In this document: in pieces, positions 1 to 31,724 of the stretch
How positions within the stretch are numbered: the first letter of the stretch is position 1
Layout of the letters: each line of letters begins with the position of its first letter
Virus record (IMG/VR): IMGVR_UViG_3300025697_001371
Coordinates: 1-31,724 of that record
Length of the DNA stretch: 31,724 bases
Direction: 5' to 3' (one strand)
DNA from: a virus
Notes under the pieces: generated by a model
The model's input: only the letters and a program-made list of their open reading frames with translations
Told to the model about the DNA's origin: nothing
Databases searched by the model: none
Translations under genes and position numbers: made by a program

Positions 1-60
1 TATAAACTCTGAATGGGGGTGCTACATCACCCCCAACCCTTAACCTTATGTAGGAGGTAG
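1..60 (+). promoter_or_regulatory. HNH-leader pseudoknot RNA element, copy 1 (5' end cut by window)
   Basis: Leader of the first HNH gene. Stem GGGGGTG (15-21) pairs with CACCCCC (28-34). The loop CTACAT (22-27) is the exact reverse complement of ATGTAG (48-53), whose last two bases are part of the Shine-Dalgarno AGGAGG (52-57), so hairpin loop and SD-proximal segment can form an H-type pseudoknot. ACTCT at 6-10 matches the 3' strand of the upstream hairpin seen whole in copies at 12106 and 17216; its partner lies outside the window. The linker ACCCTTAACC between the two pairing segments is conserved. A role in limiting translation of the endonuclease is inferred. Confidence 0.75.
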
Positions 61-64
61 TGAG

Positions 65-1216
65 ATGGGAAAGAGATTAACTATTGAGTATGTTAAGGCA
101 GAGACTAAAAGACTGACAGATGGGAAATATGAATGTCTTAGTGATGAGTATAAAAATGCTCGCGGTAAATTATTATTTACTTGTTCAAGAGGAAAGTTTC
201 TTCTGAGTTGGAAGGGCTTTCAGAATGGGCGTAAGGGAAGATATAGGATTGATGGTGTAGATACCCAAAAGTTGACTATAGAATATGTTAAAGAAGAGAC
301 TCTAAGACTAACTAATGGAAAATGCGAGTGTATTAGCGATGAATATGTTGATAGTTCCTTTAAATTAGCAATTAGGTGTAAGTGTGGGTATGTTTATCAC
401 CCTACGTGGGGTAATTTTCAGCAGGGATCTAGATGTTGGAAGTGTTTTGGTAAAAAGAAGAAAACAATAGAGTATATTATGGGGTATGCTGCAAGTAGAG
501 GATATGAACTTCTATCTAGAAAGTATGCTAATAGCAAAACTCCTTTAGTATTTAAATGTCCTAAAGGACATACTTATAAAGCTATGTGGAATGTATTTCA
601 GCAAGGACGCAATTGTTCAGAATGTAATAGAGAGAGGAAGAGTGGAAGCACTAGTCCTAATTACAAAGGTGGAGTAGCTAAATTAAACGTACCGCTATAT
701 GATACTTATGCTTCACAAATAGAGTTTTGTGAGGAAGTAAGACGAAATCCAGACAATGAAGATTGGTTGCAGGTTAGATGTACTAATTGTAATGAGTGGT
801 TTATGCCTAAAACTACTAAGGTACAATCTAGAATAGACGGAATAAAAAGTATTGGCAGGGGTGAAAATAGATTCTATTGCTCAGATGAATGCAAACACTC
901 CTGCTCTATATTCGGTCAACACGAATGGCCAAAAGGCTTCAAACCAGAGCCAACACGAGACTCCGCATTACAGAGAGAATGGCGAAATCTCCTTTTGGAA
1001 GAAAGAGGTTATAAATGTGAGAAGTGTGGTAGAACAGATGTACCAATTTTTGCTCATCATATTGATCCTGTTAAGTGTGCTCCTATGTTTGCGACCGACC
1101 TTGATAACGGTATCTTACTCTGTGAAGAATGTCACGACGGAGCCCACTCACTACCAAACTGCTCAACTACAGAACTACGAAACTACGAATTTGATCCAAC
1201 ATCTATATATCTTTAA
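65..1216 (+). CDS. Free-standing HNH homing endonuclease, three zinc modules (copy 1)
   Basis: Predicted intergenic homing endonuclease of 383 residues that would nick or cut phage DNA and promote its own spread. Three N-terminal repeats (about residues 5-62, 70-127, 134-188) share the pattern TIEYV, then LLS.EY.N, then C..GH....W..F..G..C..C, and look like small zinc-binding DNA-contact modules. Next comes a conserved block with PLYDTYA and EEVRR, a zinc ribbon (C239/C242 with C272/C276), and a C-terminal HNH nuclease: CEKC at 318-321, HH at 331-332, CEECH at 353-357, H361. The first repeat is degenerate: GH is replaced by GK and the closing CxxC is missing. AGGAGG lies 7 nt before the ATG and is tied into the leader pseudoknot. 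It is the most diverged of the five copies here. Confidence 0.85.
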   Translation: MGKRLTIEYVKAETKRLTDGKYECLSDEYKNARGKLLFTCSRGKFLLSWKGFQNGRKGRYRIDGVDTQKLTIEYVKEETLRLTNGKCECISDEYVDSSFKLAIRCKCGYVYHPTWGNFQQGSRCWKCFGKKKKTIEYIMGYAASRGYELLSRKYANSKTPLVFKCPKGHTYKAMWNVFQQGRNCSECNRERKSGSTSPNYKGGVAKLNVPLYDTYASQIEFCEEVRRNPDNEDWLQVRCTNCNEWFMPKTTKVQSRIDGIKSIGRGENRFYCSDECKHSCSIFGQHEWPKGFKPEPTRDSALQREWRNLLLEERGYKCEKCGRTDVPIFAHHIDPVKCAPMFATDLDNGILLCEECHDGAHSLPNCSTTELRNYEFDPTSIYL

Positions 1217-1246
1217 AGCTACACTATAAATGTCGAGATATTCTTC

Positions 1247-1284
1247 TATTGCGACATAATGATCGTTATATTGCGACATAATGA
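1247..1284. repeat. Two direct copies of TATTGCGACATAATGA
   Basis: The 16-mer occurs exactly at 1247-1262 and 1269-1284, a 22-bp period (about two helical turns). A weak inverted relative, TGTCGAGATA, lies at 1231-1240. The repeats sit between HNH 1 and the tRNA, the only clear non-coding gap in that part. The spacing would suit a protein operator on one face of the DNA; no convincing -35/-10 pair could be read through them, so function is unknown. Confidence 0.6.
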
Positions 1285-1303
1285 CTATTTAAAACAACAT
1301 TTT

Positions 1304-1377
1304 CGCGGGTTGGTCAAGGAGTAAGATGGTGGTCTCATAAGCCACAGTCAGGGGTGCAAATCCTCTACCCGCTTCCA
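1304..1377 (+). tRNA. tRNA with CAT anticodon (Met, initiator-like, or Ile2)
   Basis: The 74-nt cloverleaf folds by eye. Acceptor CGCGGGT pairs with ACCCGCT except C1 against U72; there is a 3-bp D stem with GG in the loop. Anticodon stem GTGGT/GCCAC encloses loop CTCATAA (anticodon CAT at 1336-1338). T stem AGGGG/CCTCT follows, then discriminator T and encoded CCA (1375-1377). The unpaired 1-72 position recalls initiator tRNAs (C1 x A72 in bacterial fMet), but the three G:C anticodon-stem pairs of fMet are absent. The T loop reads TGC rather than TTC. A lysidine-modified Ile2 tRNA reading ATA, a codon used heavily by this phage, is the main alternative. The portal start lies 18 nt after CCA. 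Confidence 0.82.
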
Positions 1378-1395
1378 AAAAGGAATGATATAAAT

Positions 1396-2931
1396 ATGGC
1401 AGATGTTAAATTGAGTGAGCGCACCCATCCACTTTATGATGATAATATAGACAATTGGGATTTGTATAAAGATGCGGCTAAAGGTGGAGAGAGCTTCATC
1501 ACAGATGAGAACCTGTTCTCTCACAGGTTGGAAGATAGCACTGATTACTCTGACCGTCTCGATAGGGCTTTTTTCTTAAATCTATGTGATCTCCTTCCAA
1601 CTATCTATAACAACTACATATTTCGCACTTCTGTAGAAAGAGCTCCGAATCCAGACTTAGCACCATTCCGCCTTAACGCAGATGGTAGAGGTACACCAAT
1701 CAGCGAATTAGTGAGACGCGCAGGCTATTTCGCATCCACATTCGGAGTCATCCACTGCCTAGTTGACATGCCCATATCGCCTAAGCGGAAAATGTCAAAA
1801 GCCGATGTGCGAAATGGGAATATCAATCCGTATGGCAGTATTATATATCCGCACCAGCTAAGAGATTGGTCGCTTGATAAAGAAGGACGATTCCGATGGG
1901 TGATCATAGAATCAGTTTTCTACAGAGACTTGGACCCAACGGTAGAGAGAGAAGAGGAGCTTCACTATAAGCTTATCACTACAGAAAATTGGGAGATCCA
2001 GAATGAAGATGGTGAGTCAGTAAAGTTTGATGACGGTACCCCTTCGAAAGGGGATAACCCGTTAGGGGTGGTTCCCATTGCGACAATGTATCACACAGCC
2101 AATTATGGTGATGACAAAATTGGCGAGTCGCTGATAAAGGACGTTGTATTCATAAATAGAGAGATAATGAATTTCTGTTCTCTCATATCAGAAAGTATTG
2201 CACGCCAGGCATTTAGCCAATTGGTGGTTCCCGATGATGGCTCATTGGCCGAGGCCGCAGAGGACGGAACGGCTAATCCGTTAGTAAAACTTGGTACGTC
2301 ATCCGTGTGGACTTATAGTTCAGAATCACGCACTATGCCTGCTTACATTTCTCCAGACGCAGAAATTATAGCAACAGTATGGAGATTGACGACTGATCTG
2401 GTGAAAGAGTGTTTTCGCCTTGCTTCACTTGTTGGTGGAACTTCAGATCTTTACACCCAGTCTTCAGGTCGTCAGTCACAGATGAGCTTTATGGGGGTGA
2501 ATGCAGCCCTGAGTGATAAAGCTATGTCTTATCAGAAATTTGAAAACAGCCTCTCTAAGTTAGCTCTTATGCAGCTTGGTAAGGATGTTGAGAGTTTTGA
2601 AGAAGTTAAGTATCCAACCAGTTTTGATATTGCAGCTCTTGAAGAGGAACTTCTAAACTATATGAATATTATGGAGCATAATTTTTCACCAGTTCTCAAC
2701 AAAACCATACAGAAGAATATAGTGCGAAGAGTTATACCCACCAGTCCTCAAAGTGTTCGTACTGAGATAGAAAATGAGATTGATAGTGGAGACGGCATAG
2801 TTGAACCTGTTGCAGCTAATACAGATAACCTTACAGATGAGCGTGGTAATCCAAATACAGACTTAGGTAAAACTACCAAGACTAGTGAACAAAAAACTAA
2901 AGAAGGAACAAGTCATAGAAAAGAGAAATAA
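1396..2931 (+). CDS. Phage portal protein
   Basis: Likely portal: the dodecameric ring at the capsid vertex through which DNA is packaged and the tail attached. The product of about 511 residues has the look of DUF4055/SPP1-type portals: a mixed alpha/beta body and a long middle helix region (IGESLIKDVVFINREIMN and following). A segment after it reads LASLVGGTSDLYTQSSGRQS, and the C-terminal tail is low-complexity, acidic to Lys-rich. Position agrees: first structural gene, ahead of scaffold and capsid. The frame is open from 1354, but that part lies inside the tRNA, so I take ATG 1396 (MADVKLSERTHP), preceded by AAAAAGGA. Assignment rests on fold-like features and synteny rather than a catalytic motif. 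Confidence 0.75.
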   Translation: MADVKLSERTHPLYDDNIDNWDLYKDAAKGGESFITDENLFSHRLEDSTDYSDRLDRAFFLNLCDLLPTIYNNYIFRTSVERAPNPDLAPFRLNADGRGTPISELVRRAGYFASTFGVIHCLVDMPISPKRKMSKADVRNGNINPYGSIIYPHQLRDWSLDKEGRFRWVIIESVFYRDLDPTVEREEELHYKLITTENWEIQNEDGESVKFDDGTPSKGDNPLGVVPIATMYHTANYGDDKIGESLIKDVVFINREIMNFCSLISESIARQAFSQLVVPDDGSLAEAAEDGTANPLVKLGTSSVWTYSSESRTMPAYISPDAEIIATVWRLTTDLVKECFRLASLVGGTSDLYTQSSGRQSQMSFMGVNAALSDKAMSYQKFENSLSKLALMQLGKDVESFEEVKYPTSFDIAALEEELLNYMNIMEHNFSPVLNKTIQKNIVRRVIPTSPQSVRTEIENEIDSGDGIVEPVAANTDNLTDERGNPNTDLGKTTKTSEQKTKEGTSHRKEK

Positions 2932-2937
2932 CAATCT

Positions 2938-3009
2938 GGGGGTAAGAGTCCTGCAGGCTCTGTATGAGGGTGCTATACCACCCTCAACCCTTTAACCTTG
3001 TATAGGAGG
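2938..3009 (+). promoter_or_regulatory. HNH-leader pseudoknot RNA element, copy 2
   Basis: Begins GGGTAAGAGTC just after the portal stop. First hairpin AGAGTC (2945-2950)/GGCTCT (2956-2961), including a U.G where other copies have U-A. Second hairpin GAGGGTG (2966-2972)/CACCCTC (2979-2985): relative to the other copies G-C is replaced by A-T on both strands, a compensatory change. Loop CTATAC (2973-2978) is the reverse complement of GTATAG (3000-3005), which runs into the SD AGGAGG (3004-3009). GGGT at the 5' end can pair with ACCC (2987-2990) to close an outer helix. Confidence 0.8.
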
Positions 3010-3016
3010 AATTGGT

Positions 3017-4102
3017 ATGTATTATGGGAATGAAAGAAAAACTATAGGAGAGGTTAGGAGTTATGTTGAAAGTAGGGGGGATGAGCTTCTATCGAAGGAA
3101 TATAGGAATAATAAGACTTCTATAGAGATTAAATGTGGAGATAGGGGGCATATTTTTCAAAGGAGTTTGGGTAGTTATAGAATAAGTGGATGTACAAAAT
3201 GTAATAAACTTAAACCTATCGAAGAAATTAGGGAGTATATTGAAGGTGAGGGATATACACTTCTGTCTAATGAGTATGTTAATAGTAAAACTGTATTATG
3301 GATGAGATGTCCTGAAGGACATGAGTTTCCTATGCGGTGGAATAATTTTCAGTGTGGGCAGAGATGTCCAGAACGCATAAAGAATAAAAAGAAGACATTA
3401 GAGGAAGTTAGAGAATACATTGAGAGTGAGGGGTATAAACTTTTATCTAATGAGTATGTTAATAGTAGTACTCATTTGAGATTGAAATGTGGTCGTGGAC
3501 ACGAATTCCCCATGACTTGGAATGATTTCCAGAGTGGAACTAGATGTCCTATAGATGCAAATGAGGATCGTACTGGGGATAAGAGTTACCTTTGGAAAGG
3601 TGGGGTTGATAAATTAAATATCCCTTTATATGATACCTACGCACACCAAATTGATTTCTGTGAAGAAGTGCGAAGAGATCCAGATAATGAGGATTGGTTG
3701 CAGGTTCGATGCACAAATTGTAATGAATGGTTTATGCCAACACTTACTGCTACTAAAAATAGAGTTAGTGCTACTAAAAATAATGGTGGTCTTAGATTCT
3801 ATTGCTCAGACAAATGTAAACACTCATGTTCAATTTATGGGCAGAAGAAATTCCCAAAAGGGCAAAATCCAAATGAGGAGAGACCTTCTCAAAGGGAATG
3901 GGCCAATTTGGTGAAAGAGAGAGATAACTATATTTGTCAACGATGTGGAGAAACAGAGAATCTAAAAGCACATCATATGGAAGGCATTCTCCAGAACCCA
4001 CTTATGTCCGCAGATGTTGATATAGGTATTACATTATGTGAGGGGTGCCATTACAAAGCACACAAAGGTGAGGGTTGTACCTATCATGATATGCAGTGTT
4101 AA
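3017..4102 (+). CDS. Free-standing HNH homing endonuclease, three zinc modules (copy 2)
   Basis: Same architecture as the gene at 65, 361 residues. Modules at about residues 8-63, 67-118 and 127-178, then the PLYDTYAHQID/EEVRRDPDNEDWLQ block, zinc ribbon C232/C235 with C263/C267, and HNH nuclease with CQRC at 307-310, HH at 319-320 and CEGCH at 341-345. Modules 2 and 3 each keep the first CPEGH-type half but end in CPER and CPID, losing the last cysteine, so zinc binding there may be weakened or completed by another ligand. The gene sits between portal and the small zinc-ribbon gene. SD AGGAGG is 7 nt before ATG. It has no visible frameshift and is likely intact. Confidence 0.85.
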   Translation: MYYGNERKTIGEVRSYVESRGDELLSKEYRNNKTSIEIKCGDRGHIFQRSLGSYRISGCTKCNKLKPIEEIREYIEGEGYTLLSNEYVNSKTVLWMRCPEGHEFPMRWNNFQCGQRCPERIKNKKKTLEEVREYIESEGYKLLSNEYVNSSTHLRLKCGRGHEFPMTWNDFQSGTRCPIDANEDRTGDKSYLWKGGVDKLNIPLYDTYAHQIDFCEEVRRDPDNEDWLQVRCTNCNEWFMPTLTATKNRVSATKNNGGLRFYCSDKCKHSCSIYGQKKFPKGQNPNEERPSQREWANLVKERDNYICQRCGETENLKAHHMEGILQNPLMSADVDIGITLCEGCHYKAHKGEGCTYHDMQC

Positions 4103-4118
4103 ATGGAGAATATAACCT

Positions 4119-4268
4119 ATGAGATGTTTTCAATGTGGAAATAAAGCCACCATTAAAGACACAGATCCGTACCTTGATGAGTTTCTAGAATTGTTGGAGA
4201 AAGATGAAGAAAACAAAGAAGAATGGTGGTGTGAAGACTGTTATCAGGATAGATTAGATAGCATTTAA
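4119..4268 (+). CDS. Small zinc-ribbon-like protein (49 aa)
   Basis: A short acidic protein beginning MRCFQCGNKATIK and ending with a WWCEDCYQDR segment. Two CxxC knuckles separated by about 37 mostly acidic residues suggest one structural zinc site. A GGAG motif lies just before the ATG, and the gene fits between HNH 2 and the next small gene without overlap. Similar tiny zinc-ribbon proteins are common among phage late genes; no specific role can be assigned. It could be a head-assembly accessory or a remnant, but intact start, SD and spacing argue that it is expressed. Confidence 0.65.
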   Translation: MRCFQCGNKATIKDTDPYLDEFLELLEKDEENKEEWWCEDCYQDRLDSI

Positions 4269-4291
4269 TAATTTACAGTTCGGAGGATAAC

Positions 4292-4513
4292 ATGGCATCA
4301 ATGACAGTTGAAGACAGGAAATGGAGAGCAGAATCAGATGCTTATGCCTTAATGGAAGCAGAGGCTATTAGAGCAGACAAATCTAGAATGAATGCTGCTC
4401 TTAAGGAGGCCAAGAAATTAGCTGTCAAGAAGGAAAAAGAGGTTAAAGCTATAAAGAAGGTTGCTAATAAGAAGCCTATTAAAAATAAAAAACAAGCAAG
4501 GAAAAGGAAATAA
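4292..4513 (+). CDS. Small helical basic phage protein, function unknown
   Basis: 73 residues, strongly helical: an N-terminal part with alternating acid and Arg (VEDRKWRAESDAY), then a Lys-rich tail (about residues 42-73) that ends KKQARKRK. SD CGGAGG lies 8 nt before ATG. It is directly followed by the scaffold gene (27 nt gap). Small basic proteins immediately upstream of scaffold are frequent in siphophage head clusters, but I recognise no family. A nucleic-acid-binding or scaffold-associated role would be speculation based on charge and position. Confidence 0.65.
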   Translation: MASMTVEDRKWRAESDAYALMEAEAIRADKSRMNAALKEAKKLAVKKEKEVKAIKKVANKKPIKNKKQARKRK

Positions 4514-4540
4514 TAATCTATTGGAGGATAAAAGAATAAT

Positions 4541-5458
4541 ATGACAGACGAAGAGAAAGCAGCTCAGGCTGAGGCGGAGGCTAAAGCAGAAGCTGAAGAG
4601 AAAGAAGCGGATGCTAAAAAGAAAAAAGAAGGGAAAGACGAAGATATTGATTCCCTAAAAGAAGAACTTAAAAAGGTAATTGGACAAAGGGATTCTGCAA
4701 AAACAGATAAACGTAAGCTTAAAAAAGACTTGGATGATATCAGGAGTACTATAAAAGATATTCCAGATAAATCTGATATTGAGACAATGATTGAAGAGCT
4801 TAAAGATCTCAAAGAGTATAAAACTGGAGTAACCGAAAAAGAGGAAGAGGACAAACTCAAGAATGCAGATGAGTTTGAAAGGAAGTCATTAGAGTTTGAA
4901 AGACAATTCAATAAGCTGAAAGATAAGATGGCTAGTGAGACAACTGCTCTTTCCTCTAAAGTTGAAGAAAAAGAAAAAGAATTAGAACAAAAAGAAGAGC
5001 ATATAAATCTTTTGAGAGGAGCTAAGCTTGAGAATGAGATTACTAAAGTGGCTGTAAAACATAAGGCACTTAATCCATCTCAGGTCGTTAGGCTGCTTGA
5101 GAGAGAATTTAGTTACGACTCGGATTTGGATAAATTCGTTTTTTTGGAACGTGATGCTAAAGGTAAATTGAAGGATGAGAAGACTGTCGAGGAGAGGGTC
5201 GAAGACTTTCTATCAGATGAGGACAATGAGAATTTGATAGAAGCTACGATCAATACGGAGGGCACCGGAACCAAGCAGTCAGAGACGTCTACAACTACTA
5301 AGAGCACACAAAAGCAGACAGATGGCTATGACCCAAAAGATGAGGCTCTTATCAAAGAGGCCGATTTCAAGCGACTTAGTGTTGAGGATTTAATTGATAC
5401 TAAGAAGCTGAGGGATGCTAAATTTGCTGCAATTGAAGAGAAAAGAAAGAACTTATAA
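4541..5458 (+). CDS. Capsid scaffolding protein
   Basis: 305 residues, almost entirely charged helix. Residues 1-40 are Ala/Glu/Lys-rich; long coiled coil spans roughly residues 35-165; then comes a compact part (HKALNPSQVVRLLEREF) and a variable Ser/Thr/Lys linker. The final segment reads DPKDEALIKEADFKRLSVED and is followed by a basic C-terminus. This layout, with the position just before decoration protein and major capsid, is that of a phage scaffold that chaperones shell assembly and is removed or cleaved later. The basic C-terminus is the usual coat-binding end in P22-like scaffolds; applying that here is inference. No protease motif is seen. ATG chosen for SD GGAGG 12 nt upstream. Confidence 0.8.
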   Translation: MTDEEKAAQAEAEAKAEAEEKEADAKKKKEGKDEDIDSLKEELKKVIGQRDSAKTDKRKLKKDLDDIRSTIKDIPDKSDIETMIEELKDLKEYKTGVTEKEEEDKLKNADEFERKSLEFERQFNKLKDKMASETTALSSKVEEKEKELEQKEEHINLLRGAKLENEITKVAVKHKALNPSQVVRLLEREFSYDSDLDKFVFLERDAKGKLKDEKTVEERVEDFLSDEDNENLIEATINTEGTGTKQSETSTTTKSTQKQTDGYDPKDEALIKEADFKRLSVEDLIDTKKLRDAKFAAIEEKRKNL

Positions 5459-5524
5459 AGTCAATTTCCGGATGGTCTTTAGCTTTATGGTTTAAGCTCT
5501 AGAATAAAGGATGGTGAATATATA

Positions 5525-5992
5525 ATGGCGGAAATTCGCTATGGAATAAGGGAAGGTGATGGCAAGGGTAGAGAATATCCTGTAGCCAGCAGCCAAGTAT
5601 TTTATCGTAGAGGTGGAAAGTTTGTATTTATGGACAGCACTGGTGCTGTTACATTAGCAGACTGTAATGCAGCTACTACGGTAATGGGTTGGGCAGTAAC
5701 GCCCAAGGATGATAGTGGGCAGGCTTATTGGACTTCTAGTTCAACAGCCAAGGCTGATCGAGTATTTGTTATATACGATCTCGCTAACGGTGTTTTTGAA
5801 ATGCCGTGTTCGGATACCTCACTAACGGCCACTAACGTGGGCCAGGGAGCTGCAATTGTAACTTCTGGTGGTATGCAGTATGCCGATATCGGCAACACCG
5901 CATCTGTTGAGATGCTGACTGTTGTTGACTTCGATGACACGAATGACACAGTATTCGTGAAAGTAAAGCCCAAATATTGGGAAAATGTATAA
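5525..5992 (+). CDS. Head decoration / DUF2190-like protein
   Basis: 155 residues, mostly beta-rich with small residues and alternating hydrophobics (VFYRRGGKFVFMDSTGAV, GWAVTPKDDSGQAYWT). No membrane segment or catalytic motif. The gene sits between scaffold and major capsid, where tailed phages usually encode a capsid cement or decoration protein. DUF2190 is the closest family I can suggest from pattern and length, without a search. The 66-nt gap before it contains a small AGCTT/AAGCT hairpin. The capsid SD (GGGAGGTG) begins right after the stop, so the two are co-transcribed and probably coordinately translated. Confidence 0.6.
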   Translation: MAEIRYGIREGDGKGREYPVASSQVFYRRGGKFVFMDSTGAVTLADCNAATTVMGWAVTPKDDSGQAYWTSSSTAKADRVFVIYDLANGVFEMPCSDTSLTATNVGQGAAIVTSGGMQYADIGNTASVEMLTVVDFDDTNDTVFVKVKPKYWENV

Positions 5993-6008
5993 GGGAGGTG
6001 TTTAGAGT

Positions 6009-9000
6009 ATGGCAGGTGTAAGTGATTGCACCGCTGGCTAGTAATAGTCAGGCAATAACGGGGTGAATTCAGGGAAACCTTAACATGTAATGATGATGGC
6101 AATCCTGAGCGAAGCTTGAGGGGAAACTCTCTTGAACGTGCAGAGACTAATTTTCGATCCCTAACAAGTTATGTTGAGGGAGGTAATGAAAACATGAGCG
6201 CCCTACATCTTAATGAGATGATGATATAGTCCGATTCTTATCGGAAACGGTAAGGTAAGAGATAAACAATCTTACATAAGGCGATGACATAGAAGTCAGT
6301 TTACAGAGACGATTTAGTAATTTCTTGGTCGTCTTTAACTCTTTAAGTAGGGGAATTACATGGATATTTTAACATCAGAAAAGGTTTATTTCTTGCATAT
6401 AGTTGATGGTATTAGTATTTTAAGTATCTCTAATATGTTTGATGTTAAGAAACCAAAAGTTTATAGTATGTTGTATAAATACTACACAAAGTTAGCAGAT
6501 GATTTAATTAAATCTGGTAATTATGACGAAGCTCTTCGTAATGTAGTTGTAGAGTTTGATTGTAAATGTGGTTGTGGCGAAAAAGTAGGCAAGTTAGGAA
6601 CTCCCTATAATATGGTAAAACCACATTGTATTAAGGAACATCAAGGGGTATTATGCAAAGGTACAAGATGTTCTGAAGAGTCCAGAGCTAAGATGAGAAA
6701 ACCCAAGTCTCTAGAGCATAGAAAGAATATATCTATAGGTAGAATGGGATATACACCTAAGCAAGAAGCTATAGATAAGTGGAAGAGAACTATGAGTGAA
6801 AAGGGGTATGACCATCTGAGAACTCCAAAATTACGAGAAGCACAGCGCAATAGAATGTTAGGTAAGAAGAGAACTAAGCTACAGAAACTTAACATGAGTA
6901 AATATATGAAAGGTAGGCCCTATAATAATTATAGACGGGGGCATTATTTGTCTATAAAGAACAATAAGTCTTTATTTTATAGGTCTTCATTAGAACTTAA
7001 AGCTTATATAATTTTAGAGTATGAAGACGATGTAGAGAAATTTATTGTTGAACCTTATACAATTCCTTATTTATATGAGGGAATGATTAGGAAGTATAGG
7101 CCAGATATTGAGATATATTATTGTGATGGTAGCATAAGTTTGGTGGAGGTTAAACCTAATATGGAGTTAGTTTGGGAGATAAATCAAGCTAAATTTTGTG
7201 CGGCCAGAGCTTATTGTGCTAAAAATAGAATGACATTTGAAATAATGACTGATACCTACTTAAATGAAGTTATAGTGAAACGGGGTGAACTCAGGGAACA
7301 TCTAAACTCTTATTTGAAAGAGCAAGACAATCCTGAGCCAAGCTCATCGAATAAATCAATTGGTATTGTAGATGAGAAGGTGCAACGACTAATGGATGAA
7401 AATGATTGTATTGATAAGTCCAACACGAGCGCCCCACCCATTGCTCTAGTCAAGTAGTGGTATGATATAGTCTGAACTATATGGAAACATATAGAAGTAA
7501 AATTTAAATGATTTTACGGTAACACACTTTGGAAGAAAGATGCTTACAGGTACTTTTGGGAAGCTTATCCCGAAATGCCTCCGGTTTATGAGGAACTTTT
7601 TGAAATTGTTCCTTCGGACGCAGCGTAAACAAAACATGCGCGTAGTTAGCTAAATTCGGTGAAAACCTCTTGAAGGCAATACCGAGCGAATCCTATAAGG
7701 AGCGTGTAACGACTATGAATCTAAGTAGAGAAGAATTAAGAAGTGCAGTAATTGGCATGGTATTAGGAGATGGGTGCATCTCAAAGAGATGGAAGAATGG
7801 TGAAGCTTACTTTCAGATGACACATTGTGTAGCTCAATATGAATACATGTTGTGGAAACAAAACATCTTAGACGAAATAACTTCATCTAAAATACATCCA
7901 ACAACAAGAGTATTAAATGGTAAAACATTTCATGGTTATCATTTAGGGACTCTAAGACATCCATCATTTACCAAATTATATAAACGGTTTTATTACGATA
8001 AAGTGAAAGTTGTTGATGAGTATCTCGTCAAGAAAATAAACCCTTTAGCATTGGCTATATGGTTTATGGATGATGGAACAAGTGGAATAAATAAGGATAG
8101 AGGGGTTGGGGAGAATAGATCATATTATCTCTGCACTAATAACTTTGATTACGCTAATCAATTACTTTTAAAGAAAAGCTTAAAACTAAACTTTGGTTTA
8201 GATTGGAATATCAATAAAGCTGGGAAGTCTAAGGATGGTACATACAACTATAGACTTAGATTAGCAAATAGGCATAATGAGATGTTTATTGATATAATAA
8301 GACCGTATATTATACCATGTATGAGATACAAAATAGATTCTTAACGCTAACCAGGATATTGAATCCTGTGATATAGTCTGGACTACATGGAGACATGTAG
8401 AGGCTGGCAGAAATGATCAGCCCCACTTTTAAATAAGTGAGTAACAAATTCGATGAACAATTCACTTCGGCCATTGGCCTTGGAGAGTTGTTAGAAAAGC
8501 CTGAAGGCGAGGACATGCAGACCGATACTCCGATTGAATCCTACACCATAGTGTGTAAGAATCGTTCTTTTGGTCGTATTGTTCGTATGAGTTATGAGAC
8601 TGTTGCGGATGCTCAGAAGGTTGGGAATATGCTGCAGACTACTGTCGGTACTTGGGGTAGACAGCTCCCAATTACCAAAGAGAAGTTCTACGCTAAATTT
8701 TTCAACCATGGGGCGTTAACTGCAGGGAGAGATGATCCGTTTGATAATACCATTACTGGTGTTGTTACCGATTCGTCTGGAGACTTTATTTATGATAGTC
8801 TTCCTCTGTTTGATACAGCGCATCCTGATAAGGTTGGTAATACGTATATTAATTATACTGAGACTAGGGCGCTGACTGCGGCTAATATTAAGACCACGTA
8901 TACTACGTTTACTACTACTAACAACAGGGATGAGAGAGGGGATATCATAGATATCTCTCCCGATACTCTGTTAATCCCACCGGCGCTTAAGTTTACTGCC

Positions 9001-9285
9001 GATGAGATTCTTAATAGTACGTTGATTCCTGGATCACAGGACAACGATGTGAATGTTTTGAAGAGTATTGTGGCTCCGCTTCAGTGGCATTACCTTACTG
9101 ATGTTGATGGTTGGTTCTTGCTGAAACGCAAGTTTGGTTTCATGGCAACTGATCGCCAAGATATCGAGTTAGACTTTTGGCAGGATGAGACTTCCAAGGA
9201 CTATTTTGCTTCAATTTTCACTCGCTGGGGTGGATGCATAACTAATTGGAGGGGCATTTATTGTTCAAATATTGCATCAAGTTAA
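6009..9285 (+). CDS. Major capsid protein, split by three group I introns (join of four exons)
   Basis: Proposed join: 6009-6035, 6281-6285, 7520-7626, 8438-9285 (987 nt, 328 residues plus stop). Exon 1 is MAGVSDCTA; unspliced reading stops at TAG 6039. Exon 3 reads TLWKKDAYRYFWEAYPEMPP and on to IVPSDAA. Exon 4 continues with SNKFDEQF and carries capsid-like segments: LLEKPEGEDMQTDTP, FDTAHPDKVGN, a DQD-type segment and a closing WRGIYCSN. The exon 3/4 join (T7626 with 8438) keeps frame and obeys the U-at-exon-end, G-at-intron-end rule. Length and motifs suit a Mu gpT-like or HK97-fold major head protein. SD GGAGGTG precedes the ATG. The position follows scaffold and decoration genes. Exon 1/2 limits are the least certain. 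Confidence 0.75.
6036..6280 (+). ncRNA. Group I intron 1 of the capsid gene (no ORF)
   Basis: Core elements are readable: P3-side CGGGGTGAATTCAGGG (6059-6074), Q AATCCTGAGCGAAGC, R GTGCAGAGACTA, conserved GAGCGCCC (P3 3' strand pairing GGGTG) and S GATATAGTCC; P7 is GACTA/TAGTC. Extra hairpins between R and the P3 3' strand suggest subgroup IA. The 5' site at U6035 is supported by a P1 hairpin: exon GCU (6033-6035) pairs GGC (6051-6053) with the required U.G, extended by GGCTA/TAGTC around a GTAA loop with one bulged A. The end is placed at G6280 (ACATAAG), resembling intron 3's AAATAAG. It is small (245 nt) and lacks an endonuclease, so it is likely immobile alone or mobilised by another nuclease. 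Confidence 0.8.
6286..7519 (+). ncRNA. Group I intron 2 of the capsid gene, encoding a PD-(D/E)XK nuclease
   Basis: Core near the 3' end: CGGGGTGAACTCAGGG (7280-7295), Q AATCCTGAGCCAAGC, R GTGCAACGACTA, GAGCGCCC, S GATATAGTC, then a P9-type hairpin (CTATATGG/CATATAG). It is close kin of intron 1 in core sequence. The 5' site at U6285 is supported by an 8-bp P1: AAGGCGAU (6278-6285) with GUCGUCUU (6329-6336), U.G at the splice site. The three bases before this guide (UUG) can pair with UAA at 7520-7522, a P10 that favours the 3' site after G7519. The ORF fills the region between P1 and P3 and runs on through the core. The boundaries are inferred from base pairing and reading frame, not homology search. 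Confidence 0.75.
6360..7457 (+). CDS. Intron-encoded PD-(D/E)XK (TnsA-like) homing endonuclease with NUMOD3-type motifs
   Basis: 365 residues. An N-terminal helix-turn-helix-like stretch (about 13-40) comes first, then a CKCGCGEKVG knuckle near 68-78. Repeated SEESRAKM/SLEHRKN, TPKLREAQ and KLQKLNMS motifs (about 105-185) are typical of NUMOD3 DNA-binding helices. A C-terminal nuclease follows: RSSLELKAY (E212), EPYTIPY, KYRPDIEIYY (D249), LVEVKP (E263, K265), the acidic/Lys set of TnsA-type PD-(D/E)XK enzymes. It should cleave the intronless capsid gene to drive intron spread. Residues from about 305 on overlap the ribozyme P3-P7 core and are probably dispensable. Its ATG follows GTAGGGG. 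The combination differs from the usual GIY-YIG, HNH or LAGLIDADG intron nucleases. Confidence 0.78.
   Translation: MDILTSEKVYFLHIVDGISILSISNMFDVKKPKVYSMLYKYYTKLADDLIKSGNYDEALRNVVVEFDCKCGCGEKVGKLGTPYNMVKPHCIKEHQGVLCKGTRCSEESRAKMRKPKSLEHRKNISIGRMGYTPKQEAIDKWKRTMSEKGYDHLRTPKLREAQRNRMLGKKRTKLQKLNMSKYMKGRPYNNYRRGHYLSIKNNKSLFYRSSLELKAYIILEYEDDVEKFIVEPYTIPYLYEGMIRKYRPDIEIYYCDGSISLVEVKPNMELVWEINQAKFCAARAYCAKNRMTFEIMTDTYLNEVIVKRGELREHLNSYLKEQDNPEPSSSNKSIGIVDEKVQRLMDENDCIDKSNTSAPPIALVK
7627..8437 (+). ncRNA. Group I intron 3 of the capsid gene, encoding a LAGLIDADG nuclease
   Basis: Interrupts the codon after SDAA: U7626 ends the exon and G8437 ends the intron, and the join gives TTG AGT AAC in frame. 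P1 uses exon GCGU against GCGC in the intron. P3 is GTTAGC (about 7641) with GCTAAC (8345-8350). The Q-like AATACCGAGCGAATCC, R GTGTAACGACTA and S GATATAGTCTGG are visible, with P7 GACTA/TAGTC, followed by a TACATG/CATGTA hairpin and GGCTG/CAGCC. The ORF lies between R and the P3 3' strand. Core sequence is less like introns 1 and 2 than those are like each other, indicating independent arrival. Confidence 0.85.
7715..8344 (+). CDS. Intron-encoded LAGLIDADG homing endonuclease
   Basis: 209 residues from ATG 7715, chosen over an upstream TTG at 7670 because AAGGAG lies 12 nt before it and the extra 15 codons lie in the intron Q region. Two LAGLIDADG helices are evident: AVIGMVLGDG (11-20) and LALAIWFMDDG (111-121), each ending with the metal-binding acid. 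The protein is therefore a pseudo-symmetric monomer with two nuclease halves. Conserved HYHLGTLRHP-like and YRLRLANRHN strands follow the family pattern. It would cut the intron-free capsid site near exon 3/4. The ATG itself overlaps the R/P7 strand of the ribozyme, so ribozyme folding and translation initiation compete for the same bases. Confidence 0.9.
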   Translation: MNLSREELRSAVIGMVLGDGCISKRWKNGEAYFQMTHCVAQYEYMLWKQNILDEITSSKIHPTTRVLNGKTFHGYHLGTLRHPSFTKLYKRFYYDKVKVVDEYLVKKINPLALAIWFMDDGTSGINKDRGVGENRSYYLCTNNFDYANQLLLKKSLKLNFGLDWNINKAGKSKDGTYNYRLRLANRHNEMFIDIIRPYIIPCMRYKIDS

Positions 9286-9297
9286 ACTTTTTTACTT

Positions 9298-9351
9298 ATA
9301 TCATATTTGACATATACGATTTTACTTGACATATATGTTCAAATGTGATAT
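9298..9351. repeat. Imperfect inverted repeat and direct TTGACATATA repeat at a promoter
   Basis: Left arm ATATCATATTTGACATAT (9298-9315) is an imperfect inverted copy of ATATGTTCAAATGTGATAT (9333-9351). Within it TTGACATATA occurs twice (9307-9316 and 9326-9335), 19 bp apart. The arms cover the -35 and much of the -10 box of the promoter described next, as an operator would. A hairpin in the transcript of the upstream capsid gene is also possible, though no T-run follows it. Confidence 0.55.
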
Positions 9352-9354
9352 AAT
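9326..9354 (+). promoter_or_regulatory. Consensus sigma70-type promoter before HNH 3
   Basis: TTGACA (9326-9331), a 17-bp spacer, and TATAAT (9349-9354): an exact consensus for bacterial housekeeping sigma. Predicted start about 9361-9362 is the first base of the outer helix of the HNH-leader RNA, so the transcript would begin with that structure. It lies immediately after the capsid stop and would serve HNH 3 and the downstream genes. Confidence 0.75.
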
Positions 9355-9361
9355 ATAGTCA

Positions 9362-9448
9362 AAAGTGGGGATAGAGATTCTAGACTCGAAAAGGGGTTTT
9401 CCTGACCCCCCTCCCCACTTTAAACTAACAGGGGTTATCTTAGGGGGA
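9362..9448 (+). promoter_or_regulatory. HNH-leader RNA element, diverged copy 3
   Basis: Outer helix AAAGTGGGGA (9362-9371)/TCCCCACTTT (9412-9421) is 10 bp, replacing the short GGGT/ACCC helix of the other copies. Inside lie GAG/CTC (9374-9387) and a GGGG (9393-9396)/CCCC hairpin with loop TTTTCCTGA (9397-9405). That loop can pair with CAGGGG (9429-9434) or, over nine positions with several G.U pairs, with the SD segment TTAGGGGGA (9440-9448). Same topology as the other four but different sequence; which downstream partner is used is unresolved. Confidence 0.6.
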
Positions 9449-9455
9449 TAATATT

Positions 9456-10562
9456 ATGAGAAAATTAACAATTGAGTATGTAAGAGAAAGAATAGCAGAA
9501 ATTGGATATGAGCTTCTATCTGAGGAATATATAAATTGTAGTACTAAATTGGAAATTCTATGCGATGAAGGGCATACCTACAAGACTTCTTGGGATAATT
9601 TTAATGATGGGTGTATTTGTCCTGAGTGTCAAGGCAACAAGAAAAAAACTATCGAAGAAGTTGCTGAATATGCTGCAAAATTAGGTTATAAGCTTCTCTC
9701 TACTAAATATATCAATTGTATGACCAAATTGGATTTTAAATGTGAGAAGGGGCATACTTTTCCTATGAGTTTCAATGATCTTTCTCAAGGTCATGATTGT
9801 GCAGAATGTGTTGGCAAGAAGAAAAAGACCATAGAGGAAATTAGAAAATTTGCTGAGGATATAGGATATGAACTTTTAAGTGATGAATATATTAATAGTA
9901 AGACTAAGTTAATTTTTAAGTGTCCAGAAGGTCATGAATTTCCTATGATCTGGAATAGTTTCCAGCAGGGACAAAGATGTCCCCATAAAAGATATGTTGG
10001 AATGGAGAAAGAAGGAAATCCCAATTATAGGGGTGGGGTAACTAAATTAGGTATACCCCTCTATGACACTTATGCTCATCAAATTGATTGGATTGAAGAA
10101 GTAAGACGTAGCCCAAACAATGAGAATTGGTTACAAGTTAGATGTACCAATTGTAATGAATGGTTTATACCTAAAACTAGTGAGGTTACTTGCAGATTAT
10201 CAGCCATAAATGATAAAAGTGCTGGTGAGTGCAGATTCTATTGTTCGGAAGAGTGCAAACATTCTTGCCCTATCTTTGGCCAACATGAATGGCCTAAAGG
10301 CTTCAAGAAAGATTATCACAGGCCCCACGATTATGCAGTCTGGGCCGATCTCATAAAAAAACGAGATGGCCATATCTGCCAAATCTGTGGCGAAACAGAA
10401 GGCATAAATGCACATCACTATGAAGGCCTACATGTCAATGATATGCAGTCACTAGACCTTGATATGGGTGTAACATTATGTGCTGAGTGTCACCATAGAT
10501 CACACACAGGTAGTGGGTGCACTTATTATGATTTACAGAAACGAAACGTATGTGGGAATTAA
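9456..10562 (+). CDS. Free-standing HNH homing endonuclease, three zinc modules (copy 3)
   Basis: 368 residues with the best-preserved modules: about 4-58, 64-118 and 124-177, with CDEGH, CEKGH and CPEGH first halves and CPEC, CAEC second halves (the third ends CPHK). The PLYDTYAHQID block, zinc ribbon (CTNC, CSEEC) and HNH nuclease (CQIC, HH, CAECHH) follow. Its last 150 nt are nearly the same as in the copy at 12182, so the nuclease ends share a recent common source or are homogenised by gene conversion. Driven by its own consensus promoter; SD AGGGGGA, 7 nt from ATG, may be held in the leader structure. Inserted directly behind the intron-laden capsid gene. Confidence 0.87.
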   Translation: MRKLTIEYVRERIAEIGYELLSEEYINCSTKLEILCDEGHTYKTSWDNFNDGCICPECQGNKKKTIEEVAEYAAKLGYKLLSTKYINCMTKLDFKCEKGHTFPMSFNDLSQGHDCAECVGKKKKTIEEIRKFAEDIGYELLSDEYINSKTKLIFKCPEGHEFPMIWNSFQQGQRCPHKRYVGMEKEGNPNYRGGVTKLGIPLYDTYAHQIDWIEEVRRSPNNENWLQVRCTNCNEWFIPKTSEVTCRLSAINDKSAGECRFYCSEECKHSCPIFGQHEWPKGFKKDYHRPHDYAVWADLIKKRDGHICQICGETEGINAHHYEGLHVNDMQSLDLDMGVTLCAECHHRSHTGSGCTYYDLQKRNVCGN

Positions 10563-10582
10563 TCTTAAGGAGATGATTTTAT

Positions 10583-10681
10583 ATGCCCAACCGAGATGGC
10601 ACAGGCCCCCGCGGAAATGGCCCAAAAACGGGCAGAGGTAAAGGTACTTGTAAGCCACGTAAAGGCGGTAGACGTAAATAA
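10583..10681 (+). CDS. Tiny Gly/Arg/Lys-rich protein, DUF5320-like
   Basis: 32 residues, MPNRDGTGPRGNGPKTGRGK followed by a basic end with one Cys. The start resembles the M.-.-DGTGP-G.GP-TGRG signature of DUF5320-type small proteins. SD AAGGAG is 10 nt before ATG, and the TAA overlaps the next ATG (TAATG), indicating translational coupling. Function is unknown; the basic disordered character would suit nucleic-acid or shell binding. Confidence 0.65.
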   Translation: MPNRDGTGPRGNGPKTGRGKGTCKPRKGGRRK

Positions 10682-11016
10682 TGGCATTCAGTAATAGAAC
10701 CAAAACAGCAATTGCATCTACTCTAATCGCTCCAGAGGATGATTTATATCCTGATAGGAGTCTTACAGATAGGTCTATCACTACAGGTACCCCAATCCCA
10801 AGATTGCCTGACACAGTTCCAAGAACTTCAGTGGATATGTCTAAGGCATACCAGTGGGAACACGGGGATACGTTGTATGGTACTTTTGCTAAGGAGAGTC
10901 CAGGTATGAAGGCCTACAGAGATGATATTGATAGAGCGTGGGGAACCGAAGATGATTACAAGCCTTTTTATGTAGACACCACAAAACCAGTTGCAGAACA
11001 ATTAGAGAAGAGGTAA
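10681..11016 (+). CDS. Conserved-looking phage protein, function unknown
   Basis: 111 residues, no membrane segment or Cys motif. Rich in Asp, Thr and Pro in the middle (EDDLYPDRSLTDRSITTGTP) with a C-terminal part containing GDTLYGTFAKESPGMKAYRD. It starts in the TAATG overlap with the 32-residue gene and ends 2 nt before the zinc-finger gene, so it belongs to the head operon. By position it may be a virion or assembly protein. I do not recognise the family. Confidence 0.6.
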   Translation: MAFSNRTKTAIASTLIAPEDDLYPDRSLTDRSITTGTPIPRLPDTVPRTSVDMSKAYQWEHGDTLYGTFAKESPGMKAYRDDIDRAWGTEDDYKPFYVDTTKPVAEQLEKR

Positions 11017-11018
11017 AA

Positions 11019-11627
11019 ATGACAGAAACAACAGAAATGATAAGATGTCACATTTGTAGCAGAACATTTAAAGATTTAGAAAGCCATATAGTGAATTATC
11101 ACAAAAAAACAATGGAAGAATATGCAGAGATAGTTAAAGAGAAAGACAATTCCCCTAAGAAAGAGAATTGTAATATCTGCAACGAGGGCTTCCTTAATTT
11201 AGGAGCTCACCTTAAAAACAAACATAATATTGACAAAGAAGAGAATGATCGTTTAGGGGAAGAGGCTAATGTTGTAGAAGTGCCTGGAATAGCTCCTGCA
11301 GAAATATCTAAACGGATATTTGATGTAAAAGAGAAAGATAATACCTTAAAGGGATTCTTGGATGAGTTTGGCATGAAAGAAAAAGACTTGAGGGCCGTTG
11401 CTCATAATTTTATGTTAGGATCGGATTTACCTGTACAAGTTCAGATTCAACATCAGATGAACAAAGCAGAAATGGAAGTGGAAAGATTGAAAAAACAGTC
11501 AGTAGTTCGTACTCCAAATCTGAGTGTTGCTGAACTGCTTGTAACTGTTCATGATTTTACAGTTCGGGAAGTTCGGGGGAAAACTGAGAAAAGAGCAAAA
11601 GAATGGGTTTTAGATAAACCAAAGTAG
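11019..11627 (+). CDS. Two-finger C2H2 (Ros/MucR-like) zinc protein
   Basis: 202 residues. Two fingers near the N-terminus: RCHICSRTFKDLESHIVNYH (about 9-28) followed by KKTMEEY, and NCNICNEGFLNLGAHLKNKH (about 51-70). The C-x2-C-...-H-x4-H layout with a trailing T-EEY segment is that of bacterial Ros/MucR fingers. The rest (about 85-202) is helical with a Lys/Arg-rich C-terminus and a PGIAPAEISKRIFDV segment. It could bind DNA, or be a portal-vertex or head-assembly factor given its place between small head genes. Ros-type regulators are normally shorter with one finger, so the regulatory reading is tentative. Confidence 0.65.
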   Translation: MTETTEMIRCHICSRTFKDLESHIVNYHKKTMEEYAEIVKEKDNSPKKENCNICNEGFLNLGAHLKNKHNIDKEENDRLGEEANVVEVPGIAPAEISKRIFDVKEKDNTLKGFLDEFGMKEKDLRAVAHNFMLGSDLPVQVQIQHQMNKAEMEVERLKKQSVVRTPNLSVAELLVTVHDFTVREVRGKTEKRAKEWVLDKPK

Positions 11628-11632
11628 TGCCT

Positions 11633-11701
11633 ATCACACTAGTGTGGTGGAAGAGAGATCTACATTGTCCGATGTAGTACCGCCGTTGCCTCCCTTGGCA
11701 A
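11633..11701 (+). ncRNA. Structured intergenic segment with three hairpins
   Basis: ATCACA/TGTGGT (11633-11648, loop CTAG), CTACAT/ATGTAG (11660-11677) enclosed by GGTGG/CCGCC (11646-11650 with 11680-11684), and TTGCC/GGCAA (11686-11701). The first two are mutually exclusive over 11646-11648, so the segment could switch folds. It fills the 117-nt gap between the zinc-finger gene and the gene at 11745. No T-run follows, so a simple terminator is unlikely. Function unknown. Confidence 0.4.
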
Positions 11702-11744
11702 TTGCGCACTCTAAAATGGAAAAGTAAAAAGGGGATGGTTCAAA

Positions 11745-12095
11745 ATGACAAGTCACTGGCGCGGAGATCTGCAGGGATTAAATGGAACGGAGAGCTTAAG
11801 TAACCTGTTGTCTGTAACTGCAGATTCGTTGGTAGGAGATGTAACAGGAGATGTAACAGGAGATGTGAGTGGTGCAATTGTAAAGGCAACCAGCTATGTG
11901 AAAGTAGGCAACTATGCTTATATATTTTCTGGGGAGGTTACAACAAATTCTGCTAGTATACTCGCAGCTGCTAGTTCATTGGTTTTGGTAGCATCATTAC
12001 CTGGAAGTTTGTACCTTAGTCAGAAAGCAGGCGCAGGCGCAGCATGGTTTTTTCTGTCAAGTGTATTGGCAACCAGTTTAATTTATCACGTTTAA
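11745..12095 (+). CDS. Putative virion protein with GDVTG repeats
   Basis: 116 residues. Residues about 30-42 carry GDVTGDVTGDVSG, a short repeat often seen in fibre or beta-helix virion proteins. The rest is Ala/Ser/Leu-rich with alternating strands (YVKVGNYAYIFSGEV) and a hydrophobic end that does not look like a clean membrane helix. Preceded by AAAAAGGGGATGG. It resembles in size and style the products at 13297 and 13683, suggesting a set of small surface or decoration proteins, now separated by HNH 4. No family is recognised. Confidence 0.5.
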   Translation: MTSHWRGDLQGLNGTESLSNLLSVTADSLVGDVTGDVTGDVSGAIVKATSYVKVGNYAYIFSGEVTTNSASILAAASSLVLVASLPGSLYLSQKAGAGAAWFFLSSVLATSLIYHV

Positions 12096-12105
12096 ACGTA
12101 ACATA

Positions 12106-12174
12106 GGGTAAGAGTCTAATTAACTCTGAATGGGGGTGCCTTAATCACCCCCAACCCTTAACCTATTAAGGAGG
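12106..12174 (+). promoter_or_regulatory. HNH-leader pseudoknot RNA element, copy 4
   Basis: Complete copy: GGGT (12106-12109) can pair ACCC; hairpin AGAGT/ACTCT (12111-12127); hairpin GGGGGTG (12132-12138)/CACCCCC (12146-12152). Loop CCTTAAT (12139-12145) is the exact reverse complement of ATTAAGG (12165-12171), which overlaps the SD AAGGAGG (12168-12174). Except for the loop and its partner the element is almost base-for-base the same as that at 17216. Confidence 0.82.
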
Positions 12175-12181
12175 AATTGAG

Positions 12182-13114
12182 ATGGGAAAGAAATTAACGA
12201 TTGAGTATGTGAGAAGTAAGATGGTAGAGGTTGGATATGAGCTCTTATCTGACATATATATAAATAACAGAACCAAATTGATAGTTAGGTGCGATAAGGG
12301 GCATACATATCTTACTTCTTGGAATAACTTTCGTCAAGGATGTAGATGTCATGACCCACGTGCAAAGAAAACAATAGAAGAAGTGAGAGCTTTTGTTGAG
12401 AGTATTGGATATTATCTTGTTTCAACAGAGTATGTAAATTCTAGAGCTAAGATGATAACAATATGTTCTAGAGGGCATATATATTATATTAATTGGGATG
12501 GCTTAAATGCAGGAGATAGGTGTTCAAAGTGTGATGACGACAAGAGAAAAGGTGAAAATTGTCATCTATGGAAAGGTGGGGTAACTAAGCTTGATATTAT
12601 ATTATATGACACATTTGCTCATCAAATAGATTGGTGCGAAGAAGTAAGAAGAGATCCAGATAATAAGGATTGGCTACAGGTTAGGTGTACAAATTGCAAT
12701 GAATGGTTTATGCCAACAAGAAAAATGGTCAATAATAGAATTACAGCTGTTAATAATATAAATAAAGGAGCATGTAGATTTTATTGCTCAGAAGAATGCA
12801 AACATTCTTGCTCAATCTATAGGCAGGTAGAATACCCTAGAGACTTTAAATCAGACTACCACAGACATCCAGACTATACAGTCTGGGCTAAAATGATAAA
12901 AGAACGAGATAACTATGAATGTCAAATATGTGGCGAAACAGAAGGTATAAATGCACATCACTATGAAGGCCTGCATGTTAATGATATGCAGTCACTAGAC
13001 CTTGATATGGGTGTAACATTATGTGCGGAGTGCCACCACAGATCACATACTAGAAAAGGCTGTACTTATTATGATCTGCAGAAACGAAATGTGTGTAAAC
13101 AAAAACAAACCTAA
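12182..13114 (+). CDS. Free-standing HNH homing endonuclease, two zinc modules (copy 4)
   Basis: 310 residues. Only two modules precede the shared half: about 5-58 (CDKGH, ending CRCHDP with the last Cys displaced) and 63-117 (CSRGH, CSKC). The central block reads ILYDTFAHQIDWCEEVRRDP, the zinc ribbon has CTNC and CSEEC, and the nuclease has CQIC, HH and CAECHH. Its HNH-coding DNA matches copy 3 closely near the 3' end and copy 5 closely around 12890-12965, as expected of a mosaic. It sits between two small virion-type genes and is followed by a strong hairpin. Confidence 0.86.
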   Translation: MGKKLTIEYVRSKMVEVGYELLSDIYINNRTKLIVRCDKGHTYLTSWNNFRQGCRCHDPRAKKTIEEVRAFVESIGYYLVSTEYVNSRAKMITICSRGHIYYINWDGLNAGDRCSKCDDDKRKGENCHLWKGGVTKLDIILYDTFAHQIDWCEEVRRDPDNKDWLQVRCTNCNEWFMPTRKMVNNRITAVNNINKGACRFYCSEECKHSCSIYRQVEYPRDFKSDYHRHPDYTVWAKMIKERDNYECQICGETEGINAHHYEGLHVNDMQSLDLDMGVTLCAECHHRSHTRKGCTYYDLQKRNVCKQKQT

Positions 13115-13124
13115 TGTGTAATAT

Positions 13125-13163
13125 ATTGCTCATTAAGTACTAAGACAGGGCTTAATGAGCAAT
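13125..13163 (+). terminator. Long perfect hairpin after HNH 4 (possible terminator)
   Basis: ATTGCTCATTAAG (13125-13137) pairs perfectly with CTTAATGAGCAAT (13151-13163), 13 bp with a 13-nt loop, in the 182-nt gap 13115-13296. A second AT-rich hairpin (TATTGTA/TTACAATA) follows at once instead of a U-run, so an RNA-processing or mRNA-end-protecting role is as likely as termination. The rest of the gap shows no ORF; it ends with AAAGGAG, the SD of the next gene. Confidence 0.45.
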
Positions 13164-13296
13164 CTATTGTATATTATTTTACAATATCCTTCCATAATTT
13201 ATTACTTCCTTCTACTATTGATCTGTTGCTGTATATTTCTCAATCTCACGCTAACGCTGTTTGGAAGATATTATTATCATAAAGGAGTGATTATCA

Positions 13297-13668
13297 ATGA
13301 GTGTCCTTTCACAATCTGGCAGGTGGATGTTTAATGCTGCCACCGTCACTGCCACAACTTACGTATATACCGCCGCAGGAGGAAACAATGCCACTGCTGG
13401 ACTTTTTCCAATGAAGGCTGATTCCACAGTCGTTCAATACGGATGCGCAACCCTAAATGCTACGACGCTTTATCTCAGAATCGAGGGGAAATTTTCACCC
13501 CTAGATAGATGGGCCGAGGTCTATTCTACTAGTGTTACCTCAGCTTCTGTCGATCAATTAGTTAATATCTCGGAAAGTTTATCTGACATTAGAATGGGCG
13601 TAAAAGTTAGCAATTCTGCTACCCCCAACATTTTCTACGGGGGACTTGTGCTCACCGAACTGAAATAA
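13297..13668 (+). CDS. Putative small virion (decoration or fibre) protein
   Basis: 123 residues, beta-rich, low in charge, with many Thr/Ala/Ser/Val: RWMFNAATVTATTYVYTAAG, later LYLRIEGKFSPLDRW. No cysteine motif (two isolated residues at most) and no signal peptide. SD AAAGGAG precedes ATG by 10 nt. Base composition is less AT-rich than the HNH genes around it, like the scaffold-capsid genes. Its neighbours are small virion-like proteins and the lysis block. Family unrecognised; virion role inferred from composition and position. Confidence 0.5.
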   Translation: MSVLSQSGRWMFNAATVTATTYVYTAAGGNNATAGLFPMKADSTVVQYGCATLNATTLYLRIEGKFSPLDRWAEVYSTSVTSASVDQLVNISESLSDIRMGVKVSNSATPNIFYGGLVLTELK

Positions 13669-13682
13669 GGGGGGATCTATAT

Positions 13683-14204
13683 ATGGCTTATACAATAGGT
13701 AGTACAAAAGGTGCTGAAGCTCTAGAAGGGTTAGAAACCCTAATAGAAAACAACACAGATAGTATTCCCCAATTTGGTGGATCAGTTTATTATGTAGATC
13801 AAAGTGAGACAGATAATAGCGGGGATGGTACATGTCCTACATGCGCCAAGAAAACAATTTCTGCAGCTATAACTGCTGCATCTGCTGGTGATGCTATTAG
13901 TGTTAAGGCTGGAACTTATACAGAAAATGTCACAGTTAATAAAGCCTCTCTTGAGTTATGGGGAGAAATAGGAGCTGTAATTGTTGGTGCTGGGACGTTA
14001 TATGCTTATCTGGCTCATCGTGATATACAGCAATATCATGACTCATGTTTTGATTTTAGTGCTGGTAGTAGTAAAGATTTCACTCGTATGTTATGGGAAA
14101 CTCCTAGAGGTATGAATACAAATGATGGTTTGGTTATCAGAAGTCAGAATGGGTCAGATAGTGGTACCTGTACCTATAACGTAACTGCGATCTATAGAGA
14201 CTAA
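13683..14204 (+). CDS. Short beta-helix (pectate-lyase-like) protein
   Basis: 173 residues. After a 30-residue helical lead comes YYVDQSETDNSGDGTC, CAKKTISAAITAASAGD, AISVKAGTYTENVTVNK. This is the opening of right-handed parallel beta-helix domains (DUF1565/pectate-lyase-like), where a VD...G.G....P..TI..A....GD.I.V..GTY.ENV pattern starts the solenoid. Full proteins of this kind usually contain many more coils; here only a few are present, so it is either a small capping protein or a shortened tailspike-like gene. The stop is followed by the membrane protein at 14222 after 17 nt. A virion-surface, sugar-binding role is plausible but inferred. Confidence 0.55.
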   Translation: MAYTIGSTKGAEALEGLETLIENNTDSIPQFGGSVYYVDQSETDNSGDGTCPTCAKKTISAAITAASAGDAISVKAGTYTENVTVNKASLELWGEIGAVIVGAGTLYAYLAHRDIQQYHDSCFDFSAGSSKDFTRMLWETPRGMNTNDGLVIRSQNGSDSGTCTYNVTAIYRD

Positions 14205-14221
14205 GGATGGTGTGATTCTGC

Positions 14222-14437
14222 ATGGACAACAAAGAGGTTGTAACAGAAAAGAATTTATTTACTCATATTGAATATATTAGAGAAGATGTTAAAGAAATTA
14301 AAGTACGACTTGAAAAACATTATATTACTAAACAAGAGTTCGAACCTATCAGGAAGTTAGTCTACGGAGTAGTTGCCTTGATAGGAACGTGTATTGCAGG
14401 GGCTATACTAAAGATATTATTAATGGGGTGGGCTTAA
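14222..14437 (+). CDS. XhlA-like holin-associated membrane protein
   Basis: 71 residues: a charged helical segment (about 12-45, IREDVKEIKVRLEKH) followed by one C-terminal membrane helix (about 46-68, VYGVVALIGTCIAGAILKIL). This coiled-coil-plus-tail-anchor layout is that of XhlA-type proteins, which act with holins at the membrane in phage lysis. The next two genes, a membrane-anchored protein and an NlpC/P60 hydrolase, support a lysis block. Its TAA overlaps the ATG of the following gene (TAATG). The family assignment comes from architecture and size only. Confidence 0.65.
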   Translation: MDNKEVVTEKNLFTHIEYIREDVKEIKVRLEKHYITKQEFEPIRKLVYGVVALIGTCIAGAILKILLMGWA

Positions 14438-14916
14438 TGATAAGAAATATATTGTCATACTCAGTTCTCATTTTATCCCTTTTATTTGCTATTGGAATAG
14501 CGGCTATTTATCTTGTTCCTTGGTATATCTTATCACCAGTAATTGAGGTCAAACATCAAACCTACAATCCTGGGGGGACTGTATGTGTTAAATTTACACG
14601 TAACGCTTTAATTAATATGAGAGCTGTAGCTATGAGAGAATTAGTTAGGGTTGATAGCAAAGGGGCTTATCATGAAGAAGCTAAGGTTACGTGGGCAGTA
14701 AATATTGAAAAAGGGAAAAGGACAATTTGGGTGAGTTATTCACTCCCAGACTGTTGTGATGAGAGTGAAAAGATACGTAGAAATGGGTTTCCTTGTGTTT
14801 ATTATGAAGAGAATACCTATAGATTTACTGGTAATACTACTTACAAGGTTCTTGGATTAATAAATCGAACAGTTTATTGGGAAAGTAATTCATTCAGGAT
14901 AGAGTTGGTGGGATAG
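14437..14916 (+). CDS. Membrane-anchored protein in the lysis block, function unknown
   Basis: 159 residues from ATG 14437, which overlaps the preceding stop; an upstream in-frame start at 14389 would lie within the previous gene. An N-terminal membrane helix (about 5-32, SVLILSLLFAIGIAAIYLVP) is followed by an extracytoplasmic beta-rich domain with a CC pair in the middle (LPDCCDESEKI) and ISE-like strands. Sandwiched by 1-nt overlaps between the XhlA-like gene and the hydrolase, it may be a lysis accessory or cell-surface protein. No lipobox is seen, so it is not a typical spanin pair member. Confidence 0.6.
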   Translation: MIRNILSYSVLILSLLFAIGIAAIYLVPWYILSPVIEVKHQTYNPGGTVCVKFTRNALINMRAVAMRELVRVDSKGAYHEEAKVTWAVNIEKGKRTIWVSYSLPDCCDESEKIRRNGFPCVYYEENTYRFTGNTTYKVLGLINRTVYWESNSFRIELVG

Positions 14917-15332
14917 TGGAAACACAAAGAGAGATGGCGGTTAAGATAGCATGGCGTATGTGGGGCATTCCATATATCTGGGGTGGTGATGATCCTGTTG
15001 ATGGGTTTGACTGTTCTGGAATGTGTGTTGAGATATTAAAGTCTGTTGGTGTCCTATCACGCAAAGGGGATTGGAGTGCTCACGGTCTGTATAGACTATT
15101 TGAGGGTAATGAGGTCGATACTCCGGTTGAGGGGTGTCTGGTGTTTTGGGGACAACCTGCTTATATCACCCACGTTGAATTTGTAATATCAGATAATCTT
15201 TGTATTGGGGCTTCTGGAGGTGGTAGAAGGACTCTTACGTGGCGGGATGCTGTACGACAAAATGCTTATATTAAGATTCGTCCTTGGCCTACTAGAGGTG
15301 GAGACAGGTTCTTTGTTGATCCATTTATATAA
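14916..15332 (+). CDS. NlpC/P60-family cell-wall peptidase (endolysin candidate)
   Basis: 138 residues, GTG start overlapping the previous TAG by one base. Motifs of the papain-like NlpC/P60 fold: YIWGGDDPVDGFDCSGM with catalytic Cys33, VEGCLVFWG before the His strand, and THVEF with His87. It should cleave stem-peptide bonds in peptidoglycan. It has no signal peptide and no separate wall-binding domain, as expected for a small endolysin released by a holin. Placement directly after XhlA-like and membrane-anchored genes favours lysis, but a tail-associated wall hydrolase is an alternative because NlpC/P60 domains occur at tail tips too. Confidence 0.85.
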   Translation: METQREMAVKIAWRMWGIPYIWGGDDPVDGFDCSGMCVEILKSVGVLSRKGDWSAHGLYRLFEGNEVDTPVEGCLVFWGQPAYITHVEFVISDNLCIGASGGGRRTLTWRDAVRQNAYIKIRPWPTRGGDRFFVDPFI

Positions 15333-15341
15333 AAGGGTAAT

Positions 15342-15530
15342 ATGGAAACTACAAATAAATTATGGAACAACCTAGCTAAAAGAGGTGGTCACACAGTATA
15401 CTCTTTTAAAGTCAATCTTTTTGCTATACGTGATTGGTGGATTGAAAGAAAGAAAAAGAAATTAGAATCATATAATTGGGGATATGAATGTGGATGTGGC
15501 GCTGTTGGTTATTTATCGACTCCGTATTGA
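15342..15530 (+). CDS. Small basic protein, function unknown
   Basis: 62 residues: NKLWNNLAKRGGHTVYSF, then IRDWWIERKKKKLES, then a CGCG pair near the end. ATG follows AAAAGGG. Not membrane-spanning. It shares with the next tiny gene an aromatic, basic character (W and R/K). It lies in a small-gene strip between the hydrolase and the glycan island. No family recognised. Confidence 0.45.
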   Translation: METTNKLWNNLAKRGGHTVYSFKVNLFAIRDWWIERKKKKLESYNWGYECGCGAVGYLSTPY

Positions 15531-15573
15531 CCAGTACACGGTCTTCGTCTTGTGCGAAGAAAGGTAAAGAATA

Positions 15574-15690
15574 ATGATAACTGAACAGAAGCTTTATTTT
15601 AGGGATTGGAAAGTTAGCTGGCTAAGGTGGGTATGGGCAAGAATTAAATTGTCGTTACTCAATATGTGGAATAGAATAAGATGGTGGTAA
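15574..15690 (+). CDS. Trp-rich 38-residue peptide
   Basis: MITEQKLYFRDWKVSWLRWV begins it; seven Trp in 38 residues with Arg/Lys interspersed, ending WNRIRWW. GAAAGG lies before the ATG, and a TCTTCG/CGAAGA hairpin (15542-15560) stands just upstream. Such a composition suits a membrane-interface amphipathic helix. It ends 13 nt before the SD-led start of the next gene. A coding role is likely from the clean start and spacing but unproven. Confidence 0.45.
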   Translation: MITEQKLYFRDWKVSWLRWVWARIKLSLLNMWNRIRWW

Positions 15691-15703
15691 ATTTAGAGGA
15701 GAT

Positions 15704-17221
15704 ATGACAGATAAAAAATTGTATTTTGGGCCGGACGAGAAGATAGTGGTATTCTTTTCAATATCAGAATTAGGTTGGCACTTACAGATGCTACAAGGAC
15801 GTATGAGACAACTCAAACAAACTAAGTATCCAGATCATAAGTTCATTTGTTTTTGTGATTTAGATAGGCACGTATTTCATCAAGATTTCGTATTCACAAC
15901 AATCGCCCTTCCCAACTTTTTCTACGAAGCGGGGCTAGAGCGAGATTGCTTTGAGGCACCTCCTCCAGAGTCTCCTCCAGGAGCACTTACAGATCCAGTT
16001 ATGTATGCAAAACTGATAGAGTACTTTAGGGGATTCTACGATCATACTTCTGAGAATACTGTGGAAATTTGGCCACCTAGAGGTTGCAGTCAATGGGCTA
16101 AGAATCAAATTCAACTTTTCTGCAAATACACGACTGCACCAATCCCCAATGAACGTCCGGTCATAACGATTTTTCCAAGGGGAAGGGCGAGAGCGGCAAA
16201 TAGAAACGTACCACCCTCTGTTTGGCACGGGATAGTGGATAGTCTGAAACAGACATTCACAGTAGTTTTAGCGGGCACACCGGAAGGTGCTTGTTTAGGC
16301 AATTATCCGAAAGACCAAAGTGTGATTAATTTGATAAGCGATACTCCAGATACTGAACGAATTATACAGTGGCTTAATACAAGTGTATGTTCCATTTCTT
16401 CACAGAGTGGGGGAACTCATATTAGCTTACTTTCAGGATGTCCTTCATATATCATAGGCCACGAAAGACAACGCCATTGTGTAGACGAAAATAGACTTAA
16501 CACACCAACTACTTTTAGAACTGTCCCTGGGAATAGTTATATGAGTATTAGTGCGGAGCAGGTGTTGGATGATGTGCAAACTTTTCTTTATAACTTGCAA
16601 GAGGCTGGCATGTTCGAAAAATTGGACCGCCCGGCTCTTCGCAATTTACAAGGTCAGAAAGATCTTGTTGGTGTTGAGTTAGGAGTTTTCAAGGCGGCTA
16701 ATGCAGCGAATATTCTTCAGTTCCTTGACATTAAGAAGCTGTATTTAGTTGACCCATTTCTTAGTTATGCAGGGAAAGAATTGGACGTGAAGACTTCAGA
16801 GGAAATTGAAAAAACAGCAAACCTTAATTTGAGGCAGTATCCAGCAGACAAGGTGGAGTGGATTAAAAAGAAATCTGTTGATGCTGTTGATGACACCCCA
16901 GATGATTTGGATTTTTGTTATCTTGATTCTGATCATACTTACGAAAATGTTATGGTTGAGCTTGAATTATACTACAAAAAAGTCAAAGATGGTGGAGTTA
17001 TTGGTGGCCACGATTACGATAAATCCTCTGCAGACAATGGGGTAAAACGTGCAGTGGACAGCTTTTTTAAGGAGAAGGGTTTGGAAGTTCATTCTAAGAT
17101 GTGTCGTGATAGTGGAGGTCATACTATAGATTGGTGGGTAATAAAACCTACTACGTATGACGCTGTTCTGGAAAGAGACGCAGATATTCTAAGAGAAATG
17201 ATAGATAAGTCAATAGGGTAA
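15704..17221 (+). CDS. Glycosyltransferase (GT9-like) fused to a class I methyltransferase
   Basis: 505 residues, two domains. The N-terminal 1-300 looks like a GT-B glycosyltransferase of the heptosyltransferase/ADP-heptose type, with VITIFPRGR at about 153-161 and the late SSQSGGTHISLLSGCPS sugar-nucleotide loop (232-248). The C-terminal domain (about 320-480) is a Methyltransf_24-type SAM enzyme: LVGVELGVFKAANA, YLVDPF, DLDFCYLDSDHTYENV, GGVIGGHDYD. The pair would add and methylate a sugar. First gene of the glycan island, with SD GAGGAG. Its stop codon TAA is part of the GGGTAAGAG that opens the next HNH-leader element, so the element inserted exactly at the gene end. Confidence 0.75.
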   Translation: MTDKKLYFGPDEKIVVFFSISELGWHLQMLQGRMRQLKQTKYPDHKFICFCDLDRHVFHQDFVFTTIALPNFFYEAGLERDCFEAPPPESPPGALTDPVMYAKLIEYFRGFYDHTSENTVEIWPPRGCSQWAKNQIQLFCKYTTAPIPNERPVITIFPRGRARAANRNVPPSVWHGIVDSLKQTFTVVLAGTPEGACLGNYPKDQSVINLISDTPDTERIIQWLNTSVCSISSQSGGTHISLLSGCPSYIIGHERQRHCVDENRLNTPTTFRTVPGNSYMSISAEQVLDDVQTFLYNLQEAGMFEKLDRPALRNLQGQKDLVGVELGVFKAANAANILQFLDIKKLYLVDPFLSYAGKELDVKTSEEIEKTANLNLRQYPADKVEWIKKKSVDAVDDTPDDLDFCYLDSDHTYENVMVELELYYKKVKDGGVIGGHDYDKSSADNGVKRAVDSFFKEKGLEVHSKMCRDSGGHTIDWWVIKPTTYDAVLERDADILREMIDKSIG

Positions 17222-17284
17222 GAGTCTAATTAACTCTGAATGGGGGTGCCTCTATCACCCCCAACCCTTAACCTATAGAGGAGG
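17216..17284 (+). promoter_or_regulatory. HNH-leader pseudoknot RNA element, copy 5
   Basis: Hairpin AGAGT/ACTCT, then GGGGGTG (17242-17248)/CACCCCC (17256-17262). Loop CCTCTAT (17249-17255) is the exact reverse complement of ATAGAGG (17275-17281), which overlaps SD AGGAGG (17279-17284). GGGT (17216-17219) can pair with ACCC after the hairpin. The 5' end coincides with the stop of the preceding gene. Confidence 0.82.
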
Positions 17285-17291
17285 TAGAGAG

Positions 17292-18059
17292 ATGCGTAGT
17301 AATAAGAAAAAAACAATAGAATTTATTATGGGGTATGCCGCAGGTAGGAGAGGGGATGAGCTCTTATCCAAGATATACATAAACAATAAGATTAAGTTGA
17401 AATTTAAGTGTGGTAGAAAAGGGCACATATTTTGGATGTGTTGGGCTAACTATCAGACAGGGAAAGAGTGTAAAAGATGTAGTATAGAGAGGATGCAAGG
17501 TGTAGGTAATCCTAGTTATAGGGGGGGAGTAGTAAAATTAAATATTCCTTTATATGACACTTTTGCACATCAAGTAGATTGGTACGAAGAAGTGAGAAGA
17601 GACCCAGAGAATAATGATTGGCTTCAAGTTAGATGTACAAATAATGAGTGTGGTAAATGGTTTACTCCAAAGACGTCAGAAGTTTATAATAGAGTATATG
17701 CTGTAGATCATATAAATCAAGGAGCATGCAGATTTTATTGCTCTGAGGAGTGTAAACAAAGTTGTAGTATCTTTGGGCAGATAAAATATCCTAAAGGCCT
17801 TAAACCGGATTATCATAGACACCCAGACTACACTATTTGGGCTAAAATGATAAAAGAACGAGATAACTATGAATGTCAAATCTGTGGCGAAACAGAAGGC
17901 ATAAATGCACATCACTATGAAGGATTAAAAGTTAATGATATGCAATCATTAGATCTTGATATGGGTGTAACATTATGTAAGAAGTGCCATGATAGAGTGC
18001 ACTCCCAACCAGGTTGTACAACCTATGATCTACAAGAGAGGAATGTATGCAACCAATAA
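17292..18059 (+). CDS. Free-standing HNH homing endonuclease, one zinc module (copy 5)
   Basis: The shortest member, 255 residues: one module (about 7-63, CGRKGHIFWMCW and CKRC), then PLYDTFAHQVDWYEEVRRDP. The zinc ribbon here has CTNNEC in place of CTNC (one extra residue), then CSEEC. The nuclease has CQIC, HH and CKKCH. Around 17845-17925 its DNA is nearly identical to copy 4. SD AGGAGG lies in the pseudoknot. Its last 13 nt overlap the start of the glycosyltransferase at 18047, so it has become part of the island's transcription unit. Confidence 0.86.
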   Translation: MRSNKKKTIEFIMGYAAGRRGDELLSKIYINNKIKLKFKCGRKGHIFWMCWANYQTGKECKRCSIERMQGVGNPSYRGGVVKLNIPLYDTFAHQVDWYEEVRRDPENNDWLQVRCTNNECGKWFTPKTSEVYNRVYAVDHINQGACRFYCSEECKQSCSIFGQIKYPKGLKPDYHRHPDYTIWAKMIKERDNYECQICGETEGINAHHYEGLKVNDMQSLDLDMGVTLCKKCHDRVHSQPGCTTYDLQERNVCNQ

Positions 18060-18949
18060 TAGTCATTGGCGTATCAGACGTAGAATCATCAACTACAGTA
18101 TCAATTTGTAAAGCATTTGCTAAGATCCGACCAGTCATACCTATTAATTATAGGACGATTATATGGAGATTCGGAATGCCATATTTCGAGCGGCTTGTTT
18201 TAGATACTGTAAAAAAGTATGATCCCTATATGATGTTCTGCTGCAAGATTAATGGCGTTAATCCGCAACTTCTTAAAGATTGTAGTGAGCTTACAAAAGT
18301 AATTTATTGGCTCATGGACCCTCCAGAAACAGGAAAACAGTGCGGGGCAATATCTTTAGCTAAAGCTTCTCATTTCTCATTTTGTAGTGGGGGCGGTGCA
18401 GTACAGTGGATGATAGATGAGGGCGTTGAAAATTGTCATTTGGTGTTTGATGGCTGTGATACTGATATTTTTAAGCCAGTTCCAGCTGTATCTGATTATA
18501 TGGCTGATATCTCTTTTATAGGAGCTAAGAATCAAGAAAGGGACCTTTTCTTACAGGCCTTAGCAGACAATGGATTCCATACAAAAGCATATGGTTCAGG
18601 ATATTCAAGTAGTGTAATAAATGCACAGTTTGCTCAAGTATGTAACAGCTCAAAGATGATGTTATCTATGAACACATACAATCATCCAGACTACTTTTCC
18701 AATAGACTCTTACGGTATATGGGTTGTGGAAGCTGTACACTTCATTACGACCCAACAGAGACACTAAAAAAATACTTTAAGCCAGGAAAAGAGATAGTCT
18801 TATTCAAAGACAAAGAAGACTTGGTAGAGAAAGCTAAGTCACTTACAGATGAGCAAATTGGTAATATTGGTTTGGGCGGTAGGGATCGTACGATTAAACA
18901 CTATACTTGGAGCCATACGACTAACCACATCCTTCAGAGAATAAAATGA
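18047..18949 (+). CDS. CgeB-like glycosyltransferase
   Basis: 300 residues. GT-B architecture of the CgeB/Glyco_trans_1_2 group: N-terminal Rossmann start (PIIVIGVSDVE), a middle VIYWLMDPPE segment, DGCDTDIFKPV before a DISFIGAKNQERD strand. The C-terminal nucleotide-sugar loop reads SNRLLRYMGCGSCTLHYDP, followed by FKDKEDLVEKAKSL. Transfers a sugar from a nucleotide donor; acceptor unknown. ATG lies within the end of the HNH gene after GAGAGG. The TGA overlaps the next ATG (ATGA). It works with the neighbouring transferase of the same family, probably on successive sugars. Confidence 0.75.
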   Translation: MQPIIVIGVSDVESSTTVSICKAFAKIRPVIPINYRTIIWRFGMPYFERLVLDTVKKYDPYMMFCCKINGVNPQLLKDCSELTKVIYWLMDPPETGKQCGAISLAKASHFSFCSGGGAVQWMIDEGVENCHLVFDGCDTDIFKPVPAVSDYMADISFIGAKNQERDLFLQALADNGFHTKAYGSGYSSSVINAQFAQVCNSSKMMLSMNTYNHPDYFSNRLLRYMGCGSCTLHYDPTETLKKYFKPGKEIVLFKDKEDLVEKAKSLTDEQIGNIGLGGRDRTIKHYTWSHTTNHILQRIK

Positions 18950-19896
18950 AAATATTACTGATGTTTGATAGATATATCCCCCGCGATAGTAGGACGCGCG
19001 TTGGTTTTGCAGCTAAGTTAGGGGGAGACACTCATGAGTTTATGGTCTATGGCCCAGGTGAAGATAGCAAAGTATCTCCAGTTGAATATGATGAGAAGAT
19101 TACTGCAAAGGATTTATTAGATCTCACTCATCCAGATGTGCTATTATTTTTTCTTTATTCTCCTAATTGCTATAAATGGCTCCCGAAAGATATTTGTAAA
19201 TTGTCAATTCCATCAGTAATTGTGGAAGAGGATCACTATATAGTTGGAAGAGATGATAGTGTTTTTGATTGGTATAAAGAGATGAACTTCTCCCTATTAG
19301 TTCGTAGACATTGCTATGATGAGAAAGCTTCTATGTCGTCAGTATGGCTACCATTTAGTGCTAATGAATGGGAGTTTGAACCTACAGACGAGGTAAGATT
19401 AAACAAGATTGGGTTTGCAGGAAGTTGGAAAAGTAGCCAACCAGCATATGATATAAGACGAAAAGCTATTAGTGTTTTAGTTGAGAGTGGGCAGTTAGAC
19501 AAAAAGTATGGTAGAATTTGGGGCAAAGAGTATACAAATTATTTACAGGAACATATTGGTTGTTTAGCTTGTACTGGAGGATTTTTACATACACCACTAG
19601 CTAAAACATTCGAGATACCACTTTGTGGTACTGCAATGCTAACTAACAGAATGGAAGAGAAAGAGTTGTTGTGGGGCAAAGATAAGTGCTATTTTGAGTA
19701 TAAAGATGATATGTCAGATATAGTTGATGTTGCTAATGTGATTTTAAATGACAAGGATCAGGTTGCAGAAGTAACAGCTAATGCCTTGAGGGAAGTTAGA
19801 GCTAAACATACTGATGAGAAAAGGCTTATAGAATTTGAAAACATATTGGAGGGGTTAATAGCAGGTAACAGTATACCTAAAATTTGGAGTCAGTAA
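18946..19896 (+). CDS. Second CgeB-like glycosyltransferase
   Basis: 316 residues with the same general plan: MKILLMFDRYIPRDS, HPDVLLFFLYSPN, VIVEEDHYIV, then NKIGFAGSWKSS. The C-terminal donor-binding segment HTPLAKTFEIPLCGTAMLTN is followed by YKDDMSDIVDVANVIL. The residue pattern E-x7-E of many GT-B retaining enzymes is only partly visible. Coupled on both sides by 4-nt and 3-nt overlaps. Cytoplasmic, no membrane segment. Whether it modifies host polysaccharide or a virion protein cannot be told from sequence. Confidence 0.7.
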   Translation: MKILLMFDRYIPRDSRTRVGFAAKLGGDTHEFMVYGPGEDSKVSPVEYDEKITAKDLLDLTHPDVLLFFLYSPNCYKWLPKDICKLSIPSVIVEEDHYIVGRDDSVFDWYKEMNFSLLVRRHCYDEKASMSSVWLPFSANEWEFEPTDEVRLNKIGFAGSWKSSQPAYDIRRKAISVLVESGQLDKKYGRIWGKEYTNYLQEHIGCLACTGGFLHTPLAKTFEIPLCGTAMLTNRMEEKELLWGKDKCYFEYKDDMSDIVDVANVILNDKDQVAEVTANALREVRAKHTDEKRLIEFENILEGLIAGNSIPKIWSQ

Positions 19897-20621
19897 TGGA
19901 AAACAGATTTTTGATTTTTAGTTGTGGATTCAATTGTGAAAGTGATGTATTACAACATGTATGTAGTATTGCTGGTCAGACGTACAAAAACTATAAACAT
20001 ATTTTAGTTGATGATGCTAGTACAGACAATACCCTTGGTAATTTACGATCACTCTGTTCAATAAATCCAAAAGCTAAGTTGATAACTAACGATAAAAATC
20101 AAGGATGGCTACATAATTCAGTTGATTATCTATGCCCACAAGATGATGATATAGTTGTTATAGTAGATATGGATGATTTTTTAGCTGCCCCCTTTGTCTT
20201 AGAGCATCTAAATAATGTGTATAATAAGATCGGGTGTTGGATGACTTACGGATCTTTTGTGTGGAAAACTAAGAATATTGTAGAAGGTAAGGCTTATCCT
20301 GAAGAATGTGACTATAGAAATTTTGAGTGGCGGGCGGTTCACTTACAGACCTTTAAGGGGTTTTTATGGAATGAAATAGATAAAGATGACTTTATTCTTC
20401 CAGCTGGGAGCTATGCCCAAAGTTGCTATGATCAAGCAGTGATGATACCGATCTTGGAGATGGTCCCTTTTGAGAAACAAATGTTCATTTCAGATGTTCT
20501 TTATGTTTATAATGATGGTAATCCTTTAAATATAGGGCACACTAGGAAGCAGGAACAGATAGATAATGAAATGTATTTTCGTGGTTTACCCGAATATGAG
20601 GAATTAGAAGTATGCGAGTAG
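19896..20621 (+). CDS. Family 2 glycosyltransferase (GT-A)
   Basis: 241 residues from ATG 19896 in the TAATG overlap; a TTG at 19884 would extend it by four codons. N-terminal GT2 fold: FLIFSCGFNCESDV, QTYKNYKHILVDDASTDNT with the nucleotide-binding Asp pair, VIVDMDDFLA holding the metal-binding D-x-D. Later strands and a DQAVMIPILEMVP helix fit the acceptor half. The usual large C-terminal extension is absent. The end overlaps the radical SAM gene by 10 nt. Likely adds one sugar in the island's pathway. Confidence 0.82.
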   Translation: MENRFLIFSCGFNCESDVLQHVCSIAGQTYKNYKHILVDDASTDNTLGNLRSLCSINPKAKLITNDKNQGWLHNSVDYLCPQDDDIVVIVDMDDFLAAPFVLEHLNNVYNKIGCWMTYGSFVWKTKNIVEGKAYPEECDYRNFEWRAVHLQTFKGFLWNEIDKDDFILPAGSYAQSCYDQAVMIPILEMVPFEKQMFISDVLYVYNDGNPLNIGHTRKQEQIDNEMYFRGLPEYEELEVCE

Positions 20622-21679
20622 CACTATTAACAGCTAAACCTAATGAAGATTGCTTAGTAGGACCTCATCGTTTTGCGACTGACGAGAAGAGATTTCCAAT
20701 AGGAATCGGTATGCTATATTCGGTTCTTAAACAGAATCATATTGATGTTGAAATATTTGATAGATATTGTGACCCTAATGCTTGGGACAAAGATAACTTT
20801 GAAGACTATAGTTTTGTTGGTATCTACATAGCTTCGGTCTGTACAGATGATATATTTGATAGTATAGATAAGTTGAAATGTGAAGTTATTGCAGTTGGTG
20901 GTCCTCACGCATACCTCTATCCAGATAGTTTTCCTGAGAAGGTATCTTATATTGTCAGAGGTGAGGCAGAAAAGATCATTGTACCATTGGTTAATGAAGA
21001 GTTTATTGAGAGAGTCATAACAACAGATAGGATAAAGAACTTAGATGAACTACCCAGATACCCCTACGGTATATTCCTCAACAGGGACATATACACATGG
21101 GAGTACCCATTTAGCAAAACAACTCCTATTGTAGTTGTTAATAGCTCACGTGGATGCCCATTCAATTGCTCATTCTGTAGTGTTAAGAAGATTTGGGGTC
21201 GTGTATATACGTACTATTCAGCAGAGAGGGTATTAGATGATTTACAGTACATCAAATCTATTGGTGGTAAGGGGGTCTATTATCGAGAGGATAACTTTAC
21301 CTGTAACAAGAAAAGACTCATAGAGCTCTGTGAACTTATGATTAAGAACAACGTTAATCTCGAATTCGCCTGTGAATCTAGAGTGGATACTGTAGACTAT
21401 GAGACAATGAAATTAATGAAAGATGCTGGATGTGTCGGATTTTACGTTGGCGTTGAAAGTCTATCTAATAGAATGCTCGATATATACAATAAAGGAGTTA
21501 CCTCAGATCAAACTATAGAATTCTTTGAGAATGCCAATAAGCTTGGTATAAAAACAGCAGCCAGTATGATAAAAGGACATCCAGAAGAGACTGTAGAAGA
21601 TATAAGAATACAAAATAGGTTAATTCATAAATTAAAACCCACAATGTTATGGTATAATCAGTTCAGGAGTGAGGGATGA
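20612..21679 (+). CDS. B12-binding-type radical SAM enzyme
   Basis: 355 residues. N-terminal Rossmann-like B12-binding domain (GIGMLYSVLK, VIAVGGPHAYLYP, YIVRGEAEK) without the DxHxxG cobalamin ligand motif. The radical SAM core follows, with GCPFNCSFC at 181-189 (C182, C186, C189 binding the 4Fe-4S cluster), YYREDNFTCN, VGVESLSNRML and IKGHPEETVED. This class performs methyl transfers and C-C or C-S chemistry on natural products and glycans. Overlaps the methyltransferase downstream by 4 nt. The specific substrate is unknown; sugar modification is suggested by neighbours. The sequence ends early, without a long C-terminal domain. Confidence 0.82.
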   Translation: MRVALLTAKPNEDCLVGPHRFATDEKRFPIGIGMLYSVLKQNHIDVEIFDRYCDPNAWDKDNFEDYSFVGIYIASVCTDDIFDSIDKLKCEVIAVGGPHAYLYPDSFPEKVSYIVRGEAEKIIVPLVNEEFIERVITTDRIKNLDELPRYPYGIFLNRDIYTWEYPFSKTTPIVVVNSSRGCPFNCSFCSVKKIWGRVYTYYSAERVLDDLQYIKSIGGKGVYYREDNFTCNKKRLIELCELMIKNNVNLEFACESRVDTVDYETMKLMKDAGCVGFYVGVESLSNRMLDIYNKGVTSDQTIEFFENANKLGIKTAASMIKGHPEETVEDIRIQNRLIHKLKPTMLWYNQFRSEG

Positions 21680-22281
21680 TTAAATTAAACTTAGGTTGTG
21701 GTGGAAGACCTCTCAAGGACTATATCAATGTTGACTGGGATACTTTAGATGAATTGAGGGTGAGATATCCCACATATAAATTTGATGATGATTTGATTGT
21801 TAAGCAGTACGATATATTTAATCTCCCATTTGAAGATAATTCAGTTGATGAAGTTAGAGCAGATGCTTTATTAGAACATCTATCTTTTAAGGAAGAGCCG
21901 ATATTCCTATATGAGGTTAAGAGAGTACTGAAATCGAATGGTATATTCAAATTTTCTGTGCCCGACTTTGCTAACTTAGTAAAGAAATGGTTAATTGGAG
22001 TTGATGATTGGAAAGACTTCTACAGAGATGATGAAGAGGCTATAAAAGAGCTACATTGGTTTGGGCAGTATTCACAGAAGCTGGATCAGAGGTGGGGATA
22101 TCTAATGGCTTGCTTATTTGGTCCTCAGAATAGTGAAGGTCAGTTTCATAAGAATTGTTATTCCAGATCTAAAATTAATGCTATGATGAAAAAGCTAGAT
22201 TTTTATGAAGTAGAGCAATCATATTTTCATTGGAAAGATACAGAGATTAGAATGATAGGTGTAGAAGCAAAAAAATTATGA
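21676..22281 (+). CDS. SAM-dependent methyltransferase (type 11-like)
   Basis: 201 residues. Motif I IKLNLGCGGRPLKDYINVDW with the SAM-binding glycines; motif II YDIFNLPFEDNSVDEVRADA; EHLSFKE before the conserved VLKSNGIFKFSVPDF strand. This is the predicted-SAM/Methyltransf_11 type often found in glycan clusters. Acceptor not deducible. Starts in an ATGA overlap with the radical SAM gene and ends in an ATGA overlap with the sulfotransferase, so the three are translated as a coupled set. Confidence 0.8.
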   Translation: MIKLNLGCGGRPLKDYINVDWDTLDELRVRYPTYKFDDDLIVKQYDIFNLPFEDNSVDEVRADALLEHLSFKEEPIFLYEVKRVLKSNGIFKFSVPDFANLVKKWLIGVDDWKDFYRDDEEAIKELHWFGQYSQKLDQRWGYLMACLFGPQNSEGQFHKNCYSRSKINAMMKKLDFYEVEQSYFHWKDTEIRMIGVEAKKL

Positions 22282-23057
22282 GCAAGACAATTATCCATAT
22301 TGGGGCAAATAAAACTGGTTCTACCACGCTTCAGAGATACCTTTTTGCCAGATCAAATGCTATACAGTACATTGGTGAAGATTGTGTAGGATATTTTGAT
22401 ATAGAAGTTGCACTAAATTCCATAGTCACAGATGATGACATTTATTATGAAGCTTCAAAAGTCAAGGATATATTTTCTTCCAGATTTAATGATGAAAATA
22501 AAATATGGGTTTACTCTAATGAGGATATTACACGTAGCAGAGTACCGTCTCAATGTGCTAAACGGTTATATGAGTTAGCTCCAGATGGTGAAATTCTTAT
22601 AGTATTAAGAGATCAAGTTACAGCTATTTCATCGTGGTATACTAATCATGGCGCATATTTAAGGGGAGTTCCTTATAGATATTGGAGACAACCTGTAGGT
22701 TTTAATGAGTGGATGGAGCATTGCTTGAGATTTTTGCATTATAGTCCTTTAGATGGCTTCTTCTATTTTCAGATACTGGAGTTGTATGAGAAGTTATTTG
22801 GTAAAGATAAGATACATATATTGTTTTATGAGGATATGTTAAATAATTTTGATGAATTTGTTACTCAATTATGTGATGTGTTGGGAATAGATTCAGAAGA
22901 AGGATTTAAGTGTTTGTTAGATGGGTGGGAAAGAAAGTCAAGCAGTAGTCATACTTTAACAGAACCTTGGAAAAAGAAAATAATTGAGTTATACCGAGAA
23001 GACAATCAGCTACTTTTTGATAAATATAATTATGCTTATAATTATAATAAAGGGTAA
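22278..23057 (+). CDS. Sulfotransferase
   Basis: 259 residues. The PAPS 5'-phosphosulfate loop is HIGANKTGSTTLQRYL at residues 7-22 with catalytic-type Lys12. The 3'-phosphate site is ILIVLRDQVTAISSWY with Arg111 and Ser118/119. The C-terminal part contains IHILFYEDMLNNFDEFVTQL, the usual YEDL-like segment. It should transfer sulfate from PAPS to a hydroxyl of a sugar or protein; no PAPS-synthesis genes are visible, so host PAPS would be needed. Surrounded by methyltransferases and glycosyltransferases, it probably sulfates the glycan made by this island. Confidence 0.82.
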   Translation: MSKTIIHIGANKTGSTTLQRYLFARSNAIQYIGEDCVGYFDIEVALNSIVTDDDIYYEASKVKDIFSSRFNDENKIWVYSNEDITRSRVPSQCAKRLYELAPDGEILIVLRDQVTAISSWYTNHGAYLRGVPYRYWRQPVGFNEWMEHCLRFLHYSPLDGFFYFQILELYEKLFGKDKIHILFYEDMLNNFDEFVTQLCDVLGIDSEEGFKCLLDGWERKSSSSHTLTEPWKKKIIELYREDNQLLFDKYNYAYNYNKG

Positions 23058-23060
23058 ATA

Positions 23061-24086
23061 ATGAAAAGATGTGGAGTTTGTAATACCGTATTAGAAGTTG
23101 TGTTGGATTTAGGAAAACAGCCTATAGCTAATAATTTTATAACTAAGGAGCAATTTGGGTCTGAGTATTTTTATAGCTCAGAGTTAGCTTTTTGCCCGAA
23201 TTGTTTTGCTGTACAGATGGTTAATCATCCAGAAGTGGGAGATGTATTTAATGAAAATTACGCCTTCTTTACTTCTACGTCAGAATATATGAAGAGAAAG
23301 TATAAACTATTGGCTGAATCTATAGAGAGTAGATTGGAAGATAATAGTTTAGTGATTGATATTGGCGGTAATGATGGTACCTTATTAAGCAACTTAAAAG
23401 CAGAGTGTGCTGTATTAAATATTGAGCCATCAGCTAATGTAGCAGAAATTTGTGAAAATATGGGAATTACAACTTTAGTAGAGTTCTTTGATTCAGATAT
23501 AGCTGATAGTGTATTAAATGACTATGGCAGTGCTGATGTTATTACAACTATGCATACCTTTGGTCATGTGTATACTCCATCTAATTTTGTTGAAGGCATA
23601 AAAAAATTACTTAAACCTAAAGGTGTTTGGATCTTAGAAGAATCTTATATAGGTTCTATGTTACGTAAAATTGCCTATGACCAAATATATAATGAGCATG
23701 TTTTTTATTTCTCAATAGTCGCTCTTAATAATTTATTGAAGCGTTATGATTTAGGCATAGAACGTATAGAATTTCCTGTACAGCATGGTGGCTCAATTAG
23801 ATATGATATAACACATGCTTCAAATATATCAGATGAGGCACATGCTATGCTTGATACTATGATTAAACAAGAAGGGTTACATTCAACAAAGAGCCTACTT
23901 AAATTTGGGGACTTTGTAAGAGAATCAAAACGTATTCTAGTAAAATATCTTACTGAACTAAGAGATAATGGGCAAGAAATTGTAGGGTATGGAGCTGCAG
24001 CAAAGAGCACTACAATACTTAATTATTGTGATATAGATTCTTCATTGATATCGAAGATTTATGATACAACCCCCCTGAAACATTAG
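23061..24086 (+). CDS. Sugar C-methyltransferase (TylM/TcaB9-like), C-terminus lost by frameshift or deletion
   Basis: 341 residues. N-terminal zinc domain with C4/C7 and C45/C48 and the family phrase LDLGKQPIANNF; SAM domain with VIDIGGNDGTLLSNL and TTMHTFGHVYTP; the active-site region YDQIYNEHVFYFS; C-terminal Rossmann start GYGAAAKSTTILNYC. Relatives run to about 400 residues, methylating carbon 3 of 4-keto sugars. Here reading stops at TAG 24084-24086 just past a C6 run (24070-24075), within the C-terminal domain. The frame one base away continues at once (next entry). Catalytic residues are present, so some function may remain. Confidence 0.75.
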   Translation: MKRCGVCNTVLEVVLDLGKQPIANNFITKEQFGSEYFYSSELAFCPNCFAVQMVNHPEVGDVFNENYAFFTSTSEYMKRKYKLLAESIESRLEDNSLVIDIGGNDGTLLSNLKAECAVLNIEPSANVAEICENMGITTLVEFFDSDIADSVLNDYGSADVITTMHTFGHVYTPSNFVEGIKKLLKPKGVWILEESYIGSMLRKIAYDQIYNEHVFYFSIVALNNLLKRYDLGIERIEFPVQHGGSIRYDITHASNISDEAHAMLDTMIKQEGLHSTKSLLKFGDFVRESKRILVKYLTELRDNGQEIVGYGAAAKSTTILNYCDIDSSLISKIYDTTPLKH

Positions 24087-24367
24087 ATAGTGACCCCCAA
24101 AAGTTGGCTGAGCGTTATAATTTGCCATATAAAAAAGGGAGACCTGCTAATTTATCTAATAAAAAGACTGACTATAGATATTATTATAGTGATGATTTAG
24201 CTGAGTTGGTTAGTAACACTTATGATAGGGAATTGAAATTATATGGATATAGTTTTGATAAATTAGTATGTGATGATAGTAACGAAATGTGTGGACCTAT
24301 ATCGAGAAGTACAAAAAGTAATTTATCATATGTTTATACTACAAATATGTTTACGGATAATAGGTGA
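24065..24367 (+). pseudogene. Sulfotransferase C-terminal fragment, out of frame with the methyltransferase
   Basis: The frame entered by shifting one base at the C6 run reads PETLDSDPQKLAERYNLPY, then YRYYYSDDLAELVSNTYDRE and LKLYGYSFD. This is the usual tail of sulfotransferases (yYd-elaelV...y--d-e-fgY-F), without any PAPS-binding loop. A TTG at 24104 could open a separate 87-residue ORF, but no SD supports it. Restoring one C would fuse it to the methyltransferase. I read this as a deletion joint between a methyltransferase and an older sulfotransferase gene, with or without a later one-base loss; a sequencing error in the homopolymer cannot be excluded. Confidence 0.55.
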
Positions 24368-24370
24368 GTT

Positions 24371-25501
24371 ATGAATTGGCCATTACAAGAAAATGCTATA
24401 GATGAAGTGGATATCAATCTTTTAGCTGAATTTGTTAAAACTACTAAAAGATTTACACAGGGTGAAAAGGTACGAGAGTTTGAAGAGACTTATTCAAAGT
24501 GGTTGGGCACAAAATATAGTGTGTTTGTCAATTCTGGGAGTTCAGCGAATCTCCTTTTGATAGCATCTTTGAAAGAGCTATATCGTTGGGGGCCTGAAAC
24601 TGAGATTATTGTTCCTGCGGTTACTTGGTCTACTAATGTGGCCCCCATAATCCAGCTAAATCTGCGACCTGTGTTTGTAGATGTAAATTTATATGATCTA
24701 TCTTTTAACCACTATAAAATGATGTTTGCAATAACACCAAATACTAAAGCAATTTTTGTCACTCATTTATTAGGTATTCCTGCAGGTATTCCAAAAGATG
24801 TGATGATGATTGAGGATTGCTGCGAAGCACATGGAGCCACTATAGATAGGATTAAAGTAGGCAACTTCGGGATTGGTTCAACCTTCTCATTTTATTGGGG
24901 TCATCATATAACTTCAATTGAAGGTGGGATGGTTTGTACAGATGATGAGGAGTTACATAAGCTTCTGTTACTAAAAAGATCACATGGGTTGGCTAGAGAG
25001 CTACCAGAACAATATCATGCAGAAATAAAGGAGAGGTATCCAGATGCTAATTTTTCTTTTTTGTTCCTTACTGATGGCTTCAATTTACGTAATAGCGAAT
25101 TCAACGCGGTGGTAGGATTGCAACAACTACGAAAGATTGATGAGTTTATAGATAAAAGGAATGAAAACTACAAATACTTTTTAGAGATTTGTAAGCCTTA
25201 TGGGGGGCATTTATTGTTACTTGATAGTGAGGGTATATCTTCTTTTTGTTTTCCTTTTATATTTAGACGAAAGGGGATGCTTAAGGATTTCTTGAAAGTA
25301 CTTGAAGAGAATGAAATAGAAAGTAGATCTCCTATAGTGGGAGGAAACCTCACTAAACATCCATTTTTAGTTCAGTACAGTGGTGATTTTCCAAATGCAG
25401 ATTTTGTTCACACTAATTCTTGCTATATAGGAAATAATCAATTCGTTGATTATGATAGATTGGATAGGCTAAAAGAAATATTGAGGAAGTTTTTTAAGTA
25501 A
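24371..25501 (+). CDS. DegT/DnrJ-family PLP enzyme with His in place of the PLP lysine
   Basis: 376 residues, type I PLP fold. NSGSSANLLLIASL (phosphate-binding), VPAVTWSTNV, MIEDCCEAHGA (ring-nitrogen Asp), then TFSFYWGHHITSIEGGMV where aminotransferases have FSF-xx(x)-K. Residue 178 is His, aligned with the Schiff-base Lys. This is the hallmark of sugar 3-dehydratases such as ColD and the RfbH/E1 group, which remove the C3 hydroxyl of a 4-keto sugar with PMP. The product would be a 3-deoxy sugar. Followed by a second DegT enzyme with a normal Lys, it suggests a 3-deoxy or dideoxy amino sugar pathway. Substrate assignment is inference. Confidence 0.8.
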   Translation: MNWPLQENAIDEVDINLLAEFVKTTKRFTQGEKVREFEETYSKWLGTKYSVFVNSGSSANLLLIASLKELYRWGPETEIIVPAVTWSTNVAPIIQLNLRPVFVDVNLYDLSFNHYKMMFAITPNTKAIFVTHLLGIPAGIPKDVMMIEDCCEAHGATIDRIKVGNFGIGSTFSFYWGHHITSIEGGMVCTDDEELHKLLLLKRSHGLARELPEQYHAEIKERYPDANFSFLFLTDGFNLRNSEFNAVVGLQQLRKIDEFIDKRNENYKYFLEICKPYGGHLLLLDSEGISSFCFPFIFRRKGMLKDFLKVLEENEIESRSPIVGGNLTKHPFLVQYSGDFPNADFVHTNSCYIGNNQFVDYDRLDRLKEILRKFFK

Positions 25502-25513
25502 GGAGATGATTAA

Positions 25514-25771
25514 ATGCCGAAGAAATTGTCAATAAATGGTGTAAAGAGCGCACTATCTGATAAAGGGTACGAGCTATTAAATAGAGGTACTGTGAGTAAG
25601 GCCACTCTCATATCTATAAAATGTATGAAATGTGAGAGCGTAAGGCAGATTGTTGCAGGCAGTTATATGACACCAGGGGAATGTTCAATATGTAAACCTG
25701 TAATAGAGGAAAAGGATGAAAATACCGTTTTGCAAGCCGGATCTGAAGATTTCCGAGTCCGAATTAATTGA
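25514..25771 (+). CDS. Orphan zinc module related to the HNH N-terminal repeats
   Basis: 85 residues. KLSINGVKSALSDKGYELLN, then IKCMKCESVRQIV and GECSICKP. This matches one N-terminal module of the HNH genes (initial helix, GYELL, paired CxxC) although the GHxxxxxW part is replaced by CESVRQIV. No HNH domain, no leader pseudoknot. SD AAGGAGATG-type sequence precedes the ATG by 7 nt. Its last 56 nt overlap the aminotransferase ORF, so its original 3' end was probably lost. It could be a remnant of a sixth endonuclease or an independent DNA-binding protein. Confidence 0.55.
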   Translation: MPKKLSINGVKSALSDKGYELLNRGTVSKATLISIKCMKCESVRQIVAGSYMTPGECSICKPVIEEKDENTVLQAGSEDFRVRIN

Positions 25772-26666
25772 GATAAGAAAGATAATAGAATCTGGGTGGT
25801 TCTGTTTAGGCGAATATACAAATCGTTTAGAAGAATATTTCAAACTTGAGTATGATGTGAAGTATGCTGTAGCCTGTTCGAGTGCAACTCAAGGGTTAAC
25901 TGCAGCTCTATTAGCTACAGGTATGAAGAACAGAGGAATTGCACTTCCAAGTTTTACGTGGCCCAGTACAGAGCATGCAATTAGATGTTCAGGTAATCAC
26001 CCAGTCTTTTGTGATATTCACAAAGATACTTGGTCTATTGATCTTAGTACCTGTAATGAGTATATTCATGCTGTTGTTCCAGTAGATATATTTGGATCGG
26101 CAACTTATATTGAAACAAGTTTACCTGTTATATATGATGCAGCTCACGGATTTGGATTACAGAATTTAGGGGATAGAGGCCTAATAGAAGTTGTAAGCTT
26201 CAGCTTTACAAAACCAGTTACTGCAGGGCAGGGTGGAATAATCCTAACAAATGATCCTAATATGCATGAAGACGCTAGAGAGATTGTAAAGTTATCTGCT
26301 AAAATTACTGAGATAAATGCTTTGTTATTTTTCAATTCTCTATCTACATATCATAGCAGACTCGAAGATAGAATACGAATGATACGCAAATATAAAGGAT
26401 TAATAAAAGTTCCTTTCATTACTCAGCACATACAAAGACAGTCTAATTGGAGCACGTTCTCAATTTTATTTGATTCTACAGAAAAGAGAGATGCTGTAGC
26501 AGACTTATTTTGGTCATACGAAATAGAAGTTAAGAAGTATTACGAACCCCTTGTTTCTGGATTCCCTGTTACAGATGATATTTATAGTAGAATGATAGCT
26601 TTGCCTATATATAAAGAGATGGAAGATAGTATACCTTTAATATGTGCATTAATCAATGGGGCATAG
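25716..26666 (+). CDS. DegT/DnrJ/EryC1-type sugar aminotransferase
   Basis: 316 residues, short for the family (about 370-400). MKIPFCKPDL start, SGWFCLGEYTNRLEEYF, ACSSATQGLTAAL, LPSFTWPSTEHA, IYDAAHGFG (Asp141) and SFSFTKPVTAGQGGII with Lys166 as the PLP base. The C-terminal half is shortened, with an IQRQSNWSTFSILF strand and a YYEPL segment. Transfers an amino group, usually from Glu, to a keto sugar. Start at ATG 25716 is preceded by GAGGAAAAGG and lies inside the preceding small ORF. Likely acts after the His-type enzyme upstream. Confidence 0.8.
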   Translation: MKIPFCKPDLKISESELIEIRKIIESGWFCLGEYTNRLEEYFKLEYDVKYAVACSSATQGLTAALLATGMKNRGIALPSFTWPSTEHAIRCSGNHPVFCDIHKDTWSIDLSTCNEYIHAVVPVDIFGSATYIETSLPVIYDAAHGFGLQNLGDRGLIEVVSFSFTKPVTAGQGGIILTNDPNMHEDAREIVKLSAKITEINALLFFNSLSTYHSRLEDRIRMIRKYKGLIKVPFITQHIQRQSNWSTFSILFDSTEKRDAVADLFWSYEIEVKKYYEPLVSGFPVTDDIYSRMIALPIYKEMEDSIPLICALINGA

Positions 26667-26667
26667 A

Positions 26668-27861
26668 ATGAAGAAAGTATTATTTGTAGTCCCAAAATAT
26701 AAGAATGTTTGGGAACCTCTTGGGATTTCTTATATTGCAGCTTATTGTAATAAACATTATAAAGATGATTTGATTATGGGTGTGCTAAATCTTAACTTTA
26801 ATCATTTAAATTATGATTATTTGAGATCATTTGATATAGTGGCTTTTACTTCAACCACTCCAACATACCCACAGTGCCTTGAGATAGCTAAAAATTTACC
26901 AGACACGCACACTGTATTAGGTGGATGGCACGCAACAGCTACACCACAGACTATCCATATCGCCTTTGACCAAGTAGTCATTGGCGAAGGGGAAGTTCCG
27001 TTTCTCAAGATATTATATGGTAATAGAAATAGATTTATATCTGGTAGGCCCCTAGCCTTCGAACATTTGCCTTGGCCTAATCGAGAACTGATAGGTCAAG
27101 AGCAAATGTTAGATCTTTGCGAAGATATTTGTGGGGAGAGAATTACAGCTTTGCAGAGTCGAAGAGGTTGTTCTCATTCTTGTACATTTTGTAGTGAAAA
27201 ATTAATGTCTAGTAATAATGTCAGAGTTAGAGATCCTGATGATGTTTTGGATGAGTTAGAAGAAATAGCTAAGAATTATAATATTACTAGCTTTAAATTC
27301 CTCGACCCAACTTGGGCACATCCCAGAAGAGCTGTAATTGATTTTTGTAACGCAAAGATTCAGAGACGAAACACAATTCCATTTGAGGCAAATGCACATA
27401 TTGCTTATATGGATCAGTATATGTTGCAGTTAGCAAAGAAAGCTGGTTGTAATCAACTCAATTTTGGTGTGGAGAGTGGGTCACAGAAGCTCCTTAATGA
27501 TATGAAGAAGGGAGTAACAGTACAAAAGATAAAAGATGTTTTTAAATGGGCCAAGCTAGAAAGAATTGGCCGTAGGGCGTTTTTCATATTAGGAATGCCT
27601 AATGAAACAGAAGAAACAATAGAAGAAACTCGTGAATTAATCAGGGAAATTCAACCTAGCGTGGTCGGATTTACAATGCTTTGCCCTTATCCTTCTACGC
27701 AATATTGGCAGGATAGGTATGAAGGCACAGACTTTTCTACTATGGATGAATACAGCAATAATCTTATTAACTCAAAACAATTAAGCAACCAAGATCTGAA
27801 AGATATACAGAAAAGTTTAAATGAAGAATTTTATGACATTCTAGTGGAGCATAAAAAATGA
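26668..27861 (+). CDS. B12-binding-type radical SAM enzyme (second copy)
   Basis: 397 residues from ATG 26668; the in-frame ATG at 26656 lies in the previous gene. B12-like Rossmann domain (PLGISYIAAYC, TVLGGWHATATP, VVIGEGEVPF), again lacking DxHxxG. Radical SAM core with RGCSHSCTFC (C168, C172, C175), FKFLDPTWAHP, QLNFGVESGSQKLL, FFILGMPNETEETIEETREL. It is about 40 residues longer than the enzyme at 20612 and clearly a separate gene, not a recent duplicate. Substrate unknown. Stop overlaps the next ATG. Confidence 0.82.
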   Translation: MKKVLFVVPKYKNVWEPLGISYIAAYCNKHYKDDLIMGVLNLNFNHLNYDYLRSFDIVAFTSTTPTYPQCLEIAKNLPDTHTVLGGWHATATPQTIHIAFDQVVIGEGEVPFLKILYGNRNRFISGRPLAFEHLPWPNRELIGQEQMLDLCEDICGERITALQSRRGCSHSCTFCSEKLMSSNNVRVRDPDDVLDELEEIAKNYNITSFKFLDPTWAHPRRAVIDFCNAKIQRRNTIPFEANAHIAYMDQYMLQLAKKAGCNQLNFGVESGSQKLLNDMKKGVTVQKIKDVFKWAKLERIGRRAFFILGMPNETEETIEETRELIREIQPSVVGFTMLCPYPSTQYWQDRYEGTDFSTMDEYSNNLINSKQLSNQDLKDIQKSLNEEFYDILVEHKK

Positions 27862-28547
27862 GTAAAAGATTAGTTGTAACTAGAGCTGATGATCATATTG
27901 AAGAGATGGTAAAATTAACTCATCCTGGACTTAAGCGATACGCTAAATTTTGTGGTGCTGACTTTAAAATATTGTCTGACCCCAAAGATTTGCATCCGCA
28001 TTACAGAATCTTACAGATCCATGATTTGTTCAAAGAGTATGATAGAATAGCTGTAATAGATACTGATGTATTGATTATGAAAACTTGTTCTAGTATATTT
28101 GATGAGGTGCCAAGAGGCTATATAGGAAGTATATTTGAAGACAAAGGCTCTAGATTGACTGATCGTAGACGGAGAATTAAGGCTGTGCAGAAGCAATTCA
28201 CAAAGATTGGTTGGACAGAGGGTTATATTAATACTGGTGTGTGTCTATTTGAGAAAATGCATCAACCTATTTTTGCATACAAAGAAGGGCAGCAACTTTG
28301 GGACCAACTTGGTTATGATGATATTTACCTTATGTATATGGCTCAGTTTTTTAAGTTTCCTGTACACGAGTTAGATTACTCTTGGAATTTCATGTCAATT
28401 TTTGAGGAGGCATGGTTTAATAAAAAGAGATATATAGATGCAAAGATTATTCATTATGCTGGAAAAGCATTCTACCCACAGATTCCTAGGATAGAACAGA
28501 TGAAGCAAGATAAGCTATTATTAATACGTCACAATAAGCTAATATGA
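27858..28547 (+). CDS. Family 8-like glycosyltransferase
   Basis: 229 residues. GT-A fold with RLVVTRADDHIEE start, YDRIAVIDTDVLIM carrying the metal-binding D-x-D, GYINTGVCLFEK acceptor-site segment, YSWNFMSIF, and IIHYAGKAF with the His used by GT8 enzymes to hold the nucleotide. Retaining transfer of a hexose or hexosamine is typical of the family. ATGA overlap with the radical SAM gene upstream and with the unknown gene downstream. Completes at least five sugar transferases in the island. Confidence 0.8.
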   Translation: MSKRLVVTRADDHIEEMVKLTHPGLKRYAKFCGADFKILSDPKDLHPHYRILQIHDLFKEYDRIAVIDTDVLIMKTCSSIFDEVPRGYIGSIFEDKGSRLTDRRRRIKAVQKQFTKIGWTEGYINTGVCLFEKMHQPIFAYKEGQQLWDQLGYDDIYLMYMAQFFKFPVHELDYSWNFMSIFEEAWFNKKRYIDAKIIHYAGKAFYPQIPRIEQMKQDKLLLIRHNKLI

Positions 28548-29083
28548 GGCATAAAATGAGAAAGTTGATAATTAGTTTGAATAGTTATAATTGGGTGAAG
28601 TATTGTGCTGGATTAATTATGTGCAATAGTCCAGAAGATTTTACAATAATGATAGTGAAATCTGATAATAGTCCTATACTTGATTTTCCTGGGTTGTGCC
28701 CCGATTCTGTGTTGGTTCAGAGGAGATCCGATTTATTTAATATAGGCAAGAGATTAGGTGTTAGAAAACTAAATAATCTTATGTATGATGAGATAGATGT
28801 TAGTAAGTTATCTGCTCAGCTACAATTACAAATAGCAATTGGTGGTGTGGATGAGGTATACTACCAAGATGATCCTACTCTACAATCTATATTATTAGCT
28901 ATAAATAAGGAGTTGGGAATAGAAATATTTTGCTATGGTATGAAAGATTATAGTATAGCTATGCAATTAGATGATATCAAGTACCAAGAAAAACTCGCTC
29001 TTACAGAATTAATTGTGGCTGCAGGAAAGAATGATGATATTTCAGGGTTCGAGCAGATAGAGTATTTTAAAAGGATGGTGTAA
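28544..29083 (+). CDS. Last gene of the glycan island, function unknown
   Basis: 179 residues; ATG 28544 overlaps the previous stop, and an internal ATG at 28556 is an alternative. Starts KLIISLNSYNWVKYCAGL; later VDEVYYQDDPTLQSILLAIN and IEIFCYGMKDYSIAMQL. Alternating strand-helix pattern suggests a Rossmann-type alpha/beta protein. No catalytic motif I can name. It ends only 3 nt before the head-completion gene, so the island's right boundary lies here. Could be a glycan-pathway protein of unknown type or a partner of the GT8-like enzyme. Confidence 0.5.
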   Translation: MRHKMRKLIISLNSYNWVKYCAGLIMCNSPEDFTIMIVKSDNSPILDFPGLCPDSVLVQRRSDLFNIGKRLGVRKLNNLMYDEIDVSKLSAQLQLQIAIGGVDEVYYQDDPTLQSILLAINKELGIEIFCYGMKDYSIAMQLDDIKYQEKLALTELIVAAGKNDDISGFEQIEYFKRMV

Positions 29084-29086
29084 CAA

Positions 29087-29809
29087 ATGGCGATCAATGC
29101 TAAACTTGCCGATTTTTCTGCAAACTCATATGTTACAGTTGAGGAGGCCAACACATACTTTGGCACTCGTAGCAGCACAACAGCTTGGGATGCCTTAGCA
29201 ACTACAGCTAAAGAGGCGTATCTTAAGCAAAGCACTAGGGATGTTGATAACTTCAATTTTGTAGAGGCTAAGTATTATGAAGCTCAACCTCTGGAATTTC
29301 CTAGGGATGATCATGAAACAGTTTCAGGTAATTGTGCTACTGCTCAAGGTGAGTCAACTGCTACACTATTAGATGATGTAACCTTTAAGAATACTGTATT
29401 AAATTCTGATACTTACATGGCTATGCCAAATAACTATTGGCAATATGGGAGCTGTCACCTAACTGACGATAATCTTGTTGAGCTTATTGCCTCCTCAAAT
29501 ACTGATGGAATAGTTCACATGGACACAGCTTTTACAGCATCCCTCACCACTGACACAGCATTCAGGGTATTTGCTCCGATATATCCACAAGTAAAAGAGG
29601 CGGTGTACGAACAAGCTTTATTCATTCTAGATAATCCAGGTCTGGATTCTATACAGGCCTACAAAAGTTTAGGTAGTAACAAAATTAGGATAGGAGATGT
29701 TTCAGTTGAAATTGCTGCTGGCAGCATGAGTAAGATTACTATATCCCCAACAGCTAAAAAGCTTCTAAGTAGATATATAAAAAGGACGATGACTAGTGCA
29801 AGAAGGTAG
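29087..29809 (+). CDS. Head-tail connector / head-completion adaptor (DnaT-like family)
   Basis: 240 residues. N-terminal SYVTVEEANTYFGTRSSTTAWDAL and KQSTRDVDNFNFVE, then QPLEFPRDD. These are the features of the phage 'DnaT-like' adaptor family, whose members join the portal ring to the stopper; an EQALFILDNPGLDSIQAY helix and an ISPTAKKLLSRYIKR C-terminus fit. A beta insert of about 80 residues (about 85-160) separates the two halves and is unusual for family length. First gene after the glycan island: the morphogenesis operon resumes here after being broken following the capsid and small virion genes. Confidence 0.7.
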   Translation: MAINAKLADFSANSYVTVEEANTYFGTRSSTTAWDALATTAKEAYLKQSTRDVDNFNFVEAKYYEAQPLEFPRDDHETVSGNCATAQGESTATLLDDVTFKNTVLNSDTYMAMPNNYWQYGSCHLTDDNLVELIASSNTDGIVHMDTAFTASLTTDTAFRVFAPIYPQVKEAVYEQALFILDNPGLDSIQAYKSLGSNKIRIGDVSVEIAAGSMSKITISPTAKKLLSRYIKRTMTSARR

Positions 29810-29933
29810 GAAAACACGTAAGTTAGCCAGATTATGGGGACAGAAATATGGCACAACTCCTACTATTCACTCATATGAAACAAGAAAAAGACGAAAGCGA
29901 ACTACCCCAAAAAGAGGTGTTCGTAAGAGGTAG
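29796..29933 (+). CDS. Very basic 45-residue protein
   Basis: GTG start at 29796 preceded by AAAAGGA, inside the last codons of the connector gene. The product contains GRKTRKLARLWGQKYGT and ends TRKRRKRTTPKRGVRKR, about 40 percent Arg/Lys. Stop 3 nt before the next ATG. Probably a nucleic-acid-binding or virion-associated basic peptide; paired with the following Lys-rich gene. Too short for certainty. Confidence 0.5.
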   Translation: MQEGRKTRKLARLWGQKYGTTPTIHSYETRKRRKRTTPKRGVRKR

Positions 29934-29936
29934 AGG

Positions 29937-30266
29937 ATGGTTAAGAGGTTCAGAAAGAGAATACCAAAAAAGTATATAGAGATAAAGACTAATAAGAAGG
30001 GTTGGACAAAGGTAGAATTATTAGGATTCACAAAGAGTAGGAAAAGAATAATAGTAAAATTCAAAGATGATACAATAGCAACTCTTTTACCAAAGAGAGT
30101 TAGATGGTGTGTTGTTAGAATTACAGGTGCTGGTAAACCCAATAAGAAAGCTGCTAAACAATACAAAAGCAAGAAGAAGAGAAAGAAGAGTAAAAATACT
30201 GGCAGAAAGAAATCTAATCTCAAAATGCTTAAAGAGGGTGCAAGAGCTAAATTGGAGAGGGAATAA
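29937..30266 (+). CDS. Lys-rich basic protein, function unknown
   Basis: 109 residues. Residues 10-60 can form an SH3-like small barrel (KKYIEIKTNKKGWTKVEL, RIIVKFKDDTIATLLPKRV). The C-terminal 50 residues are a Lys/Arg tail (KSKKKRKKSKNTGRKKS). ATG 29937 follows GTAAGAGG. Lies among head-tail connector genes; a DNA-binding role in the head neck is conceivable. Family unrecognised. Confidence 0.55.
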   Translation: MVKRFRKRIPKKYIEIKTNKKGWTKVELLGFTKSRKRIIVKFKDDTIATLLPKRVRWCVVRITGAGKPNKKAAKQYKSKKKRKKSKNTGRKKSNLKMLKEGARAKLERE

Positions 30267-30267
30267 G

Positions 30268-30429
30268 ATGATAGGTAAGATAGAACAACTTACAGAAAAG
30301 CTTAGTTTCCCTATTAATCCTATATTTGGTGGTTTGAGAGTTGATCCATTGAAGAAGCAGATAATGGATTTACAGAAGAGGGTAGAGGAGCTAGAAAAAA
30401 TAGTGAGGGAGCTAAAGAAATGTCAATAA
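30268..30429 (+). CDS. Small coiled-coil protein (53 aa)
   Basis: Starts at ATG 30268 one base after the previous stop; the frame is open further upstream but that part lies in the Lys-rich gene. A short proline/glycine start (LSFPINPIFGGLRVDPL) leads into a heptad-like helix with leucines spaced by 3-4 (QIMDLQKRVEELEKIVRELK), typical of a dimeric or trimeric coiled coil. Overlaps the next gene by 10 nt. Function unknown. Confidence 0.55.
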   Translation: MIGKIEQLTEKLSFPINPIFGGLRVDPLKKQIMDLQKRVEELEKIVRELKKCQ

Positions 30430-30734
30430 CTACAGGTCTGTTAAATCAAACAATTACTACCATCTATTCCACATCTGATGACGGGTATGGAGATGCGACA
30501 CTCACTTCTGTGTATTCGAGTGTCCCATGCCGATGGCAGGAAAGGACAGGTCTTATAATTGATAAAAATGGGCAGGAGAAACAGTTTACAGTAGAGGCAT
30601 GGATAGGACCTGACTATACAATTCTTGTTGATTATGAAATTTTATTTGGTTCAGAAACATATGTAGTTATTGGAAGAGAAAAGCATATTGGATTAGGCGG
30701 TGAGCACGATCATACAAAATTGTATCTCGTGTAA
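30420..30734 (+). CDS. Head-closure (stopper-like) protein
   Basis: 104 residues: MSITTGLLNQTITTIYSTSD, DGYGDATLT, VPCRWQERTG, then GSETYVVIGREKHIGLGGEHDHTKLYLV. Beta-rich with the Q-T-x-T-x-Y-DGYG-x-T pattern of small head-tail joining proteins, which plug the connector after packaging. The order adaptor, stopper, neck (gp10-like), terminator downstream matches siphophage practice. ATG is in the overlap with the coiled-coil gene. Confidence 0.72.
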   Translation: MSITTGLLNQTITTIYSTSDDGYGDATLTSVYSSVPCRWQERTGLIIDKNGQEKQFTVEAWIGPDYTILVDYEILFGSETYVVIGREKHIGLGGEHDHTKLYLV

Positions 30735-30736
30735 TT

Positions 30737-31432
30737 ATGGCATTTAAAGCTTGGAAAGACAGTAGATCAGCAGGATATTCGCGTCCTGGACCAAGTAAGA
30801 CAGGATCTGCTGGTAGAATAGGGGTTTCTGCCAGAGACATTAAGGACTTAAAGTTAAACTTTGAGATGCTTGGAGAGGAAATATCTGACGGGGCTATAAA
30901 AGTTGCGGCTAATATAGTAATAGATCTTCTTTCCAGATCACAGCCCAAAGTACCATTTGTTCCAGATTCTGGGTTATTAAGGAAAAGTGGTGAGGCTAGA
31001 ATATTGTTGGGGCATAAGCATACTAAGGGTAAGAGTGGATATACTAAGCTTGTAGCTAAAGGGCGTAAAGATGGTAATGTAGATGTTGATGTATCAGGCT
31101 TGAAAGGATTGTGGAAGAGGCGTCCTTCATATATTAGAGGTAATGTTACATATGATAGGTTGAACGAAACTGGTGAGGATATAGCTGTTTGGACCCATGA
31201 AGAATTACTACCTTACGAAGCTCGTCCTCTAAAACCAGCAGCTAGGCAACCTGGAACAGGGCCTAAATACTTAGAGAGTACATGGTTAGATAAAAGAGAT
31301 GAGTATATCGCATGGATAAAAGACGAATTCTCCAGACAAGAGGTAGCGAAAGATATTGAGCGGAATTTGAAAGTTGTAAAAAAGGGTGGAAAATACACAG
31401 TGGATATACTTAGAACTAAGAAGAGGAGATAA
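30737..31432 (+). CDS. HK97 gp10-like neck / tail-completion protein
   Basis: 231 residues. The central part reads AANIVIDLLSRSQPKVPFVP, DSGLLRKSGEARILLG, with later VWTHEELLPYEARPLKPAAR and GPKYLESTWLDKR. These are features of gp10-type proteins: a helix, then a P-x-DTG-LR-S-like segment, then strands and a G-P-KYLE end. They sit between the stopper and the tail terminator. A charged C-terminal extension (about 195-231) ends KKRR. Two nt after the stopper gene, and its stop overlaps or abuts the start of the terminator gene (31434). Confidence 0.72.
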   Translation: MAFKAWKDSRSAGYSRPGPSKTGSAGRIGVSARDIKDLKLNFEMLGEEISDGAIKVAANIVIDLLSRSQPKVPFVPDSGLLRKSGEARILLGHKHTKGKSGYTKLVAKGRKDGNVDVDVSGLKGLWKRRPSYIRGNVTYDRLNETGEDIAVWTHEELLPYEARPLKPAARQPGTGPKYLESTWLDKRDEYIAWIKDEFSRQEVAKDIERNLKVVKKGGKYTVDILRTKKRR

Positions 31433-31433
31433 T

Positions 31434-31724
31434 ATGGCCAATACAATTTGTAATACAGTAGCCTCTTATTTGACTGATCTCACTGCAACAAATGCAATTT
31501 GTTCTGCGTTAGGGGCAACTTTGAGTTTTGGCACCAATCTCTTTATTGGAATCGAGCCTGCTGATAAGGATGTTAGTGTGGTTACTATTATCCCTTATGG
31601 AGGTAGTCCCCCAAATGTAGATAACCAAAGACAAAATCCATCTGTTCAGGTAAGGGTTAATTCTATTACTAGACAAGGAGCTCTGACAATTCAGCAAAGT
31701 TTAATCAATGAACTCCATATGAAT
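31434..31724 (+). CDS. Tail-terminator / minor-capsid-like protein, cut by window end
   Basis: 97 codons present, no stop. MANTICNTVASYLTDLTATN, then TNLFIGIEPADKDVSVVTII and PYGGSPPNVDNQRQNPSVQV, the pattern of the tail-terminator/minor-capsid family (small protein that caps the tail and contacts the neck). SD GAGGAG is 5 nt before ATG. The position after the gp10-like gene supports it. Completion lies outside the window. Confidence 0.7.
   Translation, partial: MANTICNTVASYLTDLTATNAICSALGATLSFGTNLFIGIEPADKDVSVVTIIPYGGSPPNVDNQRQNPSVQVRVNSITRQGALTIQQSLINELHMN

Follow-up and report, generated by a model that had tools for sequence, protein, structure and literature searches.

Locus and leader of HNH 3

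The stretch of DNA analyzed here (the window), an IMG/VR virus record of 31.7 kb, carries five paralogous HNH genes. HNH 3, a gene of the homing-endonuclease type, encodes a protein that is 45-64% identical to the other four; it lies after the major capsid gene, whose last position is 9285, and a promoter and a structured leader are located between the two genes (Table 1). In the region of the capsid gene (6014-8400), Rfam matched group I introns twice (6014-6254 and 7234-7494). The same region holds two ORFs, one with a TnsA-like nuclease domain (6360-7457) and one of the LAGLIDADG type (7670-8344), and near 8375-8400 another 3' end that looks intron-like. Given the two intron matches and the third intron-like end, the capsid gene may carry up to three introns. 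Downstream of HNH 3, at 10583-10681, an ORF of 32 aa rich in glycine and basic residues (MPNRDGTGPRGNGPKTGRGKGTCKPRKGGRRK) was found, the stop of which overlaps the next start codon.

Table 1. Features of the HNH 3 leader region and type-B leaders of the window.
Feature	Position	Strand	Basis
sigma70-type promoter TTGACA-N17-TATAAT (TTGACA 9326-9331, spacer 17 nt, TATAAT 9349-9354), TG before -10	9326-9354	+	12/12 match
Predicted transcription start, first base of P1	9361-9362	+	7-8 nt after -10
P1 5' strand AAAGTGGGGA	9362-9371	+	fold, Rfam alignment
int-alpA RNA (RF02996)	9364-9433	+	cmscan 37.7 bits, gathering 35.8, full model 1-71
J1/2 UA, conserved in int-alpA	9372-9373	+	Rfam alignment, family leaders
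P2 hairpin GAG-loop-CTC (stem 9374-9376/9385-9387)	9374-9387	+	fold, Rfam alignment
J2/3 GAAAA, conserved in int-alpA	9388-9392	+	Rfam alignment, family leaders
P3 hairpin (stem 9393-9398/9404-9409), pairing loop TTTTCCTGA (9397-9405)	9393-9409	+	fold, Rfam alignment
P1 3' strand TCCCCACTTT	9412-9421	+	fold, Rfam alignment
Site 1 (decoy) CAGGGG, pairs with CCTG 9401-9404	9429-9434	+	family z 17; -6.5 kcal/mol in the HNH 3 leader
SD hairpin TTATC-TTAGGGG-GATAA	9435-9451	+	fold, -4.4 kcal/mol; family z 12
Site 2 TTAGGGGGA, overlaps Shine-Dalgarno AGGGGG (9442-9447)	9440-9448	+	family z 13; -6.4 kcal/mol in the HNH 3 leader, G-U included
HNH 3 endonuclease gene (homing-endonuclease type)	9456-10562	+	phrog_559 E 8.8e-36, phrog_1271 E 6.7e-10
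Type-B leader of HNH 1, 5' end cut by window; loop/SD CTACAT/ATGTAG	1-62	+	pairing, covariance model
Type-B leader of HNH 2; CTATAC/GTATAG	2936-3016	+	pairing, covariance model
Type-B leader of HNH 4; CCTTAAT/ATTAAGG	12102-12181	+	pairing, covariance model
Type-B leader of HNH 5; CCTCTAT/ATAGAGG	17212-17291	+	pairing, covariance model

A sequence-only reading of this region had proposed that a perfect TTGACA-17-TATAAT promoter places the transcript start at the first base of an outer helix. The promoter is present with all 12 positions matching and is the only one of its kind in the window, while shuffled sequences give a mean of 0.09 occurrences per window. The start predicted from it falls on A9361/A9362 and P1 starts at A9362, in agreement with the proposal. 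The layout described for the leader, an outer helix of 10 bp (P1), the hairpins P2 and P3 and a loop able to pair downstream, was likewise recovered in full. Exactly these helices were obtained in the minimum-energy as well as in the centroid fold, including the outer helix on which that reading had rested. Fold energy does not set the leader apart from shuffled sequences (z +0.63 for 9361-9448 and -1.3 for its core); support for the structure therefore comes from homology and not from stability.

Classification as int-alpA RNA and relatives

With its default fast filters, Rfam detected only a tRNA and group I introns in the window and missed the leader; permissive filters were needed to obtain its match to the int-alpA RNA, which covers the full model. 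The covariance score lies above the gathering score by only 2 bits. When the junction was compared with the int-alpA linkers UA, CGAAAAG and CU, the first two were found to be exact and J3/1 to be CC, not CU. The pairing of the CCU loop with a downstream AGG is retained as CCTG with CAGG (9429-9432), both sides being altered relative to CCTT/AAGG. On this sequence evidence the leader of HNH 3 is a member of RF02996 and is better classed as int-alpA than as a copy of the HNH leader of the window. The int-alpA RNA is an orphan, almost absent from the literature searched, where one paper lists it among the sRNAs of Shiga-toxin E. coli and the accession RF02996 was not found. It is said to have been described in Weinberg et al. 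2017. The type given to the family by Rfam is 'Gene; sRNA'. The RNA studied here looks like a 5' leader, and it sits between the capsid and HNH genes instead of between the int and alpA genes after which the family is named.

No homologue of the leader was detected in the named phages searched, although Enterobacter phage Tyrion and Salmonella phage BIS08P22 contain regions that resemble an int-alpA leader. RF02996 gave no match either across 39 viral records with HNH relatives; the first-look filter used there missed L005, a relative of HNH 3 in another phage, whose own leader is RF02996 by direct cmscan (40.8 bits). Among 369 genomes of one bacterial class, 39 contained RF02996 above the cut-off. 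Pattern scans yielded 88 genome loci and 56 viral loci, and with one P2 motif at least 120 stretches were found in viruses. Parsing by structure produced 150 distinct leaders, and for 92 non-redundant clusters (less than 85% alike) an open reading frame begins within 48 nt of P1. In the relatives, where start codons were assigned by rule, the median distance from P1 to the start codon is 33.5 nt. Since the patterns used to gather these relatives were anchored on the CGAAAAG core, the near-invariance of the junction nucleotides UA/GAAAA/CU in the collected leaders is inflated, being partly due to pattern construction; the loop and site statistics are not inflated in this way, because the loop was unconstrained in the third scan. 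A promoter adjacent to P1 was not seen as a general feature of the int-alpA family, most copies having no promoter of their own.

The genes that follow the leaders are unrelated and comprise homing endonucleases, primosomal proteins and antirepressors. E. coli copies are flanked by an integrase gene on one side and by a hypothetical gene and then an AlpA-like regulator on the other, and the viral members are mostly found outside this int/alpA context. Homing endonucleases downstream of viral leaders include the HNH, NUMOD4-HNH, AP2 and (weakly) GIY-YIG types, and the other proteins include DUF1376 primosomal proteins, DUF927 primase-helicases, Rha, KilA-N and Bro-N. Among the leaders most alike to that of HNH 3 is the int-alpA leader of L254 (48.6 bits; alignment 70, shuffled maximum 35). 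The gene start at this locus resembles a different endonuclease, of the AP2/HNH type, as read from the sequence with no family match. L222 carries a tandem pair of int-alpA RNAs, the first of which has a CCTCCTG/CAGGAGG pairing with a full Shine-Dalgarno inside CAGGAGG. In Pseudomonas phage vB_PaS_IME307 (L421, 1193-1756) the annotated CDS start lies just ahead of a 46-nt int-alpA leader match, and the start codon was therefore probably annotated too far upstream.

Loop pairing in int-alpA and type-B leaders

CAGGGG and TTAGGGGGA had been proposed earlier as candidate partners of the P3 loop between which a choice was to be made. This is probably not an either/or choice, as the loop complements the decoy as well as the SD site throughout the family. 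In the 92 leaders less than 85% alike, the longest Watson-Crick run formed by the P3 loop averaged 5.34 for site 1 and 5.16 for site 2; when loops were exchanged between leaders the averages were 3.63 and 3.94 (z 17 and 13), and the own pairs exceeded all permutations. Since site 2 is constrained to look like an SD, its pairing with CCTT loops arises partly by default; in the 46 leaders with non-CCTT loops the values were 5.07/5.00 for own and 3.25/3.53 for swapped loops (z 13 and 11). Overlapping loop bases serve both sites in 35 of these 46, and such double use is absent in 11. Lower scores were obtained in all controls, that is with reversed loops, with shuffled loops and in the coding-sequence control. 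In the leader of HNH 3 the pairings with site 1 and site 2, calculated as nearest-neighbour duplexes without the junction, are nearly isoenergetic, although the latter needs G-U pairs and contains only 3 consecutive Watson-Crick pairs. Based on these energies the two earlier candidates (site 1 and site 2, respectively) are probably both used.

The SD of HNH 3 is in addition enclosed in a hairpin. Across the family the SD is located in such a hairpin more often than chance would give (stem 3.87 versus 2.74 bp, z 12), with a clear hairpin of at least 4 bp in only 59% of leaders. A reading as a CsrA-type GGA hairpin was dropped, since GGA is not constant.

The four other leaders of the window belong together with L004, L006, L007, L412, L417 and L418 to a second form, type B. 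Its layout is P1-A-P2-GAA-P3 without a third linker, and the P3 loop pairs over 6-7 bp with a segment that runs into the SD. As the MAFFT register in the loop was wrong for short loops, this pairing was tested by permutation: it is perfect in all eight leaders tested, the pairing sequences of which all differ, and the true matching ranked first of 40,320 permutations. Type B also precedes other kinds of genes that read as endonucleases (L412, L418). In an exact-pattern scan of viral contigs no type-B leaders were found. L175 has a capsid gene that is a homologue of the one in the window; behind it, a type-B-like leader (CTCGTT/AACGAG; 6866-6940) precedes a different HNH-type gene, so that the position is that of HNH 3 but gene and leader are others.

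When the type-B covariance model (R1) was applied to the leader of HNH 3, a score at noise level was obtained (9.3 bits, E 0.78). The statement of the sequence-only reading that this leader matches none of the other four in sequence thus nearly holds inside the window. Outside it, relatives of those leaders do align: over promoter and leader together, the alignment score reached 79 for L417 (shuffled maximum 37) and 72 for L418 (shuffled maximum 31). With the leader part alone L417 scored 37 against a shuffled maximum of 28, with 0 of 1000 shuffles as high, and L418 was marginal with 30 against 34, 1 of 1000 shuffles being as high. As L417 and L418, from another phage, align over promoter and leader, the kinship with type B appears to be real; the leader of HNH 3 is probably related to the type-B leaders and would thus bridge type A and type B. 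The alternative, convergence of the leaders with only the promoter cassette in common with L417 and L418, is consistent with the low R1 score, with the lack of an RF02996 match for L417 and with the marginal result for L418. We nevertheless consider it somewhat unlikely, because the leader part of L417 stands out on its own and because none of the 97 other type-A leaders scored above 28 with any type-B leader. The proposed diverged HNH-leader copy can therefore be kept as far as kinship is concerned, by these alignments and by the P1/P2/P3 and loop-to-SD layout common to all, whereas its class is that of RF02996.

The sequence-only reading had further suggested that only this copy has a promoter of its own and that it may be ancestral. 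The promoter cassette TTTACTTGACAT-TATAATATA is also found before the type-B leaders L410, L417 and L418, so that a promoter peculiar to this copy is not supported beyond the window. The HNH 3 protein groups with the type-B carriers w4, w5 and L004 (support 91/96 in a small tree, the fork being drawn as open), and the leader type needs two changes on this tree; an ancestral form is not supported. In L423 and L424 (640-860) an HNH gene is present without a leader, its start codon lying on the upstream stop codon, at the same junction as in L004 (145-225), indicating that the leader is a separable module.

A candidate translational switch and known systems

Taking together the features that can be read from the DNA, namely family membership, the helices, family-wide complementarity to two sites, the SD hairpin, the type-B pairing and the common promoter, we consider it fairly probable that this int-alpA RNA works in cis and switches the translation of HNH 3. 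The three-way junction of P1, P2 and P3, with its conserved UA and GAAAA linkers, would present the P3 loop to two downstream sites. With the loop on site 1, presumably the ON state, the SD region would be left to the ribosome, perhaps via the small SD hairpin; with the loop on site 2 the SD would be masked and the endonuclease silenced. The two pairings would exclude each other in the cell, and a signal such as a ligand, a protein, the infection stage or transcription kinetics may select the state. The four other HNH leaders would represent a simplified form with one site overlapping the SD, and the leader may move as a module, with or without promoter, before homing endonucleases and other phage genes.

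Masking could also be static, with the loop pairing with one site in a pseudoknot that keeps the endonuclease low without switching, and with both sites merely resembling an SD. Type-B leaders indeed have one site, and T4-type homing endonucleases are held low by hairpins at the ribosome-binding site (PMC2988022); however, in the 46 leaders without a CCTT loop both sites track the loop sequence (TTACGG occurs twice in L274, TCAGACA twice in L313 and GACGG twice in L295), which SD resemblance does not explain, and static masking therefore seems quite unlikely to us. A metabolite or ion riboswitch, in which the UA/GAAAA/CU junction forms the ligand pocket and the two-site loop pairing the expression platform, appears improbable: the alternative pairing does resemble such a platform and the junction is near-invariant, if partly by pattern construction, but that junction may be purely structural and the downstream genes share no common pathway. 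A trans-acting small RNA with an incidental downstream gene, as the Rfam annotation implies and as the promoter of the HNH 3 copy would allow, is very unlikely. Such a promoter is absent in most copies, no terminator was found between the RNA and the HNH 3 gene, and the start codon follows P1 at the distance given above, with the loop covarying with the SD region of that same gene. The cis-acting switch is thus the reading that we prefer.

More tentatively, int-alpA and its type-B relative might constitute one new class of mobile translational switch, which phages and integrative elements put before homing endonuclease, replication-initiation and antirepressor genes, and in which the P3 loop would toggle between decoy and Shine-Dalgarno when a common signal reports infection or the state of the element. 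A 5' leader with a loop that tracks a decoy and the ribosome-binding site would provide int-alpA with a concrete, testable function. It would also extend the family beyond its int-alpA setting to many phages and link it to the control of homing endonucleases, whose expression must be limited, and the leader would be a candidate compact translational switch for reporter assays.

With RF02996 the leader of HNH 3 shares the full-length covariance match, the P1/UA/P2/GAAAA/P3 junction and the CCU loop with its downstream AGG. In contrast to the Rfam family, which is typed as an sRNA gene and the model of which ends at site 1, it precedes an HNH gene, has CCUG/CAGG for CCUU/AAGG and CC for CU in J3/1, and is extended by the SD hairpin and a second pairing site. 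The type-B leaders of the window resemble it in P1/P2/P3, in the pairing of the P3 loop with the SD and in the gene family, but their linkers are A, GAA and none against UA, GAAAA and CU (here CC), and they have a single site, neither decoy nor SD hairpin, and are missed by RF02996. In translational pseudoknot riboswitches of the preQ1 and SAM-II type the loop pairing includes the SD. The predicted loop pairing before HNH 3 would take in the SD likewise, whereas junction and topology differ, the downstream genes are unrelated and a ligand is only hypothetical. Among T4-like homing endonucleases, I-TevI, mobE and segB have RNA hairpins that sequester the ribosome-binding site, that of I-TevI on early and middle transcripts (PMC2988022). 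As in these, a structured leader lies over the Shine-Dalgarno of a phage homing endonuclease and may mask it; unlike the T4-type hairpins, the leader of HNH 3 forms a three-way junction with long-range loop pairing and a decoy site.

Follow-up and report, generated by a model that had tools for sequence, protein, structure and literature searches.

The window, i.e., the whole analysed stretch of 31,724 nucleotides (positions 1 to 31,724 of the IMG/VR virus record IMGVR_UViG_3300025697_001371), contains five related HNH-family genes starting at positions 65, 3017, 9456, 12182, and 17292, all on the plus strand and each located behind a leader. The first gene (65-1216, behind leader 1-60) matches Pfam HNH and encodes N-terminal zinc-binding-like repeats. 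The products of the remaining genes each align with the other four family members, and their own Pfam matches were weaker or of a different kind: only a sub-threshold DUF4379 match for 3017-4102 (behind leader 2938-3009), CapR with HNH not matched for 9456-10562 (behind leader 9364-9455), no own match for 12182-13114 (behind leader 12106-12174), and HNH with an E value of 9e-4, which is under the curated cut-off, for 17292-18059 (behind leader 17216-17284). A search with Rfam located group I introns at 6014-6254 and 7234-7494.

In leader 17216-17284 (plus strand), the 5′ strand of helix P1 (GGGT, 17216-17219) pairs with 17264-17267. The hairpin P2 (AGAGT-C-TAATTA-ACTCT, 17221-17237) carries the palindrome TAATTA (17227-17232), a putative kissing loop according to the sequence and the palindrome statistics described below. 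Hairpin P3 (TGGGGGTG / CACCCCCA, 17241-17263), like P1 evident in the sequence and in the MFE fold, has the loop CCTCTAT (17249-17255). The exact reverse complement of this loop, ATAGAGG (17275-17281), forms the 3′ strand of a candidate pseudoknot backed by a permutation test (see below) and covers the first GG of the SD GGAGGT at 17280-17285.

Two further leaders of the window are complete, both on the plus strand. In leader 12106-12174, P1 starts with GGGT (12106-12109), the P2 palindrome is TAATTA (12117-12122), and the P3 loop CCTTAAT (12139-12145) faces the partner ATTAAGG (12165-12171). In leader 2938-3009, the corresponding elements are GGGGT (2939-2943), CTGCAG (2951-2956), and a P3 hairpin (2965-2986) whose loop CTATAC (2973-2978) matches the pseudoknot strand GTATAG (3000-3005); its stem contains the matched G-C to A-T change described in the earlier note. 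Leader 1-60 (plus strand) is truncated by the edge of the record and therefore lacks P1 and the 5′ half of P2, but its P3 hairpin (14-35, with TGGGGGTG at 14-21 and CACCCCCA at 28-35) is present with the loop CTACAT (22-27) and the partner ATGTAG (48-53). The exact complementarity between the P3 loop and the bases adjoining or overlapping the SD was thus confirmed for these four leaders at the coordinates first reported. The second hairpin and the outer GGGT/ACCC helix were also found as proposed, and in the MFE folds of the three complete leaders P1 encloses P2 and P3. The MFE z-scores of the leaders taken alone (-0.4 to -1.4, not significant) are uninformative, the pseudoknot being invisible to MFE folding. 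Over 82 bases, leaders 12106 and 17216 share 91% identity, and they differ chiefly in the P3 loop, in its SD partner, and directly before the start codon.

The remaining leader, the fifth (9364-9455, plus strand), is divergent. Its layout is that of the others, with P1 at 9364-9370/9413-9419, the P2 loop palindrome TCTAGA (9379-9384), and P3 formed by GGGG (9393-9396) and CCCC (9406-9409). The claimed covariation across five leaders holds exactly in four, whereas here only a weak pseudoknot of five pairs, one of them G-U, links CCTGA (9401-9405) with TTAGG (9440-9444). Since TTATC and GATAA could moreover close a small hairpin around the SD, as may also occur in leader L031, leader 9364-9455 is weak support for the pairing; it was missed by our strict descriptor and showed fewer than six pairs in the loop-SD test. 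Directly upstream, at 9326-9354 on the plus strand, lies a sigma-70-type promoter predicted by consensus match (TTGACA-17-TATAAT, 12 of 12 consensus bases, TG before the second hexamer), from which a transcript would begin close to the 5′ boundary of P1. The group I introns of the window could suggest that the leaders are remnants of a self-cleaving or splicing ribozyme, one of the options raised earlier. However, the leaders searched matched none of the ribozyme families of Rfam, and the promoter-like sites at the P1 edge, here and in further leaders (see below), do not fit such an origin, which we regard as extremely improbable.

Pairing of the P3 loop with the SD region

For a statistical evaluation of the pairing, P3 loops were taken from MFE folds with the SD ignored, and the longest Watson-Crick match to the SD region was scored. 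Out of 76 leaders, nine were not parsed automatically (L113, L143, L152, L133:8770, L138:2947, L204, L212, L033, L031) and one duplicate was removed, so that 66 were tested. At least six contiguous pairs between the P3 loop and its own SD region were present in 51 of them, compared to 2.8% of 4274 mismatched pairings of loops with the SD regions of other leaders. In 10,000 permutations of the 66 leaders, the mean was 2.8 and the maximum 11. Inspection of the nine unparsed leaders by eye revealed a pairing of 6-7 bases in eight and of only five bases in L031. A construct of 32 loop and partner bases was excluded from the statistics because its register had been chosen by complementarity. Chance pairing as the cause of the loop-SD match was rejected on the basis of the permutation tests.

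Some of the leaders had first been recognised via the pairing itself (those of the window and L031-L034, L037, L038, L041, L046, L058, and L062). Without these rows, 37 of 51 leaders reached at least six pairs, and after additional removal of the rows used for building the covariance model R1 (see below) 15 of 27 did so (5,000 permutations, mean 1.6, maximum 7). The 15 of 66 leaders that stayed below six pairs comprised cases with a misparsed P3 (e.g., L135, L154, L157, and L203), cases with one G-U pair inside the helix (L146, L144, L231), and cases of genuine loss (L122:4117, L207, L148), and one leader, L133:114, was cut. Later model or protein scans added 13 new leaders; as judged by eye, the pairing is preserved in 12 of these, L407 being the exception.

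The covariation was analyzed with an alignment of 32 leaders (A2) made with MAFFT without structure. Double-sided changes were found in 22 of 26 pairs, namely 7/7 in the pseudoknot, 4/5 in P1, 4/5 in P2, and 7/9 in P3, and the covariation score was 0.462 compared to 0.210 after shuffling and at most 0.151 after sliding. As nearly all rows of A2 had been chosen for showing the pairing, this alignment says nothing on how frequent the pairing is. The earlier note had made its proposal dependent on further homologues keeping the loop-SD complementarity, and they do so in the numbers given above. Taken together, these sequence comparisons give good support to the view that the P3 loop and the SD region truly form a pseudoknot whose two strands covary.

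With respect to its position, the paired strand ends in the GG opening the SD in 21 of 31 seven-base cases. In leaders of TnpB genes and of Enterocloster phages, the pairing lies directly 5′ of the SD and not over it, and in L151, L155, and Enterocloster phage CB457P1 it stops immediately 5′ of the SD, which is left free. The edge of the SD pairs with the P3 loop across P1, an arrangement different from a plain RBS hairpin. In the case of plasmid repZ, a pseudoknot activates translation, e.g., via an open standby site. The three leaders with a free SD would be compatible with such an activating role, but the majority of seven-base cases reaching into the SD makes it improbable.

Relatives of the leaders and their downstream genes

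A protein scan of IMG/VR yielded 77 distinct loci. Inspection by eye and the descriptor (see below) revealed the same layout before distant HNH genes, where the paired letters differ (e.g., CCACGAA/TTCGTGG in L032, CCTATTT/AAATAGG in L038). The leader of L037 precedes a LAGLIDADG gene, and in its relative L238 the pairing has changed to CTACTC/GAGTAG. A second group (class B, with the window leaders as class A) has a conserved GGACAG and a conserved P2; it was found by exact-pattern scans and then with the covariance model R1, which was built from 32 class B leaders. R1 searches of whole records (E up to 0.1) gave matches in 24 of 27 records chosen from known loci, with seven matches in one 253-kb record and six in one 33-kb record. 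Copies were found by R1 in 26 of 74 loci of the HNH family A6, sometimes not before the query gene, and in 2 of 70 loci among the GIY-YIG matches listed. After omission of near-duplicates and some false pattern hits, these scans comprised 72 sources, 51 of 58, 74 of 78 (A6), and 70 of 80 (GIY-YIG).

What joins the two classes is architecture rather than sequence score, as a window leader reached only E = 1 with the class B model, R1, which does not detect class A leaders. In the class B alignment, a P1 matching that of the window leader covaries. The common layout, the closing pairs of P3 (UR..YA in nearly all rows), and a similar stretch before the pseudoknot strand make it likely that both classes form one family by descent, although the junction letters differ between them.

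A loose energy-based descriptor separated poorly (score ≤ -14 for 21 of 101 HNH genes and 108 of 806 control genes). The strict descriptor matched before 12 of 101 HNH and 19 of 806 control genes, with 1.3 matches per shuffled set, and one of the controls, L037:2370, is the true member before the LAGLIDADG gene. Because 89 of these 101 HNH genes gave no match with the strict descriptor, the leader is frequent in only a part of the HNH family.

When a 20-base core served as a shorter blastn query against named phages, five Enterocloster phages were matched. In the two that were looked at closely, the isolates CB457P1 and CB473P3, the leader stands before a GIY-YIG-like gene annotated ITEVIR and has the pairing CTGCAA/TTGCAG. 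A second R1 match in CB457P1 was not a member on inspection. Longer leader queries by blastn returned nothing recognisable among the matches listed for named phages, and R1 searches of 13 other whole named phages with stricter filters gave two weak matches, neither of which was a member on inspection. A tblastn search with the HNH protein of L131 found no named phage, and the protein encoded at 17292 matched 23 records by tblastn with at most 47% identity among the matches listed. A pattern match in GTDB lies on a contig binned as Lokiarchaeota, on which R1 detected a second copy. Beside the leader is what we take to be a tail sheath gene, and the contig is therefore probably viral.

The downstream genes belong to several unrelated groups. 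Their Pfam families include HNH, GIY-YIG, LEM-3 GIY-YIG, LAGLIDADG_2, TnpB (Cas12f1-like_TNB, OrfB_IS605), NUMOD3, and DUF7487, besides CapR/DUF4379 repeats with one weak nuclease match; among 20 downstream proteins, seven have no Pfam family and one has a sub-threshold family only. The exclusive tie to HNH genes assumed at first is thus lost, since the same RNA also precedes GIY-YIG, LAGLIDADG, and TnpB genes. For the same reason, repression of the leader by the HNH protein encoded behind it, a further suggestion of the earlier note, is unlikely. An operator bound by another RNA-binding protein of the phage or the host would have a precedent in the phage pseudoknot operator of T4 gene 32 (PMC3014915 and PMC535899, in the parts available). 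Nevertheless, one type of leader stands before unrelated nucleases, for whose own products convergent RNA binding would be required, and the letters of the pseudoknot and of P2 vary freely. We therefore consider a protein operator rather improbable.

A combination of a junction and an SD pseudoknot is also typical of several translational riboswitches. This resemblance, an AAYCT-like stretch 5′ of the pseudoknot strand, and the nearly invariant unpaired GGACA, though many members were collected by a pattern containing it, could point to a ligand-binding riboswitch of the SD-pseudoknot type. Against this, no Rfam riboswitch was matched by the leaders searched, the downstream genes have mobility and not a metabolite in common, and the junction letters of class A and B are unlike, all of which leaves a riboswitch with little probability. 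At the curated threshold, Rfam searches of the window and 15 further loci reported group I introns and tRNAs only, and a permissive search with the 17216 leader gave five matches, all under the thresholds of their families. A relation to omegaRNA/HEARO was rejected, as Rfam gave no match for the leaders searched.

Palindromic P2 loops and transcription context

The P2 loop is often palindromic, a feature absent from the earlier note that suggests kissing between mRNAs. The palindromes were noticed first and tested afterwards. A self-complementary 6-mer is present in 18 of 30 distinct P2 loops (mean 1.7 and maximum 8 in 2000 under the null) and a 4-mer palindrome in 23 of 30 (null 6.0). In the controls, 6-mer palindromes occurred in 0 of 62 P3 loops and in 67 of 1696 background hairpins. 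For this count, 20 hairpins were entered by hand, and kinship was handled only by counting each distinct loop once, TGATCA, TGGCCA, and TAATTA each recurring among the 18. L212 was entered with its whole 18-base string as loop and L204 and L207 with 10-base loops, the lengths being matched in the null. Since many rows were collected by P2 patterns, the conservation of P2 and GGACA is biased.

Eleven different 6-mers were found, namely TAATTA, CTGCAG, and TCTAGA in the window and TGATCA, TGGCCA, TGTACA, GTGCAC (in L058), TCATGA, TAGCTA, GTCGAC, and TTGCAA elsewhere. Within the 253-kb record with seven matches, the P2 loops carry AGCT, TGGCCA, TAATTA (twice), GATC, GTCGAC, and GTAC. Self-pairing is not universal, as shown by the non-palindromic loops TTGCT (several phages), TCGCT, GATA, and TTTAGCG. 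Another recurrent exception is GACG, which occurs on three different stems (L202, L285, and L401) and is overlapped by GTCGAC in L401. The leaders found later mostly carry a P2 palindrome, the exceptions being TTGCT, GACG, GATA, and TTTAGCG. As a trend with exceptions, the apical loop thus appears to stay self-complementary while its letters change, as in DIS-type loops, and two copies of one leader probably kiss through their P2 loops.

Palindromes and inverted repeats are also dyads in DNA, and with downstream genes of mobile kinds they might serve as an operator, a homing site, or the end of an element. Several of them are, however, offset from the hairpin axis by one extra unpaired 5′ base (C-TAATTA, C-TGATCA, C-TGTACA), the sequences vary freely even within one record, the loop TGATTA of L238 is self-complementary only via G-U pairs, and the loop-SD covariation requires a single strand. 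A role at the DNA level is therefore very unlikely.

Upstream of P1, the motif TATAAATA, which we take to be the core of the T4 late promoter, was present in 14 of 65 class B leaders, some of them in related records, compared to 2.9% of 1300 control windows. It ends 3-11 nt before the model start in 13 leaders and 34 nt before it in one; these are motif matches, and most leaders are without the motif. In the window, the stop codons of the upstream genes end 10 nt before (12106), 6 nt before (2938), and 6 nt after (17216) the first base of the leader. An upstream frame of at least 100 codons ends within 200 nt in 44 of 74 leaders, a few near-duplicates included, and in 28 of these 44 its stop lies within 20 nt of the leader start. 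The TATAAATA sites and the proximity of upstream stops would place the leader close to the start of its own transcript, directly after a gene, or both.

The strongest competitor of a dimerization switch is a plain lock that senses no signal and is opened by translational coupling, with ribosomes finishing the upstream gene opening P1 and allowing some translation. The adjoining stop codons agree with such a lock, as do seven free-standing T4 endonucleases described as promoter-less cassettes (PMC2988022, in the part available). On the other hand, it leaves the P2 palindromes unexplained, and the TATAAATA sites together with the promoter-like site of leader 9364-9455 indicate that at least some leaders are not read through. 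We consider the plain lock unlikely, though worth serious attention.

The pairing does not simply track the integrity of the gene behind it. Two leaders with apparently broken genes, L122:4117 and L207, have lost it, but L116:969, L145, L052, and L205 keep it despite short or broken frames. In a close relative of the window, the 17216 leader has survived with its pairing, whereas the HNH gene behind it is mostly deleted.

Proposed mechanism and comparison with known systems

With a probability of roughly 0.55, we propose that the leader is a cis-acting 5′ element in which an SD-blocking pseudoknot and dimerization via P2 lower the translation of a mobile nuclease as its own mRNA accumulates. 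Comparative sequence analysis shows a fold in which P1 encloses the hairpins P2 and P3 and in which the whole P3 loop, or almost the whole of it, pairs with a stretch of 6-7 bases at the 5′ edge of the SD. From the position of this pairing we infer that the 30S subunit and the leader would compete for the same bases and nuclease translation would be kept low. Low translation would be in line with the T4 homing endonucleases, which are known to be controlled by RNA structures that block the RBS (PMC2988022, in the part available). The palindromes, which change and yet stay palindromic, suggest that P2 loops may kiss between copies of the same leader. In a more speculative step, which we consider the most likely one, dimerization would stabilise the SD-blocking fold, so that nuclease output would fall as the own mRNA accumulates, a homotypic control that would require no protein.

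A more far-reaching version, which we put forward as doubtful, is that unrelated selfish nucleases share a detachable RNA controller acting as a protein-free, homotypic mRNA quorum control of translation. P2 would then kiss only like-lettered partners and the dimer would shut the SD; each leader of a genome would tend to have a palindrome and pseudoknot letters of its own.

The leaders represent a well-covarying RNA family that stands before several unrelated families of mobile nucleases and, in the leaders searched, is unmatched by Rfam, which suggests that a shared control module is exchanged among mobile nucleases. Candidates for functional mRNA homodimers in microbes are rare, and the leaders are one; with the isolated Enterocloster phages CB457P1 and CB473P3, the question becomes accessible to experiment. 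In the open-access literature covered, we found no description of such a leader, and the words 'endonuclease', 'homing', and 'HNH' are absent from the main text of PMC2864571.

Among known systems, the endonucleases of the T4 type (I-TevI, I-TevII, I-TevIII, segB, and Aeh1 mobE) also have an RNA structure at the RBS and late promoters nearby (PMC2988022, in the part available). There, the RBS of early and middle transcripts is hidden in a stable structure, which late transcripts cannot form because they start too far 3′ (same part of PMC2988022). That structure is a plain RBS structure, whereas the leaders described here combine three helices with a pseudoknot between loop and SD, and their promoter-like sites, which are sequence matches, lie upstream of P1, so that transcripts would hold the whole fold. 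The operator of gene 32 in T4, T2, and RB69 contains a pseudoknot 67 nt upstream of the start codon that nucleates gp32 binding, according to the available parts of the sources. In our leaders, in contrast, the pairing touches the SD and unrelated genes follow. For neither the T4 endonuclease structures nor the gene 32 pseudoknot do the available parts of these sources describe a palindromic loop, the same fold, or a spread over nuclease families.

In the riboswitches SAM-II and preQ1-II, pairing of a loop or tail occupies the SD. Their junction is different from that of our leaders, which have no Rfam match and no candidate ligand. The large RNAs GOLLD, ROOL, and OLE are natural examples of RNA self-association (PMC12286853, in the part available), which is putative for the leaders described here, whose length is only about 80-100 nt.

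A parallel for P2 is the HIV-1 DIS, a 5′ leader element with a palindrome of 6 nt in its apical loop; this palindrome, GUGCAC, is itself present in L058 (PMC7357161, in the part available). The GACG loops of murine retroviruses such as MoMuLV are self-complementary and dimerize through two base pairs as kissing tetraloops (same part of PMC7357161), and GACG also recurs in P2. Retroviral dimerization loops have an unpaired base before the palindrome, and several P2 loops have a similar layout. In contrast to the retroviral elements, our leaders belong to single genes in viruses of microbes, have an unrelated fold with an adjoining loop-SD pseudoknot, and form a dimer that is putative. We file them as an SD-occluding leader RNA in a new form, to which the T4 endonuclease structures blocking the RBS and the pseudoknot of gene 32 come nearest among known systems; if dimerization is indeed functional, they would deserve a class of their own.

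Variants of the leader

In two leaders, the one at 4896-4982 of L031, a locus elsewhere that bears a relative of the leader, and the divergent fifth leader of the window (9364-9455), a small separate hairpin may hold the SD in its loop, and the pairing of the P3 loop is limited to about 5 bases. Another variant, present at L133, L135, L143, L152, L154 and L203, has a larger P3 loop, closed by a short stem, in which GAAA is followed by the pairing bases and then by GAGTA or a similar sequence. The loop-SD pairing is retained in this variant.

Leader copies and a possible pairing at other loci

At positions 6848-6925 of L037, a 12-bp hairpin carries the loop ACCTTACT, which is complementary to GTAAGGT immediately 5' of a 63-aa zinc-ribbon-like ORF. 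This hairpin is possibly a further case of loop-SD pairing, located at a gene that does not encode a nuclease. The leader is present twice on a single contig (L231, DAOUVJ010000001.1) binned as Lokiarchaeota. Since one of the genes upstream resembles a tail sheath gene, this contig may come from a virus belonging to that bin, or from a phage that was binned wrongly.

Further genes and RNAs of the window

Two group I introns (Rfam RF00028) are located at 6014-6254 and 7234-7494, in the neighbourhood of two genes, one for a TnsA-like nuclease (6360-7457) and one of the LAGLIDADG type (7670-8344). A tRNA-Met gene (1304-1377) extends over the GTG codon listed as the start of an ORF at 1354, and this ORF therefore probably begins further in. 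An 85-aa ORF at 25514-25771 resembles, by eye, one of the N-terminal repeats found in the HNH genes, here standing alone; a Pfam search with it gave no match. Only 12 nt separate it from the preceding gene, and therefore a leader would not fit there. Judged from sequence, the long run of genes at 15704-28547 consists of putative glycosyltransferase-, radical SAM-, methyltransferase- and aminotransferase-like genes.
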